The position numbers were made by a program, and so were the translations under genes. Positions 1 to 47,109 of a stretch of DNA of 47,109 nucleotides are shown one piece after another. Source of the DNA: Synechococcus sp. HJ21-Hayes (GTDB lineage: Bacteria > Cyanobacteriota > Cyanobacteriia > PCC-6307 > Cyanobiaceae); NCBI RefSeq assembly GCF_024345835.1, contig NZ_JAGQBW010000020.1:1-47109 (forward strand), read 5' to 3'. How positions within the stretch are numbered: position 1 is the stretch's first letter; each line of letters begins with the position of its first letter. The notes beneath the pieces were generated by a model, which saw nothing but the letters and a program-made list of their open reading frames with translations, did no database searches and was not told the DNA's origin.

Positions 1-1215
1 GGCGGGGGGGCCGGGCTCGAGATCCCGCCACAGGGCCCAGGGTTCATTGGCGGGGGTGTAGGCGTGCAACACCTGATGGCCCGGCGGCGCCAGGGCTGGA
101 TCCAGCAGCGAGGGCATCGAGAACACCGCCATGTTGCGCTCGGCGCCGATCCCGCGCTGCCAATCACCCACCCACACGTGGTGGATCGGCAGCGTCTCCA
201 GGCCATCCCCGCGCAGGCCCACATGCCAGTGCAGAAAGCTGGCGCAGGCGGGGCTATCGGCCTTCTGCTGGCGCCAGCGCCGGGGCAGGGCCTCCGGCGG
301 CAGCAGATCGAGGGTGTCCCACGGGCTGGCATTGCTGACCACCCCCTGGCGGGCCCATAGCTGCTCGCCGCTCTCCAGGCGAACGCCCACGGCACGCCCC
401 CCCTCCACCAGGATCTCGGCCACCCCGGCACGGCAGCGCAGCTCGCCGCCATGGCGCTGCAGGCCGCGCACGAGGGCCTCGGCCACCGCCGCACTGCCCC
501 CCACGGGGTAGTCGAGGGCGGCATCGGGCTCGAACCACTCGCCGAACAGGGTGGCCATGGCGGCGGCGCTGGTCTGATCCATCGGCAGGCCGGAGATCAG
601 AAACGACAGCATCTCCACCCAGTGGAGCAGGAAGGGATCCCGGAGGTGCTTGCGGGCCATGGGCCCGAAGGCACCGCCCAAGGCCGCCAGCCGTGGAGCA
701 TGGCGCAGCAGCGCCGCCGAACCCCGGGCCCCCAGGGCGCCGGCCATGCCCAGACCGGGACGCAGGGCCAGCAGGGGCAAGGCGGCCGTGGCCCGGCAGT
801 AGGGCTCAAGCCAGCGCATGAAGGCCGCCCACTCCTCAGCAGCCGCAGATCCCCGCAGCCCCCGCAGCAACGCCAGGAACGGCTCAGCCCCCACCCCCAG
901 GCGCAGCTGCCCCTCCGGCAGCAGCAGCCCCCACTCCCTGTAGGTGACCACGGGCACCGTTTCCCCCACGGCCCGCAGCACCTGGGCCAGGGGATTGGTG
1001 GAGGGCCATCGCCCCAGGCCACTCCAGAGGGAGGGGCCCGATTCGAACTGAAAGCCCCGGCGTTCAAACCCGTGGGCCGCGCCACCCGGCCGGTCGTGGG
1101 CTTCCAGCACCAGCACTTCCAGACCATGGCGCGCGGCGAGGGCCCCGCAACAGAGGCCCCCCAGGCCACTTCCCACCACAATCAGATCCGGGCTGCTCAA
1201 GCCTGTGCGTGCCAA
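1..1215 (-). CDS. FAD-dependent oxidoreductase, CrtI/CrtISO (phytoene desaturase/carotenoid isomerase) family, C-terminus cut by window edge
   Basis: The first 405 codons are in the window and the C-terminus lies beyond the left edge. The N-terminus has the dinucleotide-binding fold VVGSGLGGLCCGALAARHG, then an acidic residue closing the fold (LVLEAHDRPGGAAHGF), the layout of CrtI-type flavoproteins. Further on are the family-like segments FQFESGPSLWSG and LDYPVGGSAAVAEALVRGL. Family members desaturate or isomerise carotenoids at membranes; the substrate cannot be read from the sequence. No ATG is available near the fold. I chose TTG at 1215 because a GGGAGAG ribosome site lies just upstream; TTG at 1200 is the alternative. 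It is divergent from tspO across about 107 bases. Confident on family, not on reaction. Confidence 0.85.
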   Translation of the reverse strand, partial: MARTGLSSPDLIVVGSGLGGLCCGALAARHGLEVLVLEAHDRPGGAAHGFERRGFQFESGPSLWSGLGRWPSTNPLAQVLRAVGETVPVVTYREWGLLLPEGQLRLGVGAEPFLALLRGLRGSAAAEEWAAFMRWLEPYCRATAALPLLALRPGLGMAGALGARGSAALLRHAPRLAALGGAFGPMARKHLRDPFLLHWVEMLSFLISGLPMDQTSAAAMATLFGEWFEPDAALDYPVGGSAAVAEALVRGLQRHGGELRCRAGVAEILVEGGRAVGVRLESGEQLWARQGVVSNASPWDTLDLLPPEALPRRWRQQKADSPACASFLHWHVGLRGDGLETLPIHHVWVGDWQRGIGAERNMAVFSMPSLLDPALAPPGHQVLHAYTPANEPWALWRDLEPGPPA

Positions 1216-1322
1216 ACGCTCTCCCGATGATGGGCCGTTACCCCAGCGGCAGCCATGGATTGTCACGGCGCTGTTGGGGGCGTCGTGGCTAGGGAGGGAA
1301 CACAACAACCGAGCGCAGCCCG

Positions 1323-1769
1323 ATGCCGGCCTGGCTTTCGATCCTCCTGGTGATGGTGATCGTGGGCATCGCCCTCAACCCGAGCAGCGCAGAGTTCAGC
1401 TGGTTCCTGCGCTTGCGGCGTCCGGCCTGGCTCACGTTTGAGCGCTGGATCCCGTTGATCTGGCTGGCGATCTACGCCTGCTTTTATGGCTCAGCCCTGC
1501 TGACCTGGCGGGCGGGCGGGGGCAATGGCCTGATGGCGGGCTACCTGCTGCTGCTTGTGCTGGTGCAGAGCTACACCCTGGTGATCTGCAAGACCCGCAA
1601 ACTGTCCAGCGGCACGGCCATTGGCCTGCTGGGCTGGCTGTGGGGGCTGGTGCTGGCGGGAGCGGTGCAGGGGGTGAACCACCAGGCCGCCCAACTGCTG
1701 ATCCCCTACCTGCTGTGGAGCCCGGTCGGCACGCTGGTGACCTGGCAGATGCAGCGGATCAACCGCTGA
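1323..1769 (+). CDS. tspO: TspO/MBR family membrane protein
   Basis: This 148-residue protein has about five hydrophobic segments, the usual size and architecture of TspO/MBR (translocator protein) homologues. Visible family features are the Trp/Pro-rich first loop (WFLRLRRPAWLTFERWIPL) and the last-helix segment LLIPYLLWSPVGTLVTWQMQRIN. Family members bind porphyrins and other tetrapyrroles and are linked to stress and tetrapyrrole regulation in bacteria. The stop is 20 bases before the feoB start on the same strand, so co-transcription with the iron transporter is likely, which fits a haem/iron theme. The ATG start has only a weak ribosome site. Confidence 0.8.
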   Translation: MPAWLSILLVMVIVGIALNPSSAEFSWFLRLRRPAWLTFERWIPLIWLAIYACFYGSALLTWRAGGGNGLMAGYLLLLVLVQSYTLVICKTRKLSSGTAIGLLGWLWGLVLAGAVQGVNHQAAQLLIPYLLWSPVGTLVTWQMQRINR

Positions 1770-3633
1770 CCCGCCATCCGTGAGGAGCCATGAGCATCGA
1801 TCCCTCCCCTGAGCCACGCAAGCGGCGCCCGGCTGGCTGCCACGGGGAGGCCAGTGGAGCCGGGGCCGATGGGGAGGGGGCCACGGTGGCCCTGCTGGGC
1901 ATGCCCAACACCGGCAAATCCACCCTCTACAACCGCCTCACCGGTGGCCATGCCCACATCGCCAATTGGCCCGGGCTCACGGTGGAACTGCTGCGCGGGA
2001 CCATGGCCAGCGATCGCCAGGGCCAGCGCTACACCCTTGTAGACCTGCCCGGCATCCACGACCTCACGGGCAGCAGCGAAGACGAGGCCGTGGTGCAGCG
2101 CTTCCTGCAGCACACGCCCCCCAGCCTGATCCTTCTGGTGCTCAATGCCAGTCAGATCAGCAGCCAACTGCGGCTGGCCCTGCAACTGCGGCAGCTGGAC
2201 CTGCCCATGGTGGTGGCCCTGAACATGAGCGATGAGTCGCAGCGGCTGGGCGTAACGATCAACCATGGGCGCCTCAGCGCCGAGCTGGGCATCCCCGTGC
2301 TGCCCATCAGCGCCAAGCGCAACCAGGGCACCCGGGAGCTGGTGGCAGCGGTGCATCAGCCCAGCCGCCCGAACCCCTGGCCAACGCCCCCATCCATCGA
2401 TGCCGAACAGGACAGGCTGTTGGCCGGCTGCGTGCAACAACCGCCACAACCCCTGAACCAGCACACCCAGCGCACCCGCAACGCCGATCGGCTGCTGCTG
2501 CACCCAGCGGGGGGCTTGCTGCTGTTTCTGGTGATCGTGCTGGCGATGTTCCAGCTGCTCTATGTGCTGGGGGCACCACTCCAGGATCTGCTAGCCAGCC
2601 TGCTCGACTGGATCGAGACCACACTGCTGGCACCGGGCCTCACCCTGCTCAAGGTTCCAGACGTTGTGCGTGGTTTTCTGCTGGATGGTGTGTGGATGGG
2701 TGTGGCCACGGTGGCCACCTTTTTACCCATCATTTTTCTCTTCTATCTCACCCTGGCGATTGTGGAGGATTCGGGCTATCTCCCCAGGGCCGCCTTCCTG
2801 ATGGATGGCTTCATGCGCTGGCTGGGGCTGGATGGCCGTGCCTTCGTGCTGCAGGTGATGGGTTTTGGCTGCAATGTGCCCTCGATCCTGGGCACCCGCG
2901 TGATCCGGGATCGCAACATGCGCTTGCTGGCCATGCTGTGCATTCCATTTGCCCTCTGCCAAGCACGGCTCACGGTGTTCATCTTCATGGCCGGAGTGTT
3001 CTTTCCGCAACCGTGGTGGGCACCAGGGCTGGTGGTGTTTGGCTTTTACATGCTCAGTTTTGTGGCGGCAATCATCACCGGCCTTGTGTTCAAGCAAGCC
3101 CTGCCCAGCCGGGAGGCCTTGATTCTGGAACTGCCTCCCTATCGGGCGCCCAGTGTGGCAACGATTGTGCGCAGGGCCTGGATCGCCATGTTGAATTTCC
3201 TGGTCACCACCCGGGCATTCATTGTGCTGGGGGCGGCCATGATCTGGCTACTCACCAACCTACCGCCCGGAGCCCTGGAAGGCTCCGGACTCACGCTGGC
3301 TGATCGAATCGGCAACCTATTTCAACCACTGCTGGGGCCGATTGGCATGAATCCTGAGCTCACGGTGTCACTGTTTTTTGGATTCATCGCCAAGGAGATT
3401 CTGTTGGGCGCCATGGCCGTGATCTACAAGACAAGCTCAAGCCAGCTTGGTGGTGTGCTCCACACCGTGATCACCCCCCTGCAGGCCCTGAGTTTCATGA
3501 CCTTCGTGCTGCTCTACACCCCCTGCCTGGGAACAGTGGCCGCGCAACTTCAGGAATCCAAGAGCCGCAACTTTGCCCTGCTCTCCCTGGGTTGGTCGCT
3601 CAGCCTGGCCTGGGTGATGGCCTTGATTGTGTA

Positions 3634-4485
<852 letters not shown>

Positions 4486-4529
4486 AGGCCGCCAAGGGCG
4501 AGCCGGCCTCGCACCAGCAGGCCTGCGGG

Positions 4530-4790
4530 GCCGAGCTGCTGGAGCCCAACGCCATGGTCCTGGGCTCCACGAACGGCGAGCACCTCAAGAACCGCACGGT
4601 GCTGCTCAAGGCCTTCGATCAGCGGGGCTTTGTGTTCTTCACCACCTACAACAGCCGCAAAGAGATCGAACGACTGAACCCTGAAGCGGCGGGCGTGGCT
4701 GCTGTAGAGAGGCGCATCAGATCCAGGGCGAAGCGATCCACTCCAGCGGCAGCACCGATCCTTAGCAGGCCCTTTTCACTATGACCCGGT
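4530..4790 (+). pseudogene. Pyridoxamine 5'-phosphate oxidase (pdxH-like) remnant
   Basis: The segment [20 protein letters not shown], followed by [20 protein letters not shown], is a clear match to the FMN-binding core of PdxH-type oxidases (family pattern EPNAM...RTVLLKG.D..GFVFYTNY.SRK). After [11 protein letters not shown] the frame changes: the following bases read [15 protein letters not shown] in another frame, resembling the family segment after the conserved RQ(V/I)R, and then meet a stop. The N-terminal start and the C-terminal RP-WGG-R region are absent. It lies directly after the katG remnant, so both may be survivors of one deletion event. I infer a pseudogene. Confidence 0.7.
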
Positions 4791-4834
4791 AGCCGACTCA
4801 CTCTCGCCAACTCCGTCACGCCAACCCCCTCGCG

Positions 4835-7570
4835 ATGAGCCGGCAACCTCCCCCTCTGCAACTGAGCGGTGCCCATGCCCTCAGTTCGGTAGCGCTGCAG
4901 GAGCAGCTGGCGGTGAACCTGGAGCGGGGCCTGAGCGCTGGCGAGGCCCTCGAGCGCCTGCACCGCTGCGGGGCCAATCGCCTCACAGCCCGGCAGGAAC
5001 GCCCCCTCTGGCAGCAGTTTCTAGCCCAGTTCCATGCCCCCCTCCTCTACGCCCTGCTGATCACCGGCACGGTGAAGGCTCTCACCGGCTCGCTACGGGA
5101 AGCCGGGGTGATCTGGAGTGTCACGGTGATCAATGCGGTGATCGGTTTTGTGCAGGAAAGCCGGGCCGAGCGCTCGATCGGAGCCCTGGCCCAGGTGATC
5201 CGCTCCGAGAATGAGGTGTTGCGCGATGGCCAGCTGCAGCGCCTGGAGGCCCAGGACCTGGTGCCTGGCGATGTAGTGATCCTCTCCAGCGGAGATCGGG
5301 TGCCGGCAGACCTTCGTCTGCTGGCGGTGCGCAACCTCCAGGTGGATGAATCAAGCCTCACCGGCGAATCGCTGCCGATAGCCAAGACCACCCAGCCGGA
5401 TCCCGCCGAGGCCCCGTTGGCGGATCGCCAGGGCATGGCCCATGCCGGCAGCTTCGTCTCCACCGGGCAGGCACGTGGTGTGGTGGTGGCCACTGGCGAT
5501 GCCACGGAACTGGGCAACCTGGCGTGCTCACTGCAGCAGGGGGCTCCCCTCAGCACCCCCCTCATCCGCAAGTTCAGCCGCTTCAGCCTCACAATCCTGA
5601 GGCTGGTATTGGGCCTGTCGATCGTTACGGCCGTGGTGGGCCTGGCCCGGGGCCGCAGTGGCGCGGAGATGTTCGATGCCGCCGTGGCGCTGGCGGTGAG
5701 TGCGATCCCGGAGGAATTGCCGGCCATCGTGACCATCACCCTGGCCATCGGCGTACGCCGCATGGCCCAACGCAACGCGATCATCCGCAAGCTGCCCGCC
5801 GTGGAAGCCCTGGGCAGCGCCACGGTGATCTGCTCCGACAAGACTGGCACCCTCACCCAGAACCGTATGGCGGTGCAGGAGCTCTATGCCGCCGGCCAAA
5901 GACTGCGGCTGGAGGCGTTGTGGCTCGATGGCCAGGCAGCCCATGGCTCAGCTCCCGATCCCCTCCAAAGCAACAAGGCCCTGCGCGAGCTGCTGCTCGC
6001 GGGCCTGCTATGCAGTGATGCCAGGCCCAGCGACGTTCACGAGGGCCTGGTGGGGGATCCCACCGAAACAGCCCTGCTGGCGGCGGCACAGCGAGCCGGG
6101 TTTGACTATGCCGAAGCGCACCGGCAGCACCCTCGCCGCGATGCCCTGCCCTTTGAGGCGGAACTGCAGGTGATGGCCACCCTGCATGGCAGTGAACGGA
6201 TTGTGGTGAAAGGCTCGCTGGAAGGGGTGCTGCCCCGCTGCCGCTGGCAGTGCGGCAGCGACGGCGAACATGCCCCCCTCGATCCTGATGCGATCCGGGC
6301 TGCGGTGGACACGATGGCCGGCCAAGGAGAGCGCGTGCTGGCCTTTGCCATGGGCCAGGTCCCGCCCAACCAGTCGGCCCTGGTTCACCACCACATCGAG
6401 AGCAATCTCACCTTCCTTGGCCTGCAGGGCATGGCCGATCCGCCGCGGCCAGAAGCTACCCAGGCCGTAGCGGCTTGTCGAGCCGCCGGCATCGCCGTGA
6501 AAATGATCACCGGCGATCACATCCGCACGGCCACAGCGATCGCTCGGCAGATGGACATCGGACATCGGCCCACGCCCGTCTGCATCGATGGCCGAGGCCT
6601 GGAAGCGGTGGCAGCCGACGCGTTGAGCGACGTCGTGCTGGACACCGATGTGTTTGCCCGGATGGCTCCAGCGCAAAAACTGCAGCTGGTGCGCAGCCTT
6701 CAAGCCAGCGGTCAGATCGTTGCCATGACTGGCGATGGTGTCAACGATGCCCCCGCCCTGCGTCAAGCCGACATCGGCATCGCCATGGGGGCCGGTGGCA
6801 CGGCCGTAGCCCGCGAAGCAGCCGCGATGGTGCTCACCGATGACAACTTCGCCGCTATCGCAGCGGCCGTGGAAGAGGGACGGGGTGTCGCCCTCAACCT
6901 GCACCGTGCCATGGCCTTCTGCCTACCGGTGAATGGGGGCGAATCCTTCACCATCCTGATCAGTGCCCTGATGGGACTGGTGCTGCCGATCACGGCGTTG
7001 CAGGTGCTCTGGCTCAACATGGTGAACTCCCTCACCATGTCGCTACCGCTGGCCTTTGAACCGAAGGCCTGCGGGCTGATGGCCATGCCGCCGCAGCGGC
7101 CAGATCGGCCCCTGCTCAATCGTCCGCTGGTACAGCGGCTGCTGCTCGTGTCGGCCTTCAGCTGGGTGGTGATCTTCGCCACGTTCTTCTGGGCGGAAGC
7201 CCGCTACGGCGACCGTTCTATCTCCCGCACGATGGCCGTCCAGGCCCTGGTGCTGTCGCGGGTCACCTACCTCCTCAGCCTCAGCGAGGTGAGTCAGCAC
7301 CTCCCCTGGGCCTGGGGGAGGCTGGCCACTGCCCTCTGGCGATCCCCTGCCTTGATGCTCGGCCTGGGCGCCGCCCTGCTCCTGCAGGTGCTGTTCAGCC
7401 AGTGGGAGCCGATGAACACGTTCTTCGGCACCGCACCGCTGAGCCTGGCGCAGTGGTGGCAGTGCTCCCTGGCGATCCCGCTGATGATCCCGGTGGCCCG
7501 AGCGGCGAACCGCATCGATTCCCTGGTGCCGATCGTGGCCGGCATGCCCTGGAACAAGGTGACCGTCTGA
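4835..7570 (+). CDS. P-type cation-transporting ATPase (P2-like)
   Basis: An ATP-driven cation pump of the inner or thylakoid membrane. The 911 residues hold an N-terminal cation-ATPase domain, the actuator loop with TGES (175-178), the M4 motif AIPEELPAIVTI (from 290), the phosphorylation site SDKTGTLTQN (Asp334), the hinge motif MTGDGVNDAP (about 631) and a C-terminal block of membrane helices. The order and length fit P2 pumps such as PacL. The M4 motif is PEELP where Ca2+ pumps usually have PEGLP, and the M6 motif reads LNMVNSLTMSLPLAFEP, lacking the Asp of the NxxxD Ca2+ site, so I do not assign Ca2+. Start ATG is the only good choice. Confidence 0.9.
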   Translation: MSRQPPPLQLSGAHALSSVALQEQLAVNLERGLSAGEALERLHRCGANRLTARQERPLWQQFLAQFHAPLLYALLITGTVKALTGSLREAGVIWSVTVINAVIGFVQESRAERSIGALAQVIRSENEVLRDGQLQRLEAQDLVPGDVVILSSGDRVPADLRLLAVRNLQVDESSLTGESLPIAKTTQPDPAEAPLADRQGMAHAGSFVSTGQARGVVVATGDATELGNLACSLQQGAPLSTPLIRKFSRFSLTILRLVLGLSIVTAVVGLARGRSGAEMFDAAVALAVSAIPEELPAIVTITLAIGVRRMAQRNAIIRKLPAVEALGSATVICSDKTGTLTQNRMAVQELYAAGQRLRLEALWLDGQAAHGSAPDPLQSNKALRELLLAGLLCSDARPSDVHEGLVGDPTETALLAAAQRAGFDYAEAHRQHPRRDALPFEAELQVMATLHGSERIVVKGSLEGVLPRCRWQCGSDGEHAPLDPDAIRAAVDTMAGQGERVLAFAMGQVPPNQSALVHHHIESNLTFLGLQGMADPPRPEATQAVAACRAAGIAVKMITGDHIRTATAIARQMDIGHRPTPVCIDGRGLEAVAADALSDVVLDTDVFARMAPAQKLQLVRSLQASGQIVAMTGDGVNDAPALRQADIGIAMGAGGTAVAREAAAMVLTDDNFAAIAAAVEEGRGVALNLHRAMAFCLPVNGGESFTILISALMGLVLPITALQVLWLNMVNSLTMSLPLAFEPKACGLMAMPPQRPDRPLLNRPLVQRLLLVSAFSWVVIFATFFWAEARYGDRSISRTMAVQALVLSRVTYLLSLSEVSQHLPWAWGRLATALWRSPALMLGLGAALLLQVLFSQWEPMNTFFGTAPLSLAQWWQCSLAIPLMIPVARAANRIDSLVPIVAGMPWNKVTV

Positions 7571-7576
7571 TTGGCC

Positions 7577-8458
7577 CTAACGGCTGGCAATCACCGCCCG
7601 ATCGATCTCGCGGCCGTTCTTGTCCCAAGCCACCAAACTCAGCTGACGCGGACCGGCCTCAATCTCAGCAAAGCTGAACACACTGGCCGCCTTGGCCGTC
7701 TGGGCCGTGGCAATCACTGGCCGCAAGCTGGCGCCGCCGCCACCCACCACCAGATAGGTGATGCCATCGATGGGCTTGCTGCGCTCGTAGTTGTGCTCGT
7801 GGCCATTGATGTAGAGCTGCACACCGTGCTGGCGCATCAACGCACTCAACTTGGCCTTCAGGCCGGGGTCGTTGCCATACAGGCCAGAGGAGTAGATGGG
7901 GTGGTGACCCACCACCACCTTCCAGGGGGCGGTGCTGGTGGCCAGGGACGTGCGCAGCCAGCTGAGCTGCCGCTGCCAATCAGCATTGCCGTTGGTGTCA
8001 AGCATGAAGAACGCCACATCACCGCGGCGCAGGGTGTAATAACGCCCCTTCATGCCAAAGGGCTTGTAAGCCACTTGGGGGTTGCCATTGGCCGTGCGGA
8101 TATCGTGGTTGCCGAGCACCGCATGGAAAGGAACCCCGGCGGCCAGCAGCTCGGCATAGGGCTTAAGGAAGGTGGCCTCAATCAGGGCCATGTCGCCGGA
8201 GGGGTAGATGTTGTCGCCCCCCAGCACCACCAGGTCCACCGGACGGCGGCGATGCACCGCAGCCATCTGTCCCCCCAGGGCCCGTTGGTTGCCATCCCCG
8301 CTGCCCGTATCGGCCACCGCCAGAAAACGGGTGGCACCACGGCCCGAGGCAGGGAGCTGCGGCGGGGGCAATGGCTGGGGCCTGGTCTGCGCCCGAACCG
8401 AGGCCGCCGCAGCGGCAAGCGCCGCTGGCAAGAGCCGGAGCAAGAGGCGGCGCCGCAA
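7577..8458 (-). CDS. Exported metallophosphoesterase (purple acid phosphatase-like)
   Basis: A calcineurin-like phosphoesterase with an export signal (basic MRRR, then an Ala/Leu-rich stretch ending ASVRAQ). Metal-binding motifs appear in the expected order: D50 in VADTGSG, GGDNIY (80-85), GNHD (116-119), GHHP (184-187) and GHEHNYER (from 219). This pattern, especially GHEHNYER, is typical of purple-acid-phosphatase-like bacterial enzymes acting on phosphate esters outside the cytoplasm. The conserved tyrosine that makes such enzymes purple was not assigned. The start is TTG at 8458 with a GGAG about 8 bases upstream; no ATG fits the signal peptide. It converges with the ATPase gene, 6 bases apart. 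Confidence 0.85.
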   Translation of the reverse strand: MRRRLLLRLLPAALAAAAASVRAQTRPQPLPPPQLPASGRGATRFLAVADTGSGDGNQRALGGQMAAVHRRRPVDLVVLGGDNIYPSGDMALIEATFLKPYAELLAAGVPFHAVLGNHDIRTANGNPQVAYKPFGMKGRYYTLRRGDVAFFMLDTNGNADWQRQLSWLRTSLATSTAPWKVVVGHHPIYSSGLYGNDPGLKAKLSALMRQHGVQLYINGHEHNYERSKPIDGITYLVVGGGGASLRPVIATAQTAKAASVFSFAEIEAGPRQLSLVAWDKNGREIDRAVIASR

Positions 8459-8514
8459 AACCGGAGATCTCCAACAGCAGCCCCAGCTTGGCGCAGCTGC
8501 TCCACACGATGGGC

Positions 8515-9288
8515 TCAGCTGGAGCCAGCCTCTTTCACCTCCTGGCCAGGAATCACCAGCAGGCGGCGATGGGGTTGATGGCCGAAATGCTCCCGGGCCA
8601 GGGCCAGCAGTGCCGCCTCCCCCAGGGCCTTGTCGTCACCACCCACCACCCCCACCAGCCGCTCCAGCAACTCCGGGTGGTGGGGGTGGAGATGGCGCAG
8701 CAGCACCTGGCGCATGTCGCTCTCGCCGGTGCCGTGACCCACCAGCAGCACCGCATCGGCACTGGCCATGGCCTCGGTGATCCGCGACAGGTAGTCATGA
8801 TCCAGCGGGGCCCGCTGACCCGCCATGTCGCGGTCATGGCGGTGGGTGAGGTTCTGCTCAGTGCCCCACATCCCATGGGGCCGCAGTTGGGCATGCTCCA
8901 CCGCGTCGCCCTCCAGCAGGTAAGCCTCGGTGCAGCGGTGGCTCAGGTGCAACACCAAGCAGCGGCCGATGTCGCCGTGGGGCCCAGGCTTCTCCGGCTC
9001 GGGGTGATCCGGCGTAACGCCCACCTGCTGCAGCAGATGGCGACAGCGCAGCATCGCCTCGCCATCGAGATCGGCACGGCGCGTGCCACTGGCGGTATGC
9101 AACCAGGTTTCTTCGCCGCTGGGCCAGCGGATCCGCAACCGATGGCGATCGAGGGGCGTCACCTCGGCGCCAAGGCTGTGCATCAGGGCCTCCACCTGGG
9201 AGGTGCGCACCCCGTGCTGCAGCGGGTGGGCAAACAGGGCCTGCAACGTGCGTAGGTGCTGGCGCTTCATGGCAGCGTTGAAGGGCAT
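8515..9288 (-). CDS. Conserved protein with HicA-like N-terminal part and eRF1 domain-3-like C-terminal part
   Basis: Function unknown. The first 80 residues (MKRQHLRTLQALFAHPL, then RLRIRWPSGEETWLHTASG) resemble a small HicA/double-stranded-RNA-binding-like fold found at the N-terminus of some bacterial proteins. The C-terminal part, ADAVLLVGHGTGESDMRQVL followed by HHPELLERLVGVV and LLALAREHFG, resembles the release-factor eRF1/archaeal domain 3 family found in bacterial proteins without assigned function. Both assignments are by eye and moderate. The first ATG was used; a second Met six codons later is as likely. It lies 56 bases upstream of the phosphoesterase on the same strand. Confidence 0.65.
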   Translation of the reverse strand: MPFNAAMKRQHLRTLQALFAHPLQHGVRTSQVEALMHSLGAEVTPLDRHRLRIRWPSGEETWLHTASGTRRADLDGEAMLRCRHLLQQVGVTPDHPEPEKPGPHGDIGRCLVLHLSHRCTEAYLLEGDAVEHAQLRPHGMWGTEQNLTHRHDRDMAGQRAPLDHDYLSRITEAMASADAVLLVGHGTGESDMRQVLLRHLHPHHPELLERLVGVVGGDDKALGEAALLALAREHFGHQPHRRLLVIPGQEVKEAGSS

Positions 9289-9378
9289 GGTGCCCGGACG
9301 CTATGGAGACCATCCAGCGCCGAAGGGCCAGCGTGGGTGGATGCCGTGGGGCTACTGGAGATGCGCTTCAGCTTGCCG

Positions 9379-10056
9379 TCAAGTGCGCCACCACTGGGCC
9401 ACCACCTCCGGTGTTCCATACCAGCGCGCACCAAAGGCACCGCCATGGGCCACACCGGGCAGCACCAGACACTCCGATCCGTGTAGACACGCTGAGGCCA
9501 CCGGCACCAGGCCATCGCCAGGCCCAGCCTCACTACCACTGATGTTGCGGTAGCTGCTGGGGGCAAGGCGACGAGCCGTGGCAGAGCCATCGGCCAGCGG
9601 CAGGTCGCCGGCCACCGAGAGGTAGTGCACCTGTTCGGCGAAGCAGGCTCCGGGGTAGCGCCGATCCACCCACTGCCGCAGGGGTGTGGCCTTCAACGCC
9701 GTATGGGGACTGCCCAGCATCACCAGGCGATCGGCTAGGGCCTTGCCGTCGTAGCAGCGGCCTTGAAACGGTTGATCCGCCAAAAGCAACCGCAGCATCA
9801 CCCCTCCCGAGCTGTGGCCGATCAGGGTCACCTTGCCGGTGGGCGAGAGGGCCGCCTGCTGCTGCAGCAGGGCGACGGTGCGATCCAGCAACCGCGCCCA
9901 GCCCCAGCCGCTCACCGTGAACAGCCAATCCATCCGACTGGCCGGAACCACCACCACGGGCTGCTGCACCTGCGCTGCAAGCCAGCGGCGCATGGGCTCA
10001 TAGGCCTCGGGCGTGATCAGAAAACCACCCAGGATCACAATCGGTTGGGCGGCCAT
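9379..10056 (-). CDS. Alpha/beta hydrolase, lipase-like
   Basis: A 225-residue serine hydrolase. The fold begins PIVILGGFLITPEAYEPM; the nucleophile elbow is LIGHSSGGVMLRL (G80-x-S82-x-G84), with GDGLVPVAS supplying a candidate acid and LPGVAHGGAFG the candidate catalytic His, all in the right order. The segment VMLGSPHTA is typical of cyanobacterial lipase-like proteins in which esterified lipids are presumed substrates. ATG at 10056 begins right before the first beta strand; the reading frame continues open upstream to 10404 but that part is not protein-like. No signal peptide, so probably cytosolic or membrane-peripheral. Confidence 0.8.
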   Translation of the reverse strand: MAAQPIVILGGFLITPEAYEPMRRWLAAQVQQPVVVVPASRMDWLFTVSGWGWARLLDRTVALLQQQAALSPTGKVTLIGHSSGGVMLRLLLADQPFQGRCYDGKALADRLVMLGSPHTALKATPLRQWVDRRYPGACFAEQVHYLSVAGDLPLADGSATARRLAPSSYRNISGSEAGPGDGLVPVASACLHGSECLVLPGVAHGGAFGARWYGTPEVVAQWWRT

Positions 10057-10309
10057 GGTTCGCTCTGCACGGGCATTCAGGTCTATGGTGGTGGCTACCG
10101 GTAGAAGCAGCGGCAACCAACAGCCTCTGCCGGAGTCAGCACCAGGGACTGCAGCCGATACGGTCCCGATTCGGAATCCCCAGGCACGGCCCTCTTCGGG
10201 CTCAGGCCAGCGTGATCCCACCAGGGAAGGCCACAGAACCAGTCCCGATTTGATCGACAGCAACGGCGTTGCTGCGGTGCCCGATCCATATTCCATCCGA
10301 GCAGAAACC

Positions 10310-10444
10310 ATGCAACGACACATCGCCTCCAAGCGCCCCAAGCCCAACAGCGGCCAGATCAGCCCCACCAATCTGCGCAGCCACCAGGCCGCACCCCCAG
10401 CCACGCCTCAGCCCACCTGGGAGGAACTCCTGGGTCAGCGCTGA
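10310..10444 (+). CDS. Possible small basic protein, 44 residues
   Basis: A short frame reading MQRHIASKRPKPNSGQ and ending PTWEELLGQR. It is rich in Arg, Lys and Pro at the start and acidic at the end, and its composition looks more like a protein than the neighbouring frames. It ends just before a GC hairpin that could stop transcription, and lies 79 bases before the NDH-2 start. The ribosome site is weak (GCAGAAACC). I do not recognise it, and it may not be translated. Confidence 0.35.
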   Translation: MQRHIASKRPKPNSGQISPTNLRSHQAAPPATPQPTWEELLGQR

Positions 10445-10447
10445 GCT

Positions 10448-10472
10448 CCCCGTGGGCTCGCCCACACCGGGG
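10448..10472 (+). terminator. GC hairpin after the small ORF
   Basis: TGGGC-TC-GCCCA forms an inner 5-bp stem, flanked by CCCCG and CGGGG arms with a three-base bulge. There is no U-tract after it, so it is either a weak terminator or a 5' leader structure of the NDH-2 gene. Confidence 0.3.
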
Positions 10473-10523
10473 GGCAGACGTCCACGAAAATCCCGATAGC
10501 GTTCGGCTAGTCAGTGGTCTGTG

Positions 10524-11840
10524 ATGGCTCCGGAGCGGTTCTTTCTCGAGCTCACACCCCCTTCTGAGCTGTTGCGAGAAGCCCCCCATGTGGTGATCGT
10601 GGGTGGGGGGTTCGCCGGCCTCCAGGCGGCCCATGCCCTGGCCGGAAAAGCCGTACGCGTCACCCTGATCGACCGACGCAATTTCAACCTGTTCCAGCCC
10701 CTGCTCTATCAGGTGGCCACAGGGCTTGTGGCCCAGACCGATGTGGCCACCCCCCTGCGCCAGATGGTGGGGCAGGCCTCGAACCTGCAGATCCTGCTCG
10801 GGGAGGTGGACGACATCGACCCCACCAACCAGGAGGTGGTGTTCAACAACCGCCGCTACCGCTACGACCACCTGATCCTGGCGGCAGGGTCGGGCAGCAG
10901 CTATTTCGGCCACGACGACTGGCAGGAGCTCGCTCCGCCAATGAAAACCCTGGAGGATGCCCAGGTGATCCGCCACAAGATCATCAGTGCCCTCGAGGAG
11001 GCCGAACAAACCCCTGATCCGGAGCGCCGTCGGCTGCTGCAATCGGTGGTGGTGATCGGCGGTGGACCCACCGGCTGCGAACTGGCGGCTTCGCTGAACG
11101 ACCTGATGCACCACATCGTGGAGCGCGAGTTCAAGCAGGTAGATCCCAACCAGTGCCGCGTCACCCTGGTGGACCCGGGCGACCGGGTGCTGCGGGCGAT
11201 GGATCCCCAACTCTCGAAGGCGGCTGGCGATCACCTCAAGCGCAGCGGCGTGGAACTCCTCCTGGGAGGGCGGGTGAAAACCATCGAGGCCAACTCCGTG
11301 GTGGTGACCACCAGCGAAGGCGAGAGAACCCTGGAGGCCAGCACCATCTGCTGGACCGCCGGCGTGGCGCCCTCACCCCTGGGCAAGTTGCTGGCGGAGC
11401 GCACCGGCTGCAGCGTGGATCGCGGCGGCCGCGTGGTGGTGGGGCCCGATTTCTCCATCCCAGGCCATCGCGAAATCCGCGTAGTGGGAGATCTCTGCAG
11501 CTACAGCCACACCAACGACGGCAAACCCCTGCCGGGCATGGCTGGCCCCGCCGTGCAGATGGGCGGCTGGGTGGCGGAGGACATCCTGGCCAACCTTCAG
11601 GGGCGGGACCACAGCCCGTTCAGCTTCACCAATTTCGGCAGCATGGCCGTGGTGGGCCCCCTGTTTGCGGTGGCCGATCTGCGGGGATTGAAGGTGTGGG
11701 GCCCCCTCGGCTGGTTGCTGTGGGGCGTGGCTCACCTGGCCTTCATCCCGGCCAGCGAAAACCGGATCACCCTGCTCACCAAGTGGCTGTGGATGATCGC
11801 CACCCGGGAGCGGCCTGCCCTGTTGATCACGGAGCGGTAG
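10524..11840 (+). CDS. Type II NAD(P)H dehydrogenase (NDH-2)
   Basis: A single-subunit flavoprotein that passes electrons from NAD(P)H to quinone without pumping protons. Two dinucleotide-binding folds are clear: VVIVGGGFAGLQAAHAL for FAD near the N-terminus and VVVIGGGPTGCELAASL for NAD(P)H near residue 175. Typical NDH-2 segments include FNLFQPLLYQVATG, LILAAGS and the C-terminal FAD contact GMAGPAVQMGGWVA. The C-terminal tail (LRGLKVWGPLGWLLWGVAHLAF) is the amphipathic/hydrophobic membrane anchor of the family. GTG at 10521 precedes the ATG; I take the ATG at 10524. Its last 14 bases overlap the convergent ClC gene. Confidence 0.9.
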   Translation: MAPERFFLELTPPSELLREAPHVVIVGGGFAGLQAAHALAGKAVRVTLIDRRNFNLFQPLLYQVATGLVAQTDVATPLRQMVGQASNLQILLGEVDDIDPTNQEVVFNNRRYRYDHLILAAGSGSSYFGHDDWQELAPPMKTLEDAQVIRHKIISALEEAEQTPDPERRRLLQSVVVIGGGPTGCELAASLNDLMHHIVEREFKQVDPNQCRVTLVDPGDRVLRAMDPQLSKAAGDHLKRSGVELLLGGRVKTIEANSVVVTTSEGERTLEASTICWTAGVAPSPLGKLLAERTGCSVDRGGRVVVGPDFSIPGHREIRVVGDLCSYSHTNDGKPLPGMAGPAVQMGGWVAEDILANLQGRDHSPFSFTNFGSMAVVGPLFAVADLRGLKVWGPLGWLLWGVAHLAFIPASENRITLLTKWLWMIATRERPALLITER

Positions 11841-13155
11841 GAGCGGCAAACAGCTCCCGCAGCGCGTGGTAGATGGACTTGGCCAACAGCAGCCGGCTCA
11901 CATAGGCCGCCAGGGCCGCCGACACCAGCACACCCGGCAGCAACTGTTGATCCCCCGCTAGTCGCAGAGCGAAGACCACCGTCATCACCGGCAGTTGGGT
12001 GGCCCCGGCCAGGCCCGCCGCCATGCCCAGGGCCATGCCCAGGGGGCCCAGGCCAGCCAGATCGCCAAGCCCGCGGCCAAACACAGCCCCGAAAGCAAGG
12101 GAGGGATCGATCAAGCCCCCCGGGATCCCCGCACCGAGGGCCAGCACCGGGCCCAGCACCCGCACCACCAGGGTGAGCAGGCCGGAGCCCACCCCATCGA
12201 GGCCATCGCCGGCAATGATGTGGGTCATCAGCGCTTCGCCATCGCCGGTGCTGGTGCCACGGCTGAGCACCGCAAACAAACTGAGCAGTCCACCCAGGGC
12301 CAGGCCGATGCGCAGGGGATAACGGCGCACCTGGGGCTTGAGCCGTGCGGTCATCGCCAGCAGCAACCGGCCGAACAGGGCTCCAAGCAAACCGCCGGCC
12401 ACACCGATCGGCACCGCCCAGAGCACCTGGATCAGCTCGATCGGCTCCACGCCCAGGATGCCGAGGGCAAATTCCGGCTGACCGGCCAGGTTGCTAAACG
12501 CTGCAGCCACCCCACACACCACCAACGCAGGCCACACCAACGAGGCCTGAAAGGACCTGGTGAGCTCCTCAGCTACAAACACCGCCCCCATCAAGGGGGT
12601 GTTGAACCCACCCGCCAGGCCGGCGCCGGCGGCCACCGCCAACAACTGCCCCTGGTTGAGCTCGGGCAGGAGAGCGGGGAAGCGACGGCGCAACCCCTCG
12701 GCCACCGAAGCACCCACCTGCACCACCGGGCCCTCCCGACCCATCGGCATCAGGGCCAGGGTGGCGATGCCCCAGAGGCCGAGCCGCTGGACCGTAGGCA
12801 CAGGGCCCAGCAAGCTGCGGGCCTGGTCAGGGTCTTCGATGCTGGCCATGGTCTGGGGGATACCCGAGCCAGCACCGCGCTGCCAGGGGCCCGTCTGCAA
12901 CCACAACACCAGCGGAGTCGCCAGTAGCGGTGAGCAGGCCAAGGCCACAGCCTGGGCCGACCAACGCTGGCCCGTGAAGGCGGGAAGCCGGCGAAGCAGC
13001 GCGTCCTGCCACTGGTCGAACAGGTTGAACGGCCAGCAGGCCAGACCCACCAGCAGGCCCAAAACGGCCAACTGGAGCAACTGCTTCAGGAGTGTTCGTG
13101 GACGCAGCACCTGCACTTCCCAGCCGTTTCGGCTTTCATGATGCCCACCAACCAC
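11827..13155 (-). CDS. ClC family chloride channel or Cl-/H+ exchanger
   Basis: A polytopic ClC protein of 442 residues. The three chloride-filter motifs are present: GSGIP (96-100), GREGP with the gating Glu141, and the GAGIPGGLIDPSLAFG segment corresponding to the GxFxP motif. The intracellular proton-glutamate position is also acidic (FVAEELTR, residues 196-197), which favours an exchanger rather than a channel. There is no C-terminal CBS pair, as in short bacterial ClCs. Start is GTG at 13155; a GTG 15 codons inside, just before LRPRTLLKQ, is plausible. It is the last gene of an SDR - K+-channel-like - ClC block with 13-15 base spacings. Confidence 0.88.
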   Translation of the reverse strand: MVGGHHESRNGWEVQVLRPRTLLKQLLQLAVLGLLVGLACWPFNLFDQWQDALLRRLPAFTGQRWSAQAVALACSPLLATPLVLWLQTGPWQRGAGSGIPQTMASIEDPDQARSLLGPVPTVQRLGLWGIATLALMPMGREGPVVQVGASVAEGLRRRFPALLPELNQGQLLAVAAGAGLAGGFNTPLMGAVFVAEELTRSFQASLVWPALVVCGVAAAFSNLAGQPEFALGILGVEPIELIQVLWAVPIGVAGGLLGALFGRLLLAMTARLKPQVRRYPLRIGLALGGLLSLFAVLSRGTSTGDGEALMTHIIAGDGLDGVGSGLLTLVVRVLGPVLALGAGIPGGLIDPSLAFGAVFGRGLGDLAGLGPLGMALGMAAGLAGATQLPVMTVVFALRLAGDQQLLPGVLVSAALAAYVSRLLLAKSIYHALRELFAAPTAP

Positions 13156-13170
13156 GCCAATAAGCCTGAA

Positions 13171-13884
13171 TTAGAGGGAACGGCGGTGAAAGCGACCGAG
13201 AATCAACGCAATCAAGATCGCCACATACAGCTGGCCGGCGATGGTGATCACCGCGGCCGCCACCTGACCCGAGACATTCGAAGGAGACAGCACGCCGGTG
13301 CCCACCGTGGTGAGCAAGCCAAAGGCAGCCACCATCAGCGCCGGGGCCATCGGCACAGGGTTGGCTAGGGTCGCGGCGAACGGAGGCAATGCCGAAGGGT
13401 CAAACGCCGTGGGATGCATCATCCAAAGGGCCGTGAGCAGCACCCCTCCCGCGATCCCCACCAACAGATAACCAGAGGCGGCTCCGAGCACCACGGCCAC
13501 AGTGACGTATGGCTCACGAATCAGCGCTTTGACGGTGCGCACCACCGCCACCAGTAGAAACAACGTCCACACCACCATATGGGGCAGGGTCAGCAGCTGA
13601 CCGAGGGCAGGATGAAATCGCAGGGCGCCATGCCATAGCAACTCAAACAGCACCGCCAGAGAGCCGAGGGCGATGATCAGGGGGCGCCCCGTCTTCAGCA
13701 CGGAAAAGCGGCTCACGAACACCACTAGTGCCACAGCCAGGCCAATCAACTGTGCCGAGAGCAACCAGGGCATCTGATGGGCCAGGGGCAGAAGCAGCAG
13801 CAGCAACACCTCGCAACCGAGACTGATGCGATAACCGCGATGACGGTGACGCAGCTGCTGGAGCTGGGCTCGGCTGAATTTCAC
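13171..13884 (-). CDS. Potassium-channel-like membrane protein with atypical filter
   Basis: A 237-residue membrane protein with several hydrophobic segments and a C-terminal pore unit: a pore-helix-like FGLLTTVGTGVLSPS followed by a final helix ending GQLYVAILIALILGRF, which matches the two-TM ion-channel (Ion_trans_2) layout where the last helix commonly reads GQLYLAVLVA. The expected filter TTVGYGD is TTVGTGV here, so the Tyr and Asp are replaced. I chose GTG at 13884, 13 bases after the SDR stop, giving MKFSRAQLQQL; a longer frame extends into the SDR gene. It is 15 bases upstream of the ClC gene, so cation and anion pathways may be co-expressed. Confidence 0.75.
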   Translation of the reverse strand: MKFSRAQLQQLRHRHRGYRISLGCEVLLLLLLPLAHQMPWLLSAQLIGLAVALVVFVSRFSVLKTGRPLIIALGSLAVLFELLWHGALRFHPALGQLLTLPHMVVWTLFLLVAVVRTVKALIREPYVTVAVVLGAASGYLLVGIAGGVLLTALWMMHPTAFDPSALPPFAATLANPVPMAPALMVAAFGLLTTVGTGVLSPSNVSGQVAAAVITIAGQLYVAILIALILGRFHRRSL

Positions 13885-13897
13885 GACCTGCGAGGCC

Positions 13898-14704
13898 TCA
13901 GAGGCCCGGGCTGCTCTGCATGATGCCGCCATCCGCAAAGATGGTGGTAGCGGTGATGTAGCTGGCAGAGTCACTGGCCAGGAAGGCCACCAGCTTGGCG
14001 ATCTCCTCGGGCTGGGCCATGCGTCCCATGGGGATCGCGGCGTTGAGCTTGGCCAGCAGCTCAGGGTTGTTCATGGTGGAGTCGTTGATGGGGGTGGCCA
14101 CCGCGCCGGGGCCCACATTCACGATCGACACGCCATGGGGTGCGAGCTCCACACCGGCGGTGCGGGTGAGCATGCGCACACCCCCCTTGGCCACGCAGTA
14201 GGGGGTGTTGTTCGGCATGGGCCAGTCCTCGTGCACCGACGAGATGTTGATCACTCGGCCACCGCCACCTTGGGCGATCATCTGCTTGGCCGCGTACTGG
14301 GTGGCGAAGAACACACCCCGCAGGTTCACGTTCAACACCTTGTCGAAATCGTCGGGCGTGGTGTCGAGGATGGAGGTGCGCGTTTCAATGCCGGCGTTGT
14401 TCACCATCACATCGAGACGGCCATAACGGCTCACCGCCTCGTTGATCAGCCGCTGCAGATCCTCGAGCTTGCTCACATCCGCCTGCACGCCGATACAGGT
14501 CCCCCCCAGTTCGCCAATCTCCTCCTCGATCGCCTCGGTGGCTTCGGGATGGGATCGGTAGTCGATCACCACCTTGGCGCCAAGCCGGCCAATGGTTTCC
14601 ACAATCGCCTTCCCGATGCCGCTGTTGCCACCGGTCACGATGATCACCTTGCCCTTAAGAAAATTGGAAAGGGTTTCAAGCGCGTAGGGGTTGATTGTGG
14701 TCAT
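13898..14704 (-). CDS. Short-chain dehydrogenase/reductase, glucose 1-dehydrogenase-like
   Basis: A classical SDR of 268 residues. The cofactor motif TGGNSGIGKA lies near residue 23, the NNAG motif follows, and the catalytic Ser and YxxxK are in NISSVHEDWPMPNNTPYCVAK. The C-terminus FLASDSASYITATTIFADGG is family-typical. The nearest annotated group is glucose 1-dehydrogenase-like SDRs, which oxidise sugars or polyols with NAD(P), but substrate is not shown. Asp/Arg after beta2 (IDYRSH) suggest NADP may be used. It heads the block with the K+-channel-like and ClC genes and is divergent, across 195 bases, from the RidA operon. Confidence 0.88.
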   Translation of the reverse strand: MTTINPYALETLSNFLKGKVIIVTGGNSGIGKAIVETIGRLGAKVVIDYRSHPEATEAIEEEIGELGGTCIGVQADVSKLEDLQRLINEAVSRYGRLDVMVNNAGIETRTSILDTTPDDFDKVLNVNLRGVFFATQYAAKQMIAQGGGGRVINISSVHEDWPMPNNTPYCVAKGGVRMLTRTAGVELAPHGVSIVNVGPGAVATPINDSTMNNPELLAKLNAAIPMGRMAQPEEIAKLVAFLASDSASYITATTIFADGGIMQSSPGL

Positions 14705-14899
14705 GGCTCAGCCAGGGGAGAGGGCTTATTGCGCGCACGCTAGTGGGCACCTGCCAGCCATGCCGCCATCTGCAACACCTGTGAATGGGAGACCCACACG
14801 CCAGCGGCACGTAATCCAGCCTGCGACCCATGACAGGGCGCTGACATCCGCCAGGAGATCCCTACGTTGAGCAGAGATCTCTGCAACGCCAATACCCCG

Positions 14900-15304
14900 A
14901 TGAGCCCAGCCGTGATCCGTCGCGCCATCCACAGCGACCGCTTCCCAACACCAGTGGCCTCCTATAGCCAGGGTTTTCAGCACAACAACACACTGTTCAT
15001 CACCGGGCAGTTGCCCGTCGACCCTGTCACCAACCTCAAAGTCGGCAACGGTGACATCACCGTGGAATCGCGTCAGGTGATGGAGAACATGCGGGCGGTG
15101 CTCGAGGAGGCGGGCTTCGGTTTTGAACATGTGGTGAGCGCCACGGTGTATCTCACCGACATCGACAAGCTCGACACCTTTGATGCGGTGTGGCAGGAGT
15201 ACTTCCCGGACAACCAGGCCTATCCATCCCGGGCCGTGGTGCAGGTGGCAGCACTGGTGCTGGGCATCCAGCTGGAGATTTCCGCCATCGCCATCAAAGA
15301 CTGA
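14900..15304 (+). CDS. RidA (YjgF/YER057c/UK114) family protein
   Basis: RidA proteins hydrolyse reactive enamine/imine intermediates released by PLP enzymes. The 134-residue protein shows the family segments ASYSQGFQHNNTLFITGQ, VVSATVYLTDIDKL and YPSRAVVQVAAL, with the conserved Arg that binds the substrate carboxylate. ATG at 14900 gives the standard family length; a TTG at 14867 would add 11 unlikely residues. It is the first gene of a tight plus-strand run (gaps of 16, 20, 6 and 13 bases to the following genes). Confidence 0.88.
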   Translation: MSPAVIRRAIHSDRFPTPVASYSQGFQHNNTLFITGQLPVDPVTNLKVGNGDITVESRQVMENMRAVLEEAGFGFEHVVSATVYLTDIDKLDTFDAVWQEYFPDNQAYPSRAVVQVAALVLGIQLEISAIAIKD

Positions 15305-15320
15305 CCCCCCTCTACCAACC

Positions 15321-15782
15321 ATGCCTGATCCCTTCAGCCTGGCTCCGGCGCCGGAGTCCTATTGGCATCTCTGGACCGACGACCAGGGCATCAGTCGCCA
15401 GGAGCAATGCACGATCAGCTCCTTCGAGCTCGGCCAACTGGGCCCCGGCGATTCCCCGCAGTTCTCCCGCCCCCTGTTCGATCAGGGCAATGCCTTCGTG
15501 ACCTACCTGCCCGTGGGCTGGACGGCCGACTGGCATGAGAACCACATCCCCAAATGGATCTACGTGCTGCGGGGGGCCTGGTCGGTGGAAAGCATGGATG
15601 GCCGCAAGGTGATCATGCGGGCTGGCGAGTATTCCTTCGGGGGCGACCAGGACTGCATCGCCACACCCGCGGGACAGCGAGGCCACCTCTCCGCCCAGGT
15701 GGGGGATGAACCCTGCGTGCAGCTGATCATTCAGCGCAACGACGAGGCCTGGCGGCGGGCACGGCCGGGGTTCTTCTCCTGA
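15321..15782 (+). CDS. Cupin-domain protein
   Basis: A 153-residue single-cupin protein. The first cupin motif is GWTADWHENHIPKWIYVLRG (His-x-x-His plus later residues), and the second is ATPAGQRGHLSAQ. It could bind a metal through these His residues, but no reaction is evident. The N-terminal half (WHLWTDDQGISRQEQCTISS) is compatible with a cyanobacterial family of uncharacterised cupins. It is the second gene of the RidA - cupin - SMP-30 run. Confidence 0.75.
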   Translation: MPDPFSLAPAPESYWHLWTDDQGISRQEQCTISSFELGQLGPGDSPQFSRPLFDQGNAFVTYLPVGWTADWHENHIPKWIYVLRGAWSVESMDGRKVIMRAGEYSFGGDQDCIATPAGQRGHLSAQVGDEPCVQLIIQRNDEAWRRARPGFFS

Positions 15783-15802
15783 ACACCACCAACTCCACAG
15801 CG

Positions 15803-16726
15803 ATGGCCAGCACCCACCCCTCCCCCTGCACCGAGAGCTACGACCGGCGCTTTGAGCAGCTGGTGCTGTTCAACGCCGAGCTGGAGCTGCTCGCTGAGGG
15901 CTTCCGCTGGCTGGAGGGGCCGGTGTGGTTCGGCGACCACCAGTGCCTGCTGTTCAACGACATCCCCAACAACCGCACCCTGCGCTGGAACGAACAGCAT
16001 GGGGTGAGCGTGTTCCGCGAGCCCTCGCAGTACGCCAACGGCCAAACCCGCGACCACCAGGGGCGGCTGATTCAGTGCCACCACCAGAGCCGCTGCGTCA
16101 CCCGCCTGGAGCACGACGGCACCACCACCACCCTGGTGAGCCAGGCCGGGGGCCATCGGCTCAACGCCCCCAACGACGTGGTGGTGAAACGGGATGGTTC
16201 GATCTGGTTCAGCGATCCCCTCTACGGCCTGCTCAACGACTACGAAGGTGGCCGCCAGCACTCCGAGCAGCCCGCTGCGCTCTACCGCCTCGAGCCCCAC
16301 ACCGGGCAGGTGCAGGCGATGGCCACCGACTTCGACGGCCCCAATGGCCTGGCCTTCTCCCCCGACGAAAGCCTGCTCTATGTGGCGGAATCCGGGAGCG
16401 CCGGCGTGGCCAATCCGCGCCAGTACATCCGCCGCTTCCAGGTGAGCGCCGATGGCCGCAGCCTCAGCGGTGGCGAGCTATTTCACAAGATCAGCCCCGG
16501 CTGGGCCGATGGCTTCCGGGTGGATGAACAGGGCAACCTCTGGTGCGGCGCTGCCGATGGCGTCCACGTGGTTGCCTCTGACGGCACCCTGCTGGGCAAG
16601 GTGCTGGTGCCCAGGCGTGTGTCGAACCTCTGCTTCGGCGACCGCCACCACTGTCGCCTCTTTCTGTGCGCCTCCACGGCGCTTTACAGCCTGTTCACCA
16701 ACACCCGCGGCGCCCAAACACCCTGA
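15803..16726 (+). CDS. SMP-30/gluconolactonase/LRE family beta-propeller lactonase
   Basis: A six-bladed beta-propeller enzyme of 307 residues. Family landmarks are the metal-site Glu in RWLEGPVWFG, the Asn in NAPNDVVVKRDGSIWFSDP, the loop DGPNGLAFSPDESLLYVAESG and the Asp region GWADGFRVDEQGNLWCGA. Family members open sugar lactones such as gluconolactone, the direct product of sugar oxidation, using a divalent metal. Its placement in an operon that converges on two GMC sugar/alcohol oxidoreductases and a glycosidase supports a role in clearing lactone products. No signal peptide, so cytosolic. Confidence 0.88.
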   Translation: MASTHPSPCTESYDRRFEQLVLFNAELELLAEGFRWLEGPVWFGDHQCLLFNDIPNNRTLRWNEQHGVSVFREPSQYANGQTRDHQGRLIQCHHQSRCVTRLEHDGTTTTLVSQAGGHRLNAPNDVVVKRDGSIWFSDPLYGLLNDYEGGRQHSEQPAALYRLEPHTGQVQAMATDFDGPNGLAFSPDESLLYVAESGSAGVANPRQYIRRFQVSADGRSLSGGELFHKISPGWADGFRVDEQGNLWCGAADGVHVVASDGTLLGKVLVPRRVSNLCFGDRHHCRLFLCASTALYSLFTNTRGAQTP

Positions 16727-16732
16727 ATCCCC

Positions 16733-16990
16733 ATGGCCAACCCCCAACTCGAAGCCTTTCTCCAGCGCGTCAAGGGCGATGCGGATCTGCTGTCCCGCTT
16801 CAGCGCCTGCCCCCATCTCAATGCCATCGCCCAGCTCGGGGCGGAACTGGGCTACACGTTCACGGGAGTCGATCTGGTGACACACCAGGCCGAGGCCACC
16901 CTGCGGCTCAGCCAGGCCGACCTAGAGGCCGCCGCCGCTGGCGTGGAGCTGGAGGGTCACCTCTGGCTGATGAAGATCGTCTGGGGTTGA
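16733..16990 (+). CDS. Nif11-like domain protein without recognisable core peptide
   Basis: An 85-residue protein whose first 60 residues fit the Nif11 leader fold: LEAFLQRVKGDADLLSRFSA, then HLNAIAQLGAELGYTFTGVDL. In picocyanobacteria Nif11 proteins are best known as precursors of lanthipeptides (prochlorosins), where a Gly-Gly or Gly-Ala site precedes a Cys/Ser/Thr-rich core. Here there is no double-Gly site, the sole Cys is inside the helical part, and the C-terminus (VELEGHLWLMKIVWG) is hydrophobic. No LanM-type synthetase is in the window. I infer a non-precursor Nif11 protein with an unknown role in this operon. Confidence 0.75.
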   Translation: MANPQLEAFLQRVKGDADLLSRFSACPHLNAIAQLGAELGYTFTGVDLVTHQAEATLRLSQADLEAAAAGVELEGHLWLMKIVWG

Positions 16991-17003
16991 GGAGCCAGTC
17001 CCG

Positions 17004-17429
17004 ATGCATCCCCAACAAACCCTCGATCTGAACGACGCCGCACTGGCCCTGCAGGCCAGCCGCGCCCATGCCGACAGCCACCAGGGGCTGGTGAGCGTTG
17101 CGGTGGTGGATGGTGGCGGCCATCTGCTGGCCTTCCAACGCCTGGACGGTGCCAGCATCTCCAGTGCTGAAACCGCGATCGCCAAGGCCCGCATGGCCGC
17201 CCTGTGCGGCAAGCCCACGGCGGAGATGGAAGCGAGCATCAATGGGCCCCGGCCAGGCCTGTTGCAGCTGGCAGTTCTGCTGCAGCAACCGTCTGCCGCC
17301 ATGGCGGGCGGGCTGCCCCTGCTGATCGGCTCCAGCTGCATCGGAGCCATCGGCGTCTCCGGGATGACTCCGGAACTGGATGCCGCCATCGCCAGTGCAG
17401 GCCTGCAGGCCCTGCACAGCCAACCATGA
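17004..17429 (+). CDS. HbpS/GlcG-like (DUF336) haem-binding family protein
   Basis: A 141-residue protein of the HbpS/GlcG family. The signature is VSVAVVDGGGHLLAFQRLDG, then ISSAETAIAKARMAALCGKP and the closing IGSSCIGAIGVSGMTPELDAAIASAGL. Members bind haem, cobalamin or act beside oxidative enzymes (GlcG lies with glycolate oxidase in many bacteria), but activity is poorly defined. Its gene starts 13 bases after the Nif11 gene and its stop overlaps the next start (ATGA at 17426-17429), so it is translationally coupled to the VOC protein. Confidence 0.85.
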   Translation: MHPQQTLDLNDAALALQASRAHADSHQGLVSVAVVDGGGHLLAFQRLDGASISSAETAIAKARMAALCGKPTAEMEASINGPRPGLLQLAVLLQQPSAAMAGGLPLLIGSSCIGAIGVSGMTPELDAAIASAGLQALHSQP

Positions 17430-18409
17430 ATCTCCCCCACATCCGCAGCCTTGGCTTCACCACGGCCAATGCCGAGCAACTGGCGCACTTCTATGGCGCG
17501 AACCTGGGATGTCAGCCCGGCCGGACCCTCGCCATTGAGGGCGGCCGCTACGCGCAACTGATCGGCCTACCCGGTTCACGGCTGCTGCTCAAGCAGCTGC
17601 ACCTGGGACAGGAACAGCTGGAACTCACCGAGGTGCAGGCCCTGGGCCCAGGCCTCCGGCCCGGCCGGCCCGTGCCCGGCGATTCCCTCAGCTGCGACCT
17701 GTGGTTCCAGCACATCTGCGTGGTGGTCGCCAACATGGACGAAGCGGCAGCGCCGCTCCAGGCCCGCGTGGCGGCGGGAACACTGAGGGCGATCTCCACA
17801 ACCCCTCAGACCCTGCCGAGCTGGAACATCGCCGCTGCCGGCATTCAGGCCTACAAGGTGCATGACCCGGAAGGCCATTGCCTAGAGCTACTGCAGTTCC
17901 CACCTGACAAGGGCGACGCCCGCTGGCATCAGGCGGCCTCCTCGGCGAGCACACCCTTCCTGGGTATCGACCACAGCGCCATCGCCAATGCCGACACGCC
18001 GCGGAGCTGCCGGTTCTACGAAGGGCTGCTGGGGCTGCGGCTGGGGGGCGAGGGCGTCAACAGCGGCCCGGAACAAGACCAGCTCGATGGGCTGGACAAC
18101 ACCCAGGTGCTGATCACGTCCCACCGCTGCTCCCAGGGGGCTGGGGTTGAATGCCTGAACTACCAACAGCCCCAGGGGGGCCGCCCCCTGCCAGCCGATC
18201 AGACCGCGGCCGATCATGCCCACTGGCAGATTCGCCTTGAGGTGCGTGATCTCGATGCGATCAACTCCCAGCTGGAGGCCTACGGCGGCAGCCGGGTAAG
18301 CCCCGGCATCGTGGAGCTCGAGCCAGCCCAGGCGGAGCTGCTGGGCTTCAGCCGTGGCCTACAGGTGCGAGATCCGGATGGCCACCAACTGCAACTGGTG
18401 AGCCCCTGA
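17426..18409 (+). CDS. Two-domain VOC (glyoxalase/dioxygenase superfamily) protein
   Basis: A 327-residue protein made of two vicinal-oxygen-chelate units. Unit 1 (about 5-155) starts SLGFTTANAEQLAHFYGANLG and ends VHDPEGHCLELLQFP; unit 2 (about 168-325) starts LGIDHSAIANADTPRSCRFYEGLLGL and ends VRDPDGHQLQLVSP. The repeated His...Glu positions suit a divalent metal. VOC enzymes include glyoxalases, extradiol dioxygenases and resistance proteins; nothing fixes the reaction here. Neighbouring RidA, cupin and lactonase genes suggest processing of reactive small carbonyl compounds. Confidence 0.82.
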   Translation: MNLPHIRSLGFTTANAEQLAHFYGANLGCQPGRTLAIEGGRYAQLIGLPGSRLLLKQLHLGQEQLELTEVQALGPGLRPGRPVPGDSLSCDLWFQHICVVVANMDEAAAPLQARVAAGTLRAISTTPQTLPSWNIAAAGIQAYKVHDPEGHCLELLQFPPDKGDARWHQAASSASTPFLGIDHSAIANADTPRSCRFYEGLLGLRLGGEGVNSGPEQDQLDGLDNTQVLITSHRCSQGAGVECLNYQQPQGGRPLPADQTAADHAHWQIRLEVRDLDAINSQLEAYGGSRVSPGIVELEPAQAELLGFSRGLQVRDPDGHQLQLVSP

Positions 18410-18470
18410 TCACAGGGAGGTGCAGGCCCAGGCAAACGCCCCTAATTTGCGGCCAGCTAGAGGCCTTGCA

Positions 18471-18968
18471 ATGGAGATCACCGTGGTGGAGCTGCTGGTG
18501 CCAACGGCGCCGTCAACCCTGGCCCAGGCCGCCTTGTTGGTGCTGCGCCTGTTCCTGGGCATCGCCTTCATTCGCCACGGCTGGCCCAAACTGCGCAACC
18601 TGAAAACCTGGGCCACGGCGATGAACACGCCGGAATGGCTCTGTTTTCTCTCCGCAGCCTCCATGTGGGGGGCTGGGATTGCCCTGATTCCAGGACTGCT
18701 CACGCCCCTGGCCGCCCTCGCCATCCTCGTATCCATGGCCTACGCCATGGTGATCGAGATCAAGGCTGGCTTCCCCTGGTTTGCGCCGGATCCCTACCAG
18801 ATTCCAGAGGGCGACTATGTGGGCCCCATGGGGATCGGCGAACCACCGAGCTGGGAGAAGGCCGCCATGTACGTGGTGATGTGCCTGGTCACCATGTTCT
18901 GCGGCGGTGGCCTGTTCTCCCTCGACAACCTGCTGATCGCTGATCTGCTCAGGCTGGCCCTGACTTGA
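18471..18968 (+). CDS. DoxX family membrane protein
   Basis: A 165-residue protein with four hydrophobic segments. The family landmark is LVLRLFLGIAFIRHGWPKLRN, with AASMWGAGIALIPGLLTPLAALAILVSMAYAM following. DoxX-type proteins are small quinone-linked membrane proteins or accessory factors; the name comes from a thiosulfate:quinone oxidoreductase, but most members have no assigned reaction. It sits 61 bases after the VOC gene, probably in the same operon, and 15 bases from the end of the convergent second GMC gene. Context makes a quinone-side accessory role attractive but unproven. Confidence 0.8.
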   Translation: MEITVVELLVPTAPSTLAQAALLVLRLFLGIAFIRHGWPKLRNLKTWATAMNTPEWLCFLSAASMWGAGIALIPGLLTPLAALAILVSMAYAMVIEIKAGFPWFAPDPYQIPEGDYVGPMGIGEPPSWEKAAMYVVMCLVTMFCGGGLFSLDNLLIADLLRLALT

Positions 18969-18983
18969 TGGAGCGGCGGCCGC

Positions 18984-20579
18984 TCAGCGGCCCAAGCGCT
19001 CCACAAGATGCTCACCAACGCGGATGGCATTGGCGATGGCGGTGAGTGAGGGGTTCACCGCTCCGATGCTGGGGAAGAAACTGGTGTCCACCACGTAGAG
19101 ATTGTCGAGGTCGTGGCACTTGCAGTGGATGTCCAGCACGGAGCTGGCGGGATCCGTGCCAAAACGGCAGGTGCCGGCTTGGTGCCCCACAGCAGCGATT
19201 CCCATGGTGCTCTTGAAATAGATCTGGCGTTCCACCAGATGGTTCTTGAGATAGAGGTGATCCAAGACCGACACCAGCTTGTTGTTGAGCTTCGTGGCGG
19301 CCATCTGGTTGTTCGGGGTGTAGCTCAGATGAATCTGACCCTCCGCATTGATCGTGACACGGTTGTTGGGATCGGGAAGATCTTCGCTGGACACCCAGAA
19401 ATCCAGGGCATGCTCGGCGATCTTGTCCATACTCCAGGTGGGCATGAAGAAGGTCTCCTGCGGCACATAGCCCTTCATGATCGAGCCATCTGTCTTGCCC
19501 GTCATCTGGATGTTCCCCATCGGATAGTCAAAGTCTTCCGAGCCGAAGTACCAGTCGTTGATGCACACCGTTTTCTGAAACACGGTGGTATTGGGCTCAT
19601 GGGCCAGGGCCACCATGGCCTTGCTGTTGTGGAACATGTAGTTCCGCCCCACCTGATCTGAACTGTTGGCCAGGCCACGGGGATGCTTGTCGTTGGCCGA
19701 CATCAACAGCAGCCGGGCGCTGTTAGCAGCGCCACAACTCACCACCACGATGTCCGCCGAGTAGCGCAGTGGCTCACCATCACGCTCCAACTCCACCGCC
19801 GTCACCGTGCGGCCGGAGGCATCAGTGATCAGCCGCTTCACCTGGGCGCGGGTAAGCAGGGACACGTTGGACGCCTGCAGCGCGGGGCGCATCGAGCACA
19901 CCTCAGCATCACCTTTGGCATGCACCAGACAGGGGAAACCATCACAGCGGTTGCAGCGAATGCAGCGGCTGAAGGCTGGATTGATTTCATCGAGCATCAC
20001 GCCGCAAGGCGCATGGCTGGGATGCAAGCCAATGGCGCGCAGATCATCCACCAATTTCTGCATCCGCGGTTCATGGGAAATCGGCGGATAGGGGAAGGGT
20101 GCTGAGCTAGGGGGATCCGTGGGGTCTTCCCCCCGCAGCCCATGCACATGGAAGAGCTGCTCGGCCCGCTGGTAATAGGGCTCGAAATCGCTGTAGCGCA
20201 GGGGCCAGGCCGGGGAGATGCCGTCATGGTGGTGCAGCTCTTCAAAATCCCGCTGCCGCAGACGGAAGTGGGCCGCGCCGTACATCTTGGTGGCGCCACC
20301 CACGAAGTAATGGCTACCGGGCTGAAACGGTTTGCCGTGCTGGTCAAACCAGGTGTCCTTCGACACATACCGGCCCTGCTGCATCACCGCATCGGCATCC
20401 CAGTTCTCGCGCTCACGGGGCAACCAATCGCCCCGTTCCAGCACGAGGATCTTCAGACCAGAAGGGGCCAACTGATGGGCCAGGCTGCCGCCGCCAGCAC
20501 CGCTGCCGATGATCAACACATCAAAGTGAGTCTGCGCAGGAACCTGCAGCTGCTCAAGGGACGGGAGAGAGGCAACCAT
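18984..20579 (-). CDS. GMC family FAD oxidoreductase with Cys cluster
   Basis: A 531-residue GMC flavoprotein that oxidises alcohol or sugar hydroxyls. The FAD fold is FDVLIIGSGAGGGSLAHQL (from residue 19), with HYFVGGATKMYGAAHFRLR as the second family region. The catalytic His466 (GHQAGTCRFG) and Asn509 (AVNPSLT) are both present. Unusual for a simple GMC protein, Cys206, 209, 212, 217 and 228 form a C-x2-C-x2-C-x4-C-x10-C group, with Cys192 nearby. The start is ATG at 20579; the open frame runs on upstream but into the previous gene. No signal peptide. It is the last gene of the ARTO - GMC - GH63 block, 62 bases after GH63. Confidence 0.88.
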   Translation of the reverse strand: MVASLPSLEQLQVPAQTHFDVLIIGSGAGGGSLAHQLAPSGLKILVLERGDWLPRERENWDADAVMQQGRYVSKDTWFDQHGKPFQPGSHYFVGGATKMYGAAHFRLRQRDFEELHHHDGISPAWPLRYSDFEPYYQRAEQLFHVHGLRGEDPTDPPSSAPFPYPPISHEPRMQKLVDDLRAIGLHPSHAPCGVMLDEINPAFSRCIRCNRCDGFPCLVHAKGDAEVCSMRPALQASNVSLLTRAQVKRLITDASGRTVTAVELERDGEPLRYSADIVVVSCGAANSARLLLMSANDKHPRGLANSSDQVGRNYMFHNSKAMVALAHEPNTTVFQKTVCINDWYFGSEDFDYPMGNIQMTGKTDGSIMKGYVPQETFFMPTWSMDKIAEHALDFWVSSEDLPDPNNRVTINAEGQIHLSYTPNNQMAATKLNNKLVSVLDHLYLKNHLVERQIYFKSTMGIAAVGHQAGTCRFGTDPASSVLDIHCKCHDLDNLYVVDTSFFPSIGAVNPSLTAIANAIRVGEHLVERLGR

Positions 20580-20641
20580 GGGCTCAGCTAGAGGCCGACA
20601 CGTTGCCCACAAGCTAGACAGCGTTGCAGATTTTGGCTGCC

Positions 20642-23305
20642 TCAGGTAACGGGATAACGACTCAATTGATTGATCATTTTGCAAACCATGGCGCTCCAGC
20701 CCGTCTGATGACTGGCTCCCACACCGCGGCCGTTATCACCATGGAAATATTCGTTGAACTGAATCAGATCACGCCAATGGCGGTCAGATTGGAACAACTC
20801 CACATCACCATTGAAGGGGCGCTGTCCAGCGCCGTTGCGGCGGAACAAATTCACGAGCCGCTGCTCTAGCTGCAAGGAAGCGTCCCAGAGGGTGATCCAC
20901 TGCCCTGAGCGGGTGGGGAACTCCACCATGAAGCTATCGCCGTAGTAGTGGCCAAACTTCTGCAGGGATTCAATCAATAGGAAATTGATCGGCATCCACA
21001 CCGGGCCTCGCCAGTTGGAGTTACCGCCAAACATGGCAACCGGGCTGTCCGCAGGGCTGTAGGCCAGGGTCTGGGTCTGGGATCCTTCTGTAAAGGTGTA
21101 GGGATTGTCCTCATACACCTTGGAGAGGGCCCGGATGCCATAGGGAGAGAGGAACTCGTCTTCATCAAACAGCCGCTCGCAGATGCGCCTGAGCCGATCC
21201 TCCGGCACCAAAGAAAACAGCATTCGGTCGTTCCGCCATTGGCCGAGGTGATCCACCAACCAAGCGGGACGGGTGCGCTCATGCAGAAACCAGGCCAAGC
21301 TCTGGCGCACATCCAGGCAGGGCAAGCGCTTCACCGTATCCACATCAAAGCTGGCCACAGCCAGCAAGGGAATCAAACCGGAAACAGAACGACTGCGCAG
21401 ATATTCCGTGCTGCCATCAGGGCGCTTGATCACGTCGTAGTAGAAGCCATCCTGCTCATCCCAGTTCACATAGCCACGGCTACCTGGGGTATTCAAGGTC
21501 AGGGCAAGCTGCACAAAATCATAAACAAAGCGCTCAGCGATATCGGCATATTCCGGCTCCTCCCGACTGAGCTCCACACTGATATTGAGGAGGTTGAGGC
21601 TGAGCGAGGCCATCCAGGAGGTGCCATCGCATTGCTCGATGTGGCTGCCATCAGCGAGGGGGTAGCGCCGATCAAACACAGCAATGTTGTCGAGGCCGAG
21701 GAATCCCCCTTCGAACACGTTGTCGCCGGAGCGATCATTGCGGTTGGCCCACCAACCGTATTCGAGGATCAACTTGCGCAAGGCAGAGCGCAGGAAGCCA
21801 AAATCGGGCTCTTCGCTGGTCTTGCGATCGATCTGAAAGATCCGCATGGCCGCCCAGGCCCCGATGGGGGGATTGGGATCGGACAGAGCCCACTCGTAGG
21901 CAGGGGTCTGGGCGTTGGGAGCCGTGTAGTGAGGGGAGCGCAGCAACATGCACTGCTCCTTCGCTGTGGCCGGATCGAACACCGCAAAGGCCACAGAGTG
22001 GAACATCAGGTCCCACTGGCAGAAGTAGGGATATTCCCAGGCATCGGGCATCGAGATCACATCATGGGCATGCAGCCGCTGCCACTGGGCGTTCTCAGTG
22101 AGCCAGCGCTGATGCGGTGGAGGCGGTGTGGTGGGATCCCCCGTCAGCCAACGCTGAACACTCCAGCCGTAATACTTCTTGCACCACAACAGCCCTGCGG
22201 CCCCAGAGTTGTGAAGCAGCCGATCATCCTCGGAGAGGTTGGGCACTCGCGACTCAAAAAAGTCGTGCCACTGCTGCTCACGGGTCGTGAAGAGCTGGTC
22301 AAACTCCTCGCCAAAGGCCTGGGCAGAAGCCTCGGATGCTGAGCCGGTGAGCCGTAACTCCAAGGTCCACTCCTCACCAGCGGCCAAGGTGCGCCTCAGC
22401 AGGCGCGCGGCCTTGGTACCGCGTTGCTGGGGATTGATGGCACCCTGGTCGCCATCAATCAGAAACCGGTGAAAGCCATCCTTCTGGAAGGGCTTCGCAT
22501 TGGGCTCGCCAAACAACCGCTCGGTGTTGGTCTCGTTGTCGGTGAAAAGCCAGTCACCCTGCTCGCGGCAGGCCAAGCGATAGGCACCCAGACCACCGCC
22601 GGGATGGGCCAGCACCGCATCGCCTTCCAGCTGCAGGGGGGTCTCCTGCTCATCGGGGTAGCCCCAGCTCCAGGTGTTGCGCAGCCAGAGAGTGGGTAAC
22701 AGGGTGAGTGGAGCCGCTTCGGGCCCGCGGTTCAGCACCCGGATGCGAATGGCAATGTCATCCGGGGAGGCCTTGGCGTACTCGATGAACACATCGAAGT
22801 AGCGGCTCTCATCAAAGATGCCCGTGTCCACCAGCTCATACTCGGGCTGATCGCGACCACGGCGTGCATTTTCAGCAATCAGCTGCTCGTCGGGAAAGCG
22901 CTGCTGGGGGTACTTGTAGAGCCCCCGCATGAAGCTATGGGTGGGGGTATTGGCGATGTGGAAGTAGTAGTCCTTGATGTCCTCGCCGTGGTTACCTTCG
23001 GGGTTACCCAGCCCATAGGGGCGTTCCTTCAGGATCGGGTCCACGCCATTCCAGAGGGCCACCGAAAAACACAGGCGGCACTGGTTGTCGCAGATGCCGA
23101 GCAGCCCGTCTTCACCCCAGCGATAAACCCGGGAACGCGCATGGTCGTGGGGGAAGGACACCCAGGCATTGCCATCGGCGGAATAGTCCTCCCGCACCGT
23201 GCCCCACTGGCGATCGGGCAGATAGCTGCCCCACAGATCCCAGGGCACCTGTTCGTGGTCACGCTCCGCCATACGGCGGAGTTCAGAACCCATGTCGTTC
23301 GTCAC
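20642..23305 (-). CDS. GH63-like glycoside hydrolase (alpha-glucosidase type)
   Basis: An 887-residue cytosolic glycosidase with an (alpha/alpha)6 C-terminal half. Landmarks include QWDLMFHSVAFA, the GGFLGLDNIAVFDRR region, SMASLSLNLL-like motif WMASLSLNLLNISVEL, NWRGPVWMPINFLLIESL and the closing GWSAMVCKMI, as in GH63 glucosidases. GH63 members remove alpha-linked glucose from glycoconjugates or small glycosides such as glucosyl- or mannosylglycerate; the substrate is not shown. GTG at 23305 is supported by GGAGG 6 bases upstream and by the GTGA overlap with the GMC stop (23302-23305), so it is translationally coupled to it. Confidence 0.85.
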   Translation of the reverse strand: MTNDMGSELRRMAERDHEQVPWDLWGSYLPDRQWGTVREDYSADGNAWVSFPHDHARSRVYRWGEDGLLGICDNQCRLCFSVALWNGVDPILKERPYGLGNPEGNHGEDIKDYYFHIANTPTHSFMRGLYKYPQQRFPDEQLIAENARRGRDQPEYELVDTGIFDESRYFDVFIEYAKASPDDIAIRIRVLNRGPEAAPLTLLPTLWLRNTWSWGYPDEQETPLQLEGDAVLAHPGGGLGAYRLACREQGDWLFTDNETNTERLFGEPNAKPFQKDGFHRFLIDGDQGAINPQQRGTKAARLLRRTLAAGEEWTLELRLTGSASEASAQAFGEEFDQLFTTREQQWHDFFESRVPNLSEDDRLLHNSGAAGLLWCKKYYGWSVQRWLTGDPTTPPPPHQRWLTENAQWQRLHAHDVISMPDAWEYPYFCQWDLMFHSVAFAVFDPATAKEQCMLLRSPHYTAPNAQTPAYEWALSDPNPPIGAWAAMRIFQIDRKTSEEPDFGFLRSALRKLILEYGWWANRNDRSGDNVFEGGFLGLDNIAVFDRRYPLADGSHIEQCDGTSWMASLSLNLLNISVELSREEPEYADIAERFVYDFVQLALTLNTPGSRGYVNWDEQDGFYYDVIKRPDGSTEYLRSRSVSGLIPLLAVASFDVDTVKRLPCLDVRQSLAWFLHERTRPAWLVDHLGQWRNDRMLFSLVPEDRLRRICERLFDEDEFLSPYGIRALSKVYEDNPYTFTEGSQTQTLAYSPADSPVAMFGGNSNWRGPVWMPINFLLIESLQKFGHYYGDSFMVEFPTRSGQWITLWDASLQLEQRLVNLFRRNGAGQRPFNGDVELFQSDRHWRDLIQFNEYFHGDNGRGVGASHQTGWSAMVCKMINQLSRYPVT

Positions 23306-24816
23306 AGGGCCTCCAGGATGCGCTCGCCGATGCGCAGGGCGTTAGCGATCACCGTGAGGCCGATGCCCACACCTGGACAACTGGGGAACAGGCTGGCATC
23401 CGCGATGTAGAGGTTGGCCAGCTCATGGCTCTTGCCCTGGAGATCCACCACCGAGGTGGCGGGGTTGGAGCCCATGCGGCAGGTGCCGCACACACTGCCC
23501 AACACGGTGAGTGGTGCCTCGCCACGGGGATGGGTGGGGGCCGGTTTCACCACATGGGTGAGGGGGTCAGCCTCCACCTGCTTGAGGGTGTCAATCCAGC
23601 GATACACCAGGCGGTCGTGGGCCTCACGGTTGTTGGCCACAAAGTGAATCTCTAGGTGGTTGCCCCGCAGGGCTACCCGATTGTGGGGATCAGGCCGCAT
23701 GGCACTCATCGCCCACCAGGCCACGGAACGGGAGGCCAGCTGCTCCAGCCCGAAAGTGGGCATGAGCTTGGTCACCAGCGACAACACCGGCGGGGATTCA
23801 GCAAACAGCGCGTCCTGAAGGACGCCGCCACCGCTGTGGATCGAGCCCAGCGGGAAACCCACGTTCTGATCGCCCCAGTAGTAGTCGGTGATGCCGAAGC
23901 TGCGGCCGTAGCGGCCGGAATTGGGGGCGGCAGCCAGCTGGATGATGGAGGTGAGCTGGGGCTTCATCAGGTTGCGACCCACCTGATCAGAGCCATTCGA
24001 CAGACCACGGGCGTGATGGTCCGTAGCGGAGCGCAGCAGGATCTCGGCGCTGTTCACGGCACCGGCGGCCAGCACCACCACATGGGCACTGAACAGCCAG
24101 GCGTGGCCATCGATCTCCACCTCCACGGCCCGCACTTCGGTGCCGCTGGGATTCACGTGCATCCGCCGCACCTTGGCGCGCTCCCGCACGGTCACCGTGG
24201 CCACCTTGCGGGCCAGATCAACACCGAACAATTCGGCATCACCGGTGGGATCCAAGTGGGATTCCGACCAGCTCAGGGGCAGGTCGTAGGGATGGCTGCC
24301 ATGGCGCTCGAGGGCCACGCGCAACTCCTGCATGAATGGCTCCACAGGCCGCGGACGGGCGGGGTAATCGCCGCTGCGGGGAGGCTCGGTGGGATCCACG
24401 CCAGCCACACCATGAACGCGGTAGAGCTGTTCAGCACGCTCGTAAAAGGGAGCCAGGTCGGCGTAGCTGATCTCCCAGCTGGGGGTCGTTCCGTCCTGCA
24501 GCTGCACACCGCTGAACTCCTGCTCACGCATGCGCTCCAACACGCCCCCCCAGATCTTGGTGTTGCCGCCGAGGGCATAGATCGTCTGCGGAGAGAAGGG
24601 ATCGCCATCCGTGCCGAACCACTGCTCCCCGGGGTGATAGCGGTCCTTGCGGAACAGATCCACATCGGCCACGTTCTGATCCGCCAAGGGCATGGCACCG
24701 CCACGTTCCAACAGCAGCACGGTCTTGCCGGAGGAAGCCAACTGCCCAGCGAGGGTGCCACCGGCAGCGCCGCTGCCGATCACAATCACGTCGTAATGGT
24801 TGTCGTCGATGATCAT
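23302..24816 (-). CDS. GMC family FAD oxidoreductase lacking the usual catalytic His/Asn
   Basis: A 504-residue GMC-type flavoprotein. The FAD fold is YDVIVIGSGAAGGTLAGQL at the N-terminus, followed by YALGGNTKIWGGVLERMR and the C-terminal LYIADASLFPSCPGVGIGLT. In GMC enzymes the active-site pair is His (H-x-x-GTCRMG) and His/Asn (VNPTLT). Here the matching positions read GSVCGTCRMG (Ser441 for His) and VGIGLT (about 482-487, no Asn), so it may use other residues or not act as a classical oxidase. ATG at 24816 has AGGAGC 8 bases upstream. It begins 16 bases after the ctaE stop, so it belongs to the oxidase operon. Confidence 0.85.
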   Translation of the reverse strand: MIIDDNHYDVIVIGSGAAGGTLAGQLASSGKTVLLLERGGAMPLADQNVADVDLFRKDRYHPGEQWFGTDGDPFSPQTIYALGGNTKIWGGVLERMREQEFSGVQLQDGTTPSWEISYADLAPFYERAEQLYRVHGVAGVDPTEPPRSGDYPARPRPVEPFMQELRVALERHGSHPYDLPLSWSESHLDPTGDAELFGVDLARKVATVTVRERAKVRRMHVNPSGTEVRAVEVEIDGHAWLFSAHVVVLAAGAVNSAEILLRSATDHHARGLSNGSDQVGRNLMKPQLTSIIQLAAAPNSGRYGRSFGITDYYWGDQNVGFPLGSIHSGGGVLQDALFAESPPVLSLVTKLMPTFGLEQLASRSVAWWAMSAMRPDPHNRVALRGNHLEIHFVANNREAHDRLVYRWIDTLKQVEADPLTHVVKPAPTHPRGEAPLTVLGSVCGTCRMGSNPATSVVDLQGKSHELANLYIADASLFPSCPGVGIGLTVIANALRIGERILEAL

Positions 24817-24832
24817 GGTTGAGCTCCTGACA

Positions 24833-25426
24833 TCAGGCCTGCCACACGTAGAGAAGGAGGAAGAGCACCACCCAGATCACATCCACGAAGTGCCAGAACA
24901 GAGAGGTGGCCTGAACGCCCTGTTCGCCGCCGTCGTAGTTGCCGGGGATGAAGGATTTGATCAGCATGATTCCCATCAACAGGATGCCCGTGGCCACATG
25001 CAAGCCATGGAAACCCGTGAGCAGGTAGAAGGTGCCGCCGAAGGTGCCTGAGGTGAAGCCGAACTTCAAGCCGCTCCACTCCACCGCCTGGCCATAGAGG
25101 AAATAGGCCCCCATGGCCATGGTGAGCAGCCAGAAGCCTCGGAACAGCCAGAGCTTCTCCTTGGCCTTGAAGTGCTCAGCCACCACTATGGCGCCGGAGC
25201 TGGAGAGCAACACCACGGTGTTGAGCAGCGGGGTGCGCCACTCGAGGCCATCCACACCAGCCGGCAGCCAGTTGAGGGCCGAGGTTTTGAGGATGGCGTA
25301 GCCACTGAAGAACGCCAGGAAGATGACGCTCTCAGAGCACAGAAAGATGATGAAGCCGGTGAGATTGTGCTTGGGATGCTCGCTATGCCCGTGGGCTGGA
25401 GCCGGGGTAGGGATCGCGCTGGTCAT
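24833..25426 (-). CDS. ctaE: Cytochrome oxidase subunit III, ARTO type (CtaE2-like)
   Basis: Haem-copper oxidase subunit III, 197 residues with about five transmembrane helices, the short five-helix type. Characteristic pieces are GFIIFLCSESVIFLAFFSGY, TFYLLTGFHGLHVATGIL and the closing SLFWHFVDVIWVVLFLLLYVW, which include the conserved Glu/His residues of subunit III. It stabilises the subunit I-II core. ATG at 25426 has AGGAGG 8 bases upstream and overlaps the ctaD stop by 4 bases. It is followed after 16 bases by the GMC gene. Confidence 0.92.
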   Translation of the reverse strand: MTSAIPTPAPAHGHSEHPKHNLTGFIIFLCSESVIFLAFFSGYAILKTSALNWLPAGVDGLEWRTPLLNTVVLLSSSGAIVVAEHFKAKEKLWLFRGFWLLTMAMGAYFLYGQAVEWSGLKFGFTSGTFGGTFYLLTGFHGLHVATGILLMGIMLIKSFIPGNYDGGEQGVQATSLFWHFVDVIWVVLFLLLYVWQA

Positions 25427-27099
25427 GCCGTTGCCTCCTGCAGCTCCAGACGCCGTTCAATCTCCTCCTGGTGTTCCACGAGCGGCTCACCGGAGCCATA
25501 GCCATAGGGACGGCTGATCACGGTGGGGACCTCATCCTCAAAGTTTTCCACCGGTGGGGGAGAGGGCAGCAACCACTCCAGACCGATGGCATTCCAAGGG
25601 TTATGGCCGGCCTTGGGTCCGCGAATCCAGGAGCTCAGCATGTTGAGCAGAAAGGGAATGATGGACACACCGAGCAGAAAGGCCCCCAGACTGGCGATCA
25701 CGTTCCAGAAGGTGAACTCAGGGTCGTAACTGGACACCCGCCGGGGCATCCCCATCAGGCCGAGGGGATGCATGGGCAGGAAGTTGAGGTTCGCCCCCAC
25801 GAAGGTAAGCAGACAATGCAGTTTGCCGAGGCCCTCGTAGGGCATCCGACCCGTGAACTTGGGAAACCAGTGGTAGATGGCCGCAAAGATGCCCATCACC
25901 GCTGCGCCATAAATCACGTAGTGAAAATGTCCCACCACGAAATAGGTGTTGGACACGTGAATATCCACCGGAACCGTGGCCAGCATGATGCCGGTGATGC
26001 CGGCAAACACGAAATTAAACAAGCCCCCCAAGCAGAACAGCATCGGGGTTGTAAGCCGCAGCTTGCCTCCCCAGATCGTCCCCAGCCAGGCGAACACCTT
26101 CACGCCTGTGGGAACGGCGATCAGCATGGTGGTGCCCATGAACAGATCACGCATCCATTGGGATACGCCGCTTGGGAACATGTGGTGCACCCACACCACC
26201 AGCCCCAGACCCACAATGATGAAGGAGGCTAGGGCCACATAGACGTAGCCAAACAGTGGCTTGCGGCTGTAAACAGGAAAGATCTCGGAGAAGATTCCGA
26301 ACACCGGCAGGATGATCACATACACGGCCGGATGAGAATAAAACCAGAAGAAGTGCTGATACAGCACCGGATCTCCACCGCCCTCGGCCCGATAGAAACT
26401 GGTGCCGAAACTGAGATCCATCAGCAGCATGATGGCGCCACCGGTGAGGGCAGGCAGACCGATCAACTGAAGGCTTTGTGCCGCCAAGGCCGTCCAGCAG
26501 AACACCGGCATGCGGAACAGGGTCATGCCCGGTGCGCGCATGCGCAGGATGGTGGTGACGAAATTCACCGCCCCCATGATCGAGGAGATGCCGGACAGGG
26601 CGACCGCCAAGATCCAGAGGAACTCGCCATTGATGAAGTGGCCGAGGGGGTTCTGAATGCTCACCGGTGGATAGGACCACCAACCCGCCGCCGCAGGACC
26701 GCCCGGCACAAAGAAACTGGATACCAGCAGTAGGGAGAACACGGGGACCAGCCAGAAGGCCGCTGTGTTAAGCCTCGGGAAGGCCATGTCGGGCGCGCCG
26801 ATCATGGTGGGGATCAACAGGTTGTTCAGCCCGTTCAGCACCGGAAAGATGAACAGGAACAACATGATGGTTCCGTGCATCGTGTAGATGCCGTTGTACA
26901 CCGTGCGATCCACCAGATCTGAGGCCGGCGTGATCAGTTCACCCCGGATGATCATGGCCAGAAAGCCACCCACCAGGAAATAGAAGAACGCCAGCACGAT
27001 GTACTGAATGCCAATCACCTTGGCATCGGTGCTGAAGCCGAAATAACGGGACCAACCAGCGGGCGGTTTGGGATCGGCAGGGAAGGTGGCGCTGGTCAT
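25423..27099 (-). CDS. ctaD: Haem-copper oxidase subunit I, A2-type, ARTO-like (CtaD2)
   Basis: The 558-residue catalytic subunit that reduces O2. Haem and CuB ligands are all present: His75 (TMHGT), His256 with the cross-linked Tyr260 (FYSHPAVY), His305-His306 (VHHMF), and His391/His393 (VGHFHY). The K-channel Lys334 (PTGVKVFAW) is present. Helix VI reads YSHPAV instead of GHPEVY, which places it in the A2 class of haem-copper oxidases that uses Tyr/Ser rather than Glu at the end of the D path. A polar tail after residue 500 is cytosolic. It lies 4 bases after ctaC and overlaps ctaE by 4 bases. Confidence 0.95.
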   Translation of the reverse strand: MTSATFPADPKPPAGWSRYFGFSTDAKVIGIQYIVLAFFYFLVGGFLAMIIRGELITPASDLVDRTVYNGIYTMHGTIMLFLFIFPVLNGLNNLLIPTMIGAPDMAFPRLNTAAFWLVPVFSLLLVSSFFVPGGPAAAGWWSYPPVSIQNPLGHFINGEFLWILAVALSGISSIMGAVNFVTTILRMRAPGMTLFRMPVFCWTALAAQSLQLIGLPALTGGAIMLLMDLSFGTSFYRAEGGGDPVLYQHFFWFYSHPAVYVIILPVFGIFSEIFPVYSRKPLFGYVYVALASFIIVGLGLVVWVHHMFPSGVSQWMRDLFMGTTMLIAVPTGVKVFAWLGTIWGGKLRLTTPMLFCLGGLFNFVFAGITGIMLATVPVDIHVSNTYFVVGHFHYVIYGAAVMGIFAAIYHWFPKFTGRMPYEGLGKLHCLLTFVGANLNFLPMHPLGLMGMPRRVSSYDPEFTFWNVIASLGAFLLGVSIIPFLLNMLSSWIRGPKAGHNPWNAIGLEWLLPSPPPVENFEDEVPTVISRPYGYGSGEPLVEHQEEIERRLELQEATA

Positions 27100-27103
27100 G
27101 GCT

Positions 27104-28042
27104 TCAGCCGTCGTGGGGGAGTGAAGGGGATCCGGGAACGTTCACCTGGGGCGGTGGAGCGGGCGGCACCGTGGCCCAGCCCGGGTTTTTCTGCTGCTGA
27201 CGCTGGCTGAATTCCTCGCTGGCCAGGCTCAAGCCCGCTTGCAGGGGTTGGCCGGAGGCCTGTTTCAACCAGGCGGCATAATCGTCCTGGCTGTGCACCA
27301 GCACATCGGCCTGGTTGGCAGCGAACCAGGTGCCGCTGAACTGGGAATCCCGCAGGCGATAGCGACCTTCACGGGTGGGGGTGAGGCTGAAATCAATCGC
27401 CCTACCGGGAATCACATCCTGCTTCAAGCGGAAGGCGGGGATGTAAAAGCCGTGCAGCACGTCGTCGGAGGTAAGCCGGAAGGTCACCGGTTGGTCCACG
27501 GCCAGATGCAACTCCGTGGCAGACACGTTCCTCCCTGGATAGCGAAACTCCCAGGACCATTGCCTGGCAATGACTTCCACCTGCTCCGCAGGCAGGCGAT
27601 CACCTGGATAGCCGCCCTGAATCTCCGTGGAGTTGTGGGCGTGAATGTGCTCCATCGGGCCCAGCACCCCCAGCGTGTGGTTCACCCGCATCGCATACAC
27701 GGCAATGCCCATCACCAGCACAAAAGGAATGGCGGTCCAGATCACTTCGAGCTTGGTGTTGCCCTCGATCGGAACGGCATCACTGTCGTCGTATTTATCG
27801 GCGCGGTTGAACACCATCACCCAGAGCATCACCGACACCACAGCGGCAAACACAAAGGTGCCGAGGGCGGTTTCGAAGCTGAATAGGCCATCCACCAGTG
27901 GGGCGGCGTTGGAGGCCTGCACCGGTAGCCAGTGGTAAGCCTGCTGGCCCATCCAGTGGCTGAGCAGCACCAGCACGCCAACCCAGAGGGACACGCCCAG
28001 AACCGCTGAGCGGTTGATGGGTCGAGGCGAGGAGGTTGTCAT
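27104..28042 (-). CDS. ctaC: Oxidase subunit II, CuA-less, ARTO type (CtaC2-like)
   Basis: A 312-residue subunit II with two N-terminal helices (about 13-35 and 58-80) and a third hydrophobic stretch near 98-117, followed by a cupredoxin domain. The loop Trp region (QWSWEFRYPG) is conserved and His197 (LHGFYIPAF) survives, but the CuA C-x3-C-x3-H-x2-M signature is D232-x3-S236-x3-F240-x2-N243. CuA therefore cannot form. This matches what is known of cyanobacterial ARTO and of quinol oxidases. A Pro-rich C-terminal tail follows. ATG at 28042 has GAGGAG nearby. It is preceded 14 bases upstream by DUF2231 genes. Confidence 0.93.
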   Translation of the reverse strand: MTTSSPRPINRSAVLGVSLWVGVLVLLSHWMGQQAYHWLPVQASNAAPLVDGLFSFETALGTFVFAAVVSVMLWVMVFNRADKYDDSDAVPIEGNTKLEVIWTAIPFVLVMGIAVYAMRVNHTLGVLGPMEHIHAHNSTEIQGGYPGDRLPAEQVEVIARQWSWEFRYPGRNVSATELHLAVDQPVTFRLTSDDVLHGFYIPAFRLKQDVIPGRAIDFSLTPTREGRYRLRDSQFSGTWFAANQADVLVHSQDDYAAWLKQASGQPLQAGLSLASEEFSQRQQQKNPGWATVPPAPPPQVNVPGSPSLPHDG

Positions 28043-28056
28043 GGTGAAGAATCTCC

Positions 28057-28701
28057 TCAGGGAAGGGCGGTATGCAGATCAGCCCCGGCCTGGAGCAACT
28101 GATCAGCGGCTATATGAACCCCGAACTCGGCGGCCAACTGGGCACCGAGGGTGCCGTGCAGACCGAGCAACGCAAACATCACCACCCCCACGCCCAGGTA
28201 GAGCCACTGCACCTGGCGGCCCATCTCCCGGCGCCACACGAAGCGTTGAAAGCCACGCCAAACGGTCATGCCGGTGATGATCAGCAGCAGCAGTACGCCG
28301 CCAACCCCATGCCAAAGCATGGTGGTCATGCTGCCGAGGCCGAAGGTGCTAGTAACCCCCGGCAGGGCCACCGCAGTGAGCATTTCGTAGAAGCCGGCCG
28401 CCACGGTGAAAAAGGTCACCAGGCAGCACACCAGTAGGTTGTACCAACCCACATCGTGGAAGCCACCCCGGGTGATGGGCAGAGCCAGGAAGCGGAACAC
28501 CCGCTTCTCCAGGGGATAAAGCGCACCGACCACGTCGAAGGCGATGGCGATCACGAACAACCCGATGGTGAGGTGCACCAGGTTTGGGTGGATCGGCAAC
28601 GTGTAGGGGAGGCCATTGGCTCCCAATGCGGAGGCGATCTGATCAATCGGCGCCTCTGCTGGGCTGTACGCCAGTGCCATGAGGAGCGGGAGGGCAGCCA
28701 T
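28057..28701 (-). CDS. DUF2231 membrane protein, second of pair
   Basis: A 214-residue membrane protein with about five hydrophobic segments. Conserved-looking features are LPIHPNLVHLTIGLFVIAIAFDVVGA, GFHDVGWYNL, MLWHGVGGVLLLLIITGM and LLGLHGTLGAQL, with His residues inside or at the edge of helices. This is the DUF2231 layout, and pairs of such genes are known before the alternative oxidase genes in several cyanobacteria. Paired His residues suggest a b-type haem, but that is inference. It overlaps the previous DUF2231 stop by one base and runs into ctaC after 14 bases. Confidence 0.78.
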   Translation of the reverse strand: MAALPLLMALAYSPAEAPIDQIASALGANGLPYTLPIHPNLVHLTIGLFVIAIAFDVVGALYPLEKRVFRFLALPITRGGFHDVGWYNLLVCCLVTFFTVAAGFYEMLTAVALPGVTSTFGLGSMTTMLWHGVGGVLLLLIITGMTVWRGFQRFVWRREMGRQVQWLYLGVGVVMFALLGLHGTLGAQLAAEFGVHIAADQLLQAGADLHTALP

Positions 28702-29252
28702 CAGATCAGCCCCTCTCGCATGGCCGCCACCACCTTCACGGTGTGGAGGCCATAGGTCCAGATCAACTTGTCGCCAAGAACAACCTGCACCAGCACAAGG
28801 GCACTCACCAGGCCGCCGGCCCCCAGAAAGGGAAGGGGGAGGGTTTCGGGATCGCGGTTGCGCAGCACGTAGCGCCAGCCGGTGAGCAGCGACAGAATTC
28901 CCGCCAGCGACCAGCCGATGGTGGTGTGGATGTCGAGGATGTTGCGGGCTGCCCCATAGGGAGAGGCGAGGCCCGCCTCCACCTGGCCAAAGATGATCGC
29001 CACGAAGATGGCTCCGGTGGCGAACAGCAAGTTCCAGAAGCTCACCTCATAGAGAGCTGGCTTGCGGAGCAGAACCCCTGCCAGATCGAACACGAAGGCG
29101 ATCAGCGCCATCGCGATCACGAAGTGAACGACGATCGGATGGATCGTGTCCATCCAGGGCAGGTTGTGGTCGTTGAGCGGCGGTAGCAGCTCAAGCATGG
29201 GAAAGCCCGTGCTGAATCCACCCACGCTGGGCAGTCCCACGGGCTTCGTCAT
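28701..29252 (-). CDS. DUF2231 membrane protein, first of pair
   Basis: A 183-residue membrane protein with about four hydrophobic segments: TIHPIVVHFVIAMALIAFVFDLAG, then FWNLLFATGAIFVAIIFGQVE, DIHTTIGWSLAGILSLLTGW and a last helix before TYGLHTVKVV. The His pattern matches the second DUF2231 protein, with which it shares a one-base overlap. ATG at 29252 gives MTKPVGLPSVGG; a TTG at 29273 would only add seven residues. It is the first gene of the oxidase operon, 76 bases downstream of the tRNA-Leu gene, so its promoter lies in that gap or upstream of the tRNA. Confidence 0.75.
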   Translation of the reverse strand: MTKPVGLPSVGGFSTGFPMLELLPPLNDHNLPWMDTIHPIVVHFVIAMALIAFVFDLAGVLLRKPALYEVSFWNLLFATGAIFVAIIFGQVEAGLASPYGAARNILDIHTTIGWSLAGILSLLTGWRYVLRNRDPETLPLPFLGAGGLVSALVLVQVVLGDKLIWTYGLHTVKVVAAMREGLI

Positions 29253-29327
29253 GCGGCTGTCATGAATTGCCAATCAGCGCAACATGACCCTGGCCCCAAG
29301 GCTGGCGGTTGGCGTGAGTGGCCTCGA

Positions 29328-29411
29328 TGGGAGCAGGGGGACTTGAACCCCCACAACGTTGCCGTCTGCGGATTTTAAGTCCGCTGCGTCTACCAATTCC
29401 GCCATGCTCCC
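29328..29411 (-). tRNA. tRNA-Leu (anticodon UAA), intronless
   Basis: On the minus strand an 84-base class II tRNA folds completely: acceptor GGGAGCA/TGCTCCC plus discriminator A, D stem GCG/CGC with loop GAATTGGTAGA, anticodon stem GCGGA/TCCGC around CTTAAAA (anticodon TAA), a long variable arm and T stem GGGGG/CCCCC with TTCAAGT. CCA is not encoded. Many cyanobacteria carry a group I intron in the anticodon loop of this tRNA; none is present here. Confidence 0.97.
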
Positions 29412-29484
29412 AGGCGCTGGAAGCGGGGTCTCCCAGCCTTCCAGGCACCCATCCTAGATTTGGAGCACGATCTGATCCGGCACC

Positions 29485-29736
29485 GTGCCTCTGCCAGGTT
29501 TTCTCAGCTCCATCTCCCTGGACACGCTGCTGGTGCTGGGGGCTTACGCAGCCCTGGGCTTTGCCTATCTGGTGGCGGTGCCCCTGGCCCTGATGGCCTG
29601 GATGACCAAGCGCTGGACCACCATGGGCAAGATCGAACGCACGGGTGTCTACGGCCTGGTCTTCCTGTTCTTCCCCGGCCTGATCCTGTTCGCTCCCTTC
29701 ATCAACCTGCGCATGGCCGGTCAGGGCCAGGGTTGA
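29485..29736 (+). CDS. ndhL: NDH-1 subunit L
   Basis: NdhL is a small, cyanobacteria/chloroplast-specific membrane subunit of the NDH-1 complex, needed for cyclic electron flow and respiration. The 83 residues contain two helices, [24 protein letters not shown] and [23 protein letters not shown], with the family linker [14 protein letters not shown] between them. The start is GTG at 29485, since no in-frame ATG gives the right length. Its stop overlaps the DUF3007 ATG by one base (TGATG). The ndhL - DUF3007 - trpA order is typical for picocyanobacteria. Confidence 0.92.
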
Positions 29737-30104
29737 TGGCGGCAGAGTCAGGCACTGGAGGCTCCGGCATTACCCGGGCCAAGGCCCTCGTCCTGGGCGT
29801 GGGCATCTTTGCGGTGGGTGGCCTGGGCTACTGGGCCTTTGCAGCCGCTGGCTTTGAGGGGTTTTCAGCCGGCATCGCCGCCCAGGCTGTGCTGGTGCTG
29901 ATCGTTCTGGGCTGGACAGGCTCCTACCTGTTCCGCGTGGTGACAGGCAACATGACCTACATGCAGCAGCGGCGCCGCTACCGGGAGGCCTACGACTCCG
30001 CCACTGAGGAGGAACTGCAGAAGCGCTTCGAGGCCCTGCCCCCTGCCGAGCAGGAAAGACTGCTGCGGGAGCTGGGCCAACTGGATGACAACTCCCAGGG
30101 CTGA
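29736..30104 (+). CDS. DUF3007 family membrane protein
   Basis: A 122-residue protein with two hydrophobic segments (AKALVLGVGIFAVGGLGYWAF and GIAAQAVLVLIVLGWTGSYLF) followed by a charged tail: TYMQQRRRYREAYDSATEEE, then LQKRFEALPPAEQERLL, a probable coiled coil. This is the DUF3007 family of cyanobacteria and plastids, function unknown. It is translationally coupled to ndhL by a one-base overlap, so a role near NDH-1 is possible. About 60 bases separate it from trpA. Confidence 0.85.
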   Translation: MAAESGTGGSGITRAKALVLGVGIFAVGGLGYWAFAAAGFEGFSAGIAAQAVLVLIVLGWTGSYLFRVVTGNMTYMQQRRRYREAYDSATEEELQKRFEALPPAEQERLLRELGQLDDNSQG

Positions 30105-30164
30105 GGCCTAAGCCGACGCCCAGCGACCCCATAGGCTCGTGGCATTGCAAGACCCGCCGGCCCG

Positions 30165-30983
30165 ATGACCGCTGCCGTGACCACCCCAATCCAGCAGCGC
30201 TTCGAGCACCTCAAGAGCCAGGGGCGTTGCGCCCTGATGCCCTTCCTGATGGCAGGGGATCCTGACCTGCTGCACACCCGTTCCACCCTGCTGGCCCTGG
30301 AAGCCGCCGGGGCGGACATGATTGAGCTGGGCATCCCCTACAGCGACCCCCTGGCCGACGGTCCTGTGATTCAGGCGGCCGCCAGCCGAGCCCTGGCGGC
30401 CGCCACCACCCCCGGCAAGGTTCTGGAGATGCTCAGCAGCCTGAAAGGGGAGCTGGGCATTCCGGTGATCCTGTTCACCTACAGCAACCCCCTACTGAAT
30501 CGGGGCATGGAACCCTTCTGCCGCGAGGCCGCTGCCGCTGGGGCCGCAGGCCTGGTGGTGCCGGATCTGCCCCTGGAAGAAGCGGAGAAGCTCTCCGCCA
30601 TCGCCGCCGCCCACGGCATCGACCTAGTGCTGCTGGTGGCCCCCACCACTCCGGCCGAGCGCATGGGGCGTATCGCTGCGGCCAGTCGCGGCTTCACCTA
30701 TCTGGTGAGTGTCACCGGGGTGACAGGTGTGCGCACCACCATCGAGAACCGTGTGGGCGGCTTGGTGCAGCAGCTCAAGGGCATGGGACCCACCCCCGTG
30801 GCCGTGGGCTTCGGCATCTCCGGCCCCAATCAGGCCCGCCAGGTGCGGGACTGGGGAGCCGATGGAGCCATCGTGGGCAGTGCCCTGGTGAAGGTGATGG
30901 CGGAAGCCCATGGCCAGGGAGCGGATGTGGCCGCCGCTGCTGGTCAGTTCTGCGGCCAGCTGCGCCATGCCCTCGACGCCTGA
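30165..30983 (+). CDS. trpA: Tryptophan synthase alpha chain
   Basis: TrpA cleaves indole-3-glycerol phosphate to indole and glyceraldehyde 3-phosphate in tryptophan synthesis. The 272-residue TIM-barrel has the catalytic Glu and Asp in [18 protein letters not shown], the phosphate-binding VGFGISGP and the flexible loop around [10 protein letters not shown]. Length and motifs are complete. ATG at 30165 is the only reasonable start. Its last 17 bases overlap the following methyltransferase gene, which suggests translational coupling. Confidence 0.97.
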
Positions 30984-31728
30984 GCAACTGTTTGGGGCCG
31001 TAGCCCGCCACTACGCCAGCCATCGGCTCACCTACCCCCCTGCCTTCTTCGCCGCCTTCGCTGAGCGCTGCCCTGGCCAGGAGCGGGTGTGGGATTGCGG
31101 CTGTGGCAACGGCCAAGCCTCCCTGGCCCTGGCCGAGCACTTCGCCCAGGTGATCGCCACCGATGCCAGTGCTGCCCAGCTGGAAGCAGCGTTCCAGCAC
31201 CCAGGGGTCCACTACCGCTGCGCCTCGGCTGAAGGCAGCGGCCTGGAGGACACCAGCGTGGATGGGGTGCTGGTGGCTGCTGCTGTGCACTGGTTTGCCG
31301 GGGAGGGCTTCAATGCCGAGGTGCGGCGCGTGATCAGGCCCGGGGCTGCCATGGCCTGGATCGGCTACCTGCCCCTACAGCTGGCGGAGCCCCACCTCCA
31401 GACCGTTGTGGATCGCTTTTACAGCGTTGATCTCACACCCTGGTGGCCTCCCCAGCGCCGCTGGGTGGATCAGTCCTACGCCGGACTGCCCTTCCCCGGC
31501 GAGGAATGGCCGTTCCCTGCCGACCTGGTGATCGAACGACAATGGACCTTGCCTGCCTTGCTGGGTTACCTGGGCACTTGGTCGGCCGTGCAGGCGGCGC
31601 GGGAAACCGGTGTGGATCCGCTGGCGAACCTGGCCGCGGAGCTGGAGCTCCTCTGGCCCGGCGGCGCCGCCGCCAGGGTGCCGGTGCGCTGGCCCTTCAT
31701 GGGGCGCTGGGGACTGGTGTCCCCCTGA
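30967..31728 (+). CDS. Class I SAM-dependent methyltransferase
   Basis: A 253-residue methyltransferase of the UbiE/type-11 kind. Motif I is [19 protein letters not shown] (from about residue 40), the acidic end of beta2 is [10 protein letters not shown], and motif post-[14 protein letters not shown] has a His-Trp pair common in this group. It acts on a small molecule, not identified. ATG at 30967 lies inside the end of trpA (17-base overlap), giving a compact protein beginning [20 protein letters not shown]. It ends 5 bases from the convergent membrane protein gene. Confidence 0.82.
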
Positions 31729-31732
31729 CGGC

Positions 31733-32242
31733 TCAGCGGTGGCGGCACCAACCCCAACTCTCGCGGTTGATCAACAACCCGATCAGCACCATCACCGCCA
31801 TCAGAAGCACCTGATCGGCCCGGGAATCGGGAATCAAGATGTCCACCACCATGTGGACCCCATTGGTGAGGGAATACACGATGCCCAGGCCCAGGTGAAA
31901 CCGACGCCATCCCCGCCATCCAGTGGCGCTGGTATCGGCGTAGGTGTTCAACACCATGGCCGCCAGGGGGATCATGAAATAGAGCAACATCGCCCAGAAC
32001 ACGATCGGCAGCCGTTCCACCGCCACATGGCTCTCAATTTCGGGAGAGAGCCCGTGGAACAGCGGCATCAAGCCCAGATCCGTGTGAAACAGCATCGCCA
32101 GGAACCACGCCAGCCAGAGAACCTGCACCCGCCTGAGGTGCTGATGAGCCGTTGCCATGGGCATGCCTTCTGGATGCAGCATCACGATCTTGATCAAGAC
32201 CCACATCGTTGACAGGCAGCCCACACCCATCCCAACCAGCAT
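31733..32242 (-). CDS. Histidine-rich membrane protein of unknown function
   Basis: A 169-residue protein with four to five hydrophobic segments and several His residues beside or inside them: VLIKIVMLHPEGM, LAMLFHTDLGLMPLFHGL, WRRFHLGLGIVYSLTNGVHMVVDIL. The His pattern resembles small haem-b-binding membrane proteins, but I do not recognise the family. ATG at 32242 was chosen; longer starts reach 32350 and would overlap the divergent yciI gene. The two genes lie head to head with 85 bases between. Confidence 0.6.
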   Translation of the reverse strand: MLVGMGVGCLSTMWVLIKIVMLHPEGMPMATAHQHLRRVQVLWLAWFLAMLFHTDLGLMPLFHGLSPEIESHVAVERLPIVFWAMLLYFMIPLAAMVLNTYADTSATGWRGWRRFHLGLGIVYSLTNGVHMVVDILIPDSRADQVLLMAVMVLIGLLINRESWGWCRHR

Positions 32243-32327
32243 CCGCGCCAATTCACCTGCAGCGTGACCGTGCGGCTGTTCTCGCCTTAAACCGGTAGGT
32301 TGAGGCACAATCTGCGCTGACACCGCC

Positions 32328-32594
32328 ATGCGTTTCGTGCTCTGGGGCACCTATTGCGACAACGCCCTTGAGAAGCGCGCTCCCTACCGAGAGGAGCACC
32401 TGGCAGGTCTGCAGCAGCAAAAGGATGCGGGCCTTCTCGTGACCCTCGGGCCCACGGAGGGCAGCACCCACGTGTTTGGCATCTACGAGGCAGAGAACCA
32501 ACAGCAGGTGGACGAGCTGCTCAAGGCCGATGTGTACTGGCGCCACGGCATCTGGACGGAGATCCAGGTGTACCCCTGGATCCAGGCCTTCTGA
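32328..32594 (+). CDS. YciI family protein
   Basis: An 88-residue YciI-like protein. The conserved His24 is in REEHLAGLQQQKDAG, with the Asp/Gly-containing strand LLVTLGPTEGSTHVFGIYEA and the C-terminal VYWRHGIWTEIQVYPW. The fold is a dimeric ferredoxin-like alpha/beta barrel; catalytic function is uncertain for most members, although some act as dehydrochlorinase-like or muconolactone isomerase-like enzymes. It is a single gene facing the outer-membrane protein gene across 68 bases containing a terminator hairpin. Confidence 0.9.
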   Translation: MRFVLWGTYCDNALEKRAPYREEHLAGLQQQKDAGLLVTLGPTEGSTHVFGIYEAENQQQVDELLKADVYWRHGIWTEIQVYPWIQAF

Positions 32595-32611
32595 GGCACA
32601 ACTACAACCAC

Positions 32612-32636
32612 AGAAAAGAGCGGGGGAACCCCGCTC
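32612..32636 (-). terminator. Rho-independent terminator after the outer-membrane protein gene
   Basis: GAGCGGGG and CCCCGCTC form a perfect 8-bp stem around a three-base loop (32618-32636). Read on the minus strand it is followed by TTTTCTG. It lies 27 bases beyond the stop of the beta-barrel gene; the same stem could weakly stop yciI transcription from the other side. Confidence 0.75.
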
Positions 32637-32662
32637 ATCCCTCGGTCAGCTGACCTCGATGT

Positions 32663-33496
32663 TCACCAAAGGCCACGGATGGGCTCGGGAGCCGGGGCAG
32701 GCACAGGCTCGGGGGCCGGCGCAGGAGCGGGAGCAGGTTCAACAACTGCCACTGGAGCAGGTTCGCCGCCAAAGCGCCAACGGGCACCCAACTTGGCGCC
32801 CCAGCTATTGAAGGAGCCGAAATCGGCCGAAACACTCTGACCAGCAGCGTTGGTACCGCTGATGGTGCGACCGCTGTTGGCACCTTGATAGACACCTTCT
32901 AGGAAGACGTCCACGTTGCGGTTGGCTACATAGGAGACGCCAACCTTGGCCTGATAGCCAAAGTTACCACTATTACCACCACTAGTATTATAGCCAGCAG
33001 CGGAGATATTGGGGGTACTGAGATTGGTGTAGCCAATGCCACCGCCGACGTAAGGCACCCAGCGACTGCCGATGGCGATATCCCAATAAGCACTCACCAG
33101 CACATCATTTTTGCTGATGTTGCCACTGATACCAGGACTGATCACACCACCCAGTGCATTCACGGTGAGATTGTTGGCACTGGCCTGGGAGTAGCCGTAG
33201 GTCAGCTCCGTGCGGATCGCACCGAAATCGTAACCAACGCCTATTTCTCCCGAGAAACCACCGCCATAGCCGGTTTCAGCGCTGAAGCCATTCCAGGCAC
33301 CGCCGCCGTTGACGTTCTGCCCCTGGGGCCACTGGGCGCCCAGACCGATGGTGGCGTAGAAACCAGTTCCTTGCTCGTAAGCCACCGGCTCAACGGCGTA
33401 GCTCTGAGCGACCTGAGGGTCAGCAGCAAGAGCTGGCGCGGTGCCCATGGCCGCACCGGCACCGAGCAGAAGCGCCGAGAAAAATGAACGGGTCAT
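32663..33496 (-). CDS. Outer-membrane beta-barrel protein with Pro/Ala-rich tail
   Basis: A 277-residue exported protein. The signal peptide is MTRSFFSALLLGAGAAMGTA followed by PALAADP, with cleavage expected after ALA. The body has alternating Gly/aromatic strands (GFYATIGLGAQW, GGFSGEIGVGYDFG, WVPYVGGGIGYTNLS, VGVSYVANRNVDVFLEGVYQG, WGAKLGARWRFG), the OmpA/opacity-like eight-stranded pattern. The C-terminal tail is APAPAPAPEPVPAPAPEP, a flexible rod seen on some surface porins, and ends RGLW. ATG at 33496 is placed by the signal peptide. A minus-strand terminator follows it. Role: likely outer-membrane structural or adhesion protein, exact function unknown. Confidence 0.82.
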   Translation of the reverse strand: MTRSFFSALLLGAGAAMGTAPALAADPQVAQSYAVEPVAYEQGTGFYATIGLGAQWPQGQNVNGGGAWNGFSAETGYGGGFSGEIGVGYDFGAIRTELTYGYSQASANNLTVNALGGVISPGISGNISKNDVLVSAYWDIAIGSRWVPYVGGGIGYTNLSTPNISAAGYNTSGGNSGNFGYQAKVGVSYVANRNVDVFLEGVYQGANSGRTISGTNAAGQSVSADFGSFNSWGAKLGARWRFGGEPAPVAVVEPAPAPAPAPEPVPAPAPEPIRGLW

Positions 33497-33625
33497 TTCG
33501 TCAGGGTGAATCGATGGATACCAAAACACGAAGCTAGTCAGCACCAATGAGTGCTCATCGAGAGCAAAACATGCCCCCCGAAAGAAGTTGACATTTTCAG
33601 CAAAAACGACGCAGCCCTGCGGCAA

Positions 33626-33653
33626 TAACTATCAGCGAGCGCGTTAGCAACAA
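33626..33653 (-). promoter_or_regulatory. Possible sigma-70 type promoter for the outer-membrane protein gene
   Basis: On the minus strand TTGTTG (33648-33653) and TAGTTA (33626-33631) are 16 bases apart, upstream of the barrel gene start, which would leave a leader of about 125 bases. The surrounding 33497-33729 gap is less GC-rich than the genes. Match is imperfect; low confidence. Confidence 0.25.
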
Positions 33654-33729
33654 GGCGAGGACGCAGCAACCTTGTCCTGCAGACCTTTGGTCTCAAACCG
33701 TCGATGAGGAATGCGTGGAGATGGGCTGC

Positions 33730-34128
33730 TCAGCCTCGAGGCCAATCCGATAGCGCCTGCTGCCACACCCAGGCCGCCACATCGCGAATGCCATCGTCTC
33801 CCAGAACGGAGCCATAGCCGCTCATCTGGCCGCGACCAGCCGTGGCAATGGCGGCGATCGCCTCCTCGGAGGCCAGCCCCTGCCGCTCCAATACCTTGAG
33901 CTGCAATGTTTTGCCACGGCGAATGATGTTGCCGCCGTTCACGTGGCACCCAGCGCAGTGATTCTCGAACAGCTGAGCACCACGCCCTAAGTCGACAGCG
34001 TCGGCCATGGCCCAGGCCGGACGCGGCCAGAACAGCAGCAGCAGCAACGCGGCCAGCAGCAGCAGCCCACGCAACAGGCCCAAGGCCAGAGGGCGGGCCT
34101 CACTCCAGGGCTTGAGGCTGATGGCCAT
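33730..34128 (-). CDS. c6-type cytochrome c
   Basis: A small soluble or membrane-tethered c-type cytochrome of 132 residues. After a basic start the hydrophobic segment ALGLLRGLLLLAALLLLLFW ends in RPAWAMA, a probable signal peptide. The haem site is CAGCH (LFENHCAGCHVNGGN) and the axial Met is in GRGQMSGYGSVL, followed by the c6-like closing DVAAWVWQQA. It resembles PetJ/cytochrome c553, which carries electrons from cytochrome b6f to photosystem I or a terminal oxidase in the lumen/periplasm. ATG at 34128 is placed by the signal peptide; the signal is longer and more Leu-rich than usual, so it might remain anchored. Confidence 0.85.
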   Translation of the reverse strand: MAISLKPWSEARPLALGLLRGLLLLAALLLLLFWPRPAWAMADAVDLGRGAQLFENHCAGCHVNGGNIIRRGKTLQLKVLERQGLASEEAIAAIATAGRGQMSGYGSVLGDDGIRDVAAWVWQQALSDWPRG

Positions 34129-34193
34129 GGGAATAGCGGTGCAGGATCCTTGGGGAAGTCTGATGCTCGCCAGGCCTGTGCCGACGCGCTGAG

Positions 34194-34661
34194 ATGGACG
34201 CGTCTTCACCCACCTGCATGCTGTCGTTTCTGCACAGTGCCGACTGGCAGATCGGACAGCCCTATGCCCGGGTGAAGGACCCCGATAAGCGAGCCCGGTT
34301 GCGCCAGGTGCGGCTGGAGGCCATCGCGGGCATCGGCCACCACGTCCAGGCCCGCCAGGCGGCTTTTCTCTTGGTAGCCGGTGATCTGTTCAACTCGCCT
34401 ACCCCCAGCAGCAGCGACGTGAGCGCCGTGTGCCAGGCCATCGGCAACCTGGCAGTGCCGGTGCTGGTGATCCCCGGCAGCGTGTGGCACAACAGCTTCT
34501 TCCGGAGTGAACAGCAACGGCGGACCCCGAACCTGCAGGTGCTGCTGAACCGCCAGGTTCTGGAGTTGGAGCACGCCATCGTGCTGCCCTGCCCGCTGCT
34601 GGGCCGCAGCGACAGCGACGACCCCTGTGCCTGGCTGCGGCAGATCGCCTGGGCTGACTGA
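34194..34661 (+). pseudogene. Truncated SbcD-like nuclease subunit
   Basis: The frame reads MLSFLHSADWQIGQPYARVKD, then AAFLLVAGDLFNSPTPSSSD and VPVLVIPGSVWHNSFFRSEQ, ending RQIAWAD and a stop. It matches the N-terminal half of SbcD-like Mn2+ nucleases (metallophosphoesterase motif I D-x-Q, motif II GDLF). Relatives have a Gly-Asn-His-Asp/Glu motif after PVLVIPG; here PG is followed directly by SVWHNS, so that metal/catalytic His is gone. The protein stops after about 150 residues instead of 350-400, so the GHxH end is missing. With the neighbouring SMC-like fragment it forms a decayed SbcCD pair. Confidence 0.75.
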
Positions 34662-34689
34662 CCCACGAGCAAGCCGCGGCTCGTGCTGG

Positions 34690-36059
34690 CCCATGGCCCA
34701 GCAGCGCATCGAGAGCAACGAACGGCCGGCCCTCCTGCAGCGGCAGCGGCTGGATCAACACCAACTCCGAGCGGAGGAGCTGCAACTCCACGAACACCAG
34801 CAGCAGCTCCAGGCACTCCGGGGCGAAGCCGAGGGCCTCAAGCGCCAACTGGCGTCCCTGCCGACCATTGCCACGGAGCAGGTACGTCAGCTGCGCCAGG
34901 CCGAACAGGCCCTGGCGCCCGCTGCCAGGCCATGGCGGCCAGCCTGGAGGTGCTCCAAGCCGACGAGCCCATCCGCCTGGATGGCGGCACCCCGCTATAG
35001 CCCGGCGAGCGCTATCAGCTCACGGCCGAGGTGAACCTGCAGGTAGGTCCGGGGGGGTAATGCGACTCAACCCAGGGGGGACCAGGCTCTGCCCCAGGCC
35101 CAGGCTGAACAGCTGCGCTGCCGCGAGCGTCTCAGGAGCCTCAAGGCCAAGCTCGGAGTGGCCACGAGCGATGCCGCCGAAACAATCGAACGCCAACGGT
35201 GCGATCTGGACGCGGAGCTCACCACCCTGCGCAAGGCAGCGGCCGCCATTCCCTGGCCTGGGCGGTCAACCTGGCCATTGATCCTGAGGCTTCCGATCTG
35301 CCTCAGCTGGATCGTGCTGGCCTGGAGTGGGCACTGCAGAACCTGCGCAGCTCCAGCACCAGCCTGAACCGCCAGCTGGAGCGGCTGGCGACCAGCCAGC
35401 AACAGAGTGAAACGCGCGAGCGCGCACTCCAGCAGCAGCTCACCACCAGCCGCGGCCAGGCCGAACAGCGCTGCGCCAGCCTGGGCTCCAACGACCCCGC
35501 TGCCGAGCTGGAGCAACGGCAGGCCCAGGCCCTCACCCTGCTGCAGAGCCGCTTTCACGAGGCCCAGAGCCGGCTGGCCAACCGCTACAGCGAACCCCTG
35601 CGGGAGGCAATCGGCCCCTACATGGCGACCCTCACCACCACGCCACTCCAGCCCCTCTTGGCCTTCGATCCCCAGCAGGGCTTTCAGGATCTGCAGCTGC
35701 GCCAGGGCAGCGAGGCCTATGACTTTGATCGTCTCAGTGGCGGCATGCGCGAGCAGCTGGCAGCTGGCCGCCGCCCGGCGCTGGCGGAGGTGCTGCACCC
35801 CGCCTACGCCTCTGGCCTACCGCTGGTGTTTGACGATGCCTTCACCAACAGCGACCGCGAACGCCTGGTGGGGCTCAAACACATGCTGCGGCGTGGCATG
35901 GAGCAGGGCATCCAGATCCTGCTGCTCTCCTGCCAGCCGCAGGACTATCGCGACCTTGATGCCGCCGGCAGCCAACAAAAAGCCCCCGGTGAACGCATCA
36001 ACGGGGGCGAACAGCAGCGGAATCTGCCCGACGACGTGATGTGGGTTCAGCTGAGTTGA
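34690..36059 (+). pseudogene. Frameshifted SbcC-like (SMC-type) ATPase remnant
   Basis: The remnant is split across frames. A coiled-coil piece (QQRIESNERPALLQRQR onward) runs from 34690 to about 34927, a shifted piece reads MAASLEVLQADEPIRLDG to a TAG near 35000, and a further frame holds AEQLRCRERLRSLKAKLG. The last frame (about 35280-36059) is open and has the ABC signature DRLSGGMREQLAAGRR and Walker B LPLVFDDAFTNSD. The N-terminal Walker A is absent, and stops/frameshifts separate the pieces. SbcC-type proteins clamp DNA with their nuclease SbcD; here the module is inactive. A terminator for the neighbouring cyAbrB gene lies inside its 3' end. Confidence 0.8.
35976..36008 (-). terminator. 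Rho-independent terminator of the cyAbrB gene
   Basis: GCCCCCG (35982-35988) pairs with CGGGGGC (36002-36008) around a 13-base loop. Read on the minus strand the stem is followed by TTTTTG. It lies about 108 bases after the cyAbrB stop and within the last codons of the SbcC-like remnant. Confidence 0.65.
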
Positions 36060-36115
36060 GAACCGAGGGCTGAGTGGGTAACAGCCAGGGCCTCAGGGGT
36101 GCTGAACCACAGGAC

Positions 36116-36481
36116 TCACTCTTCGTCTTCTTCGGTGGAGCCTGCAGGGATCAGGCGGATCTGCTTGCGACCCAGCTTGATTTCAAACTCGTCGCCGGGC
36201 TTGAGATCGAGCATGGCGGTGTAGGCCTTACCGATCAGAAGATTGCCGTTGCCTTGAACGGTGGCCACATAGCTGAGCTTGCGGCCGCCCTTGCCAACCT
36301 TGCCGCTGACACCGAGCTCAACACCCTTGGCTTCCAGCAGGGCCTCATAGAAGGCCGTGAAGTTGAGCCGCTCGCCGCCATCCTTCTTGGTGGAGACGTA
36401 ACCGCAGGAGCGGACGATCTCGGATTTACCCACATCGCCCAGTTCCTTGACCTTGGCCAGCAGTTCGGATCCGGTGAGCAT
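36116..36481 (-). CDS. AbrB-like transcriptional regulator, cyAbrB1 type
   Basis: cyAbrB proteins are cyanobacteria-specific DNA-binding regulators of carbon/nitrogen balance. The 121 residues match the family from end to end: MLTGSELLAKVKELGDVGKS, GYVSTKKDGGERLNFTAFYE, ALLEAKGVELGV, GNLLIGKAYTAMLDLKPGDE and FEIKLGRKQIRLI. The C-terminal AbrB fold binds DNA. The GYVSTKKDGGERLNFTAFYE segment fits cyAbrB1 better than cyAbrB2. The acidic end STEEDEE is short. ATG at 36481 lies 71 bases from the divergent GNAT gene, so both share a control region. A terminator hairpin follows on the same strand. Confidence 0.92.
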   Translation of the reverse strand: MLTGSELLAKVKELGDVGKSEIVRSCGYVSTKKDGGERLNFTAFYEALLEAKGVELGVSGKVGKGGRKLSYVATVQGNGNLLIGKAYTAMLDLKPGDEFEIKLGRKQIRLIPAGSTEEDEE

Positions 36482-36552
36482 TGATTTCGTGGGTTCATCA
36501 ATTCAGCCTCCATAACTTACAACATGCCCACGATGCATGCCATGGCTCGCCG

Positions 36553-37107
36553 ATGAGCACGGAAGAATCAACCCAGCCATATCGGCAGTACGCCACGGAA
36601 ATGAACGCCATCACTCCCCTTGCAGCCCAGGATCACGATGCTGCCCTGGAGATCTATCGCGATGCGGTGGAAACTGTCGCCCCCGCCCAGTACAGCCCAG
36701 CACAGGTAAAGGCCTGGTCACAGCAGGCAAGATCGGGATCTGGCATTACACCATTACGGAACTCCCTGCGGCGGGGCTGGGGGCTCGTGAGTCGTTCAGT
36801 GGATGGCAAGGCTGAGGCCTTTGCACTGTTGGACCCCGAGGATCACGTGGCCCTGCTCTATTGCCGGGGCCGCGCCTGCCGTGAAGGTCGTGGCGGGGCA
36901 CTGCTGCGGGCCTTGGAAGAGGAGGGCCGCCGGCGTGGGATCCCGCGGCTGCGAACGGAGGCCAGCTTGATCTCAGAACCGCTGTTCCGCAGCCAGGGCT
37001 GGCAGGTGAGCTGGCAGGAGGAACTGCTGATCAACGGGGTGTTGTTCCGCCGCTTCCGCATGGCCAAACCCCTGAACCAAGCCCAGGGGGCATTGATACT
37101 GAGCTGA
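36553..37107 (+). CDS. GNAT family N-acetyltransferase
   Basis: A 184-residue acetyltransferase. The N-terminal EIYRDAVETVAPAQYSPAQVKAW is typical of a GNAT group related to YafP-like enzymes. The acetyl-CoA pyrophosphate-binding region is CRGRACREGRGGALLRALEEEGRRRG (Q/RxxGxG/A-like), then FRSQGWQVSWQEEL. Acceptor unknown. Start is ATG at 36553; an in-frame ATG at 36604 (MNAITPL) is also reasonable since the family fold begins there. Its stop overlaps the ATG of the Nif11-cupin gene (TGATG), so the two are translationally coupled. Confidence 0.8.
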   Translation: MSTEESTQPYRQYATEMNAITPLAAQDHDAALEIYRDAVETVAPAQYSPAQVKAWSQQARSGSGITPLRNSLRRGWGLVSRSVDGKAEAFALLDPEDHVALLYCRGRACREGRGGALLRALEEEGRRRGIPRLRTEASLISEPLFRSQGWQVSWQEELLINGVLFRRFRMAKPLNQAQGALILS

Positions 37108-37658
37108 TGGCCGAAGCCCAGCTGCAGCAATTTCTCGAGAAGATCCGCCAGCTCAATGCCCTTGTGGCCCTGAGTGAGGCGAACCCCGCCGTGCAAAACG
37201 CCCTACGGGACTGCGACAGCCATCACGATGTGGTGACCCTGGCTGCGCAATGGGGATTTGACATCGGCCGGCGCTGGGGTGACAGAGCCGAGGGGCCCAG
37301 CCCAACGCATCCAGGCGCCAACCATCCTGATCAGCGCAACCTGCTGGAGGGCAGGGCCCCAGCTGCCGGCGAAGAACGGGTGGAGGTGCTCCTTCAGACG
37401 CCGGACTGGAGACTGGAGCGCATCCACTCCTGTGGATCCTGCAGCGCACCAGGGTTCTGGTACGACCAACACGACCACGAATGGATCCTGGTGCTACGGG
37501 GCAGCGCCACAATCGAATTCGCCGATGAAACGGCACCCCGGGACCTCTGCGTGGGCGACAGTGTGCTGATCGAGGCCCACCGCCGCCATCGGGTGCTGGC
37601 TACGGATCCTGCTCCAGGAACCCTTTGGCTGGCTCTCTTCTGGAAGGCATCCGCATAA
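37107..37658 (+). CDS. Nif11-like domain fused to a cupin
   Basis: A 183-residue fusion. Residues 1-60 fit the Nif11 leader fold: LQQFLEKIRQLNALVALSEA, then NPAVQNALRDCDSHHDVVTL and AAQWGFDIGRRWGD. After a polar linker, residues about 95-180 form a cupin: VEVLLQTPDWRLERIHSCG, DQHDHEWILVLRGSATIEFA (metal-binding His-x-His), and VLIEAHRRHRVLATDP. Nif11 is normally a leader for peptide maturation, while cupins are metal-dependent enzymes or binding proteins. The pairing suggests the Nif11 part is a stand-alone binding module here. It is coupled to the GNAT gene and overlaps the convergent PsiE-like gene by 59 bases. Confidence 0.8.
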   Translation: MAEAQLQQFLEKIRQLNALVALSEANPAVQNALRDCDSHHDVVTLAAQWGFDIGRRWGDRAEGPSPTHPGANHPDQRNLLEGRAPAAGEERVEVLLQTPDWRLERIHSCGSCSAPGFWYDQHDHEWILVLRGSATIEFADETAPRDLCVGDSVLIEAHRRHRVLATDPAPGTLWLALFWKASA

Positions 37659-38070
37659 GGTGCGACTGGCGCACCAGCCAATAGGCCACCGCCAGCGAGA
37701 GCACTCCCGCCGAGAGGCCAATCAACAGAGAGCCATCTTTCTGGCTACCCGGCGGCATCACGATCAGCTTGCGGGACAGCGCCGTGAGGGCTGTGATCAG
37801 CACCAGCTCGATCTGCACCACGTGCTCGCGTAGATAGGCCGTGAGGTTCTGGAGCACCTCCAAGGCAATCAGGATCACCAGGATCTGGTCGAGCAAGCCA
37901 ATCAGGCCTTCGCCCGTCCAGTCCACCCGCAGATCGAGCAGATCGGTGCCGAGGAACAGCACCAGCTGGAGGGTGGCCACCACAATCACAGCCGCCAGGA
38001 TGCTGGCGAGCAGCTTGGCCAGCTGCCGCTCAAACCCGTACACGACCCTCAGAAACCCCTTCTCCACCAC
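37600..38070 (-). CDS. PsiE-like membrane protein
   Basis: A 156-residue membrane protein with about four helices: ILAAVIVVATLQLVLFLGTDL, LDQILVILIALEVLQNLTAYL, VVQIELVLITALTALSRKLI and LIGLSAGVLSLAVAYWLVRQ. The helix spacing and the LEVLQNLTAYLREH segment fit the phosphate-starvation-inducible PsiE-like family, whose function is unknown. The start is GTG at 38070 (or GTG at 38067), four bases after the preceding small-protein stop. It ends antisense to the Nif11-cupin C-terminus. Confidence 0.75.
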   Translation of the reverse strand: MVEKGFLRVVYGFERQLAKLLASILAAVIVVATLQLVLFLGTDLLDLRVDWTGEGLIGLLDQILVILIALEVLQNLTAYLREHVVQIELVLITALTALSRKLIVMPPGSQKDGSLLIGLSAGVLSLAVAYWLVRQSHLMRMPSRREPAKGFLEQDP

Positions 38071-38074
38071 GGAC

Positions 38075-38314
38075 TCAGCGGTTGAAGGGGCTGTACTGCG
38101 GCTTGGCGGGCGTATCGCCTTCCGGATTCACGATCTTGGTGCCACAGGTGATCGAGCCATCTGGAGCGGTGACGCAGTTGGTGGGCTCCACCTTGGTGGC
38201 GGGACCCACCTTGCTGCCAGGACCCAACAGGAAGCTCTCCACCTGGGCCAGGGCGGGAGTGGCTGCTAATAGCAACACGAGCCCCGACACCACACCCACT
38301 GCGTTCGACACCAT
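38075..38314 (-). CDS. Small exported protein with Cys pair
   Basis: A 79-residue protein with a clear signal peptide (VVSGLVLLLAATPALA, cleavage after ALA). The mature part is about 56 residues, with TNCVTAPDGSITCGTKIVN as the only notable motif: two Cys about nine residues apart, a possible disulfide. Not recognised as a family; small exported proteins of this kind are frequent in picocyanobacteria. It is four bases upstream of the PsiE-like gene, so both are probably co-expressed and may act together at the membrane. Confidence 0.65.
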   Translation of the reverse strand: MVSNAVGVVSGLVLLLAATPALAQVESFLLGPGSKVGPATKVEPTNCVTAPDGSITCGTKIVNPEGDTPAKPQYSPFNR

Positions 38315-38364
38315 GGCACCTGCCCTTACGGCGCTCAGTCTGACGCGCCCCCCCTGGCCGCGGG

Positions 38365-38688
38365 TCAGGTATCCAGCCGGATTTCCCGAAGCAGCAGGTC
38401 GAGCTGGCCCAGGGAATCCTCCAGAGCCAGGGGCAGGGGACTCTCGTCGTCATCAGCGAGGTCTTCCTCGCCCTGCCAGAGGGATTCGATCTCACAGAGG
38501 CGCTCTGCCAGGCCGATCAGACCATCACGGCCGTGGATCCTGGCGAGCTCCTCCAGCAGCACAGGCATACGGATGGAGCTGGCCCGCAGGGCCCGGCGCA
38601 GGTCCGCCTGGGTGCGACCCGCATGGCGCAACCAGTCCTTGAGAAAGGACTGGAGGTCGTCGAGCTGCTCGGCAGTGAGCGTGGCCAT
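38365..38688 (-). CDS. Conserved acidic protein of unknown function
   Basis: A 107-residue, helical, acidic protein: LTAEQLDDLQSFLKDWLRHA, then RTQADLRRALRASSIRMPVL (helix-turn-helix-like spacing), ARIHGRDGLIGLAERLCEIE and an acidic stretch EGEEDLADDDESP-like (EEDLADDDESPLPL). The first half vaguely resembles small DNA-binding helix-turn-helix proteins, but the match is weak. It overlaps the YkvA-like stop by one base and is followed after 50 bases by the small exported protein, in one minus-strand run. Confidence 0.6.
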   Translation of the reverse strand: MATLTAEQLDDLQSFLKDWLRHAGRTQADLRRALRASSIRMPVLLEELARIHGRDGLIGLAERLCEIESLWQGEEDLADDDESPLPLALEDSLGQLDLLLREIRLDT

Positions 38689-39059
38689 CAGCGCCCGTGG
38701 GGAAACCAGCGATCCAGTTTGCGCTGTGCCCGGATGCGGATCTCCTCATTCATGTGGGTGCTGCACAGGCCCAGCAGGGCCGTGAGGGCCACCAGGTCGT
38801 CGCTGAAGCCAGCCGCGGGGATGAAATCCGGAATCAGATCCATCGGCACCAGCAGATAGGTGAGGGCGGCCACCATCGTGATGCGCACCTGCGGCGGAGT
38901 CTTGCCATCGAGCAGCAGCTCCAGACATTCGAGGGCAGGACGGGCCAAGGTGCGACCCGCACGGCGCAGCAAACGGCGCAGAGCGCCCTCATCCACCTCA
39001 GTGCTGTCGAGCACCTGGGCATCTAGAGGATCGCCATTCACGGGGTTTGATGCAGCCAT
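38688..39059 (-). CDS. YkvA/DUF1232 family protein
   Basis: A 123-residue protein with the DUF1232 core: RITMVAALTYLLVPMDLIPDFIPAAGFSDDLVALTAL, in which the pattern YLL-P-DLIPDFIP-xxGxxDDL is diagnostic. Family members are small membrane-associated proteins with no assigned function. The N-terminal half is charged and helical (RRLLRRAGRTLARPALECLE). ATG at 39059 gives MAASNPVNGDP; further upstream extension is out of family. It heads a minus-strand run including the 107-residue protein. Confidence 0.85.
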   Translation of the reverse strand: MAASNPVNGDPLDAQVLDSTEVDEGALRRLLRRAGRTLARPALECLELLLDGKTPPQVRITMVAALTYLLVPMDLIPDFIPAAGFSDDLVALTALLGLCSTHMNEEIRIRAQRKLDRWFPHGR

Positions 39060-39172
39060 GGCAGAGAGTTCCCGATGAGGAACAACGACACCATTGTGAG
39101 TTGATCGCGCCATGGCAGCAGGGGGGTCGCCACGGCCCTGCACGGCGGTTTACCGCCTGGAGAAGCGGAGGC

Positions 39173-40096
39173 TCAATCGGCCTCCACCAGCCCACTCTGA
39201 ATGCCGGCCTTGCGCAGCTTGCGCAGGGCCCGTTGCACCACCTGGCGGCAGTACTCGCGGCTGCAGCCCAACTGCCGTGCCACCTCCGCCAGGGTGCGCC
39301 ACTCGTTGCCGCCATCGAGCCCGAAGCGCAGCATCACCACCGTGCGCTCCTTGGGGGTGAGATTCGACTGATCTAGCAGCTTCCACACCGCCGCATTGCG
39401 CTCCGCCAGCTCACAGCGCTCCATCGGCGCCATCTCCTCACTGGGAAGCACATCCACCAACTCGGTGGGATCCGACTTCGACTTCACCACTCCCTGGAGG
39501 CTCACCGTGACGCTGCGCAGTTCGCAACCCAGCAGATCTTCCACTTCCTCAAGGGGCAACTCCATCATCTGGGCGAGCTGCTTGGCGGTGGGCAGCAGGC
39601 CATTGGCCTGTAACAGCCGTGCCTTGGCGGCCCGCAAACGGGTGAGTTTCTCATTCACATTCACGGGAATACGAATGGTGCGGCTCTGGGTGGAGAGGGC
39701 TCGGTTCAGGCCCTGGCGAATCCACCAATAGGCATATGTACTGAAACGGTGCCCACGGGTGGGGTCGTATTTCTCAACGGCACGGGTGAGACCAAGCGTG
39801 CCTTCCTGGATCAGATCCAGCAGGTCGAGGCCCTTGCCCTGGTAGCGCTTGGCCAGGTTCACCACCAGCCGCAGGTTGGCCGTGATCATCTGATCCTTGG
39901 CTCGTTCACCCACACGCATCGTGCGCTTCTCACCATCGTCGTAGGAGCAGGCTTCCCCCTCACCCCCCGCCATGGCACAGCGTTCGTTCAGGGCCACCAT
40001 GGCCTGCACCTTGCGGCCGAGCATCAACTCCTGCTCGGGAGTCAACAGCTGATGGCGGCCGATTTCTCCAAGGAAAGCACTCAGGGAGCTGGCCAT
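39173..40096 (-). CDS. RNA polymerase sigma factor, RpoD-like group 2
   Basis: A 307-residue sigma-70 factor. Region 1.2 (FLGEIGRHQLLTPEQELML), region 2 with the -10-binding RFSTYAYWWIRQGLNRAL after DLLDLIQEGTLGLTRAVEKYDP, region 3 (IRIPVNVNEKLTRL), and region 4 with the helix-turn-helix TLAEVARQLGCSREYCRQVVQ are all present. It lacks the long region 1.1 of the principal sigma, so it is a group 2 (non-essential, stress/nutrient) factor. ATG at 40096 has GGAAGG upstream. The 260-base gap before it is unusually AT-rich for this window. Confidence 0.92.
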   Translation of the reverse strand: MASSLSAFLGEIGRHQLLTPEQELMLGRKVQAMVALNERCAMAGGEGEACSYDDGEKRTMRVGERAKDQMITANLRLVVNLAKRYQGKGLDLLDLIQEGTLGLTRAVEKYDPTRGHRFSTYAYWWIRQGLNRALSTQSRTIRIPVNVNEKLTRLRAAKARLLQANGLLPTAKQLAQMMELPLEEVEDLLGCELRSVTVSLQGVVKSKSDPTELVDVLPSEEMAPMERCELAERNAAVWKLLDQSNLTPKERTVVMLRFGLDGGNEWRTLAEVARQLGCSREYCRQVVQRALRKLRKAGIQSGLVEAD

Positions 40097-40356
40097 GATC
40101 CTTCCGATCCACTCAAATGAACCTAGAAGCTTTTTCAGGAAGAAATGAAAGCCCCCAAAAGGCTTCCAACTTTCCCAATTGCTTCGCAAGTACCGGTTTT
40201 CTTCCCAACTACAGATTCACAACTGAACTCCAGAAAGAACGCTTAATTCCTGCGGATTTCCAACGCTTTTGAGCGCATCGCCGGCGGTGTTGCCTGCCAT
40301 GCACACACCTGAGGAGGCTGGTGGCTACGGTCGTGGCCTTCTGAAGCCCCAGTTCC
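40097..40356. promoter_or_regulatory. Control region between sigma factor and DUF2214 genes
   Basis: A 260-base divergent gap with a strikingly AT-rich 40100-40240 portion on the sigma side, unlike the GC-rich genes around. It likely holds a long sigma-factor leader and its promoter. No clear -35/-10 pair can be assigned by eye. Confidence 0.4.
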
Positions 40357-40848
40357 ATGGCCGGTTTTGCGGCGATCGCCCCCGATGTGCTCTCCCGGGC
40401 GGGCGTGGCCTACGTGCACTATCTGAGCTTCATGCTCTGCTTCGGCGCCCTGGTGCTGGAGCGGCGGCTGATCAAGCCGAACCCCAGCAAGCAGGACGCC
40501 ACCTTGATGGTGATCACCGATGTGGTGTACGGCTTGGCCGCTCTGGCACTCCTGGTGAGTGGCATCCTGCGGGTGCTCTACTTCGGCCAGGGCAGCGAGT
40601 TCTACACCCAGAATCCCCTGTTCTGGTGGAAGGTGGGCCTCTACCTGTCGGTGGGCGGGCTGTCGCTCTATCCCACCGTCACCTACATCCTCTGGGCCAT
40701 CCCGCTGCGCAAGGGGGAACTCCCCCAAGTGAGCGAGGCCCTGGCCAAACGGCTGGGCTGGATCCTCAACATCGAACTGGTGGGCTTTGCCGCTGTGCCG
40801 CTGCTGGCCACCCTGATGGCCCGGGGCGTTGGCCTGCCGGCGGCCTGA
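40357..40848 (+). CDS. DUF2214 family membrane protein
   Basis: A 163-residue protein with four hydrophobic segments: YVHYLSFMLCFGALVLERRL, TDVVYGLAALALLVSGILRVLYFGQGS, NPLFWWKVGLYLSVGGLSLYPT and IELVGFAAVPLLATLMARG. This pattern, particularly RVLYFGQGSEFYTQNPLFWWKV, is the DUF2214 family, function unknown. The initial His (VHYLS) and the FYxxNPLFWxK motif are conserved. It precedes the metalloprotease gene by 11 bases and could be the first gene of that operon. Confidence 0.82.
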   Translation: MAGFAAIAPDVLSRAGVAYVHYLSFMLCFGALVLERRLIKPNPSKQDATLMVITDVVYGLAALALLVSGILRVLYFGQGSEFYTQNPLFWWKVGLYLSVGGLSLYPTVTYILWAIPLRKGELPQVSEALAKRLGWILNIELVGFAAVPLLATLMARGVGLPAA

Positions 40849-40859
40849 ACCGGCCCCGC

Positions 40860-41510
40860 GTGGACCTACCCCCCGCGACCCTCCCCTGTGCCAGATCCAC
40901 GGAGATCCGGCCCTGGAGTGCACCGCCCAACGCCCGCAGCACTGCTCCGCCAACAGCCCATCCGGCCGCCACGCCTCCCACGGATTACCGCCAGGCCCTG
41001 CGACCCACCCCCGCCGGCTGGCCCCGGCGCGACCACTGGTGCCTCTGGGTGGAACCCATCAGCGACACAGAACCCACCGGGATCTGGCAGCAGCGCTGGC
41101 ATGGGGCTGTGCTGGCGGCTGTGGCCACCTGGCAGCGTCAGCTGCCGATCACCCTGGTGAGTGACCCCACCCGGGCCCAGGTGCTGGTGCAACAGCGCCG
41201 CCCACCCTTGCGTAATCAGCGCGCCAGCCATGGCCGGGCGCAGTTGCAGCTGCTGGAGGTAAAAAGGGACGGCCCCTGGCAACTGGAGCCGCGGGTGGAG
41301 GTGTTGATCAGTCCTGGCCAGGGGCCCAGAGCCATCCAGGCCACGGCCCTGCATGAGCTGGGCCATGCCTTTGGGCTCTGGGGCCACAGCGATCAGCCCG
41401 GTGATGCCATGGCCTCCCAGCCGGGAGCCGAACCGGTGCTGGAGTTGAGTCCGCGCGACCGGGCCACCCTGCAGTGGGTGCAGCAGCAGCCGGGGCTGGG
41501 GAAGCCATGA
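40860..41510 (+). CDS. Zinc metalloprotease, matrixin/metzincin-like
   Basis: The zinc-binding motif HELGHAFGLWGH (residues 165-176) is complete, with HExxHxxGxxH spacing of the metzincin/matrixin clan, and the preceding AIQATALHELGHAFG is typical. The middle region carries strands that would form the protease core (HWCLWVEPISDTEPTG, AAVATWQRQLPITLV, RVEVLISPG). The N-terminal 60 residues are low complexity and Pro/Ala-rich; no signal peptide is visible, so the start (GTG at 40860) is uncertain. The stop overlaps the RND pump start (ATGA at 41507-41510). Confidence 0.75.
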   Translation: MDLPPATLPCARSTEIRPWSAPPNARSTAPPTAHPAATPPTDYRQALRPTPAGWPRRDHWCLWVEPISDTEPTGIWQQRWHGAVLAAVATWQRQLPITLVSDPTRAQVLVQQRRPPLRNQRASHGRAQLQLLEVKRDGPWQLEPRVEVLISPGQGPRAIQATALHELGHAFGLWGHSDQPGDAMASQPGAEPVLELSPRDRATLQWVQQQPGLGKP

Positions 41511-44500
41511 GCCAACCGAACCCACCGCGGCGCACCATCTCTGATCTGTTCCTGCGCCGGCCGGTGTTCAGCCTGGTGCTGAGCCTGCTGCTGTTACTGC
41601 TGGGGATCCTGAGCCTGGCAGGCCTGCAGGTGGAAAACCTGCCGCCCATCGCCCCGGGCCGGGTCACCGTGCGCAGCACCTATCCCGGCGGCAACCCGGA
41701 GGTAGTGGAGCAAGGGGTGACGGCCCTGCTGGAGAAACAGCTGAACGGCCTGGAGCGCCTCCAGACGATCCGCTCCAGCAGCAGCGCCAACGGCAGCTCC
41801 ATCACCCTCAGTTTTGAAGGGGGTGAGCCGGAGCTCAACCAGATCAATGCTCAGAACGAGGCCAACCAGGTGCTGCGTCAGCTGCCGGCACCGGTGGCGC
41901 GGCTGGGGGTGCAGGTGCGCCGCAGCTCCGACGACCTGCTGATGGTGCTCAGTTTCAGCGCTCGCAAGGGGCGCTACTCCCCCCAGTTCCTGAGCGGCTG
42001 GGTGAACCAGGTGATGAAGGAACGCCTGCAACGGGTGGAGGGGGTGGGCCTAGTGACCCTCAATGGCGGCAGCCCGCTGGCCTTTCGGCTGTGGCTCAAG
42101 CCGGCGGCTCTTTTGGAGCGCCAACTCACCATCGCTGACGTTAGCCGCGCCCTGGAGGCCCAGAACGTGTTGGCGGCCCTGGGGCAGACGGGCGATGAAC
42201 CCGGCCCACCAGGTCAGGCCACCACCCTGCCGCTGCGGATGGAAGGGCGGCTACGCAGCCCCGAGGAACTGGCGCAACTGGTCGTGGGCCGCGGGCCAGA
42301 GGGGGGGGTGGTGCTGCTGCGCGACATCGGCCGTGTGGACCTGGGCAGCGAGACCTACGACACGATCGCCACCAACCTGCAGGGCGATCCCACCGTGGCG
42401 CTGGCGGTGTACCAGCGCGATGGCAGCAATGCCCTGGAGGTGAGCGAACGGCTGGAGCAGGCCATCGCCGAACTGGAGCCCCGCTTCCCGCCAGGGATCG
42501 ACCTGCAGTTGATCGTCAACGAAGCCGACACGGTGCGCGAGAGCATCGCCGAGGCCACCGGCAGCCTGCGCGATGCGGTGCTGCTGGTGTTCCTGACGCT
42601 GCTGCTGGGGCTGGGGAACAGTCGCCTGGCCCTGATCAGCGCCCTGGCGGTGCCGGTGTCCCTGTTGGGGTCCATCAGCCTGATCAAGCTCTCGGGCAGC
42701 TCGATCAACACCCTCAGCCTGTTCGGGATGGTGCTGGCGTCGGGCCTGGTAGTGGACGATGCCATCGTGGTGTGTGAGGACATCGGGCGCCGGCTGGAGC
42801 GTGGGGCTTCACCGTTGGCGGCCGCCCGGGAGGCGATGGCGGAGCTGGGGGGCGCCGTGATTGCCACCTCCGTGGTGCTGGTGGTGGTGTTTCTGCCGGT
42901 GCTGGGGCTTCAGGGCAGCCTCGGCCGGCTCTACGCCCCGATCGCCATCAGCATCGGCTCGGCGATCATCGTGTCAACGTTCAACGCCATCAGCTTCACG
43001 CCGGTAGCGGCCAGCCGCTTCCTGCACGCTGAGCAACGGGAGCCGGCCTGGCTGCAGCGCTGCATCGACCCGCCGCGGCGGTGGTTGGAGAGCCTGGAGG
43101 AGCCCTACGGCCGCTGGCTGGAGCGCAGCCTCGAGCAGCGGCACCGGGTGCTGCTTGCCCTGGCCCTGGGGCTGCTGATCACCGCCGTTGGCCTCAGCCT
43201 GCGTCCCACCGCCTTCATGCCCCAGGAGGACAACGGCCAGCTGCGGGGGGTCGTGGTGCTGCCGGAGGGGTCGTCACTGCAGCGCACCCAGGCGGTGATG
43301 GAGCAAGTACGGGCGGTGGTGGAACGGGAACCGAGCCTGGCCAGCGCCAACCTCTACGCCGGCCGCTCCTTCGGGGACAGCAGCCCCAACAAAGGGAGCG
43401 TGTTTCTGCGGCTCAAGCCGATCGGCCAGCGGGGCAGCGGCGATACCAGCCTCGAGGCCGTTGCCCAACGGCTGAACCGCGCCCTCAGCCGGCGCATCAG
43501 CGACGCCATGGTGCAGCTGAGTCCGCCCCCCAGTGTGCGGGGCTTCAGCAGCGAAGGGGGGCTGGAACTTGAGCTGCTGGACACCAGCAACGGCCAGCTC
43601 AGCCTGCAGCAGTTCGCCCAACGGGCCCAGGCTCTGATCAGTGCCGCCAACGCCAGCGGCCGCTTTGAGCGGGTCTCCACCCGCTTCAACGCCGATGCGC
43701 CGCTGTTGCGGCTGGAGCCGGACCGGCTGCAGCTGGCCTCACTGGGCATCGACCTGGACACTCTGGTGTCCACCATTGGCGCCAGCTTCGGCAGCAGCTA
43801 TGTGAACGACAGCTTTGAAGCCGACCAGGTGCGGCGCGTGATCGTGCAGCTCGACGGTCAGGGGCGCCGCGGCCCGGAGGATGTGCTCAGCCTGCAGGTG
43901 CGCAGCCGCAGTGGCCAGCTGATCCCCGTGGGCCAAGTGGTGCGTGTGCTGCCTGCCACCGGCCCCAGCACCATCAACCACAGCCGCTTGGTGCGGGCGA
44001 TCACAATCCGGGCCCTTCCGGCCCCGGGTGTCAGTACCGGCCAGGCCATGGCGGAGCTGGAGCAGATCCAGCAGCGGCTGGGCAGCAGCGACACCGACCT
44101 GGAATGGGCGGGCCTGGCCAGGGAAGAGCGGCTGGCGGGGGGCGGCAGTCTGCGGGTGTTCCTGCTGGCGGTGCTGGTGATGGGGCTGGTGCTAGCGGCC
44201 CTCTACGAGAACCTGCTCGATCCACTGATCATCCTGATCACCGTGCCCCTAGCCCTCCTGGGAGCCCTGGCGGGGCTGATGCTGCGGGGCCTGCCCCTGG
44301 ATGTGTACGGCCAGATGGGCCTGCTCATGCTGGTGGCCCTGGCGGCGAAGAACGGCGTGTTGATCGTGGAGTTCGCCAACCAACGGCTGCGGGAGGGCCT
44401 GGAGCTCGAAGCGGCGATCCGTGAAGCCGCCGTGAGTCGCCTGAGGCCGATCCTGCTCACGGTTTTCTCCTCCTTGGCGGGCGTTGTACCCCTGCTGCTG

Positions 44501-44668
44501 GCCAGTGGCGCCATCTCCGGTAGCCGCATCAGCCTTGGCACCGTGGTGTTTTCAGGATCGCTGGTGTCCACCGCCCTGAGCCTGTTCGTGGTCCCCAGCG
44601 TTTATCGGGTCATCAAGGGCTGGGAGCTCCAGAACCAATCGCGCTGGAGGCAACGACACCATGGCTGA
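41507..44668 (+). CDS. RND family efflux permease (AcrB/HAE1-like)
   Basis: A 1053-residue inner-membrane proton-driven pump. The N-terminus FLRRPVFSLVLSLLLLLLGI and the first porter segment LPPIAPGRVTVRSTYPGGNP are diagnostic of RND exporters. The proton-relay Asp pair of TM4 is in GMVLASGLVVDDAIVVCEDI, and the second half begins ISLR-like after QRHRVLLALALGLLITAVGL and ends ISLGTVVFSGSLVSTALSLF. Substrate unknown; related pumps export lipids, drugs or metals. It is translationally coupled to the metalloprotease and overlaps the adaptor gene by 8 bases. Confidence 0.94.
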   Translation: MSQPNPPRRTISDLFLRRPVFSLVLSLLLLLLGILSLAGLQVENLPPIAPGRVTVRSTYPGGNPEVVEQGVTALLEKQLNGLERLQTIRSSSSANGSSITLSFEGGEPELNQINAQNEANQVLRQLPAPVARLGVQVRRSSDDLLMVLSFSARKGRYSPQFLSGWVNQVMKERLQRVEGVGLVTLNGGSPLAFRLWLKPAALLERQLTIADVSRALEAQNVLAALGQTGDEPGPPGQATTLPLRMEGRLRSPEELAQLVVGRGPEGGVVLLRDIGRVDLGSETYDTIATNLQGDPTVALAVYQRDGSNALEVSERLEQAIAELEPRFPPGIDLQLIVNEADTVRESIAEATGSLRDAVLLVFLTLLLGLGNSRLALISALAVPVSLLGSISLIKLSGSSINTLSLFGMVLASGLVVDDAIVVCEDIGRRLERGASPLAAAREAMAELGGAVIATSVVLVVVFLPVLGLQGSLGRLYAPIAISIGSAIIVSTFNAISFTPVAASRFLHAEQREPAWLQRCIDPPRRWLESLEEPYGRWLERSLEQRHRVLLALALGLLITAVGLSLRPTAFMPQEDNGQLRGVVVLPEGSSLQRTQAVMEQVRAVVEREPSLASANLYAGRSFGDSSPNKGSVFLRLKPIGQRGSGDTSLEAVAQRLNRALSRRISDAMVQLSPPPSVRGFSSEGGLELELLDTSNGQLSLQQFAQRAQALISAANASGRFERVSTRFNADAPLLRLEPDRLQLASLGIDLDTLVSTIGASFGSSYVNDSFEADQVRRVIVQLDGQGRRGPEDVLSLQVRSRSGQLIPVGQVVRVLPATGPSTINHSRLVRAITIRALPAPGVSTGQAMAELEQIQQRLGSSDTDLEWAGLAREERLAGGGSLRVFLLAVLVMGLVLAALYENLLDPLIILITVPLALLGALAGLMLRGLPLDVYGQMGLLMLVALAAKNGVLIVEFANQRLREGLELEAAIREAAVSRLRPILLTVFSSLAGVVPLLLASGAISGSRISLGTVVFSGSLVSTALSLFVVPSVYRVIKGWELQNQSRWRQRHHG

Positions 44669-45854
44669 AGCAAGGGCCAAGGGCATGGACGCTGACATCG
44701 GCTCTGGCAGTGGCCGCCATCGATCTCCCGCCGGGGCGGTGACCCTGGCGGCGCTCCTGCTGGGCCTGGCGGGCTGCGGCGAGGGCGGCAAACGGCGGCC
44801 ACCGGCACTGGTGACGGTGGCGCCGGCCAGCAGCCAGCGCTTCGAGCAGACCCTCAACACCGTGAGCACCCTCGAGGCGGCTGAGGAGATCGACCTGGCG
44901 GCCCAAGCGGGCGGTCGCGTGCAGCGGCTGCTGGTGCGCACCGGTGATTCCGTACGGGCCGGCCAGCTGCTGGTGGTGCTGGATCAAACCCAGCTGCGGG
45001 CCGAGGTGCAGGCCCTACGGGCCAAGGCCAAACGGGATCAACTGGCCTACGAGCGCTTTCGCAGCCTGGTGAGCCAGGGGGCCGCCAGCGCCCTACAGGC
45101 CGAGGAATACCAGGCCAACGCCATCGGATCGAGCGAGTCCCTGCGGGCCAGGCTGGCGGATCTTGCCTACAAGGAGATCCGCGCCCCGATTGCTGGGGTG
45201 ATGGGGGATCTGACCATCAAGCCCGGCGATGTGGTGTCCGCGGGCACCCCTTTCAGCCGCATCATCCGCAACGAACGACTACTGGCACGCATCGATGTGC
45301 CCGCCGGCCGGATGGGTCAGCTGCGGCCGGGGCAATCGGTGCAGCTGCTGGCGGCCGATAGCGACCAGCCGCAGGCGGAGGGCCGCATCAGCCAGGTGGA
45401 CCCCGGCGTCAGCGCCACCAGCCAGACCCTGCTGGCCAAGGCCATCATCCGCAATCCCGATGGCCTGCTGCGCAATGGCCAGCGGCTGCGCACGCGGGTG
45501 CTATTGGGCAGCGAGCAGCAGCTCTCGGTGCCGTTTGAGGCGGTGACCCGCCAGTTCGGCCAGGCCTTTGTCTTTGTGGTGGGCAACCTCGAGCAGCTAC
45601 GCCAGGACCCTGGCCGCGCCGACCTGAAGGCGCTGGAGCGACTCCACAAAGGCACCGCCATGGCGCTGCAGCGCCCAGTGCAGGTGGGCCCGTTGCAGGG
45701 GAACCGCTATCCGGTGCTGGAGGGGCTGCGGCCGGGGGAGCGGGTGATCGTGTCGGGCACCATGGGGCTGCGGCACGGCAGCCCGGTGAGGATCAAGGCC
45801 GGCGGGGCGCCCCGCGGCGTTGCGCCAGCACCTCCTGCACCTGGCGCCAACTGA
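44661..45854 (+). CDS. RND periplasmic adaptor (membrane-fusion) lipoprotein
   Basis: A 397-residue adaptor. The signal ends in the lipobox LAGCGEG, so Cys would be lipidated. Then come beta/lipoyl segments (EIDLAAQAGGRVQRLLVRTG, SVRAGQLLVVLDQTQL), a short alpha-helical hairpin and the second lipoyl half RAPIAGVMGDLTIKPGDVV, followed by beta-barrel and membrane-proximal domains (PFEAVTRQFGQAFVFVV, VLEGLRPGERVIVSGTMGLR). It links the RND pump to an outer-membrane channel, which is not encoded here. Its last 62 bases overlap the convergent hisIE gene, and the Ala/Pro tail GVAPAPPAPGAN is read from that overlap. Confidence 0.92.
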   Translation: MAEARAKGMDADIGSGSGRHRSPAGAVTLAALLLGLAGCGEGGKRRPPALVTVAPASSQRFEQTLNTVSTLEAAEEIDLAAQAGGRVQRLLVRTGDSVRAGQLLVVLDQTQLRAEVQALRAKAKRDQLAYERFRSLVSQGAASALQAEEYQANAIGSSESLRARLADLAYKEIRAPIAGVMGDLTIKPGDVVSAGTPFSRIIRNERLLARIDVPAGRMGQLRPGQSVQLLAADSDQPQAEGRISQVDPGVSATSQTLLAKAIIRNPDGLLRNGQRLRTRVLLGSEQQLSVPFEAVTRQFGQAFVFVVGNLEQLRQDPGRADLKALERLHKGTAMALQRPVQVGPLQGNRYPVLEGLRPGERVIVSGTMGLRHGSPVRIKAGGAPRGVAPAPPAPGAN

Positions 45855-46500
45855 CGCCATGGTGGGCCAGGGCCACCTGCAGGTGAAACACGATGTCGGC
45901 CGCTTCTCCGGCGATCTCGGCGGGGTTGTTGTCCTTGCAGGCCATCACGAACTCGGCACTCTCCTCGCCGATCTTCTTGAGGATGCGGTTGTCACCGCCC
46001 TCCAACAGCTTGTTGGTGTAGCTGCCCGGCTCGGGCCGATCGCGGCGGTCCTCGATCACCCGCATCAGCTCGGTGCAGGCATCGGCCGGGGGCTGGGGAG
46101 CCGCAGGACCGCCACCGCTGGGTGTGGGCCCCTCGTCGTAGAAGCAGCTGCGGGCACCGGTGTGGCAGGCCCCAGCTCCGATCTGCTCAATGCTGAGCAG
46201 CAGCACATCGGCATCGCAGTCGTAGCGGAGGCCCCGCAGTTTCTGGAGCTGACCGCTGGTGGCCCCCTTGTGCCACAGCTCCTGGCGGGAACGGCTCCAG
46301 TAATGCACCTCACCGCTGGCCAGGGTGTGCTCGATGGCCTCCTGATTCATCCAGGCCACCATCAGCACGGCTCCATCGAGCCAGTCCTGGGCCACAGCGG
46401 GGATCAGGCCGGCCTCGTTAAAACGAAGGCTGGCGAGGAGTGAGGCGCGAAAGGCCGGATCCGGGGCCTGAAATGATGCCTGCACGGGCAGCCGATCCAT
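45793..46500 (-). CDS. hisIE: Bifunctional phosphoribosyl-AMP cyclohydrolase / phosphoribosyl-ATP pyrophosphatase
   Basis: HisIE performs two successive steps of histidine synthesis. HisI (about 1-125) has WLDGAVLMVAWMNQEAIEHT, SRSRQELWHKGATSGQLQ and the metal-binding CDADVLLLSIEQIGAGACHT. HisE (about 140-235) has TNKLLEGGDNRILKKIGEES with the conserved Glu residues, then AEFVMACKDN and GEAADIVFHLQVAL. Both domains look complete. ATG at 46500 begins MDRLPVQASFQAPDPAF; the frame runs on further upstream. Its end overlaps the RND adaptor on the other strand by 62 bases. Confidence 0.95.
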   Translation of the reverse strand: MDRLPVQASFQAPDPAFRASLLASLRFNEAGLIPAVAQDWLDGAVLMVAWMNQEAIEHTLASGEVHYWSRSRQELWHKGATSGQLQKLRGLRYDCDADVLLLSIEQIGAGACHTGARSCFYDEGPTPSGGGPAAPQPPADACTELMRVIEDRRDRPEPGSYTNKLLEGGDNRILKKIGEESAEFVMACKDNNPAEIAGEAADIVFHLQVALAHHGVSWRQVQEVLAQRRGAPRRP

Positions 46501-46550
46501 CTGACCTGATCCTCCCGCAAGACCCACCTCCCGCCCCACTCCCCGAGGGA

Positions 46551-47024
46551 ATGACCGCCGCCTTCACCTGCTCGAAGACCTTCAGCGGTTACCCCTGCTG
46601 CCATCGCCAGTGGCGCCATCCCGGCCACTGCCGGTTCGTGCATGGCTACAGCCGCAGCTTCACCGTGTGGTTCCAGGCCAACGCTCTGGACATCCACGGC
46701 TTCGTGGTGGATTTCTCCAGCCTCGGCGCCCTGCAGGCCCAGCTGGCGGAACAGTTCGACCACACCTTTCTGGTGAATGCCGACGACCCGCTGCTGGAGC
46801 AGTGGCAGGCCCTGCACGAGCAAGGGGCCCTCGACCTGCGGGTGATGGACAACGTGGGCATGGAGGCCAGTGCCCAGCTGGTGTGGCAGTGGGCCAACGC
46901 GCTGCTTCAGGCCCGCGACGGGAGCCGCAGCTGCTGCTGGAAGGTGGAAGCCCGCGAAAACGAGAAGAACGCCGCCTGCTTCGAGGCTGTGCCCCAATGG
47001 TTTGAGCTGCCCTCTCCCAGCTGA
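46551..47024 (+). CDS. 6-pyruvoyl-tetrahydropterin synthase family protein
   Basis: A 157-residue protein of the 6-pyruvoyl/6-carboxy-tetrahydropterin synthase fold. The Zn region reads FSGYPCCHRQWRHPGHCRFVHGYSRSF, where classical members have HxH (HGH); here the third position is Tyr (HGY), as in a divergent branch also known from other bacteria. Catalytic residues Asp-His (FDHTFLVNADDP) and Glu (VEARENEKNAACFE) are present. Related enzymes make tetrahydropterin or queuosine precursors. ATG at 46551 follows a CGAGGGA ribosome site. Divergent from hisIE across 50 bases. Confidence 0.82.
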   Translation: MTAAFTCSKTFSGYPCCHRQWRHPGHCRFVHGYSRSFTVWFQANALDIHGFVVDFSSLGALQAQLAEQFDHTFLVNADDPLLEQWQALHEQGALDLRVMDNVGMEASAQLVWQWANALLQARDGSRSCCWKVEARENEKNAACFEAVPQWFELPSPS

Positions 47025-47027
47025 CGC

Positions 47028-47109
47028 TCAGGCGGACTTCACGCCCCCGCACTCCTGCCAGGAACTCCACAGCTGGGCTAGCTCCGCCTTCATCGCAACC
47101 AACTCAACC
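47028..47109 (-). CDS. 3' end of an unidentified gene
   Basis: On the minus strand 26 codons end at TGA (47028-47030): VELVAMKAELAQLWSSWQEC, then GGVKSA. A short amphipathic helix is visible. The rest lies beyond the window, and I do not recognise it. Confidence 0.5.
   Translation of the reverse strand, partial: VELVAMKAELAQLWSSWQECGGVKSA

Follow-up and report, generated by a model that had tools for sequence, protein, structure and literature searches.

We show that the locus of Synechococcus sp. HJ21-Hayes examined here, in a window of 47,109 nucleotides (the whole stretch analysed, contig NZ_JAGQBW010000020.1), consists of two joined modules, an ARTO operon with the GMC-fold flavoprotein GMC_B (29.2 to 23.3 kb) and a GH63 gene followed by a second GMC gene, GMC_A (23.3 to 19.0 kb). 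We tentatively propose, as a scheme falling somewhat short of probable, that the type-1 ARTO with GMC_B is connected to a glucoside-oxidation cassette, with the electrons of the sugar ending on oxygen. Freshwater relatives of marine Synechococcus encode this poorly understood oxidase together with its own unusual flavoprotein and, in many strains, with putative sugar-splitting and sugar-oxidising enzymes, and this linkage offers a way to test what ARTO is for. Three handles are available, i.e. an ARTO-linked GMC subfamily lacking the catalytic pair and confined in our sample to ARTO-bearing genomes, the lack of CuA as well as of the residues of the bo3 quinol site in the 99 to 103 sequences compared, and a recurrent link between CuA-less oxidases and one sugar-oxidation cassette.

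All eight genes are encoded on the minus strand in the order DUF2231, DUF2231, ctaC, ctaD, ctaE, GMC_B, GH63 and GMC_A, and Pfam and NCBIfam confirmed the reading frames and families of this run as proposed in a preliminary description (Table 1). The spacings reported there were reproduced: GMC_B starts 16 bp past ctaE, GH63 starts with a GTG at 23305 resulting in a 4-bp overlap with the end of GMC_B (23302), and 62 bp separate GH63 from GMC_A, for which, judged from relatives, the ATG at 20579 is the most likely start within a longer TTG-initiated frame from 20684. The eight frames exist as described except that conservation moves the start of the first DUF2231 gene from 29252 to, most likely, the ATG at 29198, with MLELLPPLNDHNLPW conserved among relatives. 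The lactonase and DoxX operon converging on the far end was found as well, comprising DoxX, glyoxalase, HbpS-like, SMP-30, cupin and RidA genes, the stop codons of the convergent DoxX and GMC_A genes being 15 bp apart. Between positions 18300 and 29700 no sigma-70-like promoter was found (2.2 expected), and all 15 terminator-like matches (7.1 expected) are located inside genes. A promoter or terminator separating ctaE from the GMC gene, which would argue against their linkage, has no room in the 16 bp between them and none was found, no terminator-like match being present there. The eight genes may share a common transcript.

Table 1. Genes of the locus and of the convergent operon, with positions in the window and the family matches supporting each assignment.
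Feature	Position	Strand	Family evidence
DUF2231a, His-rich membrane protein, ARTO operon gene 1	28701..29198	-	Pfam PF09990 E 3e-35
DUF2231b, His-rich membrane protein	28057..28701	-	Pfam PF09990 E 1e-35
ctaC, ARTO subunit II without CuA cysteines	27104..28042	-	PF00116/PF02790
ctaD, ARTO subunit I	25423..27099	-	PF00115 E 5e-151
ctaE, ARTO subunit III	24833..25426	-	PF00510 E 1e-29
GMC_B, ARTO-linked GMC-fold flavoprotein without canonical His/Asn pair	23302..24816	-	PF05199/PF00732 over cut-off
GH63 / MGH1-like alpha-glucosidase	20642..23305	-	PF22422 + PF03200 over cut-off
GMC_A, sugar-dehydrogenase-like GMC, His/Asn pair, C-x2-C-x2-C-x4-C	18984..20579	-	PF05199/PF00732
DoxX membrane protein, convergent with GMC_A	18420..18968	+	PF07681
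Double glyoxalase-fold protein	17426..18409	+	PF00903
HbpS-like protein	17004..17429	+	PF03928
SMP-30/gluconolactonase-like lactonase	15803..16726	+	PF08450 E 7e-43
Cupin	15315..15782	+	PF07883
RidA family protein	14867..15304	+	PF01042

The gene order is conserved far beyond chance. DUF2231a-DUF2231b-ctaC-ctaD-ctaE is present in 63 of 64 fetched ARTO loci of the window's family, the remaining one being a 5.8-kb piece ending past ctaD, and GMC_B directly follows ctaE in all 63 loci containing ctaE (gaps of 0-76 bp by tblastn). The order ctaCDE-GMC-GH63-GMC, whose conservation had been suggested as a check, is kept in 30/64 family loci, in which GH63 and GMC_A are attached to ARTO-GMC_B, two further loci being cut by contig ends. 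In a further 29 family loci, no GH63 is present in the 6.8 kb or more that follow ARTO-GMC_B (two more end too soon to tell), GMC_A is located away from ARTO in eight family genomes, and 7/25 other cyanobacteria with strong GMC_A gave no ARTO match. Since GH63-GMC_A and ARTO-GMC_B are found separately, we reject a single functional unit, and with it the earlier reading of the locus as one respiratory unit. For G484 and G490, the position of GMC_A was seen and its GH63 was not. In the family sample, each of the 42 genomes with GMC_A also has ARTO genes or GMC_B. Of the 38 GMC_A loci fetched, 15 have DoxX adjacent and convergent, eight have it further off, and 15 do not show it in the fetched stretch.

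Judged from its residues and gene order, the oxidase is a CuA-less haem-copper oxidase of the type-1 ARTO class, agreeing with this class in the absent CuA, the present haem and CuB ligands and the operon order. Both CuA cysteines of CtaC are replaced by Asp and Ser in 103/103 ARTO-type sequences and are kept in the genome's own CuA-type oxidase (contig C10), and the closest solved relative of CtaC is subunit II of the B. subtilis aa3-600 quinol oxidase. Six His, a Tyr and a Lys of CtaD, which we take to represent the haem/CuB ligands and the K-channel, are conserved in 99/99 sequences. With E. coli CyoB as a yardstick, none of the four residues R71, D75, H98 and Q101, presumably forming the bo3 quinol site, is present in any of the 99 ARTO CtaD sequences, leaving the earlier suggestion that electrons reach the oxidase via quinone unsupported by residues. 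In the DUF2231 proteins, His residues conserved in at least 95% of the rows are H45, H50, H116 and H177 in DUF2231a (101 rows; numbering of the ORF from 29273) and H38, H43, H131, H182 and H196 in DUF2231b (95 rows).

ARTO is described in the available text of a review as a plastoquinol oxidase or possible iron reductase, and the missing bo3-type quinol-site residues are not mentioned in that text (PMC6616624). The same source gives for Anabaena PCC 7120 Qox/Cox3 (alr2729-alr2730-coxB3-coxA3-coxC3) the identical order of two small genes and then coxBAC, and loci such as L139-L142 suggest that alr2729 and alr2730 are DUF2231 genes. In other families, too, most of the ARTO loci fetched have two small genes upstream of coxBAC. 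The remark in the preliminary description that such a gene set was known from no described system holds only in part: the DUF2231 pair with ctaCDE corresponds to the published type-1 ARTO operon (PMC6616624, as far as its available text goes), whereas the addition of GMC_B directly downstream, which almost no ARTO genome of family f7 has, and of GH63-GMC_A sets the locus apart from it.

Most probably, GMC_B serves ARTO as an accessory protein, either for electron input or for docking, and does not act as a second sugar oxidase. The catalytic His/Asn pair, a criterion for GMC oxidoreductases (PMC6509819) on which alcohol oxidation relies, is missing in every relative examined, and on these residues we reject a second sugar oxidase. 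The canonical Asn position never holds Asn or His in 65 family rows (the 69-row family group of this alignment includes the genome's third GMC, L110) or in 23 phylum-search rows ('non-f1', including L122, a member of the window's own family), and the first catalytic position is variable (Y/F/S/G/H/N and others), with His in 6/65 and 6/23 rows, respectively. The earlier view of both GMC flavoproteins oxidising sugar appears plausible for GMC_A, a sugar-dehydrogenase-like protein with His/Asn and four Cys, and is not supported for GMC_B. The FAD-binding motif and the GGN(T/S)KIW segment of GMC_B are nearly invariant, the FAD site resting on these motifs since the AlphaFold model is poor (pLDDT 51 from 18 rows). 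The dN/dS of 0.04-0.13 (nine pairs), similar to that of GMC_A (three pairs) and ctaE, rules out a decaying pseudogene. Close GMC_B is present in 48 genomes among 386 cyanobacteria, all 48 having ARTO; this count derives from 53/386 genomes at E 1e-80, five being set aside as GMC_A-type positions (G324, G350, G371, G455 and G457; E 3e-100 to 2e-82). ARTO without close GMC_B is found in 49/97 ARTO genomes, including nearly all of family f7, and in the second ARTO clade. Among the papers listed in a literature search covering largely journals outside subscription, none connects ARTO with a GMC protein.

GMC_A resembles sugar dehydrogenases of the glucose type. The nearest PDB entry is FAD glucose dehydrogenase (E 7e-36), fructose dehydrogenase being matched as well, and with the large subunits of these enzymes (PDB 6a2u, 8hdd, 7w2j) GMC_A shares the best sequence match, His/Asn and, within the matched region, a cysteine motif. 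It differs from them in the cysteine spacing, in an export signal not being seen (by eye) and in its neighbourhood, in which no hitch-hiker or cytochrome c subunit was found among 18 annotated proteins (14.8-32.4 kb); in the operon itself, no quinone-reducing or cytochrome subunit was seen of the kind known from FAD glucose dehydrogenase. His, Asn and the four Cys are present in 39/39 family rows (33 + 6, L055 being among the latter; the 34-row alignment also held L113, an unrelated GMC of 26% identity keeping His/Asn and not the cysteines), His and Asn in 21/21 distant homologues (a set leaving out L234), and the FAD motif is invariant (15 rows). The third Cys is Phe in 5/21 distant rows, and the Phe-bearing homologues linked to DoxX/SGL or ARTO-2 (L148, L243, L246, L247, L250 and L251) weaken the reading of the cysteines as cluster ligands in homologues with these linkages. 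In the GMC tree, a branch with support 100 splits GMC_A and its distant homologues (36 rows) from the ARTO-linked GMCs; we used only this branch, the tree containing two very long outgroup rows and its root not being trusted. The mycobacterial GMC dehydrogenase MftG, mycofactocin-linked, is a case of a GMC protein as electron input to respiration (PMC11778925, available text), but GMC_A and GMC_B score far under the MftG cut-offs.

The GH63 protein has in common with GH63 alpha-glucosidases (processing glucosidase I, E. coli YgjK) and MGH1-like hydrolases two Pfam domains, the C-terminal one, PF03200, scoring 35.1 bits (cut-off 22.4), and the best fold matches, a fold search with the predicted model (pLDDT 66, moderate) ranking GH63 alpha-glucosidase I and YgjK first. 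Against the PDB, no single-sequence match was obtained at E 0.001 and a profile search gave weak ones, so that a substrate cannot be transferred from known GH63 enzymes.

Parts of the DoxX/SGL/GH63/GMC_A cassette recur beside a second ARTO clade, supporting a link between a glucose-type oxidation cassette and a CuA-less oxidase. In the phylum search they flank ARTO-2 in 7/21 loci and ARTO-1 in 0/30 (Fisher p 0.001, ignoring relatedness, L148 and L246 being of the same genus). The two clades were separated by eye from ctaC/ctaD identity to the window, no tree being used (ctaD where seen: ARTO-2 59-64%, ARTO-1 67% or more); L257 carries both. The 30 ARTO-1 loci are a fetched subset of those matched, one (L122) stemming from the window's own family, and the flanks searched had mean lengths of 10.6 kb (ARTO-2) and 9.1 kb (ARTO-1). 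The pieces of L259 and L260 were cut to include a known GMC_A, although DoxX and SGL suffice to score both as positive, and L125, a piece without ctaD or ctaE, was excluded.

In the two-module scheme, GH63 would act in the cytoplasm, cleaving an alpha-glucoside to free glucose or a related sugar, which GMC_A would oxidise at its FAD, the resulting lactone being opened by the SMP-30 lactonase. Electrons from GMC_A, perhaps via a cysteine-bound cluster, could enter the membrane through DoxX and/or the quinone pool and be passed by ARTO to oxygen, with GMC_B acting as ARTO accessory in electron input or docking. A reading that dispenses with a direct electron path, and which we consider rather unlikely, has GMC_B as a structural, assembly or regulatory ARTO subunit binding FAD without catalysis, the sugar cassette being merely co-regulated, e.g. 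in dark or mixotrophic growth. The variable catalytic positions within an otherwise strongly conserved protein (by the dN/dS given above) and the retention of GMC_B in the 29 loci without GH63 are consistent with it, and Mimivirus GMC proteins, which form a structural shell and show FAD density (PMC11042495, available text), provide a precedent; however, the near-invariant FAD motif and GGN(T/S)KIW segment fit a working flavin, and the cassette recurs at ARTO-2, which has no GMC_B. This recurrence, as well as the confinement of the cassette, within the family sample, to genomes with ARTO, also argues against a reading in which the ARTO module reduces iron(III) or protects against oxygen, roles proposed for it in other cyanobacteria, and the sugar genes are a passenger joined by chance past ctaE in one lineage; with GMC_A located elsewhere in eight family genomes speaking for it, we regard this as improbable.

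Equally improbable appears to us an ARTO acting without plastoquinol, in which electrons would pass from the FAD of GMC_B over b-type haems in the DUF2231 pair to CtaD, the whole forming a specialised flavoprotein-cytochrome b-oxidase complex served by a donor of its own. The loss of the CuA cysteines in all CtaC and of the bo3 quinol-site residues in all CtaD sequences, the conserved histidines, four in DUF2231a and five in DUF2231b, and the confinement of close GMC_B to ARTO genomes would suit such a complex, but that DUF2231 proteins bind haem is conjecture based on these histidines, the review in its available text has ARTO oxidising plastoquinol (PMC6616624), and, because ARTO operons without GMC_B exist in half of the ARTO genomes (49/97) and in the second clade, GMC_B cannot be the sole ARTO donor. 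We give a slightly smaller chance still to the broader form, according to which ARTO belongs neither to the cytochrome c oxidases nor to the bo3-like plastoquinol oxidases and forms the oxygen-reducing end of a specialised complex, in which a repurposed GMC_B, in some lineages also GMC_A, feeds CtaD directly via haem-bearing DUF2231 proteins; if true, picocyanobacteria would own a private route for electrons from sugar to oxygen, distinct from the plastoquinone pool of photosynthesis.

As for the sugar itself, glucosylglycerol as an endogenous substrate, proposed earlier as a stored compound, is unsupported: the glucosylglycerol-phosphate synthase model (TIGR02398) has no match in the window's own genome (97.7% complete) and scores over cut-off in 12/42 family genomes with GMC_A. 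For glucosyl-3-phosphoglycerate synthase, the best match reaches 63.6 bits against a cut-off of 262 (NF010496 alone, which may miss cyanobacterial forms) and fits HpnB-type transferases better. Elsewhere, GMC_A is often found near GH63 and a glucose-1-dehydrogenase-like SDR; SDR genes lie near GH63 and GMC_A in the six loci tested, two of them scoring over the cut-off of the glucose 1-dehydrogenase model.

All eight minus-strand genes, from DUF2231a to the sugar-dehydrogenase-like GMC_A (table, in transcription order), lie where the preliminary description had placed them, and six plus-strand genes are convergent on GMC_A. A pattern scan found no promoter-like sites in the region and no terminator-like sites between ctaE and GMC_B, leaving the transcriptional separation of ctaE and the GMC gene, which had been named as a possible objection, without such a signal. 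The genome carrying the window comprises 2.94 Mb.

Features of the oxidase and sugar region, with starts suggested by comparison with relatives, and the third GMC protein of the same genome
Feature	Strand	Coordinate	Spacing
DUF2231a	minus	29198 (suggested start)	
DUF2231b	minus		
ctaC	minus		
ctaD	minus		
ctaE	minus		
GMC_B	minus		16 bp from ctaE
GH63	minus		4 bp overlap with GMC_B
GMC_A	minus	20579 (suggested start)	
RidA	plus		
cupin	plus		
SMP-30-like lactonase	plus		
HbpS-like	plus		
double glyoxalase	plus		
DoxX	plus		
Third GMC protein (L110)		G000:C4:36994-37638	

We assign the oxidase, judged by its ligand residues, to the CuA-less alternative respiratory terminal oxidases (ARTO), since the CuA cysteines of CtaC are replaced by Asp and Ser in 103/103 ARTO-type sequences examined and the haem and CuB ligands of CtaD are all present in 99/99. 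The CuA cysteines are retained in the other oxidase of this genome (L109, on contig C10). The Anabaena type-1 ARTO operon, alr2729-alr2730-coxB3-coxA3-coxC3, is termed a plastoquinol oxidase in a passage of a review (PMC6616624). DUF2231a has four histidines and DUF2231b five that are conserved in 95% or more of the rows, an arrangement that would be compatible with haem binding. Using E. coli CyoB as the yardstick, we found positions R71, D75, H98 and Q101, which we take to be its quinol site, replaced in 99/99 ARTO CtaD, so that electron supply via quinone, as first proposed, is not supported by these residues. The operons L072 and L076 (G101 and G123) share 94-98% identity in DUF2231a, DUF2231b, ctaE and GMC_B versus 62% in ctaC and 88% in ctaD, which suggests an exchange of the genes for subunits II and I within the operon. 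Within the window's genus, L083 and L085 (G134, G064) combine a distant ctaC (52-53% identity to the window) with a near GH63 (82-84%), whereas ctaC is near (71-72%) in L051, L052 and L054 (G009, G115, G092), a contrast which we read from the identities as block replacement of oxidase genes.

GMC_B belongs with this oxidase. A strong ARTO-type ctaC was present in 64 relatives besides the own genome (151 family genomes searched), and GMC_B adjoins ctaE in all 63 family loci containing ctaE, the remaining one of the 64 fetched being a short contig piece. Across the phylum, 97 of 386 cyanobacterial genomes have an ARTO-like ctaC (E <= 1e-55) and 48 a close GMC_B, counted after setting aside five weaker GMC_A-type matches; all 48 are among the 97. 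In 47 of them, GMC_B starts 2.3 to 5.2 kb past ctaC and shares its strand, and in the 48th (L126) the two are on separate contigs with ctaD-ctaE-GMC_B contiguous. A few non-family loci have up to 2.7 kb of other sequence between ctaE and GMC_B. The 49 ARTO genomes without close GMC_B are mostly of family f7, within which only G315 and G426 have one. Among named contigs (best 80 of 177 candidates), ctaE is upstream of GMC_B in 80/80, including Synechococcus WH7803, RCC307, WH5701 and Vulcanococcus limneticus, and GH63 follows in 62/80; the closest GMC_B among those listed is from a Synechococcaceae metagenome assembly (L154, 98%). Two metagenome contigs labelled Bifidobacterium breve (L229) and Prochlorococcus marinus MIT 9215 (L230) hold the cyanobacterial ARTO-GMC_B operon and are likely misbinned or mislabelled. 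An intact operon (L122) is present in the 1.7-Mb genome G424 of genus g17, whose other listed members gave no ARTO match.

By its catalytic positions, GMC_B departs from the usual GMC enzymes, whose alcohol oxidation relies on a His/Asn pair (PMC6509819). The second position of this pair is Gly or Ser in 65/65 family rows and Ser, Pro, Gly or Thr in 23/23 phylum-search rows, never Asn or His, which argues against the earlier proposal of more than one sugar-oxidising flavoprotein; the first is His in only 6/65 and 6/23 rows, respectively. GMC_B lacks the cysteine segment of GMC_A, its FAD motif is intact and its dN/dS of 0.04-0.13 (nine pairs) is similar to GMC_A and ctaE. A branch with support 100 parts GMC_A and distant homologues from the ARTO-linked GMCs, suggesting that the catalytic pair was lost in connection with recruitment to the oxidase, probably long ago, the root of this tree not being trusted. 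The most likely role of GMC_B is that of a flavoprotein specific to ARTO, serving electron input or docking. We found no description of a dedicated GMC partner for ARTO in the literature searched; the oxidase operon is the known part, to which this partner and a modular sugar add-on are added. The distant third GMC protein has no ARTO gene on the 15-kb stretch around it.

GH63 and GMC_A form a second module. The order ctaCDE-GMC-GH63-GMC is kept in 30 of 64 family loci, in which GH63-GMC_A is attached to GMC_B (two more are cut by contig ends), but the single unit initially proposed is not supported, as 29 loci have ARTO-GMC_B and no GH63 within at least 6.8 kb past GMC_B (two more end too soon). 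The pair is placed elsewhere in six fetched family genomes (L099-L102, L104, L105), as is GMC_A, judged by coordinates, in G484 and G490. In L099 and L100 (G141, G101), the sugar cassette adjoins trpA-DUF3007, the genes that flank the window's ARTO operon, and ARTO-GMC_B is about 10 kb off. In L053, L055 and L088, GMC_A is followed in tandem by a further GH63 paralogue of about 50% identity. Outside the family, GH63 is within about 1.6 kb of GMC_A in 8/20 fetched loci and further away in L234 and L246. SDR genes adjoin GH63 or stand between GH63 and GMC_A in 6/6 Pfam-tested loci (L236-L239, L242, L245), those of the two NCBIfam-tested loci (L238, L239) passing the glucose 1-dehydrogenase model NF005559, and an MIP channel gene is close by in three tested loci. 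No ARTO match was obtained in 7/25 non-family genomes with strong GMC_A (E < 1e-170).

GH63, with two Pfam domains above cut-off, fits the alpha-glucosidase I/YgjK fold (fold search with a model of pLDDT 66), and the nearest solved relatives of GMC_A are FAD glucose dehydrogenase and fructose dehydrogenase. GMC_A has its catalytic His and Asn and all four cysteines in 39/39 family rows. Homologues beside DoxX and the lactonase (SGL) or ARTO-2 in other cyanobacteria carry Phe for the third Cys of C-x2-C-x2-C-x4-C (L148, L243, L246, L247, L250, L251; 5/21 distant rows in the tree alignment, plus L148), which speaks against a universal cysteine-bound cluster in GMC_A. Most likely, GH63 would free a sugar, GMC_A would oxidise it and deliver electrons to the membrane, the lactonase would open the product and ARTO would reduce oxygen; the transfer of electrons from the sugar into the membrane, and from there to ARTO, is what we infer. 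Glucosylglycerol, named earlier as a candidate glycoside, is not supported as the substrate: glucosylglycerol-phosphate synthase (TIGR02398) had no match in the own genome and is present in only 12/42 GMC_A-bearing family genomes. The glucosylglycerate synthase model matched the own genome only weakly, with a better fit to other transferases. Our favoured guess for the substrate is free glucose from an alpha-glucoside.

The functional link between sugar genes and oxidase, already put forward in the preliminary description, finds its best evidence beside ARTO-2, the clade without GMC_B, in which DoxX, SGL, GH63 or GMC_A is within 6.5 kb in 7/21 loci (L259, L260, L265, L269, L143, L148, L246; families f7, f11, f15) versus 0/30 ARTO-1 loci of the phylum search (Fisher p 0.001, uncorrected for relatedness; clades assigned by identity and by eye). 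The sugar cassette thus appears to have become linked to operons of CuA-less oxidases on more than one occasion. L257 (G451) carries two ARTO operons in tandem, one per clade by identity, with a glyoxalase gene between them.
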